The notes beneath the pieces are model-generated. The model saw only the letters and a program-made list of their open reading frames with translations, searched no databases and was not told the DNA's origin. A DNA stretch of 47,886 bases from a virus, in IMG/VR virus record IMGVR_UViG_3300035390_000028, positions 1-47,886 of that record; one strand, given 5' to 3'. How positions within the stretch are numbered: position 1 is the stretch's first letter; every line of letters begins with the position of its first letter. Of this stretch, positions 1 through 47,886 are shown piece after piece. The position numbers and the translations under genes were made by a program.

Positions 1-246
1 CTTTCCTCACGTTTTTATTCCTTTTCTACACCAATGTAGATACCCGCCATAGAACATCAGATTTGGACTTAACATAATCTTTATTCCTATTTCTTTTCAC
101 ATCTTGTAGAATCGACTTTTCAATCTTTGAAACAAGTATTTTTATTTTAATAAATTAAATTGTTTTATAGTAAGTATTTATTATTTATATTTTTTTTCTG
201 TGTAATGTTTTTGTAACATATTATACATTTACAAATTCTTTTCAAT
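1..246. other. Left-edge non-coding DNA upstream of integrase
   Basis: I see no gene or tRNA here. The stretch is AT-rich, and TATTATACA near 219-227 could serve as a -10 box for the integrase. The left attachment site should be near here or outside the window, but I found no direct repeat shared with the DNA after 33,170. Confidence 0.4.
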
Positions 247-279
247 ATGATACATTACAAATTATTGAGGTTTAAACTG

Positions 280-2103
280 ATGATTAAATATAAAATATTA
301 AAGAGAGAGAACAAATCTACTGGTTGGATTTCCAAAACTTATTATGTTAGATTTTATGACAATGGAAAATTGTCTTATATCAATACTGAACAAACAAACA
401 AGAAAGAAGCAGACATTAAAGCTAGAGAGATAATTTCTAAGATACCAATTAAAGTAAAAGTTGCTGAAGCTTCAATTAGACACTTATCCTTGAAACAATA
501 TTTAATCAATAACAATTGGTTTAGTAACACTAAGAATCCACTCTATAATGATTTTAAATCTGGTCTTTCTCAACACTCTTTTCAACTTAGAGCGTCATCT
601 TTAAAAATAAGATATTTAAATAAAATATTTATGGAACTAAATGATTCTCTTGGAGAAGTTTTATATTTTAATATATCCAAAGATGATATAAGAAAGTTCA
701 AAGAACGACTTCTAACTTATGAAATGACTAATAATATTAGAAATACAATTATCTATTCACTATCTTCTGTTTATTCTTATCTAATTAAGAATGATAAATA
801 TATCAAGTTCAATCCTTTTACAAGTTCACAAATTGAGATGTTTAATGTTACAGATAAGTTAAAATATGTATTTTCACCTTATCAAGTTTATTATCTCTTT
901 AACTTAAACCTCTTAGAAAAGATTGAACCTGTAAACACAACTCAAAAGAAATGGGATAACTTTTTAGAGTCAGATTATTTTAAAGCTTTTAAGTTTGCAG
1001 CTTATACAGGAATGAGAAAAAGTGAGATTACAGCTCTAACGGTTGGGCAAATTGAAGACCGTATAGTTCATATTAATAGAGCTTTTAAAGATACTGCTGG
1101 TAAAATTATTGGTCTTCCAAAAAATGGAAAAGCTAGAGATATTGTTCTTTGTGATGAAATTTATGAAATGATTATAGACAATATTGAAGGTAAAAGTTCT
1201 TCAGATTTCGTTTTTAAAAACAGAAAAGGTCTTTCAATACATGGTAACTATTCAGCTTCTTGGACAAGATTTAAAGACGAAATATTAGAAGCTTTTGATA
1301 TTAAAATTAATACTAAGGAATATAAGGTTTCTCCTCATGGTTTAAGGAAAAGCCTTAATACAAATCTATTGATATATTCTGGAGCTGAACTTAAAGAAAG
1401 TTTTATACGTTTATTTTGTGGTTGGAGTGAAGCTACAAATACTTTAACAGCAGTTCAAGAAGGACATTATACTGGTTATGGAGTTAACGAATTAACAAAG
1501 GTAGCAAACTCTATTCAAAAAATTTATGTAACTGATGTAATTAATGAAGTTAAACTTCAAAAAAAAGCTAACAAAACACCAACTTGGAAACCCTCTAAGG
1601 AAGAAGTTGAAAAAGCAAATTTTATGGTAGCTGTAGAAAAGATTTATGGTAAAAGTTTAATTAAATTAGTCTCAAAAGATTTACCAGAAAATCCTTCTTA
1701 CTATAACAAAAATAATTCTCCAGAGACTATAGCTAAGATAGATATTTTAGAGAACCAGTTAAGAACAAATCTAAGAAGAGTTAATGAAATTGTGTTTCAA
1801 GAACTATTAATTCTATCTAAGAATGCTCTTGTTAATATTATGGCAATAAAAAATCTCACTGGTAAACCAAGTGAGTACAAAGATTTTTATGATAACTGTG
1901 ATTACTTATCAAATAAGACTGAAAGAGCTGAAGGAGAATTGTATTTAAAAGAAGAGTATGAAGGAGTTCTCCTTAATCATATTCTTGAAAATGAAATTAC
2001 TGAAACTAAAATTCAAGAATTATCTAAATATCTTTTTCATAGTTATACTGATGTTGAATATGTTGCAAATTTATTAGACCATTCAAGCCTATTAAATATT
2101 TAG
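280..2103 (+). CDS. int: Tyrosine-recombinase integrase with long C-terminal extension
   Basis: Probable site-specific recombinase that integrates and excises the prophage. The catalytic set is visible, numbered from the ATG at 280: Arg246 in TGMRKSE, His353 and Arg356 in PHGLRK, Trp382 in the H/W position of CGWSEA, and Tyr397 in GHYTGYG as likely nucleophile. I prefer the ATG at 280 over 247 because a GAGG ribosome site lies about 9 bases before it. The protein is about 607 residues; common phage integrases are 350-450. The excess is roughly 200 residues after the catalytic tyrosine, rich in Lys and Glu and without a domain I recognise. Its place at the prophage edge fits. Confidence 0.88.
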   Translation: MIKYKILKRENKSTGWISKTYYVRFYDNGKLSYINTEQTNKKEADIKAREIISKIPIKVKVAEASIRHLSLKQYLINNNWFSNTKNPLYNDFKSGLSQHSFQLRASSLKIRYLNKIFMELNDSLGEVLYFNISKDDIRKFKERLLTYEMTNNIRNTIIYSLSSVYSYLIKNDKYIKFNPFTSSQIEMFNVTDKLKYVFSPYQVYYLFNLNLLEKIEPVNTTQKKWDNFLESDYFKAFKFAAYTGMRKSEITALTVGQIEDRIVHINRAFKDTAGKIIGLPKNGKARDIVLCDEIYEMIIDNIEGKSSSDFVFKNRKGLSIHGNYSASWTRFKDEILEAFDIKINTKEYKVSPHGLRKSLNTNLLIYSGAELKESFIRLFCGWSEATNTLTAVQEGHYTGYGVNELTKVANSIQKIYVTDVINEVKLQKKANKTPTWKPSKEEVEKANFMVAVEKIYGKSLIKLVSKDLPENPSYYNKNNSPETIAKIDILENQLRTNLRRVNEIVFQELLILSKNALVNIMAIKNLTGKPSEYKDFYDNCDYLSNKTERAEGELYLKEEYEGVLLNHILENEITETKIQELSKYLFHSYTDVEYVANLLDHSSLLNI

Positions 2104-2170
2104 ACTTACATTGTAAATTGAATTTGTTAGTGTTATTATAAAAATTAATAACATAATTAGGAGTTTTTAT

Positions 2171-3001
2171 ATGGCATTTAGTTTTTTTTCAGATAATAAT
2201 TTATTAAATTTTCTTGTTTTTCTTAATACAAGAATCAATAATGATAAAACTGACTTTACAATCCACAGTCGCCACAGAGAGATTTGGGAAAATAAATATG
2301 GAATTAAATTCCAAGGCAGTATTAATATTTACTTGGATTTTTTAACTAAAAAAGAAATACTTAAATATATTTTGATTCGTCCAAAATTAAGTGAAAAAAA
2401 TATTTTTATTGGGTGTAATGGAACAATTGATATTGATAGATATCGAAGTTTTTTTATGGATATAATTAGCAAATCTGAATATGAATGGAAAAGGATTTCA
2501 AACAAATTAATTGAGACAGAAGGGGAATTTCAACAAGCGAAAGAAAAATTAGTTAGTTGTAAGTATAAATTAACCGAGGCTGAAGAATGCATAAAAAAAG
2601 CTGAATATGAAAGAAAAAAAGCACAAGAAGAAAAAGAAGAAGTACTTGGTTTTAGTCCAGAAAAAAATGGCAAGCAAATAAAAAAGACAAAGGAACATGT
2701 CCAAGATTTTTTGGAAATTGCAAAAGAAGATAGATGTTTAAGTGGATATGTAGACCAGTTAACTGAATTAACTAAAAACATAGATTCTATAGAAATAATT
2801 AATGATAATTATATTCATGTATATAATAATATTATAAAACCAATGAAAGATGAAACTGATAAAAGTATTAAAGAAATTAAATCCCATAGTAATAAAGAAA
2901 CAGACAAAAGTATAAAAGAAATTAAAGCTCAAAGTAGAATAGGTACAATTATTACAGTTGGAGTAGCAATCATATCTATTGTGATAACAGTTATTATTTA
3001 G
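2171..3001 (+). CDS. Tail-anchored coiled-coil protein next to integrase, function unknown
   Basis: A 276-residue protein I do not recognise. Residues 1-100 are globular. About 100-160 is a Glu/Lys-rich coiled coil. Near 225-250 the segment DKSIKEIK occurs twice. The last ~20 residues are purely hydrophobic, so this looks like a tail-anchored membrane protein with its bulk in the cytoplasm. A TAGGAG ribosome site precedes the ATG. It sits directly behind the integrase, where prophages often carry lysogeny-expressed accessory genes such as superinfection exclusion; that role is inferred from position only. Confidence 0.6.
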   Translation: MAFSFFSDNNLLNFLVFLNTRINNDKTDFTIHSRHREIWENKYGIKFQGSINIYLDFLTKKEILKYILIRPKLSEKNIFIGCNGTIDIDRYRSFFMDIISKSEYEWKRISNKLIETEGEFQQAKEKLVSCKYKLTEAEECIKKAEYERKKAQEEKEEVLGFSPEKNGKQIKKTKEHVQDFLEIAKEDRCLSGYVDQLTELTKNIDSIEIINDNYIHVYNNIIKPMKDETDKSIKEIKSHSNKETDKSIKEIKAQSRIGTIITVGVAIISIVITVII

Positions 3002-3175
3002 AATTAGCATTTTGTATATAAATAAAAAAGACTACCATTTCTTGTAAATGAAGTTAATAATAATAGAATACAAAAACTCAATAATGACATTTTCACTAGA
3101 TATGTTAATACAGAGTTTGCTAGGAATTTAGTTGATATTCCTACTAAAAATTAGGATATAAGAATAAGAATTAAA

Positions 3176-3212
3176 AAAAAAGACCAATCTTTAATTAAAG
3201 ATTGGTCTTTTT
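3176..3212 (+). terminator. Intrinsic terminator
   Basis: A perfect hairpin (AAAAAGACCAATCTTTA paired with its complement) has runs of A before and T after, so it can terminate on both strands. In the DNA from 3002 to 3175 I see only a short open reading remnant of about 36 codons ending near 3155, with no clear start. Confidence 0.75.
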
Positions 3213-3463
3213 CATGAATTTAATTTAATAACTATCATATATAGAAACACATAAGTAAGGAAATATAACTTATATAGAAGTTATATGGGTTTAAGGGTTG
3301 TTTTACATCATTGTACTACACTGCACTACATATAGCGTAGTTTGTTTTTGAAAACCTACCACTTGCACTATATCTTTTTTATTGGTATACTGAAAAAAAT
3401 TAGAGGAATTAATACATTTTATAAAAACAAGTATTAAGAAAGTTCTATTTAAGGAGTTAAAGT

Positions 3464-3532
3464 ATGGACAAGTTTATTACAAAGGAGCTACAGAAAAGAA
3501 GGAAGTTCCACAAATTTAAATTGTTGCAATAA
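3464..3532 (+). CDS. Possible 22-residue basic peptide
   Basis: ATG with a well-placed AAGGAG ribosome site about 7 bases upstream opens a 22-codon frame rich in Lys and Arg. There is no recognisable family. The ribosome site is the main support; it could also be a leader peptide for the ORF at 3597. Confidence 0.3.
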   Translation: MDKFITKELQKRRKFHKFKLLQ

Positions 3533-3596
3533 CCTTTTGCTCGAGTTGTTCGAGGAAATAACTTGAGTTGTTAATATTGCAAAGAAAAGGATAAAA

Positions 3597-3737
3597 ATGT
3601 TAAAAAATAACATTAAAAATCTGTTAGTAGTTGTTAGGATTAGTATGTACTTATCCTTAATCGTCTTACCTAAACAAGACCCAGTTATGATAAAAGAACT
3701 ATCTATTGGCGTAGATATTTTATTATTAATACTGTAA
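3597..3737 (+). CDS. Possible 46-residue hydrophobic peptide
   Basis: An ATG preceded by AAAAGGATAAAA opens 46 codons encoding two hydrophobic stretches (LLVVVRISMYLSLIVL and the C-terminus) joined by a short polar turn. This suggests a tiny membrane protein. It lies 65 bases after the possible 22-residue peptide and about 40 bases before a terminator hairpin, so the two could be one short transcript. Function is unknown. Confidence 0.35.
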   Translation: MLKNNIKNLLVVVRISMYLSLIVLPKQDPVMIKELSIGVDILLLIL

Positions 3738-3773
3738 TTGCAAAGGCAACGTAAAAAAGTAATTTATTACTTT

Positions 3774-3811
3774 CTCCGTTTAGCTTTTACTAGAAAGCTG
3801 ATGGAGTTTTT
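3774..3811 (+). terminator. Intrinsic terminator
   Basis: The CTCC...TAGCTTT / AAAGCT...GGAG stem is followed by TTTTT. It closes the short unit carrying the two tiny ORFs. Confidence 0.6.
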
Positions 3812-3918
3812 ATCTATTAATATGGTTAACATTATAGCATTAATATTGCAATGTCAAGTAAAACTTGACATTTTGTCAATACAAAAAATAGTCTTCTTCT
3901 CATGAATCAGAAAAATTT

Positions 3919-4809
3919 TTAAACTGAATAATATTCAAATTTAAAGCCAACAGTACTTTTGATTGAACCTTTTAGAGCTTTTGCTATTCTATATCTATCA
4001 CATTTTAATTCAGTTGAAGCTTCAGAAACAGTATTAAATTCTTTTAATAGTTTACCAGTTTTATTACTAAAAGCTCTTATAACAACTTTAAATTCTTTCT
4101 TATTGTTTCTCTTGTATTCAAGTTCTTTTTCTTCAAACTCATTTTGAAGGTTGGAAGGAACTACATATAAGAATACATTTCCTTTTGCACTTTTCTTTGT
4201 TTGTTTCAATACAGCAGAAACTTGTGAATTTGTAAGACCAAGTTCTCTTGCAGCTTGTGAAGCATTTTTATATTCTCCAATAACTTTGTAGGTGATTTTA
4301 TCATATGCTCTAATAGGAAGAACTTTCTTAGAAGAATTAACTTCTCCTTCAGTTTCCTTTAAAGCTTTTTCTAAATATTCTTTTTCAACCTCAATAGATA
4401 ATCTTTTTTCGGATGAAGTAAAATCTAAACTTAAACATTCTACATTATCAAGTTTTTCAATTCCATCACTCTTTCTTCTGAAAGCTCTATCTCTTGCTTC
4501 CTTTAGAATAGTTAATGTTGTTATTTTTACAAAGCCTTCTATGTTCTCATAAGAATAGAATCTATTACATTTAACTATCTTATCATTTTTATCAAAAGTT
4601 TCTCCACAAATTTTAGACCAGATAATAAGATTTACTTTGCTTTTAATATCATCTTTTTCTTCATACTTTCCATTAGCATAAATTTCATCATGTGCTTTAA
4701 TAACAGAACTCTCCGTTTTATCTACCAAGTAATAAAAAGTTGTATAGCTTTTTTCCTTTAATGCTTTTTTTAATTTATCATTCATTGTAATTGTAGTATT
4801 TGTTTTCAT
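3919..4809 (-). CDS. NUMOD1-type modular DNA-binding protein
   Basis: About 296 residues, starting at the ATG at 4809 because GGAGAG lies just before it; the ATG 12 bases upstream overlaps that ribosome site. The C-terminal half holds two tandem modules, each a short beta segment then a helix-turn-helix (NASQAARELGLTNSQVSAVL and VSEASTELKCDRYRIAKALK). They resemble the NUMOD1 modules that homing endonucleases use to contact DNA. The N-terminal half has no nuclease motif. Its segment ending in KEARDRAFRRKSDG is faintly like a sigma region-2 helix, which is a guess. It is transcribed against its neighbours, as regulators often are. Confidence 0.55.
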   Translation of the reverse strand: MKTNTTITMNDKLKKALKEKSYTTFYYLVDKTESSVIKAHDEIYANGKYEEKDDIKSKVNLIIWSKICGETFDKNDKIVKCNRFYSYENIEGFVKITTLTILKEARDRAFRRKSDGIEKLDNVECLSLDFTSSEKRLSIEVEKEYLEKALKETEGEVNSSKKVLPIRAYDKITYKVIGEYKNASQAARELGLTNSQVSAVLKQTKKSAKGNVFLYVVPSNLQNEFEEKELEYKRNNKKEFKVVIRAFSNKTGKLLKEFNTVSEASTELKCDRYRIAKALKGSIKSTVGFKFEYYSV

Positions 4810-5032
4810 TTTTCTCTCCATATGTACTTATCTTTGCAAGCAAACAGAAATAAGTTCATTTTTTTATTTTCTATAATCTATTTAAGACTTGAGAAAATGA
4901 AATTTGAAAAAATAAATGAAAAAGGTTTTTAGAATGTGCATCGTTTAACTCATACCATAGCATTATAGGTATAGAGAAAAGGAAAAGTAGTGTTTAATTT
5001 TTCTCTTGTAAATTTCCTCCAAATTTAGAATG

Positions 5033-5067
5033 GCTCAAAGATTGTAATGATTTTTGAGCTTTTTTTT
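5033..5067 (+). terminator. Intrinsic terminator
   Basis: GCTCAAA pairs with TTTGAGC across a 13-base loop and is followed by eight or more T. There is no coding gene upstream on this strand, so it may end a short non-coding transcript starting around 4870-4990. Confidence 0.65.
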
Positions 5068-5224
5068 ATTTAAATAAAAATTTGCAAAAAATGTATCCGA
5101 ATTAGCACAAAAATTTGCATTAATGAATGTAGTGAAATGAAGAATTGAATGAACTTAAAGTCATTACAAAATGTTATTAAGAACAATAAGAACAATAAGA
5201 ACAATTAAGAGTCTTCTCTTAACA

Positions 5225-5660
5225 GCGAAGCGAAACTCACGAGTGAAACGAGTGATTTTGTTCTAGAAATTCTTTTGAGTGAAACGAAAAAGATTTCGTA
5301 AGGAACAAAATATAATTGAATTTATTAAATAAATGATTCTCATTAAATTGTTTTATCTTATTAAAGTATTTTATATTATAGATAATTACTTTGAATTGAA
5401 TTATTAAATATTCGATTTTAAGGAATTAATTAATTGTCCTTTTTCTCTAATATTTTTAAGCTATAACTATGTCTAAATTTTATTTAAACCATTACTGTAA
5501 GAAATTCCATTAAAGAACCAAGTTGAAATATTGGTATTCATTCGTTCGCTTCGCTCACTCTTTGTCGAATACGAATAACTCGCTTCGCTCACTATTCTAT
5601 TCTTCCAAATAAGATTGAGTACAATCTTAGGTTTCCTTCGGAAAGAATTAAGAGAATCAA
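5225..5660. repeat. Dispersed inverted motifs of the GCGAAGCGA type
   Basis: Around 5225-5300 the plus strand carries AGCGAAGCGAAACTC, GAGTGAAACGAGTG and GAGTGAAACGAAAAAG. Around 5541-5592 it carries the complement family: TTCGCTTCGCTCACTC and ACTCGCTTCGCTCACT. The two clusters are in opposite orientation about 300 bases apart with AT-rich DNA between. The GC content stands out from the surroundings. Confidence 0.5.
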
Positions 5661-5798
5661 TTCCACAAACTAAAACAATCTTCAAAAACCTCTTTAAACT
5701 TCTTCAATTTCTAAAAGGTAAACTTATTCGACTTCAAAAAGAAAACGTTCTGAACAGCTTCTATTAGCCATTTTCAAAGCTTTTTTACAAACTTTCAA

Positions 5799-5823
5799 CT
5801 CCATTTTCTTGGAGCTTTTTTTA
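5799..5823 (+). terminator. Intrinsic terminator
   Basis: CTCCA...TGGAG hairpin followed by about seven T. It isolates the next transcription unit, which starts near the promoter-like motif at 5887. Confidence 0.6.
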
Positions 5824-5886
5824 TCTTAAAACTCATTATTAAAGTTTTCCATCTACAACAAAGTTAAGTCTTATATAGATAGTAAA

Positions 5887-5906
5887 ACACTTGTTAGTAG
5901 AGAAAA
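5887..5906 (+). promoter_or_regulatory. Phage promoter-like motif, early copy
   Basis: ACACTTGTTAGTAGAGAAAA shares the ACACTTGTTA core with six other copies. It lies 64 bases after a terminator and about 195 bases before the GIY-YIG gene, farther from its gene than the other copies. It is less certain as a member of the set. Confidence 0.4.
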
Positions 5907-6101
5907 AAACAAACATTACAACTCAGAAAAGTTTTTTCTGTTTTTGTTCAAAAATCGTTCGTTTCATCAAAAAAAAAGCAAGTTAATTATAGTAAGCAAA
6001 GAGAAGGAAAGATTTATTTATTCCTCCTTTTTAACAAAGTTAATAGACTTTCTTCTTCTTCTTACTTCTTAAAAAGCAATTAAAAAGGATGGAAAAATAT
6101 A

Positions 6102-6731
6102 ATGGAACAAACAATAGAAAACAATCACAAGGTTTATCAAATTACTAACAATACAAATGGAAAAGTTTACATAGGTATAACAAAGAAAAATCCAGAACAA
6201 AGATGGAACAATGGAAAAGGATATTTTTACAACAAACATTTCTATAATTCAATAACTAAATTTGGTTGGGATAATTTTAAGAAGGAAGTTCTAAAAGAAA
6301 ACTTATCAGAAGAACAAGCAAAATTATATGAATCATTTCTAATTTCAACTCAAGATTCTACAAACCCAAAGAACGGATACAACAGAGCAACTTATTCAAG
6401 TTCAACAGGAGTTACAACTAATAGATTCAGAGTTCTTCCAGATGAAATTAAAAAGAAAATTTCAATTAATAGAACAGGAAAAACTCTATCACCTAAAAGG
6501 TATAAGAGATTAGTTAAAACTCACAAACAAATCAAAAGTTGTAGAGAAATTCAAAAGTTTAATAAGAACGGAATCCTATTAGACACTTACTGTTCAGTAA
6601 GCGAAGCAGCAAGAGCAAACTCATTAACAAAACAGAATGTATCTCAGGCAGCTCTTGGAAAACAATTCTCTGCTGGTGGATTTTTATTCAAGTTCGCAGA
6701 CTTAGAACTAAGTGAAAGGAACTACAAATAA
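6102..6731 (+). CDS. GIY-YIG homing endonuclease with NUMOD1 module
   Basis: A 209-residue probable site-specific DNA endonuclease. Residues 10-90 carry the GIY-YIG core (VYQITNNTNGKVYIGIT, then Arg33 in EQRWNN, and Glu near 75 in LYESFLIS). A basic linker follows. Residues 155-205 form a NUMOD1 helix-turn-helix (SVSEAARANSLTKQNVSQAA) related to those in the minus-strand gene at 3919-4809. Such enzymes are selfish homing elements. It is the first gene of a plus-strand operon and is preceded by GGATGG-type purine-rich sequence. Confidence 0.8.
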   Translation: MEQTIENNHKVYQITNNTNGKVYIGITKKNPEQRWNNGKGYFYNKHFYNSITKFGWDNFKKEVLKENLSEEQAKLYESFLISTQDSTNPKNGYNRATYSSSTGVTTNRFRVLPDEIKKKISINRTGKTLSPKRYKRLVKTHKQIKSCREIQKFNKNGILLDTYCSVSEAARANSLTKQNVSQAALGKQFSAGGFLFKFADLELSERNYK

Positions 6732-6732
6732 G

Positions 6733-6888
6733 ATGATTAATACAACTGAATCACAAAGACAATTAAACAAACTTGGAATGGAATTGGAAGCTGAGAAAAT
6801 AAAATCTCAGCCACCAATAAAAGCAGAACCTTTTACAGAAGAAGGTTATTACAAAGATATATTAGAGAGTTTTAATAGAAATATATAA
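6733..6888 (+). CDS. 51-residue acidic hypothetical protein
   Basis: The ATG lies 2 bases after the GIY-YIG stop, with AAGGA about 11 bases upstream inside that gene's end. The 51 residues are polar and have no family I know. Tight spacing on both sides supports translation as part of the operon. Confidence 0.5.
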   Translation: MINTTESQRQLNKLGMELEAEKIKSQPPIKAEPFTEEGYYKDILESFNRNI

Positions 6889-6901
6889 GGAGAAATAAAA
6901 T

Positions 6902-7099
6902 ATGACAAAAAGAAGAGAAAGAGCAATAACAGAAATTTTAGAAGAAACTAATCTTGCAAAAGATGGGAAAATACAAAGTGAAGAATACAATTCACTAACT
7001 GAAAAAGAAATGAGAAAAATTACTAATGTAGCAATTAATATAGTAATTTTTACACCCATAATTATTATTGGTTTAATGGCTTTAATAATAATTCTTTAA
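6902..7099 (+). CDS. 65-residue small membrane protein
   Basis: AAGGAGAAATAAAAT precedes the ATG. Residues 1-42 are highly charged and probably helical. Residues 43-65 are a single hydrophobic segment rich in Ile. Topology is probably a cytoplasmic N-terminus with one C-terminal anchor. Function is unknown; it lies 13 bases after one small gene and 12 bases before the next. Confidence 0.6.
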   Translation: MTKRRERAITEILEETNLAKDGKIQSEEYNSLTEKEMRKITNVAINIVIFTPIIIIGLMALIIIL

Positions 7100-7111
7100 G
7101 GAAGGAACAAC

Positions 7112-7708
7112 ATTAAGATAAAACGATTACAAGAAGAATACTTAAAGACAAGAGATGAAAAAATACTTTCTGAATTATATACAAACTTAATGAACTTAGG
7201 AAAGTATTCTATTAAGAAAAATGGTTATGGAGAGTTAGAAGATTTAGAAGATATTGTTAGTAGTTATATTATGAGATTAATGTCAGAAGAAAATCCAACA
7301 CTAATTAAATATCCTTCTGGTTATTTAAAACAAGCATTGTATTACTCACAGAAACCGAAGAAGAAATATACAAAATTACTATCTGATGAAGAATATTTAA
7401 ACCCAAAAGGGTTGGTATTCAAGCCAGTAAATTCTATTAAGTATTCAATAGAGGATAAAGTCTTAGATAGAGTTGAAACAGAAAATACTTTTGAATGTAT
7501 CTATCAAATCATAGATAATTACATTACAGACAATGAACTTGATGAAGAAGAGGAAGAACAATTAGTTGGTTACATTATAGATTGCTTAGAGTGTGGTAAA
7601 TATTACAAGAAGTATTTATACAAGATTAATAAAAGGAAAACCAAAGATTGTTTCTGTGAATGCTTTGAGTTAATGGAAGACATTTTAAGAGAGGAGGTAG
7701 AATATTAA
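7112..7708 (+). CDS. Sigma-factor-like phage protein, probable ATT start
   Basis: The frame is open far upstream of its first ATG (7190). A strong AAGGAAGGA ribosome site at 7098-7106 sits 5 bases before an ATT codon at 7112, with no ATG, GTG or TTG nearby, so I place the start there (198 residues). The segment from EEYLKTRDEKILSELY to LEDLEDIVSSYIMRLM, then YPSGYLKQALYY, has the spacing of sigma-70 region 2. The C-terminal half is very acidic then Cys/Lys-rich. If it is a sigma-like regulator it could read the ACACTTGTTA sites; that is inference and homology is weak. Confidence 0.5.
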   Translation: MKIKRLQEEYLKTRDEKILSELYTNLMNLGKYSIKKNGYGELEDLEDIVSSYIMRLMSEENPTLIKYPSGYLKQALYYSQKPKKKYTKLLSDEEYLNPKGLVFKPVNSIKYSIEDKVLDRVETENTFECIYQIIDNYITDNELDEEEEEQLVGYIIDCLECGKYYKKYLYKINKRKTKDCFCECFELMEDILREEVEY

Positions 7709-7784
7709 AAGTAAAAACGTTAATACGGATGTTCACTTAGAAACTCTAATAGATAAACTAAAAGATAGAACAAAAGGTAAGTAA
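7704..7784 (+). CDS. Possible 26-residue peptide with ATT start
   Basis: GAGGAGGT, the strongest ribosome site in this operon, lies 5 bases before an ATT that overlaps the previous stop codon. The frame then runs 26 codons to TAA, directly before a terminator. There is no other use for that ribosome site in view. Confidence 0.35.
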   Translation: MKSKNVNTDVHLETLIDKLKDRTKGK

Positions 7785-7790
7785 AAAGTT

Positions 7791-7817
7791 AGCACATCCA
7801 AGAGGGTGTGCTTTTTG
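7791..7817 (+). terminator. Intrinsic terminator between convergent operons
   Basis: AGCACATCC AAGA GGGTGTGCT then TTTTT ends the plus-strand operon. The same stem could help end the minus-strand cassette that converges on it from 7837. Confidence 0.75.
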
Positions 7818-7836
7818 TTGGTTATTTTTTTAATCT

Positions 7837-8550
7837 TCAAAGAGTTAATTTCTCTAAATTATTAGCTATTCTATGTAATTCAAATATTTTAGAATTTTCA
7901 AGTATTATATCTTGAGAAATATTTTCAATATTACTTATAGCCATTGTAAACGTTTCAGGTTTTCTTTTTTCATCAGAATAAGTGATAGTAATTATAATTG
8001 GAATAGAAGAAATTTTTAAACATGAATCTAACAAACCAATAATAAAAAGAGGGTCTTGTTTATTTGTAATATAAAAATTTTTATATGTTCCTAATTTTCG
8101 AAATATATTAGCACTTTTTTCTTCCGATTCTCCAAGTTTGCTTAACGAATTTAACCATTCTTCATCAAAAGTTATTTTTATATTTTTAGCAACAATATCT
8201 GAAGCATTATTAAATTTTAATAAAACAATAGAACCATTACCATCTTTAACAACATCAATATAAGGTATAACTTTTGGTTGGTTTCTTATTTTATATTCTT
8301 TGTTAAATTTTTTAAATTGGGAATAAGTAAAAAAGAATAAAAAACAGCCTCCAACTGAAGTAAAAAATGGAATAAGTCCAGATACATAACTTCCGTATTT
8401 TATTATGATTGGATATTTTAGAACCACCTTTTCAAGATTAATTCTAATAATTATTATTAATAACAAAATTGCTACTGCTATAATAATCCATGTAACAAAT
8501 AATATAATCTTCTTCATAATGGGTTTCATTTTAATAATAATATTTTTCAT
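7837..8550 (-). CDS. Two-TM membrane protein paired with AbiTii-like gene
   Basis: A 237-residue protein. Two hydrophobic segments lie near residues 12-32 and 50-70, followed by a cytoplasmic-type domain with PKVIPYIDVVKDG and a beta-rich core (VAKNIKITFDEEW). That arrangement is seen in many uncharacterised membrane proteins of defence and stress islands. TAGGAA precedes the ATG. It is the last gene of a four-gene minus-strand unit, 41 bases after the AbiTii-like gene, so the two probably act together. Possible role: membrane effector of an abortive-infection module. No direct evidence. Confidence 0.5.
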   Translation of the reverse strand: MKNIIIKMKPIMKKIILFVTWIIIAVAILLLIIIIRINLEKVVLKYPIIIKYGSYVSGLIPFFTSVGGCFLFFFTYSQFKKFNKEYKIRNQPKVIPYIDVVKDGNGSIVLLKFNNASDIVAKNIKITFDEEWLNSLSKLGESEEKSANIFRKLGTYKNFYITNKQDPLFIIGLLDSCLKISSIPIIITITYSDEKRKPETFTMAISNIENISQDIILENSKIFELHRIANNLEKLTL

Positions 8551-8591
8551 TTTTGCTTTCCTAAATTTTATAAGTTAAATTTACAACTCAC

Positions 8592-9530
8592 TTAATTTGA
8601 TGTTACTCCATCCTCTAAGTTTAAAACCTCTCCCATTAATAAATACGTATTAAAAATTAAAGCTTTTGCTTCTTCAAAAGTTACATCAGAATGAATACCA
8701 TTACAAACTCTTTCATATAAATTTGACAAATTTTGACGCAATCTATCTTTTCGAGTTTTACTTGTAATCTTTGTATCAATATAAACATTAATTCGATTTT
8801 TAGCATTTTTCTTTTGTAATTTTAGTTCATTTCCATTAATTGTAATGGTTTCATCACTTGGAGGAAAAATAAAATCAGCAAAAGTATCAATTATTCTTCT
8901 ACATGATGATAGAGCTTGGCTAATTGATTCTGAATCTTTTTCTTGTAATCTATCCATTACTGATGGTAACATTTCAATAACATCCTTTGCTTCTTTGGTA
9001 ATTGATTTATCAATATCTTGTTTATATTTTTCAAAAATAGAGTCGATAACCTTTTCATAAGTAATAGAATAGTAAACGTCAGTAATATAATCATGAAGAA
9101 TAGAAAAAACACTACCTTTAATACCAGATAAATGTGAAATTATTATTCCTATTTTGTTAATGCTATTAGTAACACCATAATTAACTAAAATTGCATCATT
9201 ACCACTTGAATCTGTAGTTCTATAACATAAAAGTTTTTTTTCATTTACTTTTATCAATGTTTCAATTTGTACTAATGATTCAAAATATCCACTTGAGTGT
9301 TCTTCATTAGTCCATCTTTTCGTTTGTTCCATATAATCTTCAGAAATAGAACCGTTATCATATCCTCGCAACTCATAATCAATCCATTCCTCAATATCAT
9401 TATCTTTCTCTGGTCTAAGACGTAATAACCTTTTTGTTTTTAATAATATTTTTTCTCCAGTTATTCTATCTAATTCAATATCAGCCAGAATTTCCTTTGT
9501 AAATTCTAATATTTCTTCTTGTTTTTTCAT
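8592..9530 (-). CDS. AbiTii-like abortive-infection protein
   Basis: A 312-residue protein. Residues 1-60 match my memory of the AbiTii N-terminal domain: a helix with EILADIELDRI, a kinase-like spacing of Leu/Lys, then EEWIDYELRGY. Residues 200-305 are helical with SCRRIIDTFADFIFPP and RVCNGIHSDVTFEEA, like the C-terminal domain in several abortive-infection proteins. The family is linked to phage exclusion. AGGAGAGAGAA precedes the ATG. It sits in a cassette with a membrane protein and two DUF285-repeat proteins inside the prophage, so it probably defends the lysogen against other phages. The domain call is by eye. Confidence 0.6.
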   Translation of the reverse strand: MKKQEEILEFTKEILADIELDRITGEKILLKTKRLLRLRPEKDNDIEEWIDYELRGYDNGSISEDYMEQTKRWTNEEHSSGYFESLVQIETLIKVNEKKLLCYRTTDSSGNDAILVNYGVTNSINKIGIIISHLSGIKGSVFSILHDYITDVYYSITYEKVIDSIFEKYKQDIDKSITKEAKDVIEMLPSVMDRLQEKDSESISQALSSCRRIIDTFADFIFPPSDETITINGNELKLQKKNAKNRINVYIDTKITSKTRKDRLRQNLSNLYERVCNGIHSDVTFEEAKALIFNTYLLMGEVLNLEDGVTSN

Positions 9531-9568
9531 TTCTCTCTCCTACATTTAATAATAACCTTAAAACTCAC

Positions 9569-9976
9569 TTACTTCATTAACATTCCAGTTGAAACATCAC
9601 CTTTGAAAGAAGAATTTCTAAACATTAAGTTCATATTTTTAACAGAAGAAACCTTCCAATTTGAAAGGTCTCTATTAAACTTAGAGTTAAGAAACATCAA
9701 ACTCATATCTTCAACATTAGCAACATTCCAGTTGGCAATATCTCTATTAAACTTAGAGTTAATAAACATAGCACTCATATTTCTAACAGAAGATACATTC
9801 CACTTAGAGATATCTCTATTGAATATTGTATCTGAGAACATTCCTCTCATATCTGTAATAGTTGATTCATCTATATAATTTAAATCAACTTCATTTCCAT
9901 TCTCTTTAATAGCTCTTCTTATCTCTACTTCTAATTCTTTCTTAATATAAACAATTAACTGAAAGTTCTTATCCAT
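9569..9976 (-). CDS. Short DUF285 (BspA-type) repeat protein without signal peptide
   Basis: A 135-residue protein carrying about four DUF285 repeats of 24 residues (FNRDISKWNVSSV, NMSAMF). The leader ELEVEIRRAIKENG and DLNYIDESTITDM parallels that of the larger neighbour. It lacks a signal peptide, so it would stay in the cytoplasm. CTGGAG precedes the ATG. It is either a truncated paralogue of the gene at 10009 or a cytosolic partner of the downstream AbiTii-like gene, 38 bases away. Confidence 0.65.
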   Translation of the reverse strand: MDKNFQLIVYIKKELEVEIRRAIKENGNEVDLNYIDESTITDMRGMFSDTIFNRDISKWNVSSVRNMSAMFINSKFNRDIANWNVANVEDMSLMFLNSKFNRDLSNWKVSSVKNMNLMFRNSSFKGDVSTGMLMK

Positions 9977-10008
9977 CTTTAAAACTCCAGTATTTTTAAT
10001 ATAACTTA

Positions 10009-11352
10009 CTATTTATCATCTTCGGGTTTGTTAGCCCAGTGAGTAATACTTCCATTAAATTCAGAATCAGTAAATATATCACTCATATCAGTTACATTAG
10101 AAACATCCCAGTGAGAAATATTTCTATTAAATTCAGAATAATTAAACATAGAATTCATATCATTTACTTTTGAAACATTCCAACGCGAAATATCTCCATT
10201 GAATTCAGATGACATAAACATAAAATTCATATTAGTAACTTGAGAAACATCCCAATCAGAAATATCACCATTAAATATTGTTGCAGCAAACATAAAACTC
10301 ATATCAATTACTTGAGAAACATCCCACTTAGAAATATCACTATTATTTTGAGAGTAACAAAATAGACAACTCATATCAGTAACTTTAGAAACATCCCATT
10401 TAGAAATATCTCCATTGAATTCAGAGGAATAGAACATACTATTCATATCAGTAACTTTAGAAACATCCCACTTAGAAATATCTCCATTAAATTCAGAGCT
10501 ATCGAACATACTATTCATATCAGTAACTTGAGAAACATCCCACTTAGAAATATCTCCATTAAATTCAGAGCTATCGAACATACTATTCATATCAGTAACT
10601 TTAGAAACATCCCACTCAGAAATATCTCCATTAAAAGAAGATTCTTGGAACAATAATTTCATATCTGATACATTAGAAACATCCCATTTAGAAATATCTC
10701 CATTGAAAGAAGATTCCCAAAACATATAACGCATATTAGTAACTTGAGAAACATCCCAATCAGAAATATCACCATTAAATATTGTTAAACAAAACACCCC
10801 AGAGATATCAATAACATTAGAAACATCCCATTTAGAAATATCCCCATTGAAAGGAGAATCACAAAATATCCAACTAATATCATTAACATTAGAAACATCC
10901 CATTTAGAAATATCTCCATTGAAAAGGGATTCATTAAACATTCCTTGCATATCAGTAACATTTGAAACATCCCATTTAGAAATATCTCCATTGAAAAAAG
11001 AAAAATAAAACATACTATTCATATCGGTAACATTTGAAACATTCCATTTAGAAATATCTCCATCGAATCTTGAACAAAAAAACATTTTATGCATATCGGT
11101 AACATTAGAAACATCCCAATAAGAAATATTTCCATAGAAATAAGATTGACTAAACAACTCACTCATATCAGTAATATTAGAAACATCAATATAATTTAAA
11201 TCAACTTTATTTCCATTTTCTTCAATAGCCTGAGATATATATGTTTGTAATTCTTCTTTTGTTTGTGGAACTACTCTACTAACCCCAAAGATGAAACTTG
11301 GTAATACAAAACCAAGTAATATTAAAATCAACAGTACTTTTTTCTTATTCAT
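10009..11352 (-). CDS. Secreted BspA-family (DUF285) repeat protein
   Basis: About 447 residues, starting at the ATG at 11352 because GGGAGAG precedes it. The N-terminus is a signal peptide (KKK then LLILILLGFVLPSFIFG). The rest is about 15 repeats of 24 residues with consensus FNGDISKWDVSNVTDM..MF, typical of BspA-type leucine-rich surface proteins. There is no sortase or membrane anchor at the C-terminus. Two repeats at 10467-10610 are identical at the DNA level except for one base, so the array changes length. It heads the minus-strand cassette with the Abi genes; a lysogenic-conversion adhesin is likely. Confidence 0.8.
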   Translation of the reverse strand: MNKKKVLLILILLGFVLPSFIFGVSRVVPQTKEELQTYISQAIEENGNKVDLNYIDVSNITDMSELFSQSYFYGNISYWDVSNVTDMHKMFFCSRFDGDISKWNVSNVTDMNSMFYFSFFNGDISKWDVSNVTDMQGMFNESLFNGDISKWDVSNVNDISWIFCDSPFNGDISKWDVSNVIDISGVFCLTIFNGDISDWDVSQVTNMRYMFWESSFNGDISKWDVSNVSDMKLLFQESSFNGDISEWDVSKVTDMNSMFDSSEFNGDISKWDVSQVTDMNSMFDSSEFNGDISKWDVSKVTDMNSMFYSSEFNGDISKWDVSKVTDMSCLFCYSQNNSDISKWDVSQVIDMSFMFAATIFNGDISDWDVSQVTNMNFMFMSSEFNGDISRWNVSKVNDMNSMFNYSEFNRNISHWDVSNVTDMSDIFTDSEFNGSITHWANKPEDDK

Positions 11353-11427
11353 TTTATCTCTCCCTAATTTATTCATAAATACTACAACTATTAGGTAACT
11401 AAGTCAAAAGAAATATCTCTCTTAACA

Positions 11428-11441
11428 ACACTTGTTATAAG
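11428..11441 (+). promoter_or_regulatory. Phage promoter-like motif upstream of packaging genes
   Basis: ACACTTGTTATAAG, 20 bases before the HNH endonuclease ATG. It belongs to the TATAAG variant of the seven-copy ACACTTGTTA family, as does the copy at 32055. Confidence 0.5.
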
Positions 11442-11460
11442 CATAGGAGAGAAAAAGAAA

Positions 11461-11877
11461 ATGGCAATAAGAATATCAAAGAGGTGCAAACGTTGTGGAG
11501 CAATACATCAAAACAAATCTGGTTACTGTGATGAATGCACAAAGTATATAAACAAACAGAACGACAAAGGAAGAGCAACAGCTTCAGAGCGTGGATATTC
11601 TGGAAGTTGGAAGACTTTCTCTCAATGGTATCTATCAAACAAGGAACATCAACAGTGTGCTATTTGTGGAGCAAAGGCAACTGTAACAGACCACAAAGCT
11701 TACCCAGCTCCAGTCTTCAAAGAACTCTATGGAGATAACTTCAACTCCTTCTACAATCACCAAGAATTATTTCAACCTCTTTGTCAAAGCTGCAACTTAA
11801 AAAAAGCAAAACAAGACAGATTGAAACTGGATAGTTTCAATTCATTCAAGAAGGTTAAAGACGATTTCTTTGTATAA
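11461..11877 (+). CDS. HNH endonuclease of the DNA-packaging module
   Basis: A 138-residue protein with two zinc-binding pairs at the N-terminus (CKRCG, CDEC), then CAICG, the HNH-type TDHK, a conserved Asn-rich loop, and LCQSCNLKKAKQD. HNH proteins directly upstream of the terminase are known partners in cos cleavage for HK97-like phages. It is followed by the candidate cos site and then terS. AGGAGA lies about 11 bases before the ATG. Confidence 0.85.
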   Translation: MAIRISKRCKRCGAIHQNKSGYCDECTKYINKQNDKGRATASERGYSGSWKTFSQWYLSNKEHQQCAICGAKATVTDHKAYPAPVFKELYGDNFNSFYNHQELFQPLCQSCNLKKAKQDRLKLDSFNSFKKVKDDFFV

Positions 11878-11904
11878 ACATTCAGTTTAAGACTCAACTT
11901 TCTT

Positions 11905-11957
11905 TAGGGGGAGAGGGGGTTCGTAGGTCTGGGAGACTCGAGAGTCGACCAGACTGC
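11905..11957 (+). other. Candidate cos site (GC-rich dyad)
   Basis: GGGGGAGAGGGGG is followed at 11927-11954 by a 28-base nested dyad: GTCTGG...CCAGAC around GACTC GA GAGTC. In a region of about 30% GC this block is sharply GC-rich, non-coding, and placed between the HNH and terS genes, where cos sites lie in related phages. Confidence 0.5.
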
Positions 11958-12018
11958 TTCATCAAAGTTTCTCACACACAAGAATTAGGAAAGGCAAAAA
12001 CATCATAAAAGGACAAAA

Positions 12019-12468
12019 ATGAAAGCTATAGACATAAAAAACAAGATAAAATCAAATCGAACTCAAGGATCTAGGATCTTTCCAGAACCACCAAAAGAAT
12101 ATCTCAAGAGAGAAAAAGATGAATGGAATAGATTATCAAATTCACTACACATTACAGAAAAAGACATTGGACTTCTAACTTTGACAGTTTCATCTTTCTC
12201 AACATTCCAAGAATTTGACAAAGCAATTCATACAAGAATTGAAATAGATCCAGTTACTAAGAAAAGTAAATCGTACAAGCGAACTATGGCTGAGTATTTA
12301 TTGACTCACGCAAACAGCCAGAACCAAGTTGAACTTTCTAACAAAGCTAAGGCTCATGAATCATATCTAAAATCTATCAAACTTCTTAATGCTCTTTGTC
12401 CTCTTACAAATACAGTAAAAAATCCAACAGAAAGTGAGGAAGAAGACTTACTATCAGAGTTACTATAG
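12019..12468 (+). CDS. terS: Terminase small subunit, P27 type
   Basis: A 149-residue probable DNA-recognition subunit of the packaging motor. The N-terminus has the charged linker FPEPPKEYLKREKDEWNRL typical of P27-family small terminases, followed by helices and a polar acidic tail. AAAGGAC precedes the ATG. Its TAG is directly followed by the terL ATG with no gap, so the two are translationally coupled. Confidence 0.8.
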   Translation: MKAIDIKNKIKSNRTQGSRIFPEPPKEYLKREKDEWNRLSNSLHITEKDIGLLTLTVSSFSTFQEFDKAIHTRIEIDPVTKKSKSYKRTMAEYLLTHANSQNQVELSNKAKAHESYLKSIKLLNALCPLTNTVKNPTESEEEDLLSELL

Positions 12469-14169
12469 ATGAAGAATATAAAACCAGCTGTATTAAAACA
12501 GCTAAATCATAAAACAGATACTGACATTGATTTCTATATTGACCAAGTTATCAACAGAAAAATCATTGTAGGAAACTCAGAATACAATGCTGTTAAAAGA
12601 TATCTAAAAGATTTAGAGAATCCTAAATGGAACTTTGAAAAGAACAAAGCATACAAGGTTATAAACTTTGTACAAATTCATTGTAGACACTTTGAAGGAG
12701 TACTTGCTGGAAAGAGATTAAGATTAGAACCATTTCAGAAATTTTTGATCTGGAATATCTATGGCTTCATTGAAAAAGAAACTGGTTACAGAAGATTCAA
12801 AAAAGCTTGGGTTCAAATTTCAAGAAAGAACGGAAAGACTTTGCTCTGTGCTGCTCTTGCTATATATCACTTAATAGAAGATGGAGAAGCTTCTGGACAG
12901 ATTTATTCTATAAGTTCTAAGCTAGCTCAATCCAAAATTGTATTTGATGCAGCTGCTAAAATAATTGAAGCTGATGAATACCTTTCTTCTCTAATTGTTT
13001 TAGCTCAATATAAAATTAAATCTAGTGATTCATATTTCTCAGCACTTGCTTCAACTGGAAGAAAATCAGATGGTTACAATCCAAGTTTTGTAATTGTAGA
13101 TGAAGCTCATACTATGGATGATAACGGTGAAATGTATAACGCTATGTATTCTGGAATGGGTTCAAGAGTTCAACCTCTTATCTTTTCAATTACTACAGCT
13201 GGACTAGATCTGAATTGCTGGGCTTATGATGAATTTGAAATGACTGAAAAGATTCTTTCTGGAGAAGCTGTAGATGATTCTTATTTTATTATGAACTTCA
13301 TAATGGAAAAGAAAGATGATTGGACTAAGATAGAGAATTGGAGAAAATCAAATCCAAACTTAGGAATATCAGTCAGACAATCCTTCCTAGAACAAAGACT
13401 AGCTGAAGCAATAGCTTCTCCAACAAAAGTTGTAGACTTTCTTACTAAAAACCTTAATCAATGGACAAATGCAGCCAAAAGTAGTTGGTTATCTTATGAT
13501 AATTGGAACAAAGCAGTAGTTAAACCAATGACAATGCCTAAATTCCATTGCTATGCTGGACTAGATTTAAGTTCTTCAATAGATTTAACAGCCTTTGCAA
13601 TGACATTTGTAAGTGAAGATGGAACAATTTGTTACAACAGAACTCATTGTTTTCTTCCAGAAGACAACGTACAGGAAGCAGAAAAGAGAGATAAGATGCC
13701 TTATCAACAATTACAGAAGGCAGGATTGATAACTCTTACTTCTGGAAATGTAATTGATTTTGAAGAAGTATCTGAATGGATTCAAAATGCTGTAAAAGAA
13801 TACAATATTGAATACATAGCGTGTGATAGATGGAAATTGACAGACTTAGTTCACTATATGCCAGACTTAGATTACAAGTTCATTGAGTTCTCTCAAGGCT
13901 ACAAGACAATGAGTCCAGCTATCCAACATTTCGAACGTGGAATAATGGAAACCAGTTTAAGAATAGAAGAAAATCCTATAATGAATAATCATATAAACAA
14001 CTGTTCTGTAAAAATGGATGATAATGGAAATGTTAAGATTGTAAAAGTTAAAAGAGAATCTGGCAAACATATTGATGGAGTTATTGCTTCAATTATGAGT
14101 TATCAAATTGCTTTAGATCAAATGAAATTCAGCAAAAGAGAAGTTGAAGATGATGTTATGTTTTTCTAA
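12469..14169 (+). CDS. terL: Terminase large subunit
   Basis: A 566-residue ATPase and nuclease that packages DNA into the capsid. Walker A is SRKNGKT (residues 118-124) and Walker B VIVDEAH (208-214), followed by the coupling motif FSITTAG. The nuclease domain begins at YAGLDLSSSIDLTAF (about residue 361) and ends with GVIASIMSYQ. The length is standard for HK97-type enzymes and every motif is intact. Confidence 0.95.
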   Translation: MKNIKPAVLKQLNHKTDTDIDFYIDQVINRKIIVGNSEYNAVKRYLKDLENPKWNFEKNKAYKVINFVQIHCRHFEGVLAGKRLRLEPFQKFLIWNIYGFIEKETGYRRFKKAWVQISRKNGKTLLCAALAIYHLIEDGEASGQIYSISSKLAQSKIVFDAAAKIIEADEYLSSLIVLAQYKIKSSDSYFSALASTGRKSDGYNPSFVIVDEAHTMDDNGEMYNAMYSGMGSRVQPLIFSITTAGLDLNCWAYDEFEMTEKILSGEAVDDSYFIMNFIMEKKDDWTKIENWRKSNPNLGISVRQSFLEQRLAEAIASPTKVVDFLTKNLNQWTNAAKSSWLSYDNWNKAVVKPMTMPKFHCYAGLDLSSSIDLTAFAMTFVSEDGTICYNRTHCFLPEDNVQEAEKRDKMPYQQLQKAGLITLTSGNVIDFEEVSEWIQNAVKEYNIEYIACDRWKLTDLVHYMPDLDYKFIEFSQGYKTMSPAIQHFERGIMETSLRIEENPIMNNHINNCSVKMDDNGNVKIVKVKRESGKHIDGVIASIMSYQIALDQMKFSKREVEDDVMFF

Positions 14170-14224
14170 AAATTGTTCTCTTCCTCAAAAATAAAACAAG
14201 TTAATATTACAGAGGGAAAAGAAA

Positions 14225-14581
14225 ATGACAAACAAAAATGAAGTAACAAAATTAGTAGAAGAGTTCCAAGAGAATCATCCAGAAGTTCACGTATTCCAAA
14301 GACAAATAGCAATTACATTTACTGAAGAAGAATATGATGAGAAATCAACAATTCATTTAACAGAGAATGTTAAGAAAATGGAATTAGGAGATAGTGAAAT
14401 TTTATTATTCACTGAAGAGAAAGTTAGAGATAGAATTAAATGTTCTGGAATTCAAATTTCTGGAACAATAGATATCAGAATTTGGTTATCAGATATAAAT
14501 GCAAAATACCATTTTAGAAAGACAGAATTCTTTACAAAGAAGTGGATGAAGAACATACAAGAATTATTAACTATAGAATAA
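14225..14581 (+). CDS. Hypothetical protein between terL and portal
   Basis: A 118-residue soluble, charged protein that I do not recognise. AGAGGGAAAAG precedes the ATG. It lies between the large terminase and the next ACACTTGTTA motif, so it is the last gene of the packaging transcript. Confidence 0.6.
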   Translation: MTNKNEVTKLVEEFQENHPEVHVFQRQIAITFTEEEYDEKSTIHLTENVKKMELGDSEILLFTEEKVRDRIKCSGIQISGTIDIRIWLSDINAKYHFRKTEFFTKKWMKNIQELLTIE

Positions 14582-14608
14582 TCAAACTCAAATTTATTCA
14601 TCATTATT

Positions 14609-14627
14609 ACACTTGTTACTTAGAAAA
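14609..14627 (+). promoter_or_regulatory. Phage promoter-like motif upstream of portal
   Basis: ACACTTGTTACTTAGAAAA, identical over 19 bases to the copies at 17607, 22111 and 25678. It lies 14 bases before the portal ATG. Confidence 0.6.
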
Positions 14628-14641
14628 TAGAAGGAACATAA

Positions 14642-16654
14642 ATGAATAATATATTTAAAAGAAACAAGAAAGTAGAAGTAAAAGAATCAACAGAATTGAA
14701 AGAAGCTATATTTACAGGAAGTAATAATTCTGCAATATCAGTTCTTTTCCCATCTGAACTTTCTAGAGTTTTTAATAACTCAGCAGTTTGGGCGGCTGTT
14801 AGATATCTATCTCAAACAATATCTACACTCCCAATTCATATTTACGAAAAAGACGAGAACAAAAGAACTGAAAACTTCAAACATCCAGTTGTAAGCTTGT
14901 TAAATAACCCAAATCCTTACATGACAAAATCAGTTTTCTTTGAAACAATGATTATAAACTTAGAATTATTTGGTATTTCTTATGCAGAAATTACACGTTC
15001 TAGTAATGGCTACCCTATTGCTCTATATCCATTAGCTACAAAAGACATTCAAATCACAGCATACAGTGGAAGATTAACTTATACTTATCTCCCAAACGGA
15101 GCTGAACTTCCTATAGAGAATCTTTTAATGATTATGGGTGGTTCATCAACAGGTTTTATTCCTTTAAAACCAATTCAATATATGGATAGTACACTTGAAT
15201 TATCCAAAGCTGGTGAAGACCTTCAAAGAAAGTATTTACAAAAAGGAACTATGGCTGGTGGAGTTATTCAAGTTCCAGATACTTATTCTAATGAAGATAA
15301 GCAAAGACTTAAAACTTCATTTGATAATACATTTGCTGGAGTTAAAAACTCATTTTCTACAGTAGTTCTTTCTGGTGGAGTAACCTATGAACCTTTGAAA
15401 TTCTCAGCTGAAGACCAACAAATAATTCAAACCAGAGAGTTTTCAATTCAAGAAGTAGCTAGAAGATTTGGTGTTTCACCTTATGTTCTTGGAGATTTAT
15501 CTCATGCTACATTCTCAAATGTAGAACAGCAAGCAATACAAGAATTAAGAACAACTCTTCTCCCTAGAATAGTTAAGATTGAGGAAGCATTAAATAATAA
15601 GCTGTTCTCAGAAAAAGATAGAAAGAAATATTCAGTCAAATACAATATGGATGCTTTCCTTCGTGGTGATACCAGTTCAAGGTATGCAGCTTTCGGACTT
15701 GCCCTTCAAAATGGCTGGATGAATATTAATGAAGTAAGAGAAAGAGAAGACTTAAATCCAGTAATTGATGGTGATACTTTCTTTGTTCCATTGAATTATG
15801 TTTCAAGAGCAACAGCAACAAACTATATTCCAGCAAACTACGTTTCTGGTAGTGAAGAAATAGCTGAACCAAAAGTAGAAGAAATTATTGAGGAAGTTAT
15901 AGAACCAATCAAAGAAGAACTACTTACTGAATCATTTTATATTCAAGAACGCAAAGAAATTTCAGCAACAGCCAAGAAAAAAATTGAAAGACTTACTGCT
16001 AAAATGTTAAAGCAAGAACTTGCTTTGATGGATGAAAATATTGCAGTTATAGGTTCTCAGGGAGTTACTTCTTTTAAAGAACTTATCAATTCTAATGTTG
16101 GTAGAATAGCTATAGAATATACAGAACAATTTCAAACAATCTTTAATGAGATTTCACTTAGTATTAACAAATCTCTAATGAAGCAATTAGGAAAAGAAAC
16201 TCTAGCTGATGAAGAAGACTTAAAGAACTTCATAGAAAAATATACAGCTTCTTTTATTCACAGACACACAGGAGAAATAGTTCATAAGATGATTAATACA
16301 GCAGAGAAGACTACTCCAGAAACTGCTGTAAATGATTTTCAAGAAATATCTTCAAACTTAAAGATGAATCTTCCAAGAGAAACTTCAGAAGAAGAATCTG
16401 TTAGAAGTTCTAATGCAATAATTAAGGCAGCTTCTATTGGTTATGGTTTAACTAAACTTAAAGCTGTAGTTGATCCAGATGCTTGTGATTTTTGTCAACA
16501 ATTTTCTGGCAAAGTTTTTGGTGTTGAAGGATATTTAGCTGCAAAAGGAAGTGAAGTTGAAGATGGTGATGGGAACAAAACCTATATCAAAAAAGACTAT
16601 TCACACTTTCCTCTTCATAAATCTTGTCAGTGTGTAATCACACCAAGTATATAA
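14642..16654 (+). CDS. Portal protein fused to a MuF-like minor head domain
   Basis: A 670-residue protein. Residues 1-400 match HK97-type portals (AVWAAVRYLSQTISTLPIHIY, LNNPNPYMTKSVFFE, FGVSPYVLGD). Residues 430-550 are a helical, Glu/Lys-rich linker. Residues 570-670 match a MuF/minor-head domain, ending DACDFCQQFSGKVF and FPLHKSCQCVITPS, with paired cysteines. In most phages these are separate genes. There is no stop or frameshift in between, so the fusion is genuine in this sequence. The protein forms the DNA-entry vertex and probably carries an injected or connector domain inward. Confidence 0.88.
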   Translation: MNNIFKRNKKVEVKESTELKEAIFTGSNNSAISVLFPSELSRVFNNSAVWAAVRYLSQTISTLPIHIYEKDENKRTENFKHPVVSLLNNPNPYMTKSVFFETMIINLELFGISYAEITRSSNGYPIALYPLATKDIQITAYSGRLTYTYLPNGAELPIENLLMIMGGSSTGFIPLKPIQYMDSTLELSKAGEDLQRKYLQKGTMAGGVIQVPDTYSNEDKQRLKTSFDNTFAGVKNSFSTVVLSGGVTYEPLKFSAEDQQIIQTREFSIQEVARRFGVSPYVLGDLSHATFSNVEQQAIQELRTTLLPRIVKIEEALNNKLFSEKDRKKYSVKYNMDAFLRGDTSSRYAAFGLALQNGWMNINEVREREDLNPVIDGDTFFVPLNYVSRATATNYIPANYVSGSEEIAEPKVEEIIEEVIEPIKEELLTESFYIQERKEISATAKKKIERLTAKMLKQELALMDENIAVIGSQGVTSFKELINSNVGRIAIEYTEQFQTIFNEISLSINKSLMKQLGKETLADEEDLKNFIEKYTASFIHRHTGEIVHKMINTAEKTTPETAVNDFQEISSNLKMNLPRETSEEESVRSSNAIIKAASIGYGLTKLKAVVDPDACDFCQQFSGKVFGVEGYLAAKGSEVEDGDGNKTYIKKDYSHFPLHKSCQCVITPSI

Positions 16655-16661
16655 ATAAAAT

Positions 16662-16722
16662 AATACTCCCTCTTAGAGTATTTTATATATATTGTTCCAG
16701 TCTTTTGGCTGGGGCTTTTTTA
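16662..16722 (+). terminator. Two tandem terminator-like hairpins after portal
   Basis: AATACTC...GAGTATT then TTTTA at 16662-16684. A second, weaker hairpin, CCAG...CTGG followed by seven T, lies at 16694-16722. They separate the portal unit from the inserted gene at 16924. Confidence 0.6.
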
Positions 16723-16834
16723 TAAAAACATTTGTTAAGTTGTTAAATTTTCTTAAAAGTACTTAACGGATTTTTTTTTTAGATTTGTAATTACCTATAA
16801 TATAACAAATTAAAACCTAAAAAGTGTTAAGTGA

Positions 16835-16862
16835 TTAACAAGAATAAAAAAAATGTTACAAT
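16835..16862 (+). promoter_or_regulatory. Sigma-70-like promoter of the gene at 16924
   Basis: TTAACA and TACAAT are separated by 16 bases, 61 bases before the ATG. Another -10-like TATAAT lies at 16796-16801. This gene has an ordinary host-type promoter rather than the ACACTTGTTA motif, as expected for a gene expressed from the prophage. Confidence 0.5.
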
Positions 16863-16923
16863 AAGAGAGTAAATTGGAAGTGCACAACCAATAAAAAAAT
16901 TAACTTAAACAAGGAAATAACAT

Positions 16924-17490
16924 ATGAATAACGTAGTATTATCAGTAGTAGAAATTAACGGTGTGTATAGCTTAGGACTAGGAAACAATATAGATAACAA
17001 AGCCTTCCAAGATTTAAAAATGAATTGGAATAAACTTGATTCCTTTAAGGTTAAAGAAAATCAAAGTACTGATAGTCTTTCAGGATTCTGTAGGAACTAT
17101 CTTCAACCAGCACTTACTCTTTTGAATGATGGGAACATTGCTAGAAGTTCAAATAAAAGTGAAGAACAAGTAATGAAAGATGCTGAAGATTTGGAGAAAT
17201 CAATTAACTATGCTATTTCTGGTCGAGATGCAGGCAAAGGAAAAACTAGCAAAAAAAGAATAGGAATAAAACAATACATTGAAAAATTTACATCAGTAAA
17301 ATTAGAGGGATGTACAGAACTTGAAAAAGCAGAGCATATTGTTGATTTCTTAAAGAATGAAAGAAGAATCAAAAAAGTTGAAAAACAGTTAAAAGATTAC
17401 TCTGTTAATAAATACATGGATTCTAATTTCTATACTGAACAGTTAAATACTGTTGAAGTATTAAAGGACACACTTAACTCTTCAAAATAA
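16924..17490 (+). CDS. Moron-like hypothetical protein between portal and protease
   Basis: A 188-residue soluble protein that I do not recognise. It has a beta-like start (VVLSVVEINGVYSLGLG), then a long charged helical part with basic GKGKTSKKRIGIKQY. It interrupts the head cassette, has its own sigma-70-like promoter, and is bounded by terminators on both sides (16662-16722 and 17552-17584). This is the signature of a moron, a gene inserted into a phage and expressed in the lysogen. CAAGGAAATAACAT precedes the ATG. Role is unknown; regulator or exclusion factor are options. Confidence 0.65.
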   Translation: MNNVVLSVVEINGVYSLGLGNNIDNKAFQDLKMNWNKLDSFKVKENQSTDSLSGFCRNYLQPALTLLNDGNIARSSNKSEEQVMKDAEDLEKSINYAISGRDAGKGKTSKKRIGIKQYIEKFTSVKLEGCTELEKAEHIVDFLKNERRIKKVEKQLKDYSVNKYMDSNFYTEQLNTVEVLKDTLNSSK

Positions 17491-17551
17491 GAAAATCAAC
17501 TCCATATTATAAATATAAATAGTTCTAAATAAATTATCAATTTCTCAATAA

Positions 17552-17584
17552 AACACTGTAGTTAATTCTATGGTGTTTTTTTTT
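17552..17584 (+). terminator. Intrinsic terminator
   Basis: AACACTGTAG TTAATT CTATGGTGTT hairpin followed by about ten T. It closes the inserted gene and lies 22 bases before the next phage motif. Confidence 0.7.
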
Positions 17585-17606
17585 GTCTAAAAAATTTTCC
17601 TTAAAT

Positions 17607-17625
17607 ACACTTGTTACTTAGAAAA
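17607..17625 (+). promoter_or_regulatory. Phage promoter-like motif upstream of head protease
   Basis: ACACTTGTTACTTAGAAAA, exact 19-base copy, ending 11 bases before the protease ATG and 22 bases after a terminator. Confidence 0.6.
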
Positions 17626-17636
17626 AAGGAAAAAGA

Positions 17637-18299
17637 ATGAAAGAATTATTAATAGAAAATATAAGTTTAAAAACCATAAATACTAAACGTTCAGAACTTA
17701 CTGAAGAAGTAAATACTGTTTCTGACAGTATGATTTTTTACTCTGTTCCAGTTTGGAGATTGGATGAAGTAAATCTTAATGGAAGAACTTATACAACAAC
17801 TCTTGCAGAAAGATTAATTGCTGAGAATGCAATTACTTATTCATACTGCGACCATCCAGACGAAGAATATGCTCAAGATTTTAATAGTGTAAAAGCTGTT
17901 TCAAAGAATCCTCAAATTGTTGAAGGAAATCTTTGTGTAGACGTTCACTTAGTAGATAGAGAATTTGGTGAAAAACTAAAAGCTATTGTAAAAGCTGGAA
18001 GTGAAGTTGGAGTTAGTTCAGTTGGATATGGCTCTATGAATGAAGCAAACGTAATTGAAGCTGATTCATTTGAGTTAGTGAGATATTTGGATTTCGTTTT
18101 GAATCCTTCTTATTCAGTATTCATTACTGATGAAAACAATGAAGTAAAAGAAAACGAAGAAATAGTAGATAACACTGATAGTGATTTAGAAGAGAAACTT
18201 GATGAAAAAACGTTGGACTCAAGCGAAGAAACAACGGTTTCTATTTCAGAAGATGAACTGGAAGTTATTAATAAGAGGTTTAACAAATGGAAAAATTAA
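17637..18299 (+). CDS. Prohead (head maturation) protease
   Basis: A 220-residue likely serine protease that cleaves the capsid scaffold. The core resembles the gp21-like S80 group: VPVWRLDEVNLNGRTY, YCDHPDEEY with the probable catalytic His73, and GSEVGVSSVGYG with Ser127/Ser128. In relatives the residue after SS is often Arg or Lys; here it is Val. The tail after residue 165 is acidic and may act as scaffold. The last codons overlap the capsid gene by 13 bases. Confidence 0.75.
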   Translation: MKELLIENISLKTINTKRSELTEEVNTVSDSMIFYSVPVWRLDEVNLNGRTYTTTLAERLIAENAITYSYCDHPDEEYAQDFNSVKAVSKNPQIVEGNLCVDVHLVDREFGEKLKAIVKAGSEVGVSSVGYGSMNEANVIEADSFELVRYLDFVLNPSYSVFITDENNEVKENEEIVDNTDSDLEEKLDEKTLDSSEETTVSISEDELEVINKRFNKWKN

Positions 18300-19354
18300 T
18301 TGAAGAAAAGAAAGAATTAATTATTCAGTTAGAGACAAAACTCACAGAACTTAATGAAAGTAAAACTCCAGAATTGAAAGCAGAATATGAAGCTTTAGAA
18401 ACAAAAGTTGAAAGCATTGATTTCAAAATAGCTGAAATGGAAAAGGTAGCTGAAGTAGAACTTCCAGCTAAAATTAAAGACTTAAAGGAAAATATTACAA
18501 TGGACAAAACAATAAAAGAATTAATCAAAGAAGCAATCGATACAAGCTCAAATGTATCAATCCTATTACCATCTACAGTAGATGCTAGAATAGTACAAAA
18601 GAGAGATGAAGGTTCTTTCATGAGAAAGTATGCAAGTGTTTCTAATGCTGATGGTAACTCAATTATTCCAGTTGAAGGTTCACCAGTTGAAGCAGCTTTC
18701 GGTTCTGAAATTGCTTCTATTACAGAAAGTACTGCAACTTTTGAAACAGTAGAAATGAAAGCTAACAAAGTAGCAACTCTTGTTAAAGTTTCAGAAGATG
18801 CTTTGAACAACGCTGGTTTCGATTTAGAAGGCGAACTTGTTGGACAAATGGGTAGAGCTATTGCTAATGTTGAAAATGTAAAATACATCAATGGTACTGG
18901 TGTTGGCGAACCAAAAGGTATTACAAAATCTATTGTAGCTGGAAATACAGTAACAGCAGATGCAGCAGTATTAACTTGGGCAGATATTGAAACAGCTTAC
19001 TTTGGTTTGAAAGAACAATACAGAGAAAACGCAACTTGGTTAATGAACTCTAAAACTCTTAAAGCAGTTAAAGCTCTTTTAACTGATGATGGTTATCAAA
19101 ATGTTGCTCTTACTGAAGTTCTTGGTAAACATGTACAGATTGCAGAATCTATGCCAGACGTAGCAACAGAAGCAACTCCTATTATCTTTGCAGACTTAGC
19201 TTATTACAAGATTATGGACAGAACAAGTTTTGAGATTAAACCTCTTAATGAATTGTATGCAACTACTTCACAAAAAGGTTTCTTGGGTTCAGCTAGAGAA
19301 GATGCTCACTTTGTTTTATCAGAAGCAATGGTAGCTCTTAAAATGGCAGCTTAG
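18287..19354 (+). CDS. Major capsid protein, HK97 fold
   Basis: A 355-residue protein. The first ~75 residues are a coiled-coil, Glu/Lys-rich segment typical of the delta domain removed by the protease. Mature-type sequence follows: MRKYASVSNADGNSIIPVEG, VSEDALNNAGFDLEGEL, KYINGTGVGEPKGI. This order is standard for HK97-like capsids. It overlaps the protease gene by 13 bases, coupling the two. Confidence 0.9.
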   Translation: MEKLIEEKKELIIQLETKLTELNESKTPELKAEYEALETKVESIDFKIAEMEKVAEVELPAKIKDLKENITMDKTIKELIKEAIDTSSNVSILLPSTVDARIVQKRDEGSFMRKYASVSNADGNSIIPVEGSPVEAAFGSEIASITESTATFETVEMKANKVATLVKVSEDALNNAGFDLEGELVGQMGRAIANVENVKYINGTGVGEPKGITKSIVAGNTVTADAAVLTWADIETAYFGLKEQYRENATWLMNSKTLKAVKALLTDDGYQNVALTEVLGKHVQIAESMPDVATEATPIIFADLAYYKIMDRTSFEIKPLNELYATTSQKGFLGSAREDAHFVLSEAMVALKMAA

Positions 19355-19366
19355 ATTCTAAAATAG

Positions 19367-19390
19367 CTCAGTAGTTAATTCTACTGAGTT
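19367..19390 (+). terminator. Weak terminator or attenuator after capsid gene
   Basis: CTCAGTAG TTAATT CTACTGAG forms a perfect 8-bp stem but is followed by only TTTC. No new promoter motif lies before the next gene, so it is probably partial termination that keeps capsid mRNA more abundant than connector mRNA. Confidence 0.5.
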
Positions 19391-19431
19391 TCACCTCTTC
19401 CACTTCTAATAAAAACGAAAAGAAAAACAAC

Positions 19432-19962
19432 ATGATAACAATAGCAGATTTAAATAACATGGGATTTAGTATTCCAGAGAATAACATTGAAAGTCAAAAC
19501 CAAGCTACAACTTTGATAGCAATGGCTGAAGATTTTATAGAAACTTATACTGGTCTTAACTTCTCCCTAGAAGAATTTGATGAGTATTATGATGCAAATT
19601 ACAATGACAGATTAGTCTTAACTCACAAGCCAGTAAGCGAAGTTACATCAATAATTGTAAACGAAGAAAGTCCTCTATATAGAGTAGATCTAAAAACAGG
19701 AATAGTAAAACTCACTGAAGAAGGAATTAACTTTGACAAGGAAGTTCATATTATTTATACAGCTGGTTATGAAGAAGCACCAGAGATAATTAAGTATGCA
19801 GCTTGTGAATTAGTACAATTTTTCAGAAAAAGATTAGTAAATGAATTAGTTGGTGAAACTTCTAAATCATTTGAAGGTGGAAATACTTCATTGGAGAAAC
19901 ATATTCCAGCTAATATTTTATTTATTCTTAATAGATTTAGAAATTCGCATGGAGTAGTTTAA
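19432..19962 (+). CDS. Head-tail connector, gp6-like
   Basis: A 176-residue protein. TTLIAMAEDFIETYTGL at residues 27-43 and the later IIYTAGYEEAPEIIKYAACELVQFF match the helical adaptor family (HK97 gp6 / SPP1 gp15 type) that docks under the portal. The stop overlaps the next ATG by one base. Confidence 0.75.
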   Translation: MITIADLNNMGFSIPENNIESQNQATTLIAMAEDFIETYTGLNFSLEEFDEYYDANYNDRLVLTHKPVSEVTSIIVNEESPLYRVDLKTGIVKLTEEGINFDKEVHIIYTAGYEEAPEIIKYAACELVQFFRKRLVNELVGETSKSFEGGNTSLEKHIPANILFILNRFRNSHGVV

Positions 19963-20354
19963 TGAAATTTGTAATAGATGGTTCTGCTTTTGAAGACTAT
20001 AAGAAATTGAATAATGATTTTGGTAAAATCTTTGATTACGGTTTGTACAAAGCTTCTGAAGATTACGCTGAGTATATTAAAAAGAAATATTTATCTGGAC
20101 AGAAGATGAATATCCAAACTGGTGAATTATATAAGAGTGTTAAATTTTTAAAAGACAAACAAGAAACACATTCATTTGTAGTTATGGCTGGTGTTGGAGT
20201 TAAAGGACATTTGAATTACTTGAAGAGATATATAGGAACAAAACATGAATTTATGAGTCCCTCTTTTACTGATTGGAAAAGTCAGAAGAGAGCATTCAAA
20301 ATTATAGAAGCAAACTTTAACAAGGTTTCAAAGAACAAAGGATTAACAAAATGA
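19962..20354 (+). CDS. Head-tail joining / neck protein, gp10-like
   Basis: A 130-residue protein in the usual slot between the adaptor and the tail completion protein. The pattern FEDYKKLNNDFGKIFDYGLYKASEDYAEYIKKKY, TGELYKSVKF, then RYIGTKHEFMSPSF matches the gp10-like family. Its last four bases (ATGA) overlap the next gene's start. Confidence 0.65.
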   Translation: MKFVIDGSAFEDYKKLNNDFGKIFDYGLYKASEDYAEYIKKKYLSGQKMNIQTGELYKSVKFLKDKQETHSFVVMAGVGVKGHLNYLKRYIGTKHEFMSPSFTDWKSQKRAFKIIEANFNKVSKNKGLTK

Positions 20355-20800
20355 TTATAAGTCAAACAAATAAACTAATAGAAGATCTTACAGATTGGAT
20401 AAAAGAAAGCTTACCTCTATTAGCTGATGATTTACTGGAAGAAAGTCCAGACAATATTCTTTTAGAATATAAAAATTATGAAACTGGATTTGTAGATATA
20501 TTCAAACTTAAAACTTTTCCATCACTTGTTATTGGAATAGGAGAAAGAAAACCAGAAGAAATGTTTTCAAACATTTACAGTTTTGATTTAGTATCAGCCA
20601 ACAAAAGTTCTAGCAAAGAGCAAATGGTTAAAGACGGATACTTACTATCAGATACTTTGGTTTATCTTTTAAAAACAAATTCTAGACTTGGTGGTATTGC
20701 TTTAAATTCAGAAATTCAAACAGTTGAATACTTTCAAACAGATACAATGTTTGTTAGTGCAATTTCGTTATTAGTAGAAGTGGAAGAAGGAGAAATTTAG
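20351..20800 (+). CDS. Tail completion / terminator protein
   Basis: A 149-residue protein. Its position after the joining protein and its pattern (an N-terminal helix TNKLIEDLTDWI, then FPSLVIGIGERK and ETIQTVEYFQTD-like strands) fit tail terminator proteins that cap the tube. Family assignment rests mainly on gene order. Confidence 0.55.
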   Translation: MIISQTNKLIEDLTDWIKESLPLLADDLLEESPDNILLEYKNYETGFVDIFKLKTFPSLVIGIGERKPEEMFSNIYSFDLVSANKSSSKEQMVKDGYLLSDTLVYLLKTNSRLGGIALNSEIQTVEYFQTDTMFVSAISLLVEVEEGEI

Positions 20801-20962
20801 ATGAAAGTAAAATGCAGTAATTGTGGCTATAAGGCTACAGCGAAGAATTGTATTATTTGTCCAACTTGTGGAAGTATTTGCAAACCTTATGTAGAACGTA
20901 AGGTTAAGAAAGAAAACATTGAAGTAATAGAACAAGTAGAATTACAAAAATTAATTGATTAA
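20801..20962 (+). CDS. 53-residue zinc-ribbon protein
   Basis: The ATG follows the previous stop directly and AAGGAGAAA lies about 6 bases upstream. Residues 5-28 hold CSNCG and CPTCG, a compact four-cysteine zinc ribbon, followed by a charged helix. Similar tiny proteins occur in some tail cassettes; the role is unknown. Confidence 0.6.
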   Translation: MKVKCSNCGYKATAKNCIICPTCGSICKPYVERKVKKENIEVIEQVELQKLID

Positions 20963-20979
20963 AATATAGGAGAAATATT

Positions 20980-21384
20980 ATGTCAGCAGTAATGGGAAAA
21001 GACGGATTTATAAAAATAGGTGCAGACAAAATTGCATATATCGATAACTACAGTATTAGTTTAACTAATAACATTGTAGAGCTACCAGAACTTGGAAAAA
21101 AGTTTATTAACAGAGAGTATACAACTTCAGATGCAAGTGGTTCATTCTCAGGTACATTGGACTTGTTAGACCCAGCACAAATGGGAATTTACTCAATGTT
21201 CTTAGTAGATGGTACATTAGCCAAAATGGATTTACACTTAGGTTTAGATTCAACTAGTGAACTTAATGGTTCAACAGTAGCATCAAGTGTAGACTTGGGT
21301 GTTAACTATAATGACAAAGTAACTTTTAGTTGTTCCTTCAGTGCAGATGGTGGATTTACTAAACAAGCTCCAGTAGTAGCTTAA
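20980..21384 (+). CDS. Major tail tube protein
   Basis: A 134-residue protein, mostly beta-strand, with the phage tail-tube pattern of conserved GKDGFIKIGADKIAYIDNY and the late GVNYNDKVTFSCSFSADGGF. It lies directly before the tail chaperone and tape measure, the universal order in siphoviruses. AGGAGAAATATT precedes the ATG. Confidence 0.8.
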   Translation: MSAVMGKDGFIKIGADKIAYIDNYSISLTNNIVELPELGKKFINREYTTSDASGSFSGTLDLLDPAQMGIYSMFLVDGTLAKMDLHLGLDSTSELNGSTVASSVDLGVNYNDKVTFSCSFSADGGFTKQAPVVA

Positions 21385-21443
21385 CAAACATAGCTGGGAG
21401 AAATCCCAGTTTCACATTATATATAAAACAAAAGGAAAATAAA

Positions 21444-22066
21444 ATGAAATTAGAATTAAAAATGAACGGAACATATATTCCAGCTTGGAATGGCAACAGA
21501 GAGTTAGAAGAAAAAGAACAAATTTCTGTTGAGTTTAGATATTTAACATTAGTTGATAGAGAAGATTTAATAGATAAATCAGCTACTATTATGAGTCTTT
21601 CAAAAAAGCTTTGGGATAAGAATGTAGTAAGTGTAAAAGGAATTGATTTAGAAGTTGATGGTAATGTAAAACAATTTACACCAGATATGATTTATGAACT
21701 TCCAGAACTTAACGAGTTATTCCAAGAGACAGCAAACTTTGTAATGACATCAAGCTGTTTAAAACATACAGAAAAAAAAAATTAATATTATGCTATAGTC
21801 TTCTCAAAGAAAATTACAAGACAACTGATGTTCCAATCTATAAATCTCAACAAGAAAGAGTAGTAATTTTAAAGTCTGGAAGTCAATTTAAAAAGATGAA
21901 CATTAAGGAAGCTCTACAAGATGAAGATGCAGTTTCAATGATTAATTTCTACTTGAGATATAAGAAGTTTGGTTTGCCTTATCCTTGTGGATTTGCTGAA
22001 CAAATGAACAAACATATTGAAGTAATTGAAATGCTTTCAAAACTAGATAATATATACGATAACTAA
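21444..22066 (+). CDS. Tail assembly chaperone, G and GT forms by -1 frameshift
   Basis: The short form (21444-21785, 113 residues) ends just after a run of ten A at 21772-21781. The reading frame at minus 1 continues without a stop from the A run to TAA at 22066 and lacks a start of its own near the beginning. A -1 slip on the A run would give a fusion of about 207 residues. This is the classic gpG/gpGT arrangement before the tape-measure gene: both products bind and fold the tape measure. AAAGGAAAATAAA precedes the ATG. The A run is in the correct slippery phase (A AAA AAA). Confidence 0.85.
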
Positions 22067-22072
22067 AGCACA

Positions 22073-22100
22073 AACTCTCAGAAATGGGAGTTATTTTTTT
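22073..22100 (+). terminator. Intrinsic terminator with GAAA tetraloop
   Basis: AACTCTCA GAAA TGGGAGTT forms an 8-bp stem with a GNRA-type loop followed by seven T. It is nearly identical to the terminator at 25640. Confidence 0.85.
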
Positions 22101-22110
22101 GCCCTTTTTA

Positions 22111-22129
22111 ACACTTGTTACTTAGAAAA
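22111..22129 (+). promoter_or_regulatory. Phage promoter-like motif upstream of tape measure
   Basis: ACACTTGTTACTTAGAAAA, exact copy, 11 bases after the terminator's T run and 14 bases before the tape-measure ATG. Confidence 0.6.
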
Positions 22130-22143
22130 TACAAGGAAATAAA

Positions 22144-25100
22144 ATGGCAAGTAATTTAAAAATAAAAGTACAAGCTGATACAGCTTCAGCTAAGACATCA
22201 ATATCAAATTTAGAATCACAACTTTCAAAGGTTAAGTCTGGCTCAGTTTTAGCTGGTTCTTCTGGTGTCTCTGGGTTTCTAGCAACAGGTGCTGCAATCA
22301 CAGCAGCTGTAGTAGTAGCAAAAAAATTAGCAGAAGGAATTGGAGAATGTATTTCAACTTCTAATGATTTAAATAAATCAATGGCTGCTGTTGCAACTCT
22401 TATACCTAAAAGCACTGACAGAGTTAATGAACTAAAAGATGGAGTATTAGACTTAGGAACTGAAACAGGTAAATCATTTGAAGACCTTTCTCAAGGTACA
22501 TATCAAGTTATTTCAGCCTTTGGAGATTCAGTTGATACAATGACTTATTTAACTATTGCAGCTAATGGTGCAACTGCTGGTATGTCAACTACAGAACAAA
22601 TGATTAACTTAACTTCAGCAGCTATGAAGGGATTTGGTGATATCTCAACTGAAGCAGCACAACATACTTCTGATTTAGCTTTCCAAACAGTTAAACTTGG
22701 ACAAACTACAATACCAGAACTATCTACAGCAATAATGAAAGTAACAGACAACTCAGCTTCTCTTGGAATAACTGAAGAAGAAATGTTTACAACTTTTGCA
22801 ACCTTAACAGGAGTTATTGGTGGAGCAGCTGAAGTAAGTACTAAGTTTGCAGCAACACAGAAAGCTCTACTATCTCCTACAGATTCATTAAACAAAATGT
22901 ATGAAACTATGGGAATTGAATCCAGTGAAGCTATGGTTGCTCAATATGGCTGGGCAGACTCAATGAAGTTGATTAATAACTATGCAACTAAAGCTGGAAT
23001 TCCTCTTTCAGATTTAGTTGGTTCAGCTGAAGCAATGAACTATGTAGCTTCTGTTGGTGGTAGACAATATGACACTTATAATAAGAAACAGAAAGAAATG
23101 GGTGAAGCTGCTGGTTCAACTAATGAAGCTCTAACTGAAGTTAAAACTGGTGTTAATAAACTTGGTTATGAGATTGACCAGAACAAAGCAAAGTGGGAAA
23201 AACTCAAAGTTAAAATTGGTGATGATTTCAATCCAGTTGCAGAACTTACAGTTGGTTGGCTTGGTGATATCCTTACTGGATTGAATGATGATGATTCAGC
23301 AATGGGAGATATGAAAACTTCTACTGATAAATTAATTACTTCATCTTCAAACTACAGCAAGATTCTAAAAGATTTAACTGGTGATATAAATGAACAAACA
23401 AAAGCTGCTCTTGAATTAACAAAGGCTCAAACAGAAATGAGTATGAAGAATAGTCTTAATGATTTTTCTGATTCTTATGGAGATAATCAAGATTTAAAAG
23501 TAACTTATGAAGCTGATGTTGAATCTTCACAAAAGAGTATGGATGCTGTATTTGCTAACTTAAAAAGAAGTGCAAACGGATACAAAGTTGATTACAGTCC
23601 AGATATTAGTTTTGGTGAATTACTTTCTAAGATGAATGAGATAAGTCCTAAACTTGCAGAAATAGCAAATGACGATTATTCCAGAGCAATGGGAAAGAAT
23701 GATGTAGCAACTGATAAATTAAGTTTATTACTAAAAGAAGAAGCTGTAACAATGGGAACTCTATCTACAGAAGTAGCAGATGGAACTCTTAACATTGATG
23801 CTCTTCAATTTTCTAACAAAGATTTATATGATACTTTCATTGCTAATGCTGATGCAATTGATAAACAAAGAGAAGCTCAAAAGAAATTAGACTTAGAAAC
23901 TCCAGAAGGACACTCTGATACAGGAGCATCTCCAGTAAATGGTGGAAGTCTTTCTACTCCAGCAGCAGATGATGATGATGAAGTTATAATTAAGAACAAT
24001 GATATAGCTATTGCTCAATACAAACTGATTAATGATTTATTAAATGCTAAGACTGAACTTGAAAAGAATGAGATAAATAGAAAAGCAGAGTTAGCTCAAT
24101 ATACTGAAGATGAAACTGGAGCAATAGAAGCTGTAAATACTTTGTATAATACAAAGGCTCAAATAATTAAAGACAATGTTGAAGTTGAAGAAGCTGAAGA
24201 AGTAATTTATTCAAATATCAAGTCCTTCCTAGAAGAAAATAATGAGTTGTTATCTGATGAATCTAAAAAGAAAGCTGAGATTGAAGCTATAGATGAAAAG
24301 ATATTAAACACTCAACATTTACTACTAGATTCCAAAGGTGATGAAAAAGAAAAACTAAAAGAAATAGTTGCTACATTGTATGAGGAGAAGTCTGCATTAG
24401 AAAAGGTTGTTACAACTGCTTCTGATACTAGTTGGGCTGATGATATAATGAGTGCTATAGACCCAAATGGTTCAGCAAAGGAATTTGAAGATGCATGGAC
24501 AGATACTTTTGGAAGTCTTTCAGACACATTTGGAGATTATGCTAAGGATATAATGAGTGGAATCAGTGCTATAGAAGATGCTCAATTAGATGCAGACCAA
24601 TCTATCTTAGATAACGAAACTAATACTTGGAATAAAAGAAAGTCAGAATTACAAGAAGGTGTTAATGATGAAGAAGAAGCTTCTGATGATGTAGTTGATG
24701 CTTGGAAAGACCAGTATTCAGCTGGTGCAATCTCTTATGATGAATACTTAGCAAATAAGACAGAAGCTAAACTTGAACACAATGCTTTGAAAGATGCAAT
24801 GGATGAAGAAGCTAAGGTAAAAGAAGCTGAACAACTTGCTGAACAAAATAGAATTGATAAGAAGAAGTTTGATTCAGACCAGAAAAATGCTATTGCACAG
24901 ATTTGGATGGATACAGCAGTTGCTGTAGTTAAAGGTTATTCTCAATTAGGATTCTGGGGTGGTAGTGCTTTTGCTCTTGCAATGGGAACTACAGCTGGAT
25001 TTCAAACATCAGCTGTTAATAAACAAGAATTTGTTCCAGCACTTGCTGAAGGTGGAATAGCAACTAAACCAACTATGGCTTTAATTGGTGAAGGTGGTGA

Positions 25101-25284
25101 ACCAGAAATGGTACTTCCTCTTTCAAAAGCAAAGAACTTTGGATTTGGTGGAGATAGTTCTTCTAGTGGAAACATAATAATTAATATGAACGGTTCAACT
25201 TATTCAACATCAGATGAAGTTTATGCTGCAATCTACAAAGGAATATCAAAAGCTCAAAATATTGGAAGAATAAAACAATGGTAA
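22144..25284 (+). CDS. Tail tape-measure protein
   Basis: A 1046-residue protein that sets tail length and is ejected with the DNA. Residues 1-60 are alpha-helical with a hydrophobic Ala-rich stretch (AAITAAVVVAKKL). A TP901-type core follows (SFEDLSQGTYQVISAFG, TTEQMINLTSAAMKGFG). The middle is a long helical, Glu/Lys-rich rod, and the C-terminus ends with hydrophobic segments and GGIATKPTMALIGEGGEPEM, a hallmark of tape-measure proteins. Length and gene order both fit. Confidence 0.92.
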   Translation: MASNLKIKVQADTASAKTSISNLESQLSKVKSGSVLAGSSGVSGFLATGAAITAAVVVAKKLAEGIGECISTSNDLNKSMAAVATLIPKSTDRVNELKDGVLDLGTETGKSFEDLSQGTYQVISAFGDSVDTMTYLTIAANGATAGMSTTEQMINLTSAAMKGFGDISTEAAQHTSDLAFQTVKLGQTTIPELSTAIMKVTDNSASLGITEEEMFTTFATLTGVIGGAAEVSTKFAATQKALLSPTDSLNKMYETMGIESSEAMVAQYGWADSMKLINNYATKAGIPLSDLVGSAEAMNYVASVGGRQYDTYNKKQKEMGEAAGSTNEALTEVKTGVNKLGYEIDQNKAKWEKLKVKIGDDFNPVAELTVGWLGDILTGLNDDDSAMGDMKTSTDKLITSSSNYSKILKDLTGDINEQTKAALELTKAQTEMSMKNSLNDFSDSYGDNQDLKVTYEADVESSQKSMDAVFANLKRSANGYKVDYSPDISFGELLSKMNEISPKLAEIANDDYSRAMGKNDVATDKLSLLLKEEAVTMGTLSTEVADGTLNIDALQFSNKDLYDTFIANADAIDKQREAQKKLDLETPEGHSDTGASPVNGGSLSTPAADDDDEVIIKNNDIAIAQYKLINDLLNAKTELEKNEINRKAELAQYTEDETGAIEAVNTLYNTKAQIIKDNVEVEEAEEVIYSNIKSFLEENNELLSDESKKKAEIEAIDEKILNTQHLLLDSKGDEKEKLKEIVATLYEEKSALEKVVTTASDTSWADDIMSAIDPNGSAKEFEDAWTDTFGSLSDTFGDYAKDIMSGISAIEDAQLDADQSILDNETNTWNKRKSELQEGVNDEEEASDDVVDAWKDQYSAGAISYDEYLANKTEAKLEHNALKDAMDEEAKVKEAEQLAEQNRIDKKKFDSDQKNAIAQIWMDTAVAVVKGYSQLGFWGGSAFALAMGTTAGFQTSAVNKQEFVPALAEGGIATKPTMALIGEGGEPEMVLPLSKAKNFGFGGDSSSSGNIIINMNGSTYSTSDEVYAAIYKGISKAQNIGRIKQW

Positions 25285-25394
25285 TTTAAATAAATGTTTT
25301 TTATTATATACTGGAAACTAACTAATTTTAGTAGATTCTCACTCACAACAATGGTAAAATAAGTAAATATTTATTAAAGAAGAGAGGTTTCATT

Positions 25395-25613
25395 ATGGAA
25401 GTTTTTGTAGTAATTATAGCCTGTATTATTTGTGGTTTTATAACTAAATCTATTAATCAATCAAAAGGTTATGATGGTGGTTTTGCTTGGGGTTTTTGGC
25501 TAACTATTATAGGTATAGTTATTGTAGCTGTTAGACCTTTTAACAATAATAGTAAAAATAGTGGTAGTAATAATAATAGTAATATTTGTAATAGCCATAA
25601 TATTAGAAACTAA
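25395..25613 (+). CDS. Small membrane moron protein between tape measure and tail tip
   Basis: A 72-residue protein with two hydrophobic segments (VFVVIIACIICGFIT and FWLTIIGIVIVAV) joined by KGYDGGFAWG, then an Asn/Ser-rich tail. The AWGF...IGI..VAVRP pattern recalls small uncharacterised membrane proteins found in many bacteria. It is inserted between the tape measure and the tail-tip gene, with a terminator right after it, so it is probably a moron. GAAGAGAGG lies about 8 bases before the ATG. Confidence 0.6.
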   Translation: MEVFVVIIACIICGFITKSINQSKGYDGGFAWGFWLTIIGIVIVAVRPFNNNSKNSGSNNNSNICNSHNIRN

Positions 25614-25639
25614 TTGATTATTTTATTAAATAATCTTAA

Positions 25640-25667
25640 AGCTCTCAGAAATGGGAGCTATTTTTTT
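25640..25667 (+). terminator. Intrinsic terminator with GAAA tetraloop
   Basis: AGCTCTCA GAAA TGGGAGCT then ATTTTTTT, the sister of the terminator at 22073. The adjacent promoter-like motif is also duplicated, making a repeated terminator-motif cassette of about 57 bases. Confidence 0.85.
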
Positions 25668-25677
25668 GTTCTTTTTA

Positions 25678-25696
25678 ACACTTGTTACTTAGAAAA
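25678..25696 (+). promoter_or_regulatory. Phage promoter-like motif upstream of tail-tip gene
   Basis: ACACTTGTTACTTAGAAAA, exact copy, 15 bases before the tail-tip ATG and directly after the terminator. Confidence 0.6.
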
Positions 25697-25711
25697 AAGG
25701 AAAAAGAATAA

Positions 25712-28700
25712 ATGGATAAATATAAAATTGATATAAATTTTGTGAATAAAACTAGTGATGATGTAGTAAATACTTTTCATTATGAAAACATATTAGCTAC
25801 AAGTTTTACTAAGCATACAGCAACTGGAATAGATGGACATGAACAATCAACTTTGAATGTAACTCTTAAACCAGATGAAGTATTATTTAGAGCATTATTA
25901 AATAACAAAAGAACTTATGAAATTCAAGTAATAGTAACTGTAAATGATACTAATTATTTTACTGGAATTATGAGAGATACAATCTCTTACAACATTAACG
26001 AAGCTCTTCAACCAATCAGTTTTCAAGTTTTAGATTACAGCTATAAGTTAGAAACTAAACCTCTTACGAAATCAATTTTGTATGACTTCCCAGTTAAGAT
26101 ATATAATGGCTCTGTTGATGGTGATGAAGTTGATATTATTACAACTCTTGTAGCAGCTACTGGAATTGATGTATCAAATTTAAGACTTACTTCAATCTTA
26201 GACCCAAACTTTAAGATTGGATATTTCAAGATAGATACTGATGAAACTTATGCAGATATGTTAGATGATTTATGCGAACAATATGGTTTATCTTATTACT
26301 TTAAAAATGGTAATGAAATCAAACTTGTTAATTTGTTCCCAGAAACAATTGTTCCAGCCTACACTCTTACAGACTCTCAACTTTTACAACCTTTAACAAT
26401 AGAGAAACAGGAAATAGAAGAAGATGGTGTAACAGTTACTTGGAAGAAAACAGCAGTAAAATCTGACAGATATGTTTTCAGACAGTTCTCAGAACCAGAA
26501 GATGAAGAATTAATTGTAAATGGTTACTATTTCCCAGCTAATGCTAACAATGAAGAAACTTATCAAACTCTTTCTAATGTTCAAGATATAAAGACAAAAT
26601 TAATTGATACATCAAATGAGCGTGTAATATTCTTAGCTGAAGAAGGTGTAAATTTATCTTATGAAAATTATGATACATCACTAAAAGCAAGAGTATATTT
26701 TAAAAATAATGCAACAGACTTAACATCAAAACATTTATATAACTTTGATATTAAGGCTGATATTGTTACGCTCTCTGAAGAATATACTCATACTATTTCT
26801 GGAGATAACATTCAAGAATTTGATGGTAGTTATATTGATTCAAAAGCAGAAGCTGAATATTTAGCTAACATCATTAAATCAAAACAAGAGAATCAAATCT
26901 ACAAGCTAAATTTCTCTTCAAAATTTAAGTATAATGTTGGACAATTTATTCAAATTTCAGATACAACAACTGGAATAAATCTAATTGTATTTATTGAAAC
27001 ACAAGATAAAACAGCAAACAATCCTATTTATAGTTATACAGGAACATCAGCTAGTAATTTAACTTTTGTTACTTCAACATTTTCTTCAACAGTTCCCTCA
27101 GATTCATTTTCAAGTACCTCAGAAGTTGAAACATTAACAAACAAACTAAATGAATTAAATGAAGAAGTAGACTCTACAACTGGAAGTATAAGGTCTATTG
27201 AAGATAATTTACTTGGAATAATTACAAGAGTATCTGAAACTGAAAGTGATACTGTATCAATAGTTTCTGAACTTTCAACTCAAGCTAGTTCTATTGCTTC
27301 TAATAAAACATCAATAGAAACTAGTCTAGCAACAGTTAAAACTGAACTTGAAGGAAGTGTAACTTCTTTAAATACAGAACTTTCAACTCAAGCAAGTACA
27401 ATAACTTTAAATAAAACTGATATAGAAACAGCTCTTGATAACGCAAAAGATGAAATAGATAATTCCATAACTGAAGCAAAATCAGCTATAACTTCATTGA
27501 ACTCTGATGTTGATGATATTAATAATTTAGCTACAGCTCAAGGACTTTCAATATCACAGAACGCAACAGACATTGCTTTGAAAGCTAATCAAACTAGTTT
27601 AAATTCTACTAACGGAAACGTTATTTCAAATACTTCAGCTATTGGAGTTAATGCTACAGCAATTACTTCTAAAGTAAGTCAAACTGATTATAATACTCTT
27701 TCTGGAACAGTAAGCTCTAATGGAACTATTATTTCACAGAACGCTTCAGATATTACTTCAGTAGCTTCAAGAGTAAGTTCTAATGAAGGAGATATTTCAA
27801 CTGCAAATACTTCTATAACTCAAAACGCTACAGCTATTGGATTGAAAGCTAGTCAAATTAATTTAAATTCTACTAACGGAAATGTTTCAAGCAACACTTC
27901 TTCAATAGGTGTTAATGCTACAGCAATTATTTCTAAAGCTAATCAAACAGATTTGAATAAAGCTACAGGAGATATTGCTTCCAATGGAACTTCTATAACT
28001 CAAAACGCTACTGCTATTACTTCAGCAGTAACAAGATTAACTAATGTAGAAGGAGTTAATACTTCACAAGGAACTTCGATAACTCAAAACGCATCAGGAA
28101 TTACTTCTCTAGCAACAAGATTAACTAATGCAGAAGGAGTGAATACTTCACAAGGAACTTCGATAACTCAAAACGCATCAGGAATTACTTCTCTAGCAAC
28201 AAGATTAACTAATGCAGAAGGAGTGAATACTTCCCAAGCTACAGTTATTTCACAGAACGCTGATAATATTGAATTGAAAGCAACTAAGACAGAAGTTAAT
28301 ACTCTATCTGGAACAGTAAGTTCACAAGGAACTTCTATCACAGCTAATTCTACGGCTATAGGATTGAAAGCTAGTCAAACAGATTTAAACTCTGCTACTG
28401 GGGATATTTCAACTAATGAAACTGCTATAACTCAAAACGCTGATGATATTACTTCAGTAGCTTCAAGAGTAACTAGTACTGAAGGAACTATAACTTCTAA
28501 TACTTCTTCAATTTCTCAAAACGCTACAGACATTACTTCTAAGGTTAGCCAAATTGAAGTTGATACTTCAATATCAAATGCGAAATCAGATAATCATGGT
28601 TACAAATATCATGTTAATATTACTGTAAATGGTGATAGTGATAAAATGTATCCAGTTGTTATTAAGGCTGGAGACCAAAGTGTAAAAAGAGATATCCTTG

Positions 28701-31174
28701 TAACTAGGTTATATTATGAAACAGCTCCACCAGATTGGTATACTTCAACTCATAAGGGTGGTTTAACCTTAAAACTTAAAGCTAACTTTGGTGGTTGGGG
28801 TGGAGCTAACTATGGTTGGGAAGTTCATGAACTTGAAGAAATGTATTCAAAAATGTTTGGTGGTTGTGTAAATACCATGAGTAATATGGCTTTTGCTGTA
28901 TTTCTTAGAGGTGGTGGAGCTGTTTATCATTTATATAGCGACCAAAGTTTAACTACTGAAAAATATACAGGAATTTCTCCTCAAATTTGTTATGATAATG
29001 AACTACTTGGAGAAACAGGAATTTATAGTTGGAATGCTCCAGATGCTAAAACTTTTAAATCATTGAAGCCAGATACATTACAAGATAGTGATACAGAAGC
29101 AATAAAAATTAGAAAGTTTATTAAACTATCACAAACTAATTCAACTTCTATTACTCAAAACGCTTCAAGCATTACTTCATTAGCTTCAAGAGTTACAGAA
29201 ACAGAAAGTGATATTTCTTCACAAGCTACTTCAATCTCTCAAAACGCTTCAAACATTGCTTTGAAAGCTAGTCAAACTAGCTTAAATACAGCTACAGGAA
29301 ATATCACTTCTAATACTTCAGCAATTGGAATTAACTCAAGTGCTATAACTTCTGCTGTATCAAGAATTTCAAGTGTAGAGGGAGTTAATACTTCACAAGG
29401 AACGTCAATAAGTCAGAACGCAACAGCTATTACTTCAAAAGCTTCAACTTCTGCTTTAAACACAGTAGACGGAAAAACTAATACAAACGCTGCTGCAATA
29501 ACTCAAAACGCTGACGATATTACAGCAGTAGTAAGTTCTGTTTCAGCTAATGGAGAATCTATTAGTGCTTCAGAATCTGTAGCAGAAATTAACTCTGATA
29601 ATATTTCCTTAAATACTATTGCAATAAATACTGCTGATGGAATTATCACAAGTCATACTTCTGCAATAGAAGCTAACACTGCTGGAATTAAGCTTAAAGT
29701 TAGCTATACAAACTCAGAAGGAAACCTTGCAAGTGATGCTAGTATTAAAGTTCTAGCTGATGCTAACGATGCTTCTAAGATAATTTTAGATGCTGAAGAA
29801 ATTCTATTAGAAGGAAGTGTAAAAGCTTCTAAGATTGATGTTGATAATTTATTTTCTAAGACAATAACAGTTAATGGAGATGATGGAGTTATTAAATCAG
29901 CAAACTTTGGAACTGGAACTGGTTCTGGATTTAGTTTAGATTCAACAGGACTACTACAAGCAAGAGAAGCAATCTTAAAAAATATCCGTATTGAAGTTGG
30001 TGATGAAAACGATAAACTATTCTGGGTTCAAAAAGGACAAGACGGAACTTCTCATACAATTTCAGCTAGTTCTCCTAGAAGATTTAGCATTGATGAACAA
30101 CTTACTGATTACCATTCAGCAATAGTTTATGATGGACAATCTGGAACAAACTCTGGAATAAATAAAAATATAGAAACAGTTGCAAGTGGTAATACTAATG
30201 TAACTGATTTAACTATAACAATTCCTACAGCAATGGAACTAACTTTCTACTTGCACGAAGGAGTAGAATTACTTGGTTGGCAGACTGTTGTAAAAAATGG
30301 AACAACTGTATTTACTGGTTCTCCAACAACACAAACTTATACAGCAACTTTTGCTGCTAATGATGTAGTACAAATTACTGGTGGATATCGTTCAGACATA
30401 GCTACAATGCAAGTTGCTGTTCCAACTTATTTTCCACCTCAAACTATAACTATGAATGGTGAAGTATATATTATACAGCAAGGCTATTGGGGAGTAGTTT
30501 ACCATACAGAGAGTTATGAAGTAGTAAGCTATTGTTATATCACTCCAGATAATGTTCAAACAACTTCTGGTGGTAGTGTATTATTTACTACAGGAAATAC
30601 AGTAACAACTACTGTAAATGATTTAACTCACAGAACAATAACAGCAACTATTAAAGAATACTTTCCAATATCTAATGTATCTAATAAATCATTAAGTATT
30701 GGTGGAGTAAGTGTAGTTAATAAATACACAAACATGAATAGTTTCGTTGGAGCAGTTACAGACAAAGACACTCTTTTTAAAATTGATACCGATAATTCTA
30801 CTCTCTATGAATATGGAGTAGTAAAAGATTTTAGGTATATCAGCGTTTCTAGTGCAAATGTTTTAACATTCATTGATGAAAATGATAATGCGTTTACAAC
30901 TAACGTAGATGGAGTTTCAAACTCAAGTTTAACTACAGAGTTTTTACCTAATATGAGTTGGGGTTTGTATAATGGAACAATTAAAGTATTCGATGAAGAA
31001 AGAGGTATCATTTGTGATACATTGCTTCCATTCGTTTCAAATGGTGCAACAACTTCAAATATAGGTAGTGCAGTTTCTAAGTTTGCGGAAATTCATACAG
31101 TTGAAATTCACGCAACAGATATTTATTCAACTGGAACTAGTGGACAGTTTCATGGAAAGGTTTACGCAAGCTAA
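25712..31174 (+). CDS. Tail-tip / fibre protein with repeat stalk and inserted domain
   Basis: A 1820-residue protein. Residues 1-460 look like a tail-hub domain. Residues 480-955 are a stalk of 28-residue coiled-coil repeats (consensus SITQNASGITSLATRLTNAE). Residues about 957-1136 are a different, Gly/Trp-rich domain (FGGWGGANYGWEVHELEEMY) spliced into the stalk. The stalk resumes to about 1330, then a gpJ-like segment (ASKIDVDNLFSKTI, GVIKSANF) leads to a beta-rich C-terminal domain. It probably binds the host receptor. The coding DNA holds a perfect 84-bp tandem duplication at 28061-28228. Confidence 0.8.
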   Translation: MDKYKIDINFVNKTSDDVVNTFHYENILATSFTKHTATGIDGHEQSTLNVTLKPDEVLFRALLNNKRTYEIQVIVTVNDTNYFTGIMRDTISYNINEALQPISFQVLDYSYKLETKPLTKSILYDFPVKIYNGSVDGDEVDIITTLVAATGIDVSNLRLTSILDPNFKIGYFKIDTDETYADMLDDLCEQYGLSYYFKNGNEIKLVNLFPETIVPAYTLTDSQLLQPLTIEKQEIEEDGVTVTWKKTAVKSDRYVFRQFSEPEDEELIVNGYYFPANANNEETYQTLSNVQDIKTKLIDTSNERVIFLAEEGVNLSYENYDTSLKARVYFKNNATDLTSKHLYNFDIKADIVTLSEEYTHTISGDNIQEFDGSYIDSKAEAEYLANIIKSKQENQIYKLNFSSKFKYNVGQFIQISDTTTGINLIVFIETQDKTANNPIYSYTGTSASNLTFVTSTFSSTVPSDSFSSTSEVETLTNKLNELNEEVDSTTGSIRSIEDNLLGIITRVSETESDTVSIVSELSTQASSIASNKTSIETSLATVKTELEGSVTSLNTELSTQASTITLNKTDIETALDNAKDEIDNSITEAKSAITSLNSDVDDINNLATAQGLSISQNATDIALKANQTSLNSTNGNVISNTSAIGVNATAITSKVSQTDYNTLSGTVSSNGTIISQNASDITSVASRVSSNEGDISTANTSITQNATAIGLKASQINLNSTNGNVSSNTSSIGVNATAIISKANQTDLNKATGDIASNGTSITQNATAITSAVTRLTNVEGVNTSQGTSITQNASGITSLATRLTNAEGVNTSQGTSITQNASGITSLATRLTNAEGVNTSQATVISQNADNIELKATKTEVNTLSGTVSSQGTSITANSTAIGLKASQTDLNSATGDISTNETAITQNADDITSVASRVTSTEGTITSNTSSISQNATDITSKVSQIEVDTSISNAKSDNHGYKYHVNITVNGDSDKMYPVVIKAGDQSVKRDILVTRLYYETAPPDWYTSTHKGGLTLKLKANFGGWGGANYGWEVHELEEMYSKMFGGCVNTMSNMAFAVFLRGGGAVYHLYSDQSLTTEKYTGISPQICYDNELLGETGIYSWNAPDAKTFKSLKPDTLQDSDTEAIKIRKFIKLSQTNSTSITQNASSITSLASRVTETESDISSQATSISQNASNIALKASQTSLNTATGNITSNTSAIGINSSAITSAVSRISSVEGVNTSQGTSISQNATAITSKASTSALNTVDGKTNTNAAAITQNADDITAVVSSVSANGESISASESVAEINSDNISLNTIAINTADGIITSHTSAIEANTAGIKLKVSYTNSEGNLASDASIKVLADANDASKIILDAEEILLEGSVKASKIDVDNLFSKTITVNGDDGVIKSANFGTGTGSGFSLDSTGLLQAREAILKNIRIEVGDENDKLFWVQKGQDGTSHTISASSPRRFSIDEQLTDYHSAIVYDGQSGTNSGINKNIETVASGNTNVTDLTITIPTAMELTFYLHEGVELLGWQTVVKNGTTVFTGSPTTQTYTATFAANDVVQITGGYRSDIATMQVAVPTYFPPQTITMNGEVYIIQQGYWGVVYHTESYEVVSYCYITPDNVQTTSGGSVLFTTGNTVTTTVNDLTHRTITATIKEYFPISNVSNKSLSIGGVSVVNKYTNMNSFVGAVTDKDTLFKIDTDNSTLYEYGVVKDFRYISVSSANVLTFIDENDNAFTTNVDGVSNSSLTTEFLPNMSWGLYNGTIKVFDEERGIICDTLLPFVSNGATTSNIGSAVSKFAEIHTVEIHATDIYSTGTSGQFHGKVYAS
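28061..28228 (+). repeat. Perfect 84-bp tandem duplication in the tail-fibre stalk
   Basis: Two directly adjacent copies of an 84-base unit (28 codons) are identical base for base; each begins ACTTCACAAGGAACTTC. It equals one stalk repeat, so the change is one repeat longer or shorter without a frameshift. Neighbouring repeats are related but diverged, which marks this as the newest expansion. Confidence 0.85.
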
Positions 31175-31186
31175 AGGAGAAAAGGA

Positions 31187-31708
31187 ATGGCATGGAATGT
31201 AGGAGATGAAATCTCAGCATCAAAATTAAATAGTGAAAATTATGTTGCAAGTAATACGCAATACATAGGTAATAACGAAAATGATACAGAAACAATTGTT
31301 AGATACATGCACAAACCAGCCAGTTCAAATACGCATATAGCAAAATTGTATATGCATGCTTTGGATGGCTGGTTTGGAGTTGGTTCATATCACTATGTGA
31401 AATTATATCAAAGTAATTCTAGTGGAACAACTGGAACATTATTATTTTCAAAACAATGGTCTGGGCATCAAGATTATATAACCTATTATCTTGATGGAAG
31501 TTTGTTGCCAGCTTCGGGCTGGTATAAATTCACTATACAGCAAATTAACAAAGCTGGTGGCGAACATATGGATATTGCTGTTTATGGATATCCAATGAGT
31601 GCAATATCACAACATGAACTAGTTGAATATAGTTCAACTGGAAGTAGAATTCATGGTTCAGAATTAAGTGCTACAAAATTAAACGAGCATTATATAACAA
31701 CATTATAG
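31187..31708 (+). CDS. Tail-fibre-associated protein, possible carbohydrate binding
   Basis: A 173-residue protein. The start WNVGDEISASKLNSENY is the pattern found at the N-terminus of many small tail-fibre proteins. The rest is beta-rich with aromatic clusters (WFGVGSYHYVKLYQ, YYLDGSLLPASGWYKFTI), like a jelly-roll. The C-terminus repeats the SRIHGSELSATKLNEHY pattern. AAAGGAGAAAAGG precedes the ATG, 12 bases after the fibre stop. Confidence 0.55.
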   Translation: MAWNVGDEISASKLNSENYVASNTQYIGNNENDTETIVRYMHKPASSNTHIAKLYMHALDGWFGVGSYHYVKLYQSNSSGTTGTLLFSKQWSGHQDYITYYLDGSLLPASGWYKFTIQQINKAGGEHMDIAVYGYPMSAISQHELVEYSSTGSRIHGSELSATKLNEHYITTL

Positions 31709-31717
31709 GAGAAAAAA

Positions 31718-32038
31718 ATGTATTTATTAGTAAAAAAGGACGGAGAAGAAGTTCTTAATTTAGAACTAAGTAGAGTTTTGTTAAACGGAAACGAATTAAC
31801 ATTAGCAATTAAAGAACAAAATTATAAAACAATAGGATTAAATGTTAATTCTGTTTATACAATTTCTGTAGTAAACGAAACAGAAAATTTAAGTATTCCA
31901 GAGGAATACGGAATTTATAGAAGTTATACTTATTCAGTTAGCGAAACTGTATCATCTATAACAAACGAAGATGGGACTATAACAAAAACCACAATTCCGT
32001 TCGTTTCAGCTAACCAATTACTGTTCACAACTCTTTAG
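31718..32038 (+). CDS. Hypothetical protein of tail module
   Basis: A 106-residue small beta-type protein with no family I recognise. ATAGGAGAAAAAA precedes the ATG, 9 bases after the upstream stop. It is the last gene before the lysis unit and is probably a fibre chaperone or accessory. Confidence 0.5.
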   Translation: MYLLVKKDGEEVLNLELSRVLLNGNELTLAIKEQNYKTIGLNVNSVYTISVVNETENLSIPEEYGIYRSYTYSVSETVSSITNEDGTITKTTIPFVSANQLLFTTL

Positions 32039-32054
32039 AAAAAGCTCTTCTAAC

Positions 32055-32070
32055 ACACTTGTTATAAGAC
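32055..32070 (+). promoter_or_regulatory. Phage promoter-like motif upstream of lysis genes
   Basis: ACACTTGTTATAAGAC, the TATAAG variant shared with the copy at 11428, 16 bases before the first lysis-unit ATG. Confidence 0.5.
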
Positions 32071-32086
32071 TAAAGGAAGATTTTGA

Positions 32087-32467
32087 ATGAATGAAAATGA
32101 TATAAAAATTGTAGAAAATGCAAAAGAAATAGAAAAGATAAACGAGAGGTTTAGTTTAATGATGGAGAGGTTAGAAGAGAAGATGGATGATTTAAATAAA
32201 AATATGAATACAGGCTTTTCTGACCTTCACAAAAAAATTTCTGGGTTAGAAGAGAAGTTCGATGCTGTTGATAAGAAAGTTGACAACATTGAAAAGGAAC
32301 TACCAACAAAAGTAGAAAAGATAGTGGCTTATGAATTTGTCAGCCACAAGAAAGATGGATACTACAAGTTTGCGAATTGGATAAAATTTTCATTGGTTGG
32401 AAGTTGTGTAATCGTAGTAGCTGGGAAATTAGTTTGGGAATTTATCTCAAAAACAATAGGATGTTAA
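32087..32467 (+). CDS. Coiled-coil single-TM protein of lysis cassette (XhlA-like)
   Basis: A 126-residue protein. Residues 1-85 form a coiled coil (heptads such as NINERFSLMMERLEEKMDDL) and 100-118 is one membrane segment (FSLVGSCVIVVAGKLVWEF). This layout matches XhlA/haemolysin-like lysis partners. AAAGGAAGATTTTG precedes the ATG. It is followed 1 base later by the holin candidate. Confidence 0.6.
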   Translation: MNENDIKIVENAKEIEKINERFSLMMERLEEKMDDLNKNMNTGFSDLHKKISGLEEKFDAVDKKVDNIEKELPTKVEKIVAYEFVSHKKDGYYKFANWIKFSLVGSCVIVVAGKLVWEFISKTIGC

Positions 32468-32468
32468 A

Positions 32469-32660
32469 ATGGCAAAAAATATAACACTGGCAATGATATT
32501 AATAATTTTCGGAGTTGGTCTTGTAGGAAGTTTTATTACAACTTTCAACATGATTGGATTCATAGCATTTATAAAAGGATTCTCCACAATGTATATTCCT
32601 CTTATAGCAAGTATTGGATTCAACTCTGGATTGAAAAAGATGAAGGAAAAAAAGGAGTGA
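32469..32660 (+). CDS. Candidate holin
   Basis: A 63-residue protein with two membrane segments (LAMILIIFGVGLVGSFI and FSTMYIPLIASIGF) and a strongly basic C-terminus, the usual form of class II holins. It lies between the XhlA-like gene and the spanin-like pair, so the cassette is holin plus spanins. Confidence 0.6.
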   Translation: MAKNITLAMILIIFGVGLVGSFITTFNMIGFIAFIKGFSTMYIPLIASIGFNSGLKKMKEKKE

Positions 32661-32662
32661 TA

Positions 32663-33031
32663 ATGAATGAATGGTTTAAAAAGAATTGGAAGTATCTTAC
32701 TGCTTTCTTGTCTGGTATTGTTGCCCTTATCGGCTTCAACAGAATTAGACTTCCTAAACAATCTCAGTCTGGAAATGAATACGATGGAAACAACGTGGAA
32801 CAACTTAGAGATACAGTTGGAAACACAGAACAGCAAGTTGAATCTATTAGACAGTCAAACGCTGAACTTACAAACTCAATCTCAGAAACAAGAGATACGG
32901 TTAGCGAACTTAGAGCTGACAGTGGAGACATTAACTCCACAAGTCGAGAGCTTGGAAACTCAATTAGTAGAATCCAATCTCTCATTGACGAAGAAAGAAA
33001 AAGAATTACTGAACTTGAGAAACTGGAATAA
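32663..33031 (+). CDS. Inner-membrane spanin-like protein (Rz-type)
   Basis: About 122 residues. I place the start at the ATG at 32663, 5 bases after AAAGGAG, rather than at an in-frame GTG at 32657 that overlaps the ribosome site. Residues 10-24 are a membrane anchor (YLTAFLSGIVALIGF); the rest is a long periplasmic coiled coil (VEQLRDTVGNTEQQVESI and similar). This is the architecture of i-spanins, which bridge to an outer-membrane partner and disrupt the outer membrane. It overlaps the +1-frame gene from 32667 to 33031. Confidence 0.55.
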   Translation: MNEWFKKNWKYLTAFLSGIVALIGFNRIRLPKQSQSGNEYDGNNVEQLRDTVGNTEQQVESIRQSNAELTNSISETRDTVSELRADSGDINSTSRELGNSISRIQSLIDEERKRITELEKLE

Positions 33032-33095
33032 TATACTTCTTGGTGGAGTACTAATTGGAGTCTCAGTTTTATCATTAATTGTACTAATTGATTAA
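32667..33095 (+). CDS. Overlapping +1-frame exported coiled-coil protein, probable second spanin
   Basis: A 142-residue protein. It starts four bases after the i-spanin start, in the +1 frame, using the same ribosome site at 9-base spacing. It has a signal peptide (LKRIGSILLLSCLVLLPLSA), a 90-residue coiled coil, and a C-terminal membrane segment (LLGGVLIGVSVLSLIVL). Cys15 in LLSC could be a lipobox, but hydrophobic residues continue after it, so I cannot say it is a lipoprotein. In Rz/Rz1 pairs the outer gene is nested in another frame; here the overlap is 365 bases, nearly the whole i-spanin gene, and both frames are open. Confidence 0.5.
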   Translation: MNGLKRIGSILLLSCLVLLPLSASTELDFLNNLSLEMNTMETTWNNLEIQLETQNSKLNLLDSQTLNLQTQSQKQEIRLANLELTVETLTPQVESLETQLVESNLSLTKKEKELLNLRNWNNILLGGVLIGVSVLSLIVLID

Positions 33096-33130
33096 TACCC
33101 TTCTCTAAACTTCAACTATCAATTCATATT

Positions 33131-33163
33131 AAGAAAGGAATCATTAACTTGGTTTCTTTTTTT
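33131..33163 (+). terminator. Possible terminator at prophage right end
   Basis: AAGAAA...TTTCTT hairpin with a seven-T run, 36 bases after the last phage gene. The stem is AT-only, so it is weak. Confidence 0.35.
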
Positions 33164-33166
33164 CGT

Positions 33167-33460
33167 AAAAATGTAGACAAATAAGATAAAATACTATTAC
33201 AATAAGCAAGTGATTATTCAATTATCTTTTACTATAAGTTTACTTTTTAGCTAATAAAAAAGGAACTTATTTCTTCCTAGAAGGGAAATTCAAAACCCTA
33301 AAATCTAAACTTCAAACTCAGAAAATTTTAATATAATATAATGTAAGTTATTGTAATATTTTGTGTAATAGTCTGTTACACTTTATTTGCTATAGTAAAT
33401 GCACTTTTATTATACTAATATATGTAATTTATTCCGTAAATTATTCATAAGTGTTACCAT
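33167..33460. other. Non-coding AT-rich segment, likely right prophage edge
   Basis: I find no gene. A dyad GTGTAA...TTACAC at 33363-33381 could be an integrase-arm or operator site. The right attachment site should be in or near this stretch; I could not identify a core repeat. Confidence 0.35.
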
Positions 33461-33905
33461 TACAGATTTCATTCTTTGAAAAGCATAAATTGTTCAGTCC
33501 TTCGTAAGATTCCAACTTACTACTATGACCTCGGCTGACTACTAATCTTGCATACCTCATGGGCTTGTCTTTAGTTTTGGTCGATATTGCAGACTCTCAG
33601 ACACATACGATTAGTCCTCTCATGTTAAGTTTGATAGCTTCTTAATCTCATGTAGCCATTTGCTTTACTCAATATACTCTCAGAATGGACTTTATCAAAT
33701 TAAGCTAACTTATCCATATATTAAGCCTAAACAAATTTCTATACGTTGGCTCAAGACCTCGCCTCCAGCTTCCTTCACACGTAGCTTCACAGTAACGCAC
33801 TTGCTCTTGGCTAGCGATTATAACTACATCTTTCCAGTAGCTCCGAGTACACGCAGTGGGATTGCACCACCTAGTTATCAAACATGCATGACAACCAAAA
33901 AGTAA
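33461..33905 (-). other. GC-rich relic resembling part of a group II intron
   Basis: This block is clearly higher in GC than both neighbours and has no intact gene. On the minus strand it reads GGTGCAATCCCA, GTGTACTCGGAGC, GTGAAGGAAGCTGGAGGCG and later a short frame with RYARLVVSRGHSSK. Those strings resemble the RNA domain I and pre-maturase regions of bacterial group II introns as I remember them. There is no reverse-transcriptase gene, so it would be a truncated copy. I am not certain; a remnant of another mobile element is possible. Confidence 0.35.
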
Positions 33906-33906
33906 A

Positions 33907-33936
33907 GTTGCCAAATATTATAAAATAATTGGCAAC
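33907..33936 (-). terminator. Terminator of the cas operon
   Basis: GTTGCCAA...TTGGCAAC dyad about 15 bases after the csy4 stop in the minus direction, followed on that strand by TTTACTTTTT. It ends the six-gene cas operon. Confidence 0.6.
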
Positions 33937-33951
33937 TTCTATAGAAGGATT

Positions 33952-34539
33952 CTAAAAACAAGGAACAGTTGCGTCTTTTGAAAGTCCGTAACTATTAAAT
34001 AATCCATCTCTAAATTCTGATTTTTCCTGCTTTATGTACAATATGTAGTAATTACTATTGCTATTACTTTTCAATCTTACAAAAGGCAGGTTATTATCTT
34101 TTTCTTCATAATTAACATACAAATCACATGCTTCATCATATTCAATATTATGACGCTTAGAATATCTTCTAACTAATTTTTCTTTGTTGTCCTTTATCTG
34201 AACTCTAGAAAAATTAACAAATCCGATTTCTGAAGGCACATCTCTTATTTTTGTAATATGAATATAATCCAACAACTTTGATAATCTACTCGTTAAACCA
34301 ACTTTCTCAAATTGAATTTCTGATAGATAAAAGATTCTTATTTTATCACCTAAAGTAAAATTATCAAGACAATATTTAGGGAATGAAATAGCTACATTGG
34401 ATTCCCCTTTACATTTTAATTCTGAAAATATTTTATGCAATTCTTCATACACTTTACATAATAAAAAATCTGTACTAATTTCCTCAGAAGATATCAATGT
34501 AATTTCTTGGTAAAAATTAAACTTATTTTGAGACTTCAC
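33952..34539 (-). CDS. cas6f: Type I-F crRNA endonuclease Cas6f (Csy4)
   Basis: About 195 residues, starting at the GTG at 34539 because the GGGGAGG ribosome site lies 9 bases upstream; an in-frame GTG at 34548 is too close to it. It cleaves the repeat RNA and stays bound to the hairpin. EELHKIF holds the catalytic His (residue 35 from this start), followed by NVAISFPKY. The C-terminus YGLSKDATVPCF is the conserved Cas6f ending. It overlaps csy3 by 17 bases. Confidence 0.9.
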   Translation of the reverse strand: MKSQNKFNFYQEITLISSEEISTDFLLCKVYEELHKIFSELKCKGESNVAISFPKYCLDNFTLGDKIRIFYLSEIQFEKVGLTSRLSKLLDYIHITKIRDVPSEIGFVNFSRVQIKDNKEKLVRRYSKRHNIEYDEACDLYVNYEEKDNNLPFVRLKSNSNSNYYILYIKQEKSEFRDGLFNSYGLSKDATVPCF

Positions 34540-35548
34540 CAAAAACACCTCCCCTAATTATCATTGCGATTGAATAATTAGCTTCTTCGGTATTATTAAA
34601 TACAGAATTTCCGGTTGCTTTGTCAAATACAGTATAAAAATCTATTTTAGTTGCTGGACTTCTGTAAGCCCTTCCTAAGTTAGTAACAGAACCATAAGTT
34701 TCTATAGCAATTGGAGTATTTAATTCTTCATACTCATCAAACCAGGTATCAATTGTTCTAAGAGCATTACCAATTTTTTGAGAATGCATTCCAGCAACTC
34801 CATCGATAGAGAATAATATTTTACTTTTCTTACCTTTATTACTACTGCTACTGCTCTTATCAAGAACCAATTCTTCACTAGGATAAACATCTTGAGCTTC
34901 GCCCATTTTTACATATGCATCAATTTTTAAATTTAAGAAATCACTATCACTAGCAAGAGCAGATGCAATCATTTTACCTAGTTCTTTAACATCCTTATTA
35001 TCAGAATCAAAATTCCTAATACTAAAGTCAAAAGCGTTAAAGATCCATTCTTTTCCTTTTCTCTCTTCTTTTACATGAATTTCAATAGCATCAGTTCCTA
35101 CTCTATTTCTCCACAAGAATCGTCCGTTAGCAATATTAATTGCATATCTTAAACCAAGTTCATCAAAACCTATTTCAGATTGGAATGTATCAATTAATTT
35201 TTCATAACGTTTTAGAAAAGCTTTATCATTACAAGATGAAGGAGTTTTAATATTTCCTAAAACCTTCAAAGTAAAAAACATATGCAATGTATCGAAACCG
35301 ATAGGTAAGTTACAAGCATCTACTATCTGTAAATTTGCATTTTGTATCATCTTATCAAGTTTTGCAGGATCGGTTGCATCACCTTTTTTCAATCTATTTG
35401 AAATTGTACCCTTAATTGATTTAGCAATTATTTTTAGAGGAACGTTATTTTCAATTTTATTTCCCCATTTTGAAGCGAACATAATACCATTGGATGGTAC
35501 CAATTTTTTTTCATAAGCTAATACTGATGGTAAAGTAATTTTTGCCAT
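34523..35548 (-). CDS. cas7f: Type I-F Cas7f (Csy3), crRNA backbone subunit
   Basis: A 341-residue protein, the size of characterised Csy3 (about 342). It polymerises along the spacer part of crRNA. Recognisable segments are LPSVLAYEKKLVPSNGIMFA at the start, FTLKVLGNIKTPSSCNDKAF, and LRYAINIANGRFLWRNRVGT. It lies between csy2 (12-base gap) and csy4 (overlap), the standard order. Confidence 0.92.
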   Translation of the reverse strand: MAKITLPSVLAYEKKLVPSNGIMFASKWGNKIENNVPLKIIAKSIKGTISNRLKKGDATDPAKLDKMIQNANLQIVDACNLPIGFDTLHMFFTLKVLGNIKTPSSCNDKAFLKRYEKLIDTFQSEIGFDELGLRYAINIANGRFLWRNRVGTDAIEIHVKEERKGKEWIFNAFDFSIRNFDSDNKDVKELGKMIASALASDSDFLNLKIDAYVKMGEAQDVYPSEELVLDKSSSSSNKGKKSKILFSIDGVAGMHSQKIGNALRTIDTWFDEYEELNTPIAIETYGSVTNLGRAYRSPATKIDFYTVFDKATGNSVFNNTEEANYSIAMIIRGGVFGEVSK

Positions 35549-35560
35549 TTTATTTCTCCT

Positions 35561-36439
35561 CTATTTACAAATATATAAATTATTTATTTCGTCATATTCA
35601 TATTGCCATAACATTTGATCTATAGAATCTAATCTGTAGGGCATTACAAACTCACCTAAAGTAACTATTGCTTCAGCAAATCTATGTAGATAATCATTAT
35701 TACGTTGATTCTCAACATGCTTTAACTCATCAAGACCTTGATATCCAACTGAAATTGGAACAAACCAGCCATTACTAAGTTTCTTGCTTCTACTCCATTC
35801 AACTACTTCCTTTTCATCAATTTCGGCCTTTGTATTTACCTGAATAAATGATATTACAGAATCAAAAGCATTGATTGAATTTTGTATCATGTCGTTTTCA
35901 ATTAAAGATTTTCGATTTATTATAGAAAAGCCCTTGTTCAAACTTCTTAAGAATTTTTTATCATCATTTTCCGAATTATCATCAATTCTTTTTAAGAATA
36001 CATTCTTGTAAGAAATAATATTTCCACTAGCAATTTTCATCCTAGAATGTAATAAAGTCTCAACATCTTCAATAAATTGAGACTCTTTTAATTTTCTAAC
36101 ACCATCATATTCAATCAACAATGAAACTTCTAAATTACATAGAGGTTCCTCTATAAATGAATCGGTTTTCCCTGTTCCTAATAATGGATGTCGTTTTTCA
36201 ATAACTGACAAGTTTGAATAAAACAACTGAGAATCTTTATACACTCTTAAATCAAAATCATTGCAAATTATACCAATTTTATTTAACTTCAAATCAGTAT
36301 ATTCATCACTTAATTCCCTCTGTAATCTATGCATAAAGCCTAAAAACGACGTAATAGCAGGAAATCCAACAGTATATGGTGATGAAAAGGCATTTGCCTC
36401 TTCGATTTTTACATTTGTAATTGTTAAATATTTTTTCAT
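35561..36439 (-). CDS. cas5f: Type I-F Cas5f (Csy2)
   Basis: A 292-residue subunit that binds the 5' crRNA handle together with Cas8f. Conserved segments are YTVGFPAITSFLGFMHRLQR, RHPLLGTGKTDSFIEEP, and the C-terminal FAEAIVTLGEFVMPYRLD. Its ATG overlaps the csy1 stop (ATGA), a translational coupling. Confidence 0.9.
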   Translation of the reverse strand: MKKYLTITNVKIEEANAFSSPYTVGFPAITSFLGFMHRLQRELSDEYTDLKLNKIGIICNDFDLRVYKDSQLFYSNLSVIEKRHPLLGTGKTDSFIEEPLCNLEVSLLIEYDGVRKLKESQFIEDVETLLHSRMKIASGNIISYKNVFLKRIDDNSENDDKKFLRSLNKGFSIINRKSLIENDMIQNSINAFDSVISFIQVNTKAEIDEKEVVEWSRSKKLSNGWFVPISVGYQGLDELKHVENQRNNDYLHRFAEAIVTLGEFVMPYRLDSIDQMLWQYEYDEINNLYICK

Positions 36440-37815
36440 GAAAGAACCTCCATATTTTCGTTTAACAATTCATTAATAAAGGTAATTTCTAAATCACCCA
36501 ATATATAATGGTCTTCAAATTTAAATTTCTTAAAACTAAAAACAATCCATCTTGCAATCATAGAAATAAACTGAGATATATCTGTAGACAAATCTCTTTC
36601 ATCTTCATATTTTGAATCTAATATTTTTTTCTGATATTCCGGCAAACTGGCGTATCTTTCACCTTCACTCCAACCTGGTTCAACTGCTCTTATTGATTGA
36701 ACCTTTTCAATTATTTTATCAAATATATTAAAAATAACTGAATCACGATAATCACGTATATTTTGATTATTATAATTTATACTAAATACATCGTGTAGAC
36801 TTTTAAAATTACCACGGTAATTATTAAAATATAGACTCTCCCTAAAAAAATCATAATGAGGTAATCTTACATTACGTTTTTTTAAGATTGGAGGAAGTGA
36901 AGAAAACATATAAGCAGTACTATTAATTGAATTTAAATATGATATATTTTGTTTCTTAGTTCCACCAAATCCAATTTCAACAACATCATAAATATCATGA
37001 ATTTCTACATCTGAATATTTGTTTTTCTTTTTTGCCTCTCTTACTAATTTTGCTTCATCAGAAAATTTATTATCAAGAATGTTTTTTTTCAAATAGAATA
37101 ATTGATCAGATGGGTATAAAATTGATAGCAAATGATAATCTTCATAGCCAATTGGAAAAAAAACCTGTTTCAATTTATTATCTGTTTGAGTAATATTTTC
37201 ACTATGTTTAATGCTTAATATTGCTTCTTTAATCTCACTATAAGATAATCTTAGATGTGCAAAATTTGATTTTGCACACTCATCATCCATCTTAAAATGC
37301 TCTAAAAGAGTTTTATCATCTTCCAATTTTAGATAAAGAAATTTAACATATCCTAATAATGCAGCATTAACCGAAACATCTTCTTGAACTGGTCCACAAT
37401 TGCCTGATCTAATGTAACCGTCATTTCTAGCTTCATTAGTTGCCCATAAGTTAATTGGTGCACTAATTTTCGAATTAGTATATTTGCAACAATGTGAGCA
37501 GAAAATAATTTTTTCATTTAGTGTTTTAAGTATTTTAGGTAAATATTCATTTATAAAATAAATCAAGTTTTTTTCAATTGTAATATCAACAATATCTTTA
37601 TTCTCTAAATCTTCAACTTTTAAGTTTACACCTAACCAAGTCTTTACTGAATCTATCTTAGAATCTTGATTAATCTTAATTGATAATTCAGTAGTAATCT
37701 TTTTTTCTGAATCATTTTTTAAAATTTTCTCTTTTTCTTTAATATAACTATTTGTACTTTTATTTATTTCATTTCTTGCTTTATCAACAAAATATTCTCT
37801 TAAATTATTATCCAA
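36436..37815 (-). CDS. cas8f: Type I-F Cas8f (Csy1), PAM-recognising large subunit
   Basis: A 459-residue subunit that reads the PAM and opens the target. The start is a TTG at 37815, 5 bases after AGGAGGT, which lies in the end of cas2-3. The segment LWATNEARNDGYIRSGNCGPVQED and the C-terminal ARWIVFSFKKFKF match Csy1. A CSHCC motif at about residue 105 could bind zinc. Confidence 0.85.
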   Translation of the reverse strand: MDNNLREYFVDKARNEINKSTNSYIKEKEKILKNDSEKKITTELSIKINQDSKIDSVKTWLGVNLKVEDLENKDIVDITIEKNLIYFINEYLPKILKTLNEKIIFCSHCCKYTNSKISAPINLWATNEARNDGYIRSGNCGPVQEDVSVNAALLGYVKFLYLKLEDDKTLLEHFKMDDECAKSNFAHLRLSYSEIKEAILSIKHSENITQTDNKLKQVFFPIGYEDYHLLSILYPSDQLFYLKKNILDNKFSDEAKLVREAKKKNKYSDVEIHDIYDVVEIGFGGTKKQNISYLNSINSTAYMFSSLPPILKKRNVRLPHYDFFRESLYFNNYRGNFKSLHDVFSINYNNQNIRDYRDSVIFNIFDKIIEKVQSIRAVEPGWSEGERYASLPEYQKKILDSKYEDERDLSTDISQFISMIARWIVFSFKKFKFEDHYILGDLEITFINELLNENMEVLS

Positions 37816-37818
37816 ATT

Positions 37819-40800
37819 TTACCTCCTATTTAATCCTAATCTTACTGAGTAAGAAAGAGCCTTTTTCTCCAATAAATAATTGGGGACTTCAATGAAGCTA
37901 TACACTCTTTCAACTTTATCACTACTCAAATTCATTCTTTCACAATAACTATCAATGACCTTTCTGTAATCAAGCTCTAGCCACATCTTTTCAGTTTTTT
38001 CATTTTCTATAAATTCAATATTATAAGTTTCATTCACAGCAATAAAATGCCCATAATCATCTCTTTCATAGAAGTTAAATTCATCTTCAGTATAGAAACA
38101 ATAAATCCTTTTATTATCTACCCCGTTTCTAAATCGTGCATATATCATAGGCAAACCTGTTAAAGCCCAAAAACCTTTATAGTATCCATTTAAATTCTCA
38201 GGACCAAATCCATCACCTTCATTCAGTAAAGAATATTTAATTGATTCATGCTCAATATTTATTAAACTATTATTATGATTGAATTCACTATTTTGCTTCA
38301 ATCTTGGTATAGAATTAATACTTTTATTCAATTCCTTATTATCAATAATCTCATACATATTATGTGATGATAATTTATAGTCTTTTCCTTGTTCGTAACC
38401 CGGCTTATTAAAAACAGCATTATCATCATTTTTTAAAGAATTCAAATTATATTGTAATATTGCAATATTAGAAGATTTGCATATTTTTTTTCTATGACGT
38501 AAAACTCTTCCTGCTAATTGTATTATTGATCTTACAGAAGATGGTTCAACAATTGCCCAATCAAAGTCATGATCTCTACCCACCTCTTCAATTGGGGATG
38601 AAATAATCATGAAAATAATGTTATCTTTTTTCGATCTATCAATGTGAGACCTTATAGTATTATCAGTAAAACAAAAGGTATCTACTTCATCCTTTCGGTA
38701 AAGAACCTTATCAAGATAATTTTCAATTTCATTTCTAACAAGAAGTATATTTCTACTGTGATAGCATAGATAAAATATGTCTGTATCATCACAATTATAA
38801 TTATTTAGACTTCCTGCAAAATCAATACAATTATCAATATGTGCAAATCTAACTAAACCAAATGAAATACATTTGTTACTTTTAGCATCAATTACATTAT
38901 TGGATTTATGAAGTACTATTGAAGATTCAATCATTTTATATAAAACTTCTTCTTTAGAATCATCTAGACTAAAATCAATTAAAGTTCCTTTTCTCTTTAT
39001 TCCATTTTTAGCCTCTTCATCTTGCAAAGATACAATTCTTTTATTAATGAACTTTTGATATTTATCCTCAAACACTTTAAGATCTTTAGGTTCTTTAAAT
39101 ACAGAATTAGAAAATTCATCTACAAAGCAAGTAATTATGGGACTAAGGCTTTTATTATATGCATTTTTAACAGCCCAACCTTCTGAATAAGCTTTATAAT
39201 AACCTTTTGAAATACTAGGAGTAATTGTTGCTGAAGATATCAATACCCGTCGTCCCAACATACCAGCTAGATATACCAAATGAGCTATTGCAATCAAATC
39301 ATCAAATACAAAATCGTCTATCTCATCAATAATTAAATCACTTGTTGAAAGTCTCAAAAAAGGTACAATCCACCTCCCACCAAGATAATTTTCACTTGCA
39401 GGAATTAGATGATCTATTGTGCTTACACACAGTGGAGCACAGAGGAATTTCATATCTTTATCTGATTTAATAACAGTAGATAAAGCTACATCTGAAATAA
39501 TATTACCATAATCTATATCATCAAATGATGATAAATCAAAAACGGATTCATTCTTTTCTAAATTATGTAATTTATCAATGGCACTTGATCCTATTACAAC
39601 CGCTAAATCTGTATTATCAATATGCATTTTATTACGATACATATCACCTGTTTGTAAAGTCAAACTTCTTAACCCCAAAGCTATATTAAACCTTACATCT
39701 TCTTCTTTACTAGATATTGCATTTAATATTTTTGCATTTGCAAAAGTTTTACCAGTACCTGTTGAAGCTAAATTAACGCAAAAAAAGCCATTTTCTTTCT
39801 TGTCTTCATCCTCAATATTCTTTAACTTTGCAGCAATTTTATCTTGCCAATAAAACTTAGAATCTTTGTTAGATTTTTTAGTGAGGGCTTTAGCATTTTC
39901 CAAACCGAGTAGTTGTGAGGAACTCTTATTGACTGTATAAATTGCCTGTAGAGCTTCTTTTTCTACTCCTAATAAGTGTTCTTCTAAAAATTGTTTTACT
40001 TTACCTTTATGCTCTCTATCGCTACAAGTATTTGCATATAATTTTAGCTTGCATGTATATTTTTCATCTTTATCTTTTGAAGAAAAATAATAATCACCCA
40101 GCATTAAATACAATCTAGCTTTTTTTACAAGCAGAAATAGCACTCTCTCATCATCTATAGATTCAAATAAATCTAATTGATTTAATAATTTATTACTCCA
40201 TTTTTTTACTTCTTTTGTCCATCGATCAGAAAAATTTATGCCGTTAGAAAATGAATTAATATATTCTTTATCATTTGTTTTATGATAACCCCATCCATCA
40301 TCAATTAGTTGGAATAATTCCTTCCAATTATCAATACCTTCACCTAGGTATTCTTTATCTTTTTTTTCTGATTTTATAAAAGGCATTCTATGATGAGATA
40401 TTATCAAATATGAAATAATAAGAACTAAATTTGAAAATTGAGATTTATCACTTTTGATATTAATACCTTTTTCTTTTAATAAAGAAGACTGTTTTATTAA
40501 CACCTCATCAAATTCAGGTGATGCAAAATCAGATAACCATGGTTTATCATCGTTATTTTTAATAAACGATTGAAACATAAACATTGATATATATTCATGT
40601 CTTATGATATCGGATTTCTTTTTATTCTTTAACATACCCTGAAATCCATCAGAAGCTTTTCCTAAATCATGAAATAATGCAGAAAGAGCAACAATACATT
40701 TAATTAATGGTAGATAATGGTCTTTATTTTCCCACTCATTATGTAAAAGATTTTTAGAGGTAGTAGCAATCGGTACAATTCCTTCTACTGTATATTTAAG

Positions 40801-41037
40801 CTTACTACCAACAATCCATAATAATTCAGATTCTTTTATTTTATGAAGCCAATGACAGGCCACAGAAGTATTCTTGGAAGCAGTCTTGCATAGATGAGCC
40901 TTTACAACCTTAAGGCCCTCTAAAGTGATGTTAGTTTTCCATGTTGTGGGACCTATTCTATTAGCATACATATCCAATACTTGAGCAGTCTTTAGTCTAG
41001 ATTTTTTTTCACTTAAAGAAATAAATACTACAATCAT
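37819..41037 (-). CDS. cas2-3: Cas2-Cas3 fusion, helicase-nuclease of type I-F
   Basis: A 1072-residue fusion specific to type I-F: a Cas2 domain at residues 1-90 (integration), an HD nuclease (LFHDLGKA, His123-Asp124, later SHHRMP), and an SF2 helicase (Walker A STGTGKT at 425-431, DEID at 571-574, SSAT at 601-604, and QLAGRVLRHRK). It degrades targeted DNA and takes part in spacer acquisition with Cas1. All key motifs are intact. It starts 5 bases after cas1 and ends 3 bases before csy1. Confidence 0.95.
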   Translation of the reverse strand: MIVVFISLSEKKSRLKTAQVLDMYANRIGPTTWKTNITLEGLKVVKAHLCKTASKNTSVACHWLHKIKESELLWIVGSKLKYTVEGIVPIATTSKNLLHNEWENKDHYLPLIKCIVALSALFHDLGKASDGFQGMLKNKKKSDIIRHEYISMFMFQSFIKNNDDKPWLSDFASPEFDEVLIKQSSLLKEKGINIKSDKSQFSNLVLIISYLIISHHRMPFIKSEKKDKEYLGEGIDNWKELFQLIDDGWGYHKTNDKEYINSFSNGINFSDRWTKEVKKWSNKLLNQLDLFESIDDERVLFLLVKKARLYLMLGDYYFSSKDKDEKYTCKLKLYANTCSDREHKGKVKQFLEEHLLGVEKEALQAIYTVNKSSSQLLGLENAKALTKKSNKDSKFYWQDKIAAKLKNIEDEDKKENGFFCVNLASTGTGKTFANAKILNAISSKEEDVRFNIALGLRSLTLQTGDMYRNKMHIDNTDLAVVIGSSAIDKLHNLEKNESVFDLSSFDDIDYGNIISDVALSTVIKSDKDMKFLCAPLCVSTIDHLIPASENYLGGRWIVPFLRLSTSDLIIDEIDDFVFDDLIAIAHLVYLAGMLGRRVLISSATITPSISKGYYKAYSEGWAVKNAYNKSLSPIITCFVDEFSNSVFKEPKDLKVFEDKYQKFINKRIVSLQDEEAKNGIKRKGTLIDFSLDDSKEEVLYKMIESSIVLHKSNNVIDAKSNKCISFGLVRFAHIDNCIDFAGSLNNYNCDDTDIFYLCYHSRNILLVRNEIENYLDKVLYRKDEVDTFCFTDNTIRSHIDRSKKDNIIFMIISSPIEEVGRDHDFDWAIVEPSSVRSIIQLAGRVLRHRKKICKSSNIAILQYNLNSLKNDDNAVFNKPGYEQGKDYKLSSHNMYEIIDNKELNKSINSIPRLKQNSEFNHNNSLINIEHESIKYSLLNEGDGFGPENLNGYYKGFWALTGLPMIYARFRNGVDNKRIYCFYTEDEFNFYERDDYGHFIAVNETYNIEFIENEKTEKMWLELDYRKVIDSYCERMNLSSDKVERVYSFIEVPNYLLEKKALSYSVRLGLNRR

Positions 41038-41042
41038 AAATA

Positions 41043-42011
41043 CTACTTCCTTATTTGAGAAAATTCTTCTGCAATCAGTTGAACTGAATCAAACATGAAG
41101 TCTAAAACTTTGTAATCAGTAAACTTTTTAATACATTCACTTCGAAATAGTTCATCTTCAATAAAATCATCATAAGTACTAAATGCAAGGGGAAGAACAA
41201 CTGCATCTTTTATTAAATCAGCTACATCAAACACAAGAGCCCCTCTTCTTGTTTTTCCATGCATCAATGCAAAAGCAGGAGGAATTCCTAATGCCCATAA
41301 AGATAGAGAAGCCAACCCATATGCTAAATAGTTTCCATAATTCAAATTTTGATTTATCCTATCATTATTACTTCTATCACGTGAAAAATCTTTTATTTTA
41401 TTATGAATACATGCTATCCTATATAAAGATTTAGTAAATTTTGCTTCAGAAAGAAGTAAAGAATTAACATCACTTGCACTTGCTATAGACTTTCTAAAGA
41501 TTCTAATGATTTTTTCAACTTCAATAGAATCATTTTCAAAACCACATTTTCTAAACAAGTTATCTTTAGAATAAACTTTATCAATAAAATCTAAACGAAG
41601 ATATTGAAATTTCTTGGCAGCTAGTAGTCTAATTTCATTATCGTACCAGAATGAAACCCATTGCTGTAAAAACTGAGTTGGTCTATATTCATTTTTCGAA
41701 CTAACCCACTCTATATCTGTACCAGCAATTAAAGGGGTACCATTGCTACCAGAAAAACCTAGCATAACTCCTGCAGATGATAGATATCTTACTGCAGCTT
41801 GTGTAATAGATGTACCTGTACCAAGCAGAATTACTGTGGTATTTGCTATTGGTATATTATAGTAAAAGAACTTATTTTTTACTTGAGTTAGATATGTAAC
41901 CCTACCATCTTTAACCAATATTCTGCATTTTTCTAAGTAATAGATATTTGTTCTTTTCGAATAAAGTATTGCTTTTAAATCTTTTGATTGTAGCTGTTCT
42001 TCATAATTCAT
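41043..42011 (-). CDS. cas1: Type I-F Cas1 integrase
   Basis: A 322-residue protein that catalyses spacer integration at the leader-proximal repeat. Conserved LGTGTSITQAAVRYLSSAGV, then LSLWALGIPPAFALMHGKTRRGALVFDVADLIKDAVVLPLAF, which holds the His and Asp of the metal site. It is the first gene of the cas operon. The array is upstream and transcribed toward it. Confidence 0.95.
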   Translation of the reverse strand: MNYEEQLQSKDLKAILYSKRTNIYYLEKCRILVKDGRVTYLTQVKNKFFYYNIPIANTTVILLGTGTSITQAAVRYLSSAGVMLGFSGSNGTPLIAGTDIEWVSSKNEYRPTQFLQQWVSFWYDNEIRLLAAKKFQYLRLDFIDKVYSKDNLFRKCGFENDSIEVEKIIRIFRKSIASASDVNSLLLSEAKFTKSLYRIACIHNKIKDFSRDRSNNDRINQNLNYGNYLAYGLASLSLWALGIPPAFALMHGKTRRGALVFDVADLIKDAVVLPLAFSTYDDFIEDELFRSECIKKFTDYKVLDFMFDSVQLIAEEFSQIRK

Positions 42012-42386
42012 AATAAAATATTATTGCATTAAATATGCTTATTAGCTAGTTAATTTATTATTTATATCTTAGTAGTTTAAAAACATCTATTAAGAAACAT
42101 AAAACCCGTAATATGTGTAAATATTATAAGTTATATTTGTTATAATAATTTATTTATTTCTGCATTTAAGTATTTTTTTTCAATTCAAATTTATTTTTTC
42201 TTTCAGAAACTGAGCTATTCTACGTCTATATCTAAAGATGTTTTAGAAATCCAAGATATTTTGTCACCTAAAATCTATTCATCCATGAATTTACCTTATT
42301 GCCTCAACATAACTATAATAACAATTGAGAAGTTATCACAATTATATGAAAAAAAATATATAAGGAAAATTATATTGCTGTAATGA
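42012..42386 (-). promoter_or_regulatory. Intergenic region between array trailer and cas1
   Basis: I see no gene. It is very AT-rich. The cas operon promoter must be here unless crRNA transcription reads through from the array, which runs in the same direction; I could not fix -35/-10 boxes with confidence. Confidence 0.4.
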
Positions 42387-45300
42387 TGTCTAAGTTGCCT
42401 ATTCGGCAGATAACTTATAATGGACGATTGGGAAGAATTCATAAGCTCTTTAAGCTGCCTATTCGGCAGATAACTATCTTGGCATTTCATTTTTCCCAAA
42501 TTAGTATCTCTAACCTGCCTATTCGGCAGATAACGGTTTATCCTTGGGCTACGTGTTAACGCTGAGTCTCAAAGCTGCCTATTCAGCAGATAACTTATGT
42601 TCTGATGATTACGGGTGGGACAATGATCTCTAAGCTGCCTAATCGGCAGATAACTAGATAGTAGAAAAAAATGGAATTTTGGAAAATCTCTAAGCTGCCT
42701 ATTCGGCAGATAACCAATTAAAATGTATAGTGAGGATATTTCACGATCTCTAAGCTGCCTATTCGGCAGATAACTTGTAGATGGTGAACTAGATTTAACT
42801 TTAAAATCTCTAAGCTGCCTATTCGGCAGATAACATATAAATATTTTTTTATCTATATAATCTTATTTCTCTAAGCTGCCTATTCGGCAGATAAGGTGCT
42901 TCCATCTCTGCTAATGCAAATTCAGCTTCTCTAAGCTGCCTATTCGGCAGATAACTTCTGGAGCTCTCCAAGTCTTTTAAGTCCTGCTCTCTAAGCTGCC
43001 TATCCGGCAGATAACCTAAGTATCTCGGTGGTCATAGTGATGTTATTTCTCTAAGCTGCCTATCCGGCAGATAACATTGGGACGCTATCGTCCTTGGTGC
43101 ATTGGCTTCTCTAAGCTGCCTATCCGGCAGATAACACTTACTCCAGGAAAAAAAGGGTAACTATCATTCTCTAAGCTGCCTATCCGGCAGATAACCGCCC
43201 GTAACCTCAATTATTTGCTTGCCTTTTTCTCTAAGCTGCCTATCCGGCAGATAACTAATTCCCTTGCTTCTATAGGGTGTGTCTTAGTCTCTAAGCTGCC
43301 TATCCGGCAGATAACCTGTGGAAATCTTAGAGATACATTCGATTACTTCTCTAAGCTGCCTATCCGGCAGATAACATATTCCATATCTTGCAGTTGATAG
43401 ACAAGTTTCTCTAAGCTGCCTATCCGGCAGATAACCAATTGTATCTCAGATTATTAAACTACATTCATCTCTAAGCTGCCTATCCGGCAGATAACGATAC
43501 TACTTTAAATCTTGATTTTACTTATGATCTCTAAGCTGCCTATCCGGCAGATAACATGTAGGTAATGATCCTTATTTTGGTGCAGATTCTCTAAGCTGCC
43601 TATCCGGCAGATAACTTAACATTCATAAACCCTTTGCGAACGTGCACTCTCTAAGCTGCCTATCCGGCAGATAACTGGGAACGGGGGACGCATATACGGT
43701 TTTTTTGGTCTCTAAGCTGCCTATCCGGCAGATAACATCCTAAAACTGTTAATGATAGAATCATTGGTTCTCTAAGCTGCCTATCCGGCAGATAACTTTT
43801 TAAAAGCTAAAGGTTATCCAATTTCTATTCTCTAAGCTGCCTATCCGGCAGATAACCAATTAAAGATGATGTTATGCTCGATTTTCAATCTCTAAGCTGC
43901 CTATCCGGCAGATAACTATTATGGATTCATTGGACTTTGTTTTCAATTTCTCTAAGCTGCCTATCCGGCAGATAACACACACCCCACTACTAGCTTTTTT
44001 ATTTCAAACTCTCTAAGCTGCCTATCCGGCAGATAACAGGCTTACTAAGTGTAAGTTTAAAGAAAGATTTCTCTAAGCTGCCTATCCGGCAGATAACTGT
44101 CAATAATGCCACGTTCTGCATACCAACAGTCTCTAAGCTGCCTATCCGGCAGATAACACTAATAGACCATAATTAAGGAGACCTTAAATTCTCTAAGCTG
44201 CCTATCCGGCAGATAACATTTACGAGATACTTTCGATTATTGGCATCTATCTCGAAGCTGCCTATCCGGCAGATAACATTGGATCAGGTGGAAAAGTCAC
44301 TTTTGTAAATCTCTAAGCTGCCTATCCGGCAGATAACATGGCTCGAAAGAAATGCAAGGGCAGGGGTTATCTCTAAGCTGCCTATCCGGCAGATAACTTT
44401 TACTATCAATTAATGAGAATGATTTAAAATCTCTAAGCTGCCTATCCGGCAGATAACAAGACGTTTGTAATACTTCCGAGATAATAACTTCTCTAAGCTG
44501 CCTATCCGGCAGATAACGTGTCCTCTTTTGGACACTATTTTTTGTTTAATCTCTAAGCTGCCTATCCGGCAGATAACTTCTGTTTAACTAAATAAACACC
44601 CCCCCTAAATCTCTAAGCTGCCTATCCGGCAGATAACGATACAGTTGATTTCTTTGAACCTTGGGAGCGGTCTCTAAGCTGCCTATCCGGCAGATAACCA
44701 ACATTTGCTTGACATTTCTCATAGCGACTATCTCTAAGCTGCCTATCCGGCAGATAACTTATCTCCGGGAACCATTTCTTCACACATGGTATCTCTAAGC
44801 TGCCTATCCGGCAGATAACTACCAATTGCGGTACTTCTTGGATTCCAACGATCTCTAAGCTGCCTATCCGGCAGATAACTTGTTAACATTGTTTGTCCTT
44901 GTGCTCCGCACTCTCTAAGCTGCCTATCCGGCAGATAACACCATGTTCATGTAATGTATCAATATCTTCAATCTCTAAGCTGCCTATCCGGCAGATAACA
45001 AGACGTTTGTAATACTTCTGAGATAATAACTTCTCTAAGCTGCCTATCCGGCAGATAACCAATATTCCCAACAACTTAATTTGCCTCATATTCTCTAAGC
45101 TGCCTATCCGGCAGATAACGATAAGCCAGAAACCGCATTAACTCCGTGGAGTTCTCTAAGCTGCCTATCCGGCAGATAACATATAAGGCGTATACAGAGC
45201 CTAAACTTGAATTCTCTAAGCTGCCTATCCGGCAGATAACTATGATGATTTTATGAATTATAAAGAATTTGATCTCTAAGCTGCCTATCCGGCAGATAAC

Positions 45301-45901
45301 CCTCATGTATGGAGTAAAGTTTCCGTCAAGATTCTCTAAGCTGCCTATCCGGCAGATAACGCTCGTTTGTTTATATCTTCCCTCATATAAGGTCTCTAAG
45401 CTGCCTATCCGGCAGATAACCCAGGTATTATCACATATAGTTATAAGATTATTCTCTAAGCTGCCTATCCGGCAGATAACAACCTGGGGATTTAATAAAC
45501 ATGACTTTGATTTCTCTAAGCTGCCTATCCGGCAGATAACATAGGTTCATATTGTTTCCTTGTGCTCCGCACTCTCTAAGCTGCCTATCCGGCAGATAAC
45601 ACTTGTAAATGAATACAACTCATTAAGAGTTTTCTCTAAGCTGCCTATCCGGCAGATAACTCATACCACGTTGAATAAGCCAAGCTTGAAAATCTCTAAG
45701 CTGCCTATCCGGCAGATAACGATTACAAGTTATAAAGGACTCATTTAACAGATCTCTAAGCTGCCTATCCGGCAGATAACTTACCACCCTTCTCACTCAT
45801 GTCAAAAGGAATGTCTCTAAGCTGCCTATCCGGCAGATAACTAAATTATGAATAGGATCTAACGCAACGTAGTTCTCTAAGCTGCCTATCCGGCAGATAA
45901 C
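42387..45901 (-). CRISPR. Type I-F CRISPR array, 59 repeats and 58 spacers
   Basis: The 28-base repeat, read on the minus strand, has stem CTGCC-GGATA-GGCAG and ends with handle CTTAGAGA, like I-F repeats. Fifty-one spacers are 32 bases and seven are 33 (numbers 8, 22, 27, 38, 40, 46 and 57 counted from the low-coordinate end). Transcription is on the minus strand: repeat orientation, degenerate repeats at the low-coordinate end, and PAM placement of two spacer matches all agree. Repeats 1-10 carry TATTCGG (or worse) in plus-strand reading; repeats 11-59 carry TATCCGG. Repeat 9 ends with G and repeat 32 has TCTCGAAG. Open frames through this region are artefacts of the repeat. Confidence 0.98.
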
Positions 45902-46370
45902 ACAAAAAAAATTAGACTAATTATTTATATAGTATAAATATATGTGTATTTTCTTGAAAAATACAATCTTTTTTTATAATTTTTTTAATAAATATTGAAA
46001 CAATATATTTATATATCCAGAAAGAAATTAAATTTAATTAAAAAAAACAAAGACAACAAGCATAAAATATTCCTATTTTCTAAGAACAAGATAAGTTTAA
46101 TTAAAATTTGATACACAAGGTAGTTTTTAATAGTTACGATAAAATATTCAATAAAATATATTTTCAGAATTATTTACTCTGCTATTTCATTCAAATTATA
46201 TATCATAATCAAATAAAATAATAAACTAATTTTGTTATTGCTAATTAATTTTAGTAAATCAAAAAGACTATTATTTAAAATATACAAATTACATCATACA
46301 ATACAAAAAAAACTCCTAGTAATTTAATATTAAAGTTTTTTAGCTATTGAATTTTGCTTCCTAGTTGTTA
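45902..46370 (-). promoter_or_regulatory. CRISPR leader region
   Basis: It holds no gene. Very AT-rich, it directly abuts the repeat at 45874-45901, which is clean like the others near it, as expected for the leader end. On the minus strand TATACTATATAA lies about 40 bases before the first repeat and could be the crRNA promoter -10. Confidence 0.65.
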
Positions 46371-47849
46371 TTAATCTTCAATTTGCCAAAACAGATTAAC
46401 TTCAACATTTTTCTCTACTTGTTTTATTGTAGATGTTCCTGAATGCAACTTAATAATCTGAGATACAATTGCAAGTCCAAGGCCATTACCACCACTGGTT
46501 CTACTCTTGTCTCCTCTTTCCCACGGTTCAAAGAAATCAACTGTATCATCAATTGTACCAGGGTTTGTAACAACTATATTGTTTTCTTTAATAGTTACTT
46601 CTACACCCTCTTTTGAGACCTCTAGTGCATTATCAAGTAATTCTTTTATAGCAAGTTTCATGGTTGTGAAATCGCAATAAATCTCATCACTTTCTATGTT
46701 GAATTTAACTGTTTTGTATTTAATGTTTGATCTAATTAAATCATCAACGAGTACTCGAGATTCAGTTGCTTGAGGTATTATTGCTTTTTCAGGACTCTGC
46801 AATGATGAATATAATACAACTCTATTTATCTTATTAGATAGATCTTGTTGTTCATTTTTCAGTGTTTTAACGGTTTGTTGGTTAAGAGGAAATATTCCAT
46901 CTTCCATTCCACTAAGCAAAAGATTCATTGATGTTATTGGAGTATTTAAATCATGTGTGATTGAATTCAGCCAAGCTTTTCTGTTCTTTCTGTTTGCAGC
47001 AAGAGATTCATCAAGGCTATGAATTGATTCAATAATCTCTTGATATTCTTCAATCTTATTGTGACTTGATAGCTCTAGATTTTCTTTTCCTAGTGCTAAT
47101 TTATTAAGGGAATCTTTTATCTCTGTTATTGATTTTTGACTTATCTTACTTATTCTGTAACTCATTATAAAAGCAATCAATAAGGCAATCATAAAACAAA
47201 TACTCAACCATTTTGCTGCTTGTCTCATTATCATTGAAGTTGCAGCATATGTGGATGGACTGTAGTTTAGTACATCAACACTAAATGCATATTGACCGCG
47301 AAGAAGTACTATCAAACTACCGCCAATGAATTTCTCTTTAATCATTGGAGGTACTTCAAGATTTCTTGTATCTGTATCTTTTTTAGCTACAACTTGCAGT
47401 GTTACTTTATCATCTGTTAGGTTTAGTATATTTACCCTATCTCTAACAGCAATTGTTACAAATTCACTTTCATCAAGATCTTGTCCCTTTAAAAGTTTTG
47501 TTGTTGTATTTGGTTCTGATGATTGTATTTGTGCTAACTTTTCACCTAGTTGAGTAACACCTAGAGAATAGATTATTTTATCATTTGGCCCTCTAAATAA
47601 AAGACCAGAAATTCTCTTATCGGATAATGCTGCTGAATCTGTTATTTGAATAAATTTGCCAAAACTCATCTCACCTTGTGCATTTGAAACAGAAGAAGCT
47701 ACCTTCTGGCTAAATGTTTCAAAGCTTTGTTCGACCCAATCATTTGTAGCGGAATTATAGAACAAACTTATTGAAGCGATTATAAATAAAATTATAATCA
47801 CTGCAACGCTTATTATTGATAAAAATGTTCTAAAAAATAGTTTTCGCAT
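46371..47849 (-). CDS. Membrane sensor histidine kinase
   Basis: About 492 residues. I choose the ATG at 47849; an in-frame TTG at 47864 overlaps the upstream gene and lies too near AGGAG. Numbered from the longer TTG form: a membrane segment at about 11-34, an extracytoplasmic sensor to 215, a second membrane segment near 218-236, a linker, the H-box THDLNTPI with His304, the N-box LLDNALEVS (Asn412), the F-box FFEPW (444-448) and the G-box GNGLGLAIVS. It is the partner of the regulator whose end overlaps the window edge. Two array spacers match it. Confidence 0.9.
   Translation of the reverse strand: MRKLFFRTFLSIISVAVIIILFIIASISLFYNSATNDWVEQSFETFSQKVASSVSNAQGEMSFGKFIQITDSAALSDKRISGLLFRGPNDKIIYSLGVTQLGEKLAQIQSSEPNTTTKLLKGQDLDESEFVTIAVRDRVNILNLTDDKVTLQVVAKKDTDTRNLEVPPMIKEKFIGGSLIVLLRGQYAFSVDVLNYSPSTYAATSMIMRQAAKWLSICFMIALLIAFIMSYRISKISQKSITEIKDSLNKLALGKENLELSSHNKIEEYQEIIESIHSLDESLAANRKNRKAWLNSITHDLNTPITSMNLLLSGMEDGIFPLNQQTVKTLKNEQQDLSNKINRVVLYSSLQSPEKAIIPQATESRVLVDDLIRSNIKYKTVKFNIESDEIYCDFTTMKLAIKELLDNALEVSKEGVEVTIKENNIVVTNPGTIDDTVDFFEPWERGDKSRTSGGNGLGLAIVSQIIKLHSGTSTIKQVEKNVEVNLFWQIED
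46440..46471 (+). other. Protospacer-like site for spacer 18
   Basis: Matches spacer 18 (43436-43467) at 29 of 32 bases, in the sensor-kinase G-box coding sequence. CC lies immediately 5' (46438-46439), the type I-F PAM. The mismatches are at crRNA positions 7, 9 and 10. All three are silent in the kinase frame. Confidence 0.9.
46515..46547 (+). other. Protospacer-like site for spacer 38
   Basis: Matches spacer 38 (44638-44670) at 29 of 33 bases, in the F-box coding sequence. CC lies immediately 5' (46513-46514). The mismatches are at crRNA positions 1, 3, 4 and 10. All four are silent in the kinase frame. Confidence 0.92.
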
Positions 47850-47853
47850 CAAC

Positions 47854-47886
47854 TTATTCTTCAACTCCTACAAATCTATAACCATA
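47854..47886 (-). CDS. C-terminus of an OmpR-type response regulator (partial)
   Basis: Ten codons reading YGYRFVGVEE then stop, cut by the window edge. YGYRF is the usual ending of the winged-helix domain in OmpR-family regulators. Its stop falls a few bases before the kinase ATG (47849), so the two form an operon. Confidence 0.75.
   Translation of the reverse strand, partial: YGYRFVGVEE

Follow-up and report, generated by a model that had tools for sequence, protein, structure and literature searches.

The strict definition of a two-component spanin calls for a lipoprotein o-spanin and for periplasmic cysteines (PMC6139136). In lambda Rz/Rz1 and the other embedded or overlapped spanins (SpaninDB, PMC6139136), the lysis region closes with two envelope proteins encoded in overlapping frames, while unimolecular spanins of the T1 gp11 type unite an N-terminal export signal and a C-terminal transmembrane domain (TMD) in one protein. 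In the survey of diderm phages by Kongari et al., about 13% lacked a recognisable spanin, and these authors considered a type I protein with a C-terminal TMD as a possible i-spanin and an outer-membrane protein as a possible o-spanin (PMC6139136). For spirochaetes, the spanin literature yielded only standard embedded spanin predictions, in transposable prophages of Leptospira. As for the initiation of two frames at one site, AUGUG sites have been shown to start both frames in E. coli (PMC9841429), and a passage of the same source describes Thermus rnpA-rpmH, in which one GGAGG is followed by AUGGAUG; the bacterial cases are otherwise short peptides and the in-frame holin starts of lambda (PMC9841429).

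The locus studied here lies in a stretch of viral DNA of 47,886 nucleotides (positions 1–47,886 of IMG/VR virus record IMGVR_UViG_3300035390_000028; hereafter the window). Like the Rz/Rz1-type pairs, it closes a probable lysis region with overlapping frames for two predicted envelope proteins, the second (ORF2) in the +1 frame, as in the spanins of lambda, T7 and P2, and the first (ORF1) with the predicted N-terminal transmembrane (TM) segment and coiled coil of an i-spanin-like protein. In contrast to those pairs, in which the second gene starts at ~0.4–0.5 of the length of the first, the two starts of the window almost coincide; ORF1 is devoid of cysteine, and the second protein is no lipoprotein, being predicted to end in an inner-membrane helix in the window and in a β-type outer-membrane anchor in the relatives described below. 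ORF2 resembles the T1 gp11-type spanins in combining an N-terminal export signal with a C-terminal TMD, but it has no lipobox, is predicted to be all-helical rather than β-rich, and has an overlapping partner gene. With Thermus rnpA-rpmH and the AUGUG and GUGUG sites of E. coli the locus shares one Shine-Dalgarno sequence (SD) and two starts in different frames, 4 nt apart in the window and 2 nt in the relatives; those sites, however, serve cellular ribosome and RNase P genes or short peptides, whereas the products here are predicted exported or membrane proteins. The dual-start holin/antiholin gene S of lambda likewise has two nearby lysis-gene starts and two products, but its starts are in frame and its products differ by 2 residues, whereas the frames of the window differ.

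Results

One Shine-Dalgarno sequence precedes two start codons in different frames

At the late-operon end of the window, ATGAATGAATGG is preceded by AAGGAG at 32652–32657 (region 32640–32679, ATGAAGGAAAAAAAGGAGTGATAATGAATGAATGGTTTAA). Two ATGs four bases apart, at 32663 and 32667, open ORF1 and, in the +1 frame relative to it, ORF2, which end at the stop codons 33029–33031 and 33093–33095, respectively (Table 1). This is a single-SD ambiguous start site, with one SD and two adjacent start codons in different frames. An earlier sequence-only reading of the window had proposed that one ribosome site is common to both ATGs and that the two frames overlap by 365 bases; both proposals hold, since AAGGAG lies 5 and 9 nt ahead of the two starts and the recomputed coordinates give 365 nt. 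The same reading called the arrangement extreme in comparison with Rz/Rz1, which agrees with a second start at ~0.01 of the first-gene length here and at 0.4–0.5 in ~70% of embedded o-spanins (PMC6139136). The twin start on one SD does have a precedent, Thermus rnpA-rpmH (AUGGAUG) having already been described (PMC9841429). The upstream 63-aa gene ends in a TGA that falls after the SD and before the first ATG, and translational coupling by termination-reinitiation into both starts is therefore possible as well. A GTG at 32657 could also serve ORF1 as a start, the third at this site, but it overlaps the SD.

The twin-start pair closes the late operon after holin-like membrane genes, consistent with the lysis context assigned to it by the sequence-only reading. 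No significant similarity was detected between the 173-aa and 106-aa genes and their positional counterparts in the spirochaete prophage L237, and no endolysin was recognised among the genes scanned.

Table 1 Features of the twin-start locus and the genes preceding it (positions in the window)
Feature	Position	Strand	Description	Basis
173-aa gene	31187–31708	+	follows the long tail protein and lacks a TM segment; opens the putative late/lysis end	no convincing Pfam/PHROG match
106-aa gene	31718–32038	+	no assigned function; holds the place of a 97-aa gene in L237	position
126-aa gene	32087–32467	+	coiled coil and predicted C-terminal TM (residues 95–113), holin-accessory-like	hydropathy
63-aa gene	32469–32660	+	small membrane protein, holin candidate; stop TGA 32658–32660	hydropathy
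AAGGAG	32652–32657	+	Shine-Dalgarno sequence common to both starts, spaced 5 nt from the first ATG and 9 nt from the second	sequence
ORF1	32663–33031	+	122 aa; N-terminal TM at ~codons 12–26 (32696–32740), coiled coil predicted periplasmic, i-spanin-like topology, no cysteine	hydropathy, heptads
Dual-coding overlap	32667–33031	+	365 nt; ORF1 TM segment and ORF2 signal peptide from one T-rich stretch	
ORF2	32667–33095	+	142 aa, +1 relative to ORF1; signal peptide followed by long helix/coiled coil and C-terminal TM, predicted type I topology	hydropathy, AlphaFold, heptads
ORF2 C-terminal TM helix	33033–33089	+	residues 123–141, just past the ORF1 stop	hydropathy, AlphaFold

A twin-start scan of 2.78 Mb (starts ≤14 nt apart, an SD, two hydrophobic N-termini and both products at least 70 aa long) matched only the window phage, the related spirochaete cassettes and one TTG/TTG family. 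The TTG/TTG pair, 203 + 80 aa with hydrophobic N-termini in both products, lies on the minus strand of four viral contigs (L050, L051, L053 and L056), is unrelated to the window pair, and is possibly antisense noise.

Analogous twin-start cassettes are present in prophages of Spirochaetia

Major-capsid matches in Spirochaetia genomes led to the prophages L233–L238 and L240. The adaptor p176, p130, the major tail protein p134 and the tape measure are syntenic in L233–L238, with ~26–40% amino-acid identity to the window; L240 shares p130, p134 and the tape measure with the window in order, and p176 was not found there. In the prophages whose lysis end was readable (L233–L237 and L240) we observed, on the same strand, a pair of ORFs whose starts nearly coincide, one of 72–99 aa with a TM segment (TM-ORF) and one of 180–200 aa with a signal peptide (signal-peptide ORF), and a profile search with the TM-ORF yielded eight more cassettes (L248–L251, L253, L254, L256 and L257). 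Leaving out L234, which is nearly identical to L233, 13 diverged cassettes in Spirochaetia genomes were counted. Relative to the TM-ORF, the signal-peptide ORF has +1 phase in 14 of 14 cases, window included, and no stop interrupts either frame in any of the 13 cassettes; the start offsets range from −8 to +31 nt, commonly in the form AUGUG with starts 2 nt apart. Upstream of the cassettes are genes that encode membrane proteins, one of which weakly matched a holin family in PHROG (E = 0.0083). The twin-start layout looks like a conserved design, not an accident.

The order of the two starts varies among the cassettes. The TM-ORF starts 19–31 nt ahead of the signal-peptide ORF in L251, L253, L254, L256 and L257; the signal-peptide ORF starts first in the other subgroup, so that the start order is flipped relative to these five and the phase is kept.

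Selection was tested in two groups of relatives (6 and 5 sequences) by codon bootstrap with 4,000 replicates each. Synonymous divergence in the signal-peptide frame was 0.36 and 0.31 inside the overlap, compared with 0.72 and 0.66 over the remainder of the gene, and that in the TM frame was 0.49 and 0.38 in the overlap, compared with 0.72 and 0.61 in the upstream gene. The bootstraps never reversed the reduction of either frame (P < 1/4,000 in both groups). Since synonymous divergence is reduced in both frames inside the overlap, both frames are coding and under selection in the relatives. This analogous pair thereby passes the check named in the sequence-only reading, purifying selection on the two frames.

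Searches for the relatives' signal-peptide protein in viral contigs and phages, and for their TM-ORF in phages, returned no match. When compared by hhalign, ORF2 and the relatives' signal-peptide proteins scored a probability of 0.5%, with no homology found, and ORF1 scored a homology probability of 20% against the relatives' TM family, a value that does not establish homology. With no sequence homology demonstrated, the link between the window and these relatives therefore lies in how the genes are ordered, in the phase and start geometry of the pair and in the layout of its products.

Predicted products of the two frames

ORF1 begins with a basic stretch, followed by a hydrophobic segment at ~residues 12–26 and then by a coiled coil. 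Its N-terminal hydrophobic segment has a KD13 maximum of 2.21, and a stricter 19-residue window at KD 1.6 made no TM call. The predicted topology, an N-terminal TMD with a periplasmic coiled-coil domain, fits that of an i-spanin. Two segments stand out in the hydropathy profile of ORF2, at residues 7–25 and 123–141 (the latter with KD 2.88), and its single-sequence AlphaFold model is one helix from residue 4 to 141 (mean pLDDT 89), suggesting a type I inner-membrane protein. The descriptions given in the sequence-only reading, an i-spanin-like protein from the first ATG and a protein with signal peptide, coiled coil and C-terminal membrane segment from the second, are thus in keeping with the hydropathy of both products, with the AlphaFold helix of ORF2 and with the heptads reported below.

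ORF1 contains no cysteine and ORF2 a single one, in the signal segment; periplasmic cysteines of the kind that would form the intermolecular disulfides of a two-component spanin are not predicted for either protein. A lipobox, scored by a PROSITE-like pattern than which spirochaetal rules may be looser, was found neither in ORF1 and ORF2, nor in 26 counterparts, nor in any plus-strand ORF ≥25 aa long between window positions 31000 and 34000, and no outer-membrane anchor was identifiable in ORF2. Pfam, PHROG and NCBIfam searches with ORF1 and ORF2 returned coiled-coil cross-matches only.

For the signal-peptide protein of the relatives, an alignment-based AlphaFold model of the L236 protein (mean pLDDT 71.6) starts with a signal helix and a disordered linker, continues with a helix at residues 83–128 and closes with four strands at 131–196, which end next to an aromatic C-terminus. 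The relevant Foldseek match in the PDB was 2lme, the membrane anchor of YadA (probability 0.82, E = 0.12), and the matches in BFVD included several phage proteins named YadA-like anchor (probability 0.98–1.00, E ~5e-3). VIA-align scored Hia 2gr8 at Z 4.9 (rmsd 2.6 over 56) and 2lme at Z 4.4, with similar Z for unrelated rows, and a weak Pfam match to OMP_b-brl (E = 0.0065) was below the cut-off. Together these hints, moderate but in agreement with one another, point to a YadA-like outer-membrane β anchor at the end of the relatives' protein, and the model has the helix and the four strands expected of one. The protein resembles YadA-like trimeric autotransporter anchors in this succession and in its aromatic C-terminus, but differs from them in its short stalk, in the lack of a head and in being overlapped by a TM gene. 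A YadA-like anchor domain is absent from ORF2 of the window, which is predicted to end in a helix.

A possible spanin-like role with non-standard anchors

By the strict definition the window pair is not a two-component spanin, nor is it a unimolecular spanin by lipobox. The 365-nt overlap in +1 phase has the overlapping alternative-frame architecture of such pairs, and no candidate for the o-spanin, an outer-membrane lipoprotein with a lipobox, emerged from the scan. The identification as an Rz/Rz1-type spanin pair in the sequence-only reading must therefore change: ORF2 has no lipobox, there is no lipoprotein ORF nearby in any plus-strand frame, and ORF2 is predicted to be a type I inner-membrane protein. 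Dual coding stands, the lysis context probably does as well, and the layout extends to spirochaete prophages.

The pair may work like a spanin all the same. Our preferred reading, with a probability of roughly 0.55, is that the dual-coding pair, with both proteins made from one site, acts in outer-membrane disruption as spanins do, with non-standard anchors. A ribosome, brought in by the single SD or by coupling to the stop just upstream, would start at either ATG 32663 or ATG 32667, and both proteins would be produced from one site in a fixed ratio. ORF1 would insert N-in into the inner membrane with its coiled coil in the periplasm, and ORF2, exported by its signal peptide, would form a long periplasmic helix held by the C-terminal membrane helix. 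Following holin and endolysin action, the two coiled coils would serve the outer-membrane disruption step that is the job of a spanin pair. In the relatives, one protein would sit in the inner membrane and the other be anchored in the outer membrane, amounting to spanin logic with no lipoprotein. We infer in this the translation of both frames, the topology, the lysis role and a common ancestry of the arrangement in the window and the relatives. More tentatively, spirochaete prophages may carry a conserved new outer-membrane disruption module: a twin-start dual-coding gene with two products, a coiled-coil or helical protein of the inner membrane and a helical partner that is exported and held, instead of by a lipid, by a YadA-like β domain in the relatives or by a C-terminal inner-membrane helix in the window, the two being made at a ratio fixed by ambiguous initiation at one ribosome site.

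Both frames could instead be translated into proteins that do not disrupt the outer membrane, such as a holin/antiholin-type regulator, a superinfection-exclusion factor or a surface protein, with the relatives' YadA-like protein as an adhesin. The membrane proteins encoded upstream, the adhesin names of the YadA-anchor phage proteins in BFVD and the lack of an evident outer-membrane link for ORF2 would suit this, yet the place after holin-like membrane genes at the late-operon end, in the window and in L233–L237, the pairing of an inner-membrane TM protein with an exported coiled-coil protein, and the shortness of proteins that have no adhesin head make it unlikely. It is less probable still that ORF2 alone is a unimolecular spanin that carries a lipid at Cys15, is directed to the outer membrane and is held in the inner membrane by its C-terminal TM segment, with ORF1 as partner or regulator. 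An N-terminal signal, a predicted C-terminal TMD and the lack of periplasmic cysteine match the layout of such spanins, and Cys15 is preceded by LLLS. Spirochaetal lipoboxes are loose. Against this, charged residues inside the required neutral stretch make the putative lipoylation signal fail the PROSITE-type pattern, hydrophobic residues go on past Cys15, the T1-family proteins are β-rich where ORF2 is modelled as one helix, and the relatives are also devoid of a lipobox.

The window locus and its spirochaete counterparts are concrete candidates for the outer-membrane and type I replacements envisaged by Kongari et al. They also constitute a natural set of sites with two full-length proteins per ribosome site, starts 2–31 nt apart and, in the relatives, selection on both frames. 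Further pairs may have escaped notice, since gene callers have a bias against overlaps of this kind.

Coding statistics support both frames of the window

With ORF1 fixed and its codons redrawn according to phage usage, none of 20,000 resamplings had an open +1 frame (mean 10.2 stops), and ORF1 was likewise never open in 20,000 resamplings with ORF2 fixed (mean 10.9 stops). A conservative within-gene permutation, which keeps the codons present, gave P = 0.17 for an open ORF2 given ORF1 and P = 0.0005 for an open ORF1 given ORF2. The heptad a/d excess was 0.60 in ORF1 and 0.59 in ORF2 (each P < 1/20,000 against residue shuffles), and 0.18 in the third frame (P = 0.42). Heptads in ORF2 exceed what a fixed ORF1 forces (P < 0.0002 by codon usage, 0.0092 by permutation), as do those in ORF1 with ORF2 fixed (P = 0.0008 and 0.002, respectively). 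Because a spectral heptad test was significant for ORF1 only (ORF2, P = 0.225), the heptad claim for ORF2 is that of the a/d test by itself. N-terminal hydrophobicity is partly passed between the frames (mean 1.6–1.75 in the resampled frame); a T-rich stretch is hydrophobic in both, and a TM segment and a signal peptide could therefore share the same DNA with nearly coinciding starts. Codon usage in the overlap is atypical for the phage in ORF2 (LLR −0.40 per codon) and scores +0.10 in ORF1.

These statistics and the selection in the analogous relatives support the twin frames as genuine overlapping coding frames, as the sequence-only reading had held. That only one frame is a gene and the other open by accident of composition is very improbable: ORF2 does stay open in 17% of within-gene permutations, its codon usage is atypical and no diverged homologue of the exact window pair was found, but usage-based resampling left no open frame in either direction, the heptads of both ORFs, absent in the third frame, exceed mutual forcing, and the same phase and arrangement recur in 13 relatives with both frames under selection.

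Close relatives, host and ends of the element

The phage has one close relative only, the sister contig IMGVR_UViG_3300035389_000048, which is identical over window positions 1–33894 save one SNP at 33741. Searches for close homologues of ORF1 and ORF2 gave this near-identical contig alone among viral contigs and none among INPHARED phages, and ORF2 had no match in genome contigs. The head and tail synteny and the YesM/AraC-like flank favour a spirochaete as host. A host among the Campylobacterota, to which the nearest Csy3 matches (Sulfurovum) belong, was considered and rejected: for ORF2, the matches in 397 Campylobacteria genomes were no more than coiled-coil noise, the flanking kinase had no match at E ≤ 1e-60 in 298 genomes, and relatives of the major capsid protein (MCP) occurred in three genomes of one family, with no detectable syntenic genes or pair. 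Nothing closer than 37% was found in a phylum-wide MCP search, and the MCP matches L008 and L011 came from unrelated sequences.

Beyond window 33894/33895 (L002:6228/6229), the sister contig carries YesM/AraC-like two-component genes instead of a cas operon. Each junction lies directly next to an intrinsic-terminator-like hairpin, and the same end of the element thus occurs at two sites. The right end of the shared element matches Group II intron domains (RF02001 and RF01998, window 33497–33796, minus strand), with no adjoining reverse-transcriptase ORF seen. Beside the prophage end of the window lie the type I-F genes csy4, csy3, csy2, csy1, cas3 and cas1 (33952–42011, minus strand) and a 59-repeat CRISPR array (42387–45901), whose spacers showed no match to the prophage beyond chance. 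Between the integrase and the terminase, the window encodes an AbiTii-like defence protein (8592–9530, minus strand), a DUF285/PARCEL repeat surface protein (10009–11376, minus strand) and a homing-endonuclease-like gene (6102–6731, plus strand).

Follow-up and report, generated by a model that had tools for sequence, protein, structure and literature searches.

What does it mean that a CRISPR array holds two spacers nearly matching the gene beside its own leader, and how would the host live with them? The locus lies in a window of 47.9 kb (47,886 nucleotides), the whole stretch of DNA analyzed here, which is an IMG/VR virus record (IMGVR_UViG_3300035390_000028) made up of prophage, intron, and bacterial parts. 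Positions 1 to ~33.1 kb are a tailed-phage prophage with integrase, terminase, portal, head, and tape measure genes, and group II intron sequence occupies 33.5 to 33.9 kb. The remainder is bacterial and carries a type I-F cas operon that is complete, an array of 58 spacers, and the gene for a histidine kinase (Table 1), with only ~10 kb of nonarray host DNA in view.

Table 1. Features of the CRISPR-Cas locus, the two kinase-matching spacers, and their targets
Feature	Coordinates	Strand	Remarks
csy4 (cas6f)	33952..34548	-	Profile match
csy3 (cas7f)	34523..35548	-	Profile match
csy2 (cas5f)	35561..36439	-	Profile match
csy1 (cas8f)	36436..37815	-	PF09611, 2.1e-79; below NCBIfam cutoff (132 vs 169 bits)
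cas2-3 (Cas3f)	37819..41037	-	TIGR02562, 3.4e-240; HD and GTGKT motifs
cas1 (Cas1f)	41043..42011	-	TIGR03637, 9.6e-117
Type I-F CRISPR array	42387..45901	-	59 repeats of 28 nt, 58 spacers
Spacer 18	43436..43467	- (crRNA sense)	41st from leader; matches 46440-46471, 29/32
Spacer 38 (33 nt)	44638..44670	-	21st from leader; matches 46515-46547, 29/33
AT-rich leader region separating kinase from array	~45902..46370	-	Side inferred from repeat degeneration at opposite end
Sensor histidine kinase, 497 aa	46371..47864	-	HisKA and HATPase_c; chromosomal, single copy in relatives
PAM CC, spacer 18 target	46438..46439	+	Directly 5'
Partial protospacer, spacer 18	46440..46471	+	Kinase codons 465-475; mismatches AAG/AAA, TTG/CTA, synonymous
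PAM CC, spacer 38 target	46513..46514	+	Directly 5'
Partial protospacer, spacer 38	46515..46547	+	Kinase codons 440-450; mismatches CCG/CCT, GAA/GAG, AGA/CGG, synonymous

The prophage encodes a long DUF285 repeat protein (10009-11376; eight stretches, E 2.7e-215) near a shorter DUF285 gene (9569-9976), and an AbiTii-like gene (8592-9530; Pfam PF18864) that is possibly a phage-borne defense gene. A second record, IMGVR_UViG_3300035389_000048, is 99.99 to 100% identical to window positions 1 to 33894 and continues into other host DNA. The switch point (33894) is the end of the group II intron, and in both records a terminator hairpin adjoins it. Either the prophage occupies two sites or one of the assemblies switched at the intron. 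The spacers had no match in this sister prophage contig or its host flank.

The bacterial part assigns itself to subtype I-F1 by several features. One operon contains cas1, a fused cas2-3 gene, and csy1 to csy4; the repeat is a palindromic 28-nt sequence of the I-F kind, with spacers of 32 to 33 nt; and CC lies on the crRNA-matching strand (GG on the target strand) at both of the two known targets, with the I-F strand convention for the PAM taken from PMC4117759. Spirochaete I-F repeats resemble the repeat of this array, and another spirochaete genome (G309, L051-L052) has an I-F array of ~87 spacers with nearly the same repeat. The repeats of the array degenerate toward its low-coordinate end. 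Spacers 35 and 44 (44458-44489 and 45000-45031) are one base apart, spacers 42 and 53 (44880-44911 and 45541-45572) are the same over the first 16 bases on the PAM side, beyond which they differ and carry an indel, and spacers 16 and 31 may overlap each other. The array thus appears, from the pairs 35/44 and 42/53, to sample homologous targets repeatedly; searched against IMG/VR, these pairs gave no target or only chance-level matches.

Two spacers match the kinase gene. Spacer 18, which reads TGAATGTAGTTTAATAATCTGAGATACAATTG in crRNA sense, matches the plus strand with three mismatches at crRNA positions 7, 9, and 10, and TTCC precedes its target. Spacer 38 has four mismatches over its whole length, at crRNA positions 1, 3, 4, and 10, and CTCC precedes its target. 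When recomputed, the match of spacer 18 came out as the initial annotation had described it (29/32 bases with CC immediately 5'), as did the 43-base gap between the two sites (46472-46514) on one strand and the ranking of the spacers as 41st and 21st from the leader. BLAST gave the two matches E-values of 1.4e-6 and 1.2e-7 (for one record). The best match of any of the other 56 spacers to the window had at least 9 mismatches, and none of them matched the cas genes, the prophage, or the kinase at ≤8 mismatches or at the peptide level. The best match among 1,160 shuffled spacers had 7 mismatches, and none had fewer. Three and four mismatches exceed the usual thresholds for a self-targeting spacer, which are a perfect or near-perfect match to the cell's own DNA with a PAM.

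Translated in the kinase frame, spacer 38 reads DTVDFFEPWER and spacer 18 reads IVSQIIKLHS, and these peptides agree with the kinase at 11/11 and 10/10 residues. All seven mismatches are synonymous and fall in five codons (joint Monte Carlo p 5.9e-6; Fisher 2e-6), two of which carry double changes, and a spacer taken from a relative's orthologue should show just this mark of coding constraint (7/7). Random decay of the spacers is excluded as the origin of the mismatches because a spacer is not translated, yet the changes are silent and follow the codons of the gene. Since all seven are silent, both spacers derive from an allele that encodes protein and belongs to the flanking kinase gene but differs from the present one.

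Each of the seven mismatches lies within 10 bases of the PAM (p ~1e-3, post hoc), and degenerate codons were changed at 5/7 PAM-proximal positions (≤10 bases) versus 0/14 distal ones (p 0.001, noticed after the fact). Synonymous divergence over the 22 codons is ~0.5 per site, a value that is uncorrected and uneven along them. PAM-proximal mismatches weaken type I-F targeting (PMC3630108), and the silent differences beside the PAM probably spare the host's own kinase allele from self-attack. Such clustering would follow if the only survivable foreign spacers were those that mismatch the cell's own allele there, or if the own allele had been selected to change. Three relatives carry CCT GAA AGA, so the CCG of the host's gene and the GAG CGG of the spacer both look derived; changes on both sides hint at two alleles evolving separately, in a comparison of codon polarity that is weak with third positions near saturation at the distance of these relatives.

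The kinase gene lies ~0.5 kb from the leader end of the array, and before it, at the window edge, stands the end of a response-regulator gene. Its closest relative, at 60% amino acid identity, comes from a Spirochaetaceae genome in which regulator and kinase stand in the same order, so the host is a spirochaete in or near that family. An orthologue is present in 71 of 139 family genomes, one copy in each except G080, where the extra copy is an apparent contig duplicate, and by this distribution the kinase behaves as a chromosomal single-copy gene. Of 139 spirochaete genomes, a single one has the codon pattern for VDFFEPWER, and has it within the orthologue. A paralogue is an unlikely source, given the single copy in relatives and the uniqueness of the DNA encoding the motif.

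We searched for the sequence from which the spacers were taken. Neither spacer 18 nor spacer 38 had a source in the viral, phage, plasmid, and spirochaete collections, where the best short matches spanned 20 to 26 nt with E-values of 0.02 or worse, which is chance level. A follow-up of the plasmids and integrative elements that the initial annotation had proposed as places to look likewise returned no source for spacer 18. Phage, plasmid, and IMG/VR records contained no close copy of the kinase, the nearest plasmid and phage kinases being ~20 to 30% identical, and the codon patterns for both peptides had no match in IMG/VR; no known phage, plasmid, or viral source was found. An exact spacer match was also absent from relatives' chromosomes in the collections searched, where the best kinase has only the 60% identity given above and no close host relative is apparent. 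Because the kinase is chromosomal and single copy and no close copy was found in phage, plasmid, or IMG/VR records, the chromosome of a relative is the most likely source.

The reading that we favor, with moderate confidence, is that a second kinase allele, in the chromosomal DNA of a close relative, gave rise to both spacers on separate occasions. The matches share gene, frame, and protein with the kinase, have the correct PAM, differ from it silently, and represent two separate acquisitions. Chromosomal DNA of a sister strain or species would have entered the cell, and spacer 18 would have been captured first. Spacer 38 matches a site 43 bp 5' of the spacer 18 site on the target strand, in the same orientation. 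Type I-F priming clusters new protospacers near the primed one, with those on the same target strand somewhat more often 5' of it (~30% versus 20%) (PMC4117759). The geometry is thus consistent with a primed pair without proving one, and the older spacer 18 may perhaps have primed the capture of spacer 38 at a later encounter. The claim that spacer 18 independently matches the same kinase gene therefore stands for the gene, since the translations equal the kinase, and is less sure for the independence; the 19 other spacers between the two do bear out storage at different times. The crRNAs would then cut the relative's allele and spare the host's own, whose silent differences lie next to the PAM, where I-F depends on pairing, and the effect would be a barrier at this locus to incoming DNA of close relatives. 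Capture of spacers from the chromosome of another species has been demonstrated in Haloferax (PMC7694759; PMC12814878). Capture from a relative has three points against it: no relative's allele with an exact match was found; given the ~10 kb of nonarray host DNA in view, a target so close to the array would be a surprise under random sampling of donor DNA, and a local hotspot would suit self-capture better; and the concentration of mismatches on the PAM side is steeper than uniform divergence, so that selection by survivorship is needed.

The chief rival is that the spacers were captured from the host's own kinase and that the lineage survived through silent PAM-adjacent change that arose by mutation or came from a relative's allele through recombination. 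We consider this doubtful but keep it in serious view because the target, ~0.5 kb from the leader, adjoins it in the position of the E. coli hotspot, self-spacer hotspots of the E. coli I-E system lying upstream of an array (PMC10011333), and because so little host DNA is visible. Seven silent mismatches within 10 nt of the PAM are also what escape under coding constraint predicts, and several could have been selected since escape is only partial when one seed base is changed (C3T) in I-F (PMC3630108). However, in I-F a single change in the PAM would be enough (PMC3630108), and still neither PAM is altered; double changes are present in two of the codons; and self-targeting is toxic, so survival would have been needed twice. 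The host's own GAA AGA are moreover the codons of the three nearest relatives, and it is the spacer that has the rarer GAG CGG, so the change did not necessarily occur in the host's sequence. A mobile element (phage, plasmid, or integrative element) with a close kinase copy is the usual kind of origin for a spacer, and most spirochaete mobile elements are unsequenced, but the distant plasmid and phage kinases, the negative IMG/VR searches, and the single-copy chromosomal behavior of the gene make such a source unlikely.

Two further readings were weighed. The array could be a natural homing-type or incompatibility device, whose layout it shares: the gene adjoining the CRISPR locus would be targeted in its other allele, and silent changes would protect the host's. 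The crRNAs would cut the alternative allele in DNA that enters the cell or belongs to a partner, and repair templated by the host chromosome would keep or spread the linked kinase-CRISPR block. Targeting in Haloferax biases recombination toward the CRISPR-carrying strain (PMC12814878); we nonetheless hold this reading to be quite improbable. It is less probable still that the partial matches were kept to regulate the kinase, with the Csy complex binding without cutting and repressing the gene. Intact PAMs, two nearby sites in one gene, and incomplete pairing would suit regulation, and partial self matches with regulatory effects have been reviewed (PMC6990116). Against it, the mismatches fall in the PAM-proximal part where the R-loop starts, three of them within the first four bases of spacer 38, which makes stable binding improbable; both sites come late in the kinase frame; and the spirochaete arrays described below gave no comparable flank match. 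Chance similarity, excluded by the shuffled spacers, is the least credible reading of all given E-values of 1e-6 to 1e-7 and seven silent mismatches. Capture from a relative's orthologue is the explanation that we prefer.

We compared six other spirochaete arrays (~336 spacers) with their own 40-kb neighborhoods at ≤6 mismatches and found no match; the survey included an array with an I-E-like repeat (G078), and short contigs made some neighborhoods smaller. Flank targeting is therefore not usual in these systems, and the case is so far without a parallel among them. It offers a natural, sequence-readable instance of bacterial CRISPR memory in which the target is not a parasite but the form of a chromosomal gene that a relative carries, and it suggests a simple rule of self-tolerance, silent mismatches beside the PAM. 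If the pattern recurs, CRISPR would be a barrier to gene flow between close bacterial lineages, a role for which the experimental evidence so far comes mainly from haloarchaea. Any genome that has an array can be put through the silent-mismatch test.

Events of this kind are known, and what is unusual here is how clearly the sequence shows one. In the 2016 work of Almendros, which PMC8616872 cites, anti-cas spacers of E. coli CRISPR4 are reported as ones that may keep out relatives' chromosomal DNA in or around a CRISPR locus, a likeness to the barrier considered here; those spacers reportedly target cas genes from arrays without cas, whereas here the target is a flanking kinase beside a complete system. 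The I-F self-targeting of Pectobacterium (Vercoe 2013; PMC3630108) likewise involves a spacer that matches the host's own chromosome and a mismatch that explains tolerance. There the match is perfect, lies in a horizontally acquired island, and is tolerated through a PAM mutation, whereas here the PAMs are intact, the mismatches are silent and PAM proximal, and the gene adjoins the array (PMC3630108). Primed adaptation in I-F (Richter 2014; PMC4117759) also yields a second spacer near an older, mismatched one, with the strand shared, but it was seen with plasmids and immediate acquisition, and here 19 unrelated spacers intervene. The Haloferax work (Turgeman-Grott 2019, cited in PMC7694759 and PMC12814878) has in common with our case spacers against a relative's chromosomal gene and a host that is spared. 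It concerns a type I-B system in archaea and cell fusion during mating, established by experiment, whereas ours concerns a type I-F system in a spirochaete, inferred from silent mismatches.

Follow-up and report, generated by a model that had tools for sequence, protein, structure and literature searches.

Two near-identical spacers of a type I-F CRISPR array as probable separate captures of one gokushovirus capsid site

How does a CRISPR array come to hold two spacers that differ at a single base, with eight others between them? The question is posed by a 47,886-nt IMG/VR virus record, analysed here in full (the window), along which a tailed prophage with integrase, terminase, portal and tail protein genes is followed by a type I-F cas operon, a CRISPR array and a histidine kinase gene. 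The array (42387-45901, minus strand) comprises 59 repeats (GTTATCTGCCGGATAGGCAGCTTAGAGA) and 58 spacers, with its leader side at 45902. Repeats are degenerate at the 42387 end and identical toward 45901; the degeneration marks, we infer, the old trailer side, so that spacer 35 would be older than spacer 44. Spacer 35 (44458-44489, minus strand; AAGACGTTTGTAATACTTCCGAGATAATAACT) and spacer 44 (45000-45031, minus strand; AAGACGTTTGTAATACTTCTGAGATAATAACT) are identical at 31 of 32 bases, differ solely at base 20 (C/T) and share the same boundaries. Their local alignment score is 30, whereas the highest score for any spacer pair was 11-18 across 30 shuffles. Spacers 36-43 are all distinct, and no full second copy of any of them exists elsewhere. 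The near-duplicate and its coordinates are as the initial annotation described them.

Several lines of evidence place the array in an ordinary type I-F system. Profile matches identify a complete operon (33952-42011, all genes on the minus strand) in which cas1 (Cas1f, 41043-42011; TIGR03637, 389.7 bits, over the cut-off), a cas2-cas3 fusion (Cas3f, 37819-41037; TIGR02562, 800 bits, with the Cas2 domain PF21384) and csy1 to csy4 lie together. The last four are csy1/cas8f (36436-37815; PF09611, 267.8 bits, over the Pfam cut-off, with TIGR02564 below the NCBIfam cut-off), csy2/cas5f (35561-36439; TIGR02565, over the cut-off), csy3/cas7f (34523-35548; TIGR02566, 378 bits) and csy4/cas6f (33952-34548; TIGR02563, over the cut-off). 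The 28-nt repeat carries a CTGCCG..TAGGCAGC hairpin, spacers are about 32 nt long (51 of 58 at 32 nt, seven at 33 nt), and protospacers have a CC (GG) PAM, the exceptions being the known relatives of the targets of spacers 11 and 30. The I-F (Ypest) system of Pectobacterium atrosepticum has the same six genes, 28-nt repeats and CC/GG PAM, a similar division of spacer lengths (about 90/10, against 88% of 32 nt and 12% of 33 nt here) and, like this array (45 of 58), a first spacer base that is mostly A or T (PMC5059440). It differs in its host, which in the present case is AT-rich and probably a spirochaete.

That placement comes from one gene. The sensor histidine kinase (46371-47864, minus strand), preceded by the end of a response regulator within 46371-47886, is 60% identical to a protein of a Spirochaetaceae MAG, its only relative in a scan of all species genomes; the MAG keeps the same regulator-kinase order, and the next-best match in that taxonomic order is 40% identical. 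An Arcobacteraceae host, considered from an ArsS-like kinase match, was dropped because the only species-genome relative of the kinase is a spirochaete. Csy3 is about 46-50% identical to that of other I-F systems of the spirochaete order, and the scan of all species genomes gave no Csy3 relative. The array repeat was absent from the viral contigs searched, comparison of the prophage region with phages gave no match, and another I-F array of the same order (G078, 33 spacers) contains no gokushovirus spacer. Spacers 18 (43436-43467) and 38 (44638-44670) match the host kinase gene itself, at 46440-46471 and 46515-46547, at a distance of about 540 nt from the array; they show three and four mismatches and have a CC PAM. 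Each of the seven mismatches is silent and falls at PAM-proximal crRNA positions 1-10, which suggests either the kinase allele of a close relative or escape of the self gene at the seed level. Within the tailed prophage, a block (ACACTTGTTACTTAGAAAA) is repeated at 14609, 17607, 22110 and 25678, directly before structural genes and twice after a terminator-like hairpin; these blocks are possibly phage late promoters. The prophage also holds homing-endonuclease-like (GIY-YIG) and HNH genes (6102-6731 and 3919-4821), and a PARCEL/DUF285-type repeat surface protein with 72-nt repeats (10009-11376) adjoins its structural genes.

What the paired spacers target is indicated by viral sequences. Read on the minus strand, the variable codon is TCG in spacer 35 and TCA in spacer 44, within V-I-I-S-E-V-L-Q-T-S. 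The change is equally silent in a second open frame that shares the third positions (DVCNTSEIIT); the reading frame was therefore set by the viral matches and not by silence alone. By hand count, about one quarter to one third of random substitutions in that stretch would be silent, and the silence is weak evidence. A wobble-tolerant pattern of the spacer, with any base allowed at third positions, had exactly one match in 2.9 million viral contigs; it fell in a gokushovirus, within the capsid stretch EYIGGSKSSVIISEVLQTS, and PF02305 confirmed the capsid family. A second pattern, CCN followed by VII.EVLQT, found 24 stretches in viral contigs. The search for both spacers in viral sequences that the initial annotation had called for returned, as the best match, a gokushovirus capsid site (contig L107) that agrees with either allele at 28 of 32 bases, encodes the identical peptide, differs from the spacers only at third positions of codons and has a CC PAM. 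The PAM is supplied by the CCN proline codon preceding VIISEVLQTS. The proposed frame is therefore real and belongs to a conserved gokushovirus capsid motif, in which the variable base occupies the third position of a four-fold-degenerate serine codon (crRNA position 13); viral sites carry A 17 times, T 14, C 4 and G 3 there, redundant contigs included. No source virus within two mismatches of spacers 35 and 44 was found in the searched collections, where the best has four. GenBank microvirus records matched spacers 35/44, 11, 1, 29 and 30, in each case at the capsid gene, with E-values that are weak singly. The target resembles known Gokushovirinae (Microviridae; prophages as in PMC7062461) in its PF02305 capsid, replication protein, DNA pilot protein and size of about 4-5 kb, and differs from them in that the exact lineage lies outside the searched collections and is linked here to Spirochaetota.

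The pair is part of a broader sampling of these viruses. About 13 of the 58 spacers match gokushoviruses, one (57) in VP4 and 12 at the capsid gene, a share biased upward because targets recognised by similarity tend to be conserved sites. Among the first 80 microvirus contigs, a site with eight or fewer mismatches exists for 12 of 58 spacers, compared with 0-1 of 58 for five shuffled sets; spacer 11, the probable thirteenth, came from adding GenBank records. At the protein level 11 spacers outscored every shuffle, and matches in the PF02305 gene lie beyond chance. Antisense protospacers in the capsid gene account for spacers 1 (42415-42446; IMDDWEEFIS), 16 (43316-43347; CGNLRDTFDY), 29 (44098-44129; SIMPRSAYQQ), 30 (44158-44189; the C-terminus and stop, LIDHN*, with a PAM other than CC in known relatives), 31 (44218-44249; LRDTFDYWHL) and 33 (44338-44369; WLERNARAGV), and sense protospacers for 40 (44759-44791; TMCEEMVPGD), 41 (44820-44851; RWNPRSTAIG) and 56 (45721-45752; LLNESFITCN). 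Spacer 11 (43016-43047) probably derives from capsid KYLGGHSDVI, with 27 of 32 bases matched in contig L092, where the PAM is not CC, and spacer 57 (45781-45813) from the antisense strand of the replication initiator (VP4; LPPFSLMSKGM); all lie on the minus strand of the window. In contig L018, the best all-round relative, CC occupies the PAM place at every one of the capsid sites for spacers 1, 16, 29, 31, 33, 35/44, 40, 41 and 56, against a background frequency of 4.2%. The sites of spacers 16 and 31 overlap at LRDTFDY and spell that peptide with different codons; the array thus records at least two viral lineages there. Spacers 42 (44880-44911) and 53 (45541-45572) share 16 identical PAM-side bases and are likely a second same-site pair; if a CC PAM precedes them they read PCGAQGQTMLT and PCGAQGNNMNL, and a pattern for their shared part had no viral match.

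Could the pair have arisen inside the array, by duplication of spacer 35 and a later point mutation? CRISPR arrays recombine between repeats, and the identical boundaries of the two spacers are what a copy would show. With no contiguous block of duplicated spacers present and none of spacers 36-43 duplicated, this account requires two events, an unequal crossover and loss of the intervening copies, in addition to the mutation. Young neighbouring repeats carry one substitution in 1372 nt, a density at which about 0.05 substitutions are expected across two spacers, and other spacers sample the same viral gene repeatedly with no duplication involved. We consider such an origin distinctly unlikely, in agreement with the initial annotation, which had discounted local duplication. 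A single infection episode, in which one cell held a pair of related gokushoviruses or two genomes in tandem, is very unlikely, even though some public contigs do carry two different gokushovirus genomes arranged head to tail (L018, L106, L110, L111). Eight spacers intervene, the majority of which match no microvirus, and the head-to-tail contigs may be assembly chimeras. Of the five contigs of this kind, four have two copies that fit the motif, and in these the two diverge at several third positions and not at one. The genome pairs in L018, L106, L110 and L111 are about 87-88% identical, and those in L011 about 70%; tandem prophages, mixed concatemers and assembly chimeras are alternative readings of all five. 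Nor did we find a single source containing both copies as an internal repeat, which the initial annotation had named as the refuting observation: nearly all single-length gokushovirus contigs have one copy of the motif, and the exception, L052, repeats its own end.

The initial annotation spoke of re-acquisition from an allele that had "escaped or drifted", and only the second term fits the data. Escape would mean that spacer 44 was acquired because the virus had evaded spacer 35 through this very mutation, and the older spacer does mismatch the newer target at one base. The change is silent, falls at a four-fold-degenerate site, and lies outside both the PAM and the usual seed of a type I-F crRNA, which excludes position 13; moreover all four bases occur at that position in unrelated viruses. 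Nothing in the sequence suggests that the variable base would lower interference, and escape is the least likely of the accounts weighed here.

The most probable explanation, to which we assign a probability of roughly 0.8, is that one capsid protospacer was captured on two separate occasions, from closely related gokushoviruses, to give spacers 35 and 44. Re-acquisition from a drifted allele, as first proposed, gains support from the viral capsid matches and from the repeated sampling of the gene. An ordinary type I-F system would have captured the PAM-defined site at P-VIISEVLQTS to give spacer 35, and later the same site, one silent base different, from a second gokushovirus to give spacer 44. 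The order and separateness of these captures and the close kinship of the source viruses are inferred from a single array of this host. In viruses that are about 88% identical, copies of the motif diverge at several third positions; the lone difference between spacers 35 and 44 therefore suggests closely related source viruses. A genome of about 4.2 kb offers 320-560 CC sites; for 12-13 spacers and 250-350 usable sites, one or more same-site pairs would arise with a probability of about 0.17-0.27. Since so small a genome has only a few hundred PAM sites, it is unsurprising that one was taken twice. There is precedent in E. coli type I-E, where the same spacer was acquired twice in one strain (PMC3338789); the present case likewise involves one spacer captured more than once, and differs in having two alleles, in a natural array of type I-F.

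Earlier spacers may in addition have promoted later captures through primed or interference-driven adaptation. By age, seven antisense capsid spacers are followed by five sense ones (35, 40, 41, 44 and 56), giving two runs among 12 (exact P 0.0025), or three among 13 with spacer 57 added (P 0.010), in a pattern noticed after the fact. These strand runs lend weak support to captures steered by earlier spacers. The more specific proposal, for which the runs are likewise weak support, is that an earlier spacer with a slight mismatch steered the system back to its own target after drift and so updated the guide; we regard it as doubtful. The whole record is real, well explained and mostly ordinary CRISPR behaviour, the two spacers against the kinase gene being its one odd feature.

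The array bears on the hosts of gokushoviruses as well. Gokushovirus prophages have been described in enterobacteria (PMC7062461), and earlier links between microviruses and Spirochaetes were set aside as single contigs in fragmented MAGs (PMC9239249). Gokushovirus capsid genes occur in three of 392 Spirochaetota genomes, with phylum placement taken from the database, and the prophage regions lie at 10219-14661 (L175), 8250-13066 (L176) and 15433-18581 (L129). Two are inside chromosomal contigs of 94 kb and 236 kb, and both of these adjoin a mreB-rodA region (genes named from recognisable sequence); one is flanked by a 20-nt dif-site-like repeat (GAATATTCATTATCGGAAGT), its copies about 4.8 kb apart. 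The third occupies one end of a 137-kb contig, where cmk- and rpsA-like genes adjoin it. Spacers 35 and 44 form an ordered record of a tiny-phage lineage that would have returned after drift and been recorded a second time at a capsid site that hardly varies. More is gained from the host link, in which a probable spirochaete array with about 13 gokushovirus spacers is joined by gokushovirus prophages in Spirochaetota.

Follow-up and report, generated by a model that had tools for sequence, protein, structure and literature searches.

Two spacers of a spirochaete type I-F CRISPR array match the adjacent histidine kinase gene with silent, PAM-proximal differences

How does a complete CRISPR-Cas locus come to carry two spacers that nearly match a conserved gene lying just beside it? 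The question is raised by the window, i.e. the whole stretch of DNA analysed here, an IMG/VR contig of 47,886 bases in which spirochaete host DNA lies to the right of a tailed prophage (1 to ~33.4-33.9 kb; integrase, terminase, portal, head protease, major head protein and tape measure). All six type I-F (I-F1) cas genes are found by Pfam matches in a single operon of this host DNA (33952-42011), on the minus strand: cas1 (41043..42011), a cas2-3 fusion with Cas2 domain, HD and helicase (37819..41037), csy1 (cas8f; 36436..37815), csy2 (cas5f; 35561..36439), csy3 (cas7f; 34523..35548) and csy4 (cas6f; 33952..34548). The CRISPR array (42387..45901, minus strand) is composed of 59 repeats (GTTATCTGCCGGATAGGCAGCTTAGAGA) and 58 spacers, and its 28-nt repeats and 32-33-nt spacers are of type I-F format. 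The leader end of the array is on the right; degenerate repeats are confined to the leader-distal left end. Between repeat 1 and the 3' end of the kinase gene, an AT-rich leader/intergenic region (45902..46370) leaves a gap of only ~0.5 kb. Such loci are scarce among spirochaetes, type I-F having been encountered in 3 of 393 sampled genomes.

At the junction between prophage and cas operon lies the 5' part of a group II intron (33497-33894; Rfam RF01998 and RF02001). A second record, IMGVR_UViG_3300035389_000048, has positions 1-33894 of the window in common at 99.997% identity, and then continues from the same intron end into different host genes, which are preceded by a different terminator hairpin. 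Two explanations are possible: the prophage or intron is present at two loci, or one of the two assemblies is chimeric at 33894.

The gene beside the array encodes a sensor histidine kinase of 497 aa (46371..47864, minus strand; HisKA and HATPase_c by Pfam). The last codons of a response regulator (...YGYRFVGVEE*) are visible at the right edge of the window, and the same regulator is found directly upstream of the nearest kinase in GTDB genomes, that of a Spirochaetaceae MAG (L002; 60% protein identity). At E<=1e-60, the kinase is present in 71 of the 139 genomes of the family. The sole apparent duplicate among these genomes, in G080, was discarded as a redundant contig end. The kinase is thus a conserved, ordinary chromosomal gene of this spirochaete family, and not mobile cargo. 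It is apparently a single-copy orthologue and, with one conserved, chromosomal copy per genome, a paralogue is unlikely to have been the source of the spacers.

The two spacers concerned, counted from the leader, are S41 (32 nt; 43436..43467, minus strand) and S21 (33 nt; 44638..44670, minus strand), numbered 18 and 38 in the initial annotation. S41 matches positions 46440..46471 (plus strand) with three mismatches, next to a CC PAM at 46438-46439, and S21 matches positions 46515..46547 (plus strand) with four mismatches, next to a CC PAM at 46513-46514. CC immediately 5' of the match is the type I-F PAM, and it is present at both targets, which are the only two known in all. Both guides are antisense to the kinase mRNA, and the targets lie 0.54-0.65 kb from the array. 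Nothing within 8 mismatches was found for the other spacers anywhere in the 47.9 kb window, and a chance origin of the S41 and S21 matches is ruled out by a reversed-sequence control, whose best match had 9 mismatches. Translated spacers were also compared with the prophage and the surroundings of the kinase in L002, and the kinase alone rose above shuffled controls. Neither spacer has the full match to the resident genome that would define it as self-targeting, as there are 3 and 4 mismatches to the resident gene, all of them PAM-proximal.

These seven differences had been described in the initial annotation as all synonymous, and a recount agrees: they amount to 7 nt spread over five codons, namely AAG/AAA and TTG/CTA (two bases) for S41, and CCG/CCT, GAA/GAG and AGA/CGG (two bases) for S21. 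The peptides encoded on the minus strand by the two stretches, IVSQIIKLHS and DTVDFFEPWER respectively, are unchanged in the translated comparison. As a random substitution in these codons is silent ~20% of the time, the probability of seven silent changes out of seven is ~1e-5. This indicates that purifying selection was acting on the kinase orthologue encoded by the captured DNA, and that this orthologue was functional. The earlier proposal of a targeted kinase copy that had diverged silently is well supported.

The differences are also unevenly placed along the guides. They occupy guide positions 7, 9 and 10 in S41 and 1, 3, 4 and 10 in S21, i.e. all seven fall in the PAM-proximal 10 nt, and the other 45 guide positions match perfectly. 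A codon-level permutation gives P = 0.0014 for this clustering in the seed, or P = 0.005 when survival is taken to demand one or more seed mismatches in each target, values that are suggestive only, as the test was picked after the data had been seen. In the type I-F system of Pectobacterium, chromosomal targeting is prevented when the PAM is mutated and can be weaker when the seed contains a mismatch (PMC3630108). Given such effects and the seed mismatches found here, the resident kinase would be expected to remain uncut, i.e. to be spared from interference by S41 and S21.

Each acquisition copies the leader-proximal repeat, so that the age of a repeat gives the time available for divergence after capture. 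Repeats 21-41, which lie between and around both spacers, carry a single change in 588 nt, whereas the 65 nt of the targets carry 7 (Fisher P ~5e-7). With array repeats so little drifted, the differences must be older than the capture, and the source was already a diverged allele. Outgroup kinases allow some of the codons to be polarised. The stretch reads CCT TGG GAA AGA in L002, L007 and L008 and CCA TGG GAA AGA in L009, at 37-60% protein identity, a distance at which polarity is weak for silent sites. On this basis, the resident sequence, CCG TGG GAA AGA, has retained ancestral Glu and Arg codons, CCG being derived on the resident side, and the spacer sequence, CCT TGG GAG CGG, has retained the ancestral Pro codon, GAG and CGG being derived. 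CGG represents 1% of the 107 Arg codons of the cas genes and none of the 17 Arg codons of the kinase. The codon polarity would thus fit, if weakly, two diverged orthologues and speak against a mutational escape of the resident gene.

The position of the two spacers in the array adds a relative chronology. S41 predates S21 by 20 acquisitions and 20 more came after S21; neither of the two is an exact match to the resident kinase. In Pectobacterium, a truly self-targeting type I-F spacer is nearly always the most recent one in its array, and chromosome-like foreign DNA can drive acquisition from homologous genes (PMC5059440). A genuine self match would thus be expected to kill the cell or to be the final addition to the array. 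During type I-F priming, new spacers cluster near the first target (PMC4117759). If S41 had primed on the resident gene, S21 would match the latter exactly, which argues that S21, too, was taken from the allele of a sister lineage. S21 lies on the strand and side that are less favoured for direct priming by S41, although that strand also receives spacers. As this primed strand receives acquisitions to either side of the priming site, the location of S21 is compatible with priming by S41, which is therefore possible.

The explanation that we favour, with a probability of roughly 0.72, is that S41 and S21 were copied from a sister lineage's kinase allele carried on incoming DNA. The source is best taken to be the chromosome of a relative, which would have arrived by transformation, transduction or conjugation. 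It is weakened by the absence of the source allele from GTDB genomes, IMG/VR and plasmids, the nearest kinase having 60% protein identity. Sister-lineage kinase DNA would have entered the cell, and spacers would have been taken from it by the usual rule, i.e. next to a CC PAM and with a length of 32-33 nt. As purifying selection keeps the protein constant, the resident and captured alleles would differ silently only. Each difference lying in or beside the guide seed, the resident gene would escape cutting, the spacers would be tolerated and the cell would go on acquiring further ones. S41 would later have recognised sister DNA again, and S21 would have been added nearby, by primed or targeted acquisition. 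Once both were in place, the two spacers could act as a barrier to, or an editor of, incoming sister-lineage DNA at the kinase locus.

Alternatively, the spacers could have been taken from the cell's own kinase, the resident allele having later been swapped by homologous recombination for a silent variant, to the rescue of the cell from autoimmunity. We consider this unlikely. It would account for the confinement of all mismatches to the PAM-proximal 10 nt, and type I-F self-acquisition does occur at a low, constant rate, with the CRISPR-Cas region among the affected chromosomal sites (PMC5059440). However, the Glu and Arg codons that match the outgroups are those of the resident gene, not those of the spacer, and one PAM or seed change would have sufficed. 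Moreover, S41 and S21 lie 20 acquisitions apart. A matching resident allele should already have been lost to the first self match by the time of the second capture, so that two rescues would be needed. Both options, incoming DNA of a relative or replacement of the resident by a silent escape variant, had been left side by side in the initial annotation. The undrifted repeats, the outgroup polarity and the array order now favour the former, and the ancestral GAA AGA and the need for two rescues make the latter less likely.

The captured copy could also have resided on a phage, a plasmid or an integrative element instead of the chromosome of a relative, transduced chromosomal DNA being counted here under the favoured explanation. 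Mobile DNA is the usual origin of spacers, and the presence of the prophage at window positions 1 to ~33.4 kb makes transduction of adjoining host DNA possible. The searches nevertheless make a mobile copy quite improbable. IMG/VR contained neither a relative of the kinase nor a coding variant of IVSQIIKLHS, and plasmid matches were generic histidine kinases only, all at <60% identity. A mobile-element copy matching the spacers, which had been named earlier as the sign of incoming DNA, is thus absent from IMG/VR and plasmids. In addition, the kinase is chromosomal across the family, and a contig with the same prophage lacks the kinase.

It is very improbable that the contig is a composite of two co-occurring strains, one providing the array and the other the kinase, in which case the spacers might match the kinase of a neighbour strain and the "resident" kinase would not be resident at all. 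The contig is derived from a metagenome, and the prophage joins two host contexts at the group II intron in two assemblies. However, the cas operon separates the array from the junction at 33894, and the stretch 33895-47886 is continuous through cas genes, array, leader and kinase, with no repeat boundary at the leader. Finally, the view that the spacers started as exact self matches, the kinase gaining silent mutations later by escape or drift, would suit changes that are silent only and concentrated in the seed, but it is close to refuted by the near-unchanged repeats around the spacers (1/588 nt compared with 7/65), and seven changes far exceed what escape needs, two of the three polarisable codons having changed on the spacer side.

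The rest of the array was searched as well. Spacers S1-S50 had no match among phage records, and two chosen spacers had none in IMG/VR. When all spacers were compared with the 139 family genomes, the kinase was the sole convincing match. Genome matches of S51 were set aside as AT-rich low complexity. S25 shares a 22-nt central match with a beta-CASP RNase-like gene of the nearest relative, G001 (L052; G001:C46, ~858-889). This match was also set aside, with 6 mismatches, no CC PAM and non-silent changes; S25 is perhaps a further chromosomal spacer, or the match is due to chance.

Two pairs of spacers resemble each other within the array. S24 (44458-44489) and S15 (45000-45031) contain the same protospacer twice, with a single difference, TCG/TCA, which is silent in the frame VIISEVLQTS. 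A second target is thus sampled in two silently different versions; the first 28 nt of this target are unmatched in IMG/VR. S6 (45541-45572) and S17 (44880-44911) have their first 16 nt in common (GTGCGGAGCACAAGGA) and then diverge, as if they were derived from two variants of one gene.

What is most unusual about the locus is how close the targets are to their own array, a feature reported for virus-borne mini-arrays. If 58 spacers were drawn at random over the 2.4 Mb chromosome of a relative, ~0.04 would be expected in the visible 1.5 kb. With two found, the neighbourhood of the array looks favoured as a target, although the two kinase matches may represent one event plus priming. Targeting of the flank does not seem to be a general habit of such loci, as no near-match was found at two other spirochaete type I-F loci: 33 spacers of G078 had no match with up to 8 mismatches in 39 kb of flank, and 48 spacers of G270 had none with up to 9 mismatches in 38 kb of flank.

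In virus-borne mini-arrays, spacers target genes located near the array in relatives, the copy of the carrier being mutated, and this proximity is described as unexplained (PMC6858448). The mini-arrays of SPV1, SPV2 and phages (PMC6858448) resemble the present locus in that genes near the array are targeted and the carrier's copy is protected by mutations. They are however devoid of cas genes and carried by viruses, whereas the locus described here is a 58-spacer array with cas genes, outside the prophage and beside a chromosomal gene. A similar arrangement was observed on a Mu-like phage contig (L061; IMGVR_UViG_3300045972_000158), where a cas-less type I-F mini-array of three repeats (3094-3237) lies between two genes. 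Its two spacers near-match these flanking genes, with 3 mismatches (3007-3038) and 7 mismatches (3401-3432), and the phage's own copies have no CC PAM.

Likenesses to cellular systems are also found. In Escherichia coli, remnant type I-F arrays have spacers against cas genes of the locus to which they belong (PMC2886076), and the CRISPR3 "anti-CRISPR" spacers are, as here, chromosomal spacers against an alternative allele at their own locus. In that case, cas genes are targeted in strains lacking cas, whereas here cas genes are intact and a neighbouring housekeeping gene is targeted. The Pectobacterium type I-F system (PMC4117759; PMC5059440) has in common with this locus the CC/GG PAM, clustered acquisition and chromosome-like foreign DNA, but it was studied with laboratory plasmids, whereas the array here is natural and its donor unseen. 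In Haloferax volcanii, CRISPR targeting biases recombination towards the CRISPR-bearing strain (PMC12814878). Work cited there describes Haloferax spacers that were acquired from the chromosomes of relatives in the course of inter-species mating. As is proposed here, chromosomal DNA of a relative is targeted, with consequences for gene exchange; the system is however an archaeal type I-B one acting in cell-fusion mating, whereas the locus described here is a bacterial type I-F one and its target flanks the CRISPR locus. A type I-F3 CRISPR-associated transposon would also have guides matching an adjoining gene with mismatches at codon wobble positions. Unlike in such elements, cas1 and cas2-3 are present and the targets are 0.54-0.65 kb away from the array; as, furthermore, no match to TniQ/Tns transposition genes was found among the scanned ORFs of the window, this possibility was ruled out.

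The recombination bias in Haloferax (PMC12814878) and the own-locus targeting in E. coli (PMC2886076) make it conceivable that the CRISPR locus serves as a locus-retention or homing device against the sister allele of its flanking gene, a role that we regard as a long shot. The spacers would cut incoming or partner DNA lacking the locus and thereby bias recombination towards the CRISPR-bearing haplotype, and the linked resident allele would be immune through the silent differences in both seeds. Whatever its role, this chromosomal type I-F locus is complete and yet has the geometry of the mini-arrays; its target is a conserved gene, and silent seed differences tell self from sister.

As to the prophage itself, the motif ACACTTGTTACTTAGAAAA is found upstream of four of its structural genes (14593, 17607, 22095 and 25662, plus strand) and is probably a late promoter or regulatory motif. 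The prophage also encodes an AbiTii-domain protein and a large DUF285 repeat protein with 72-nt repeats (8592-9530 and 10009-11376), which could possibly be defence and surface cargo.
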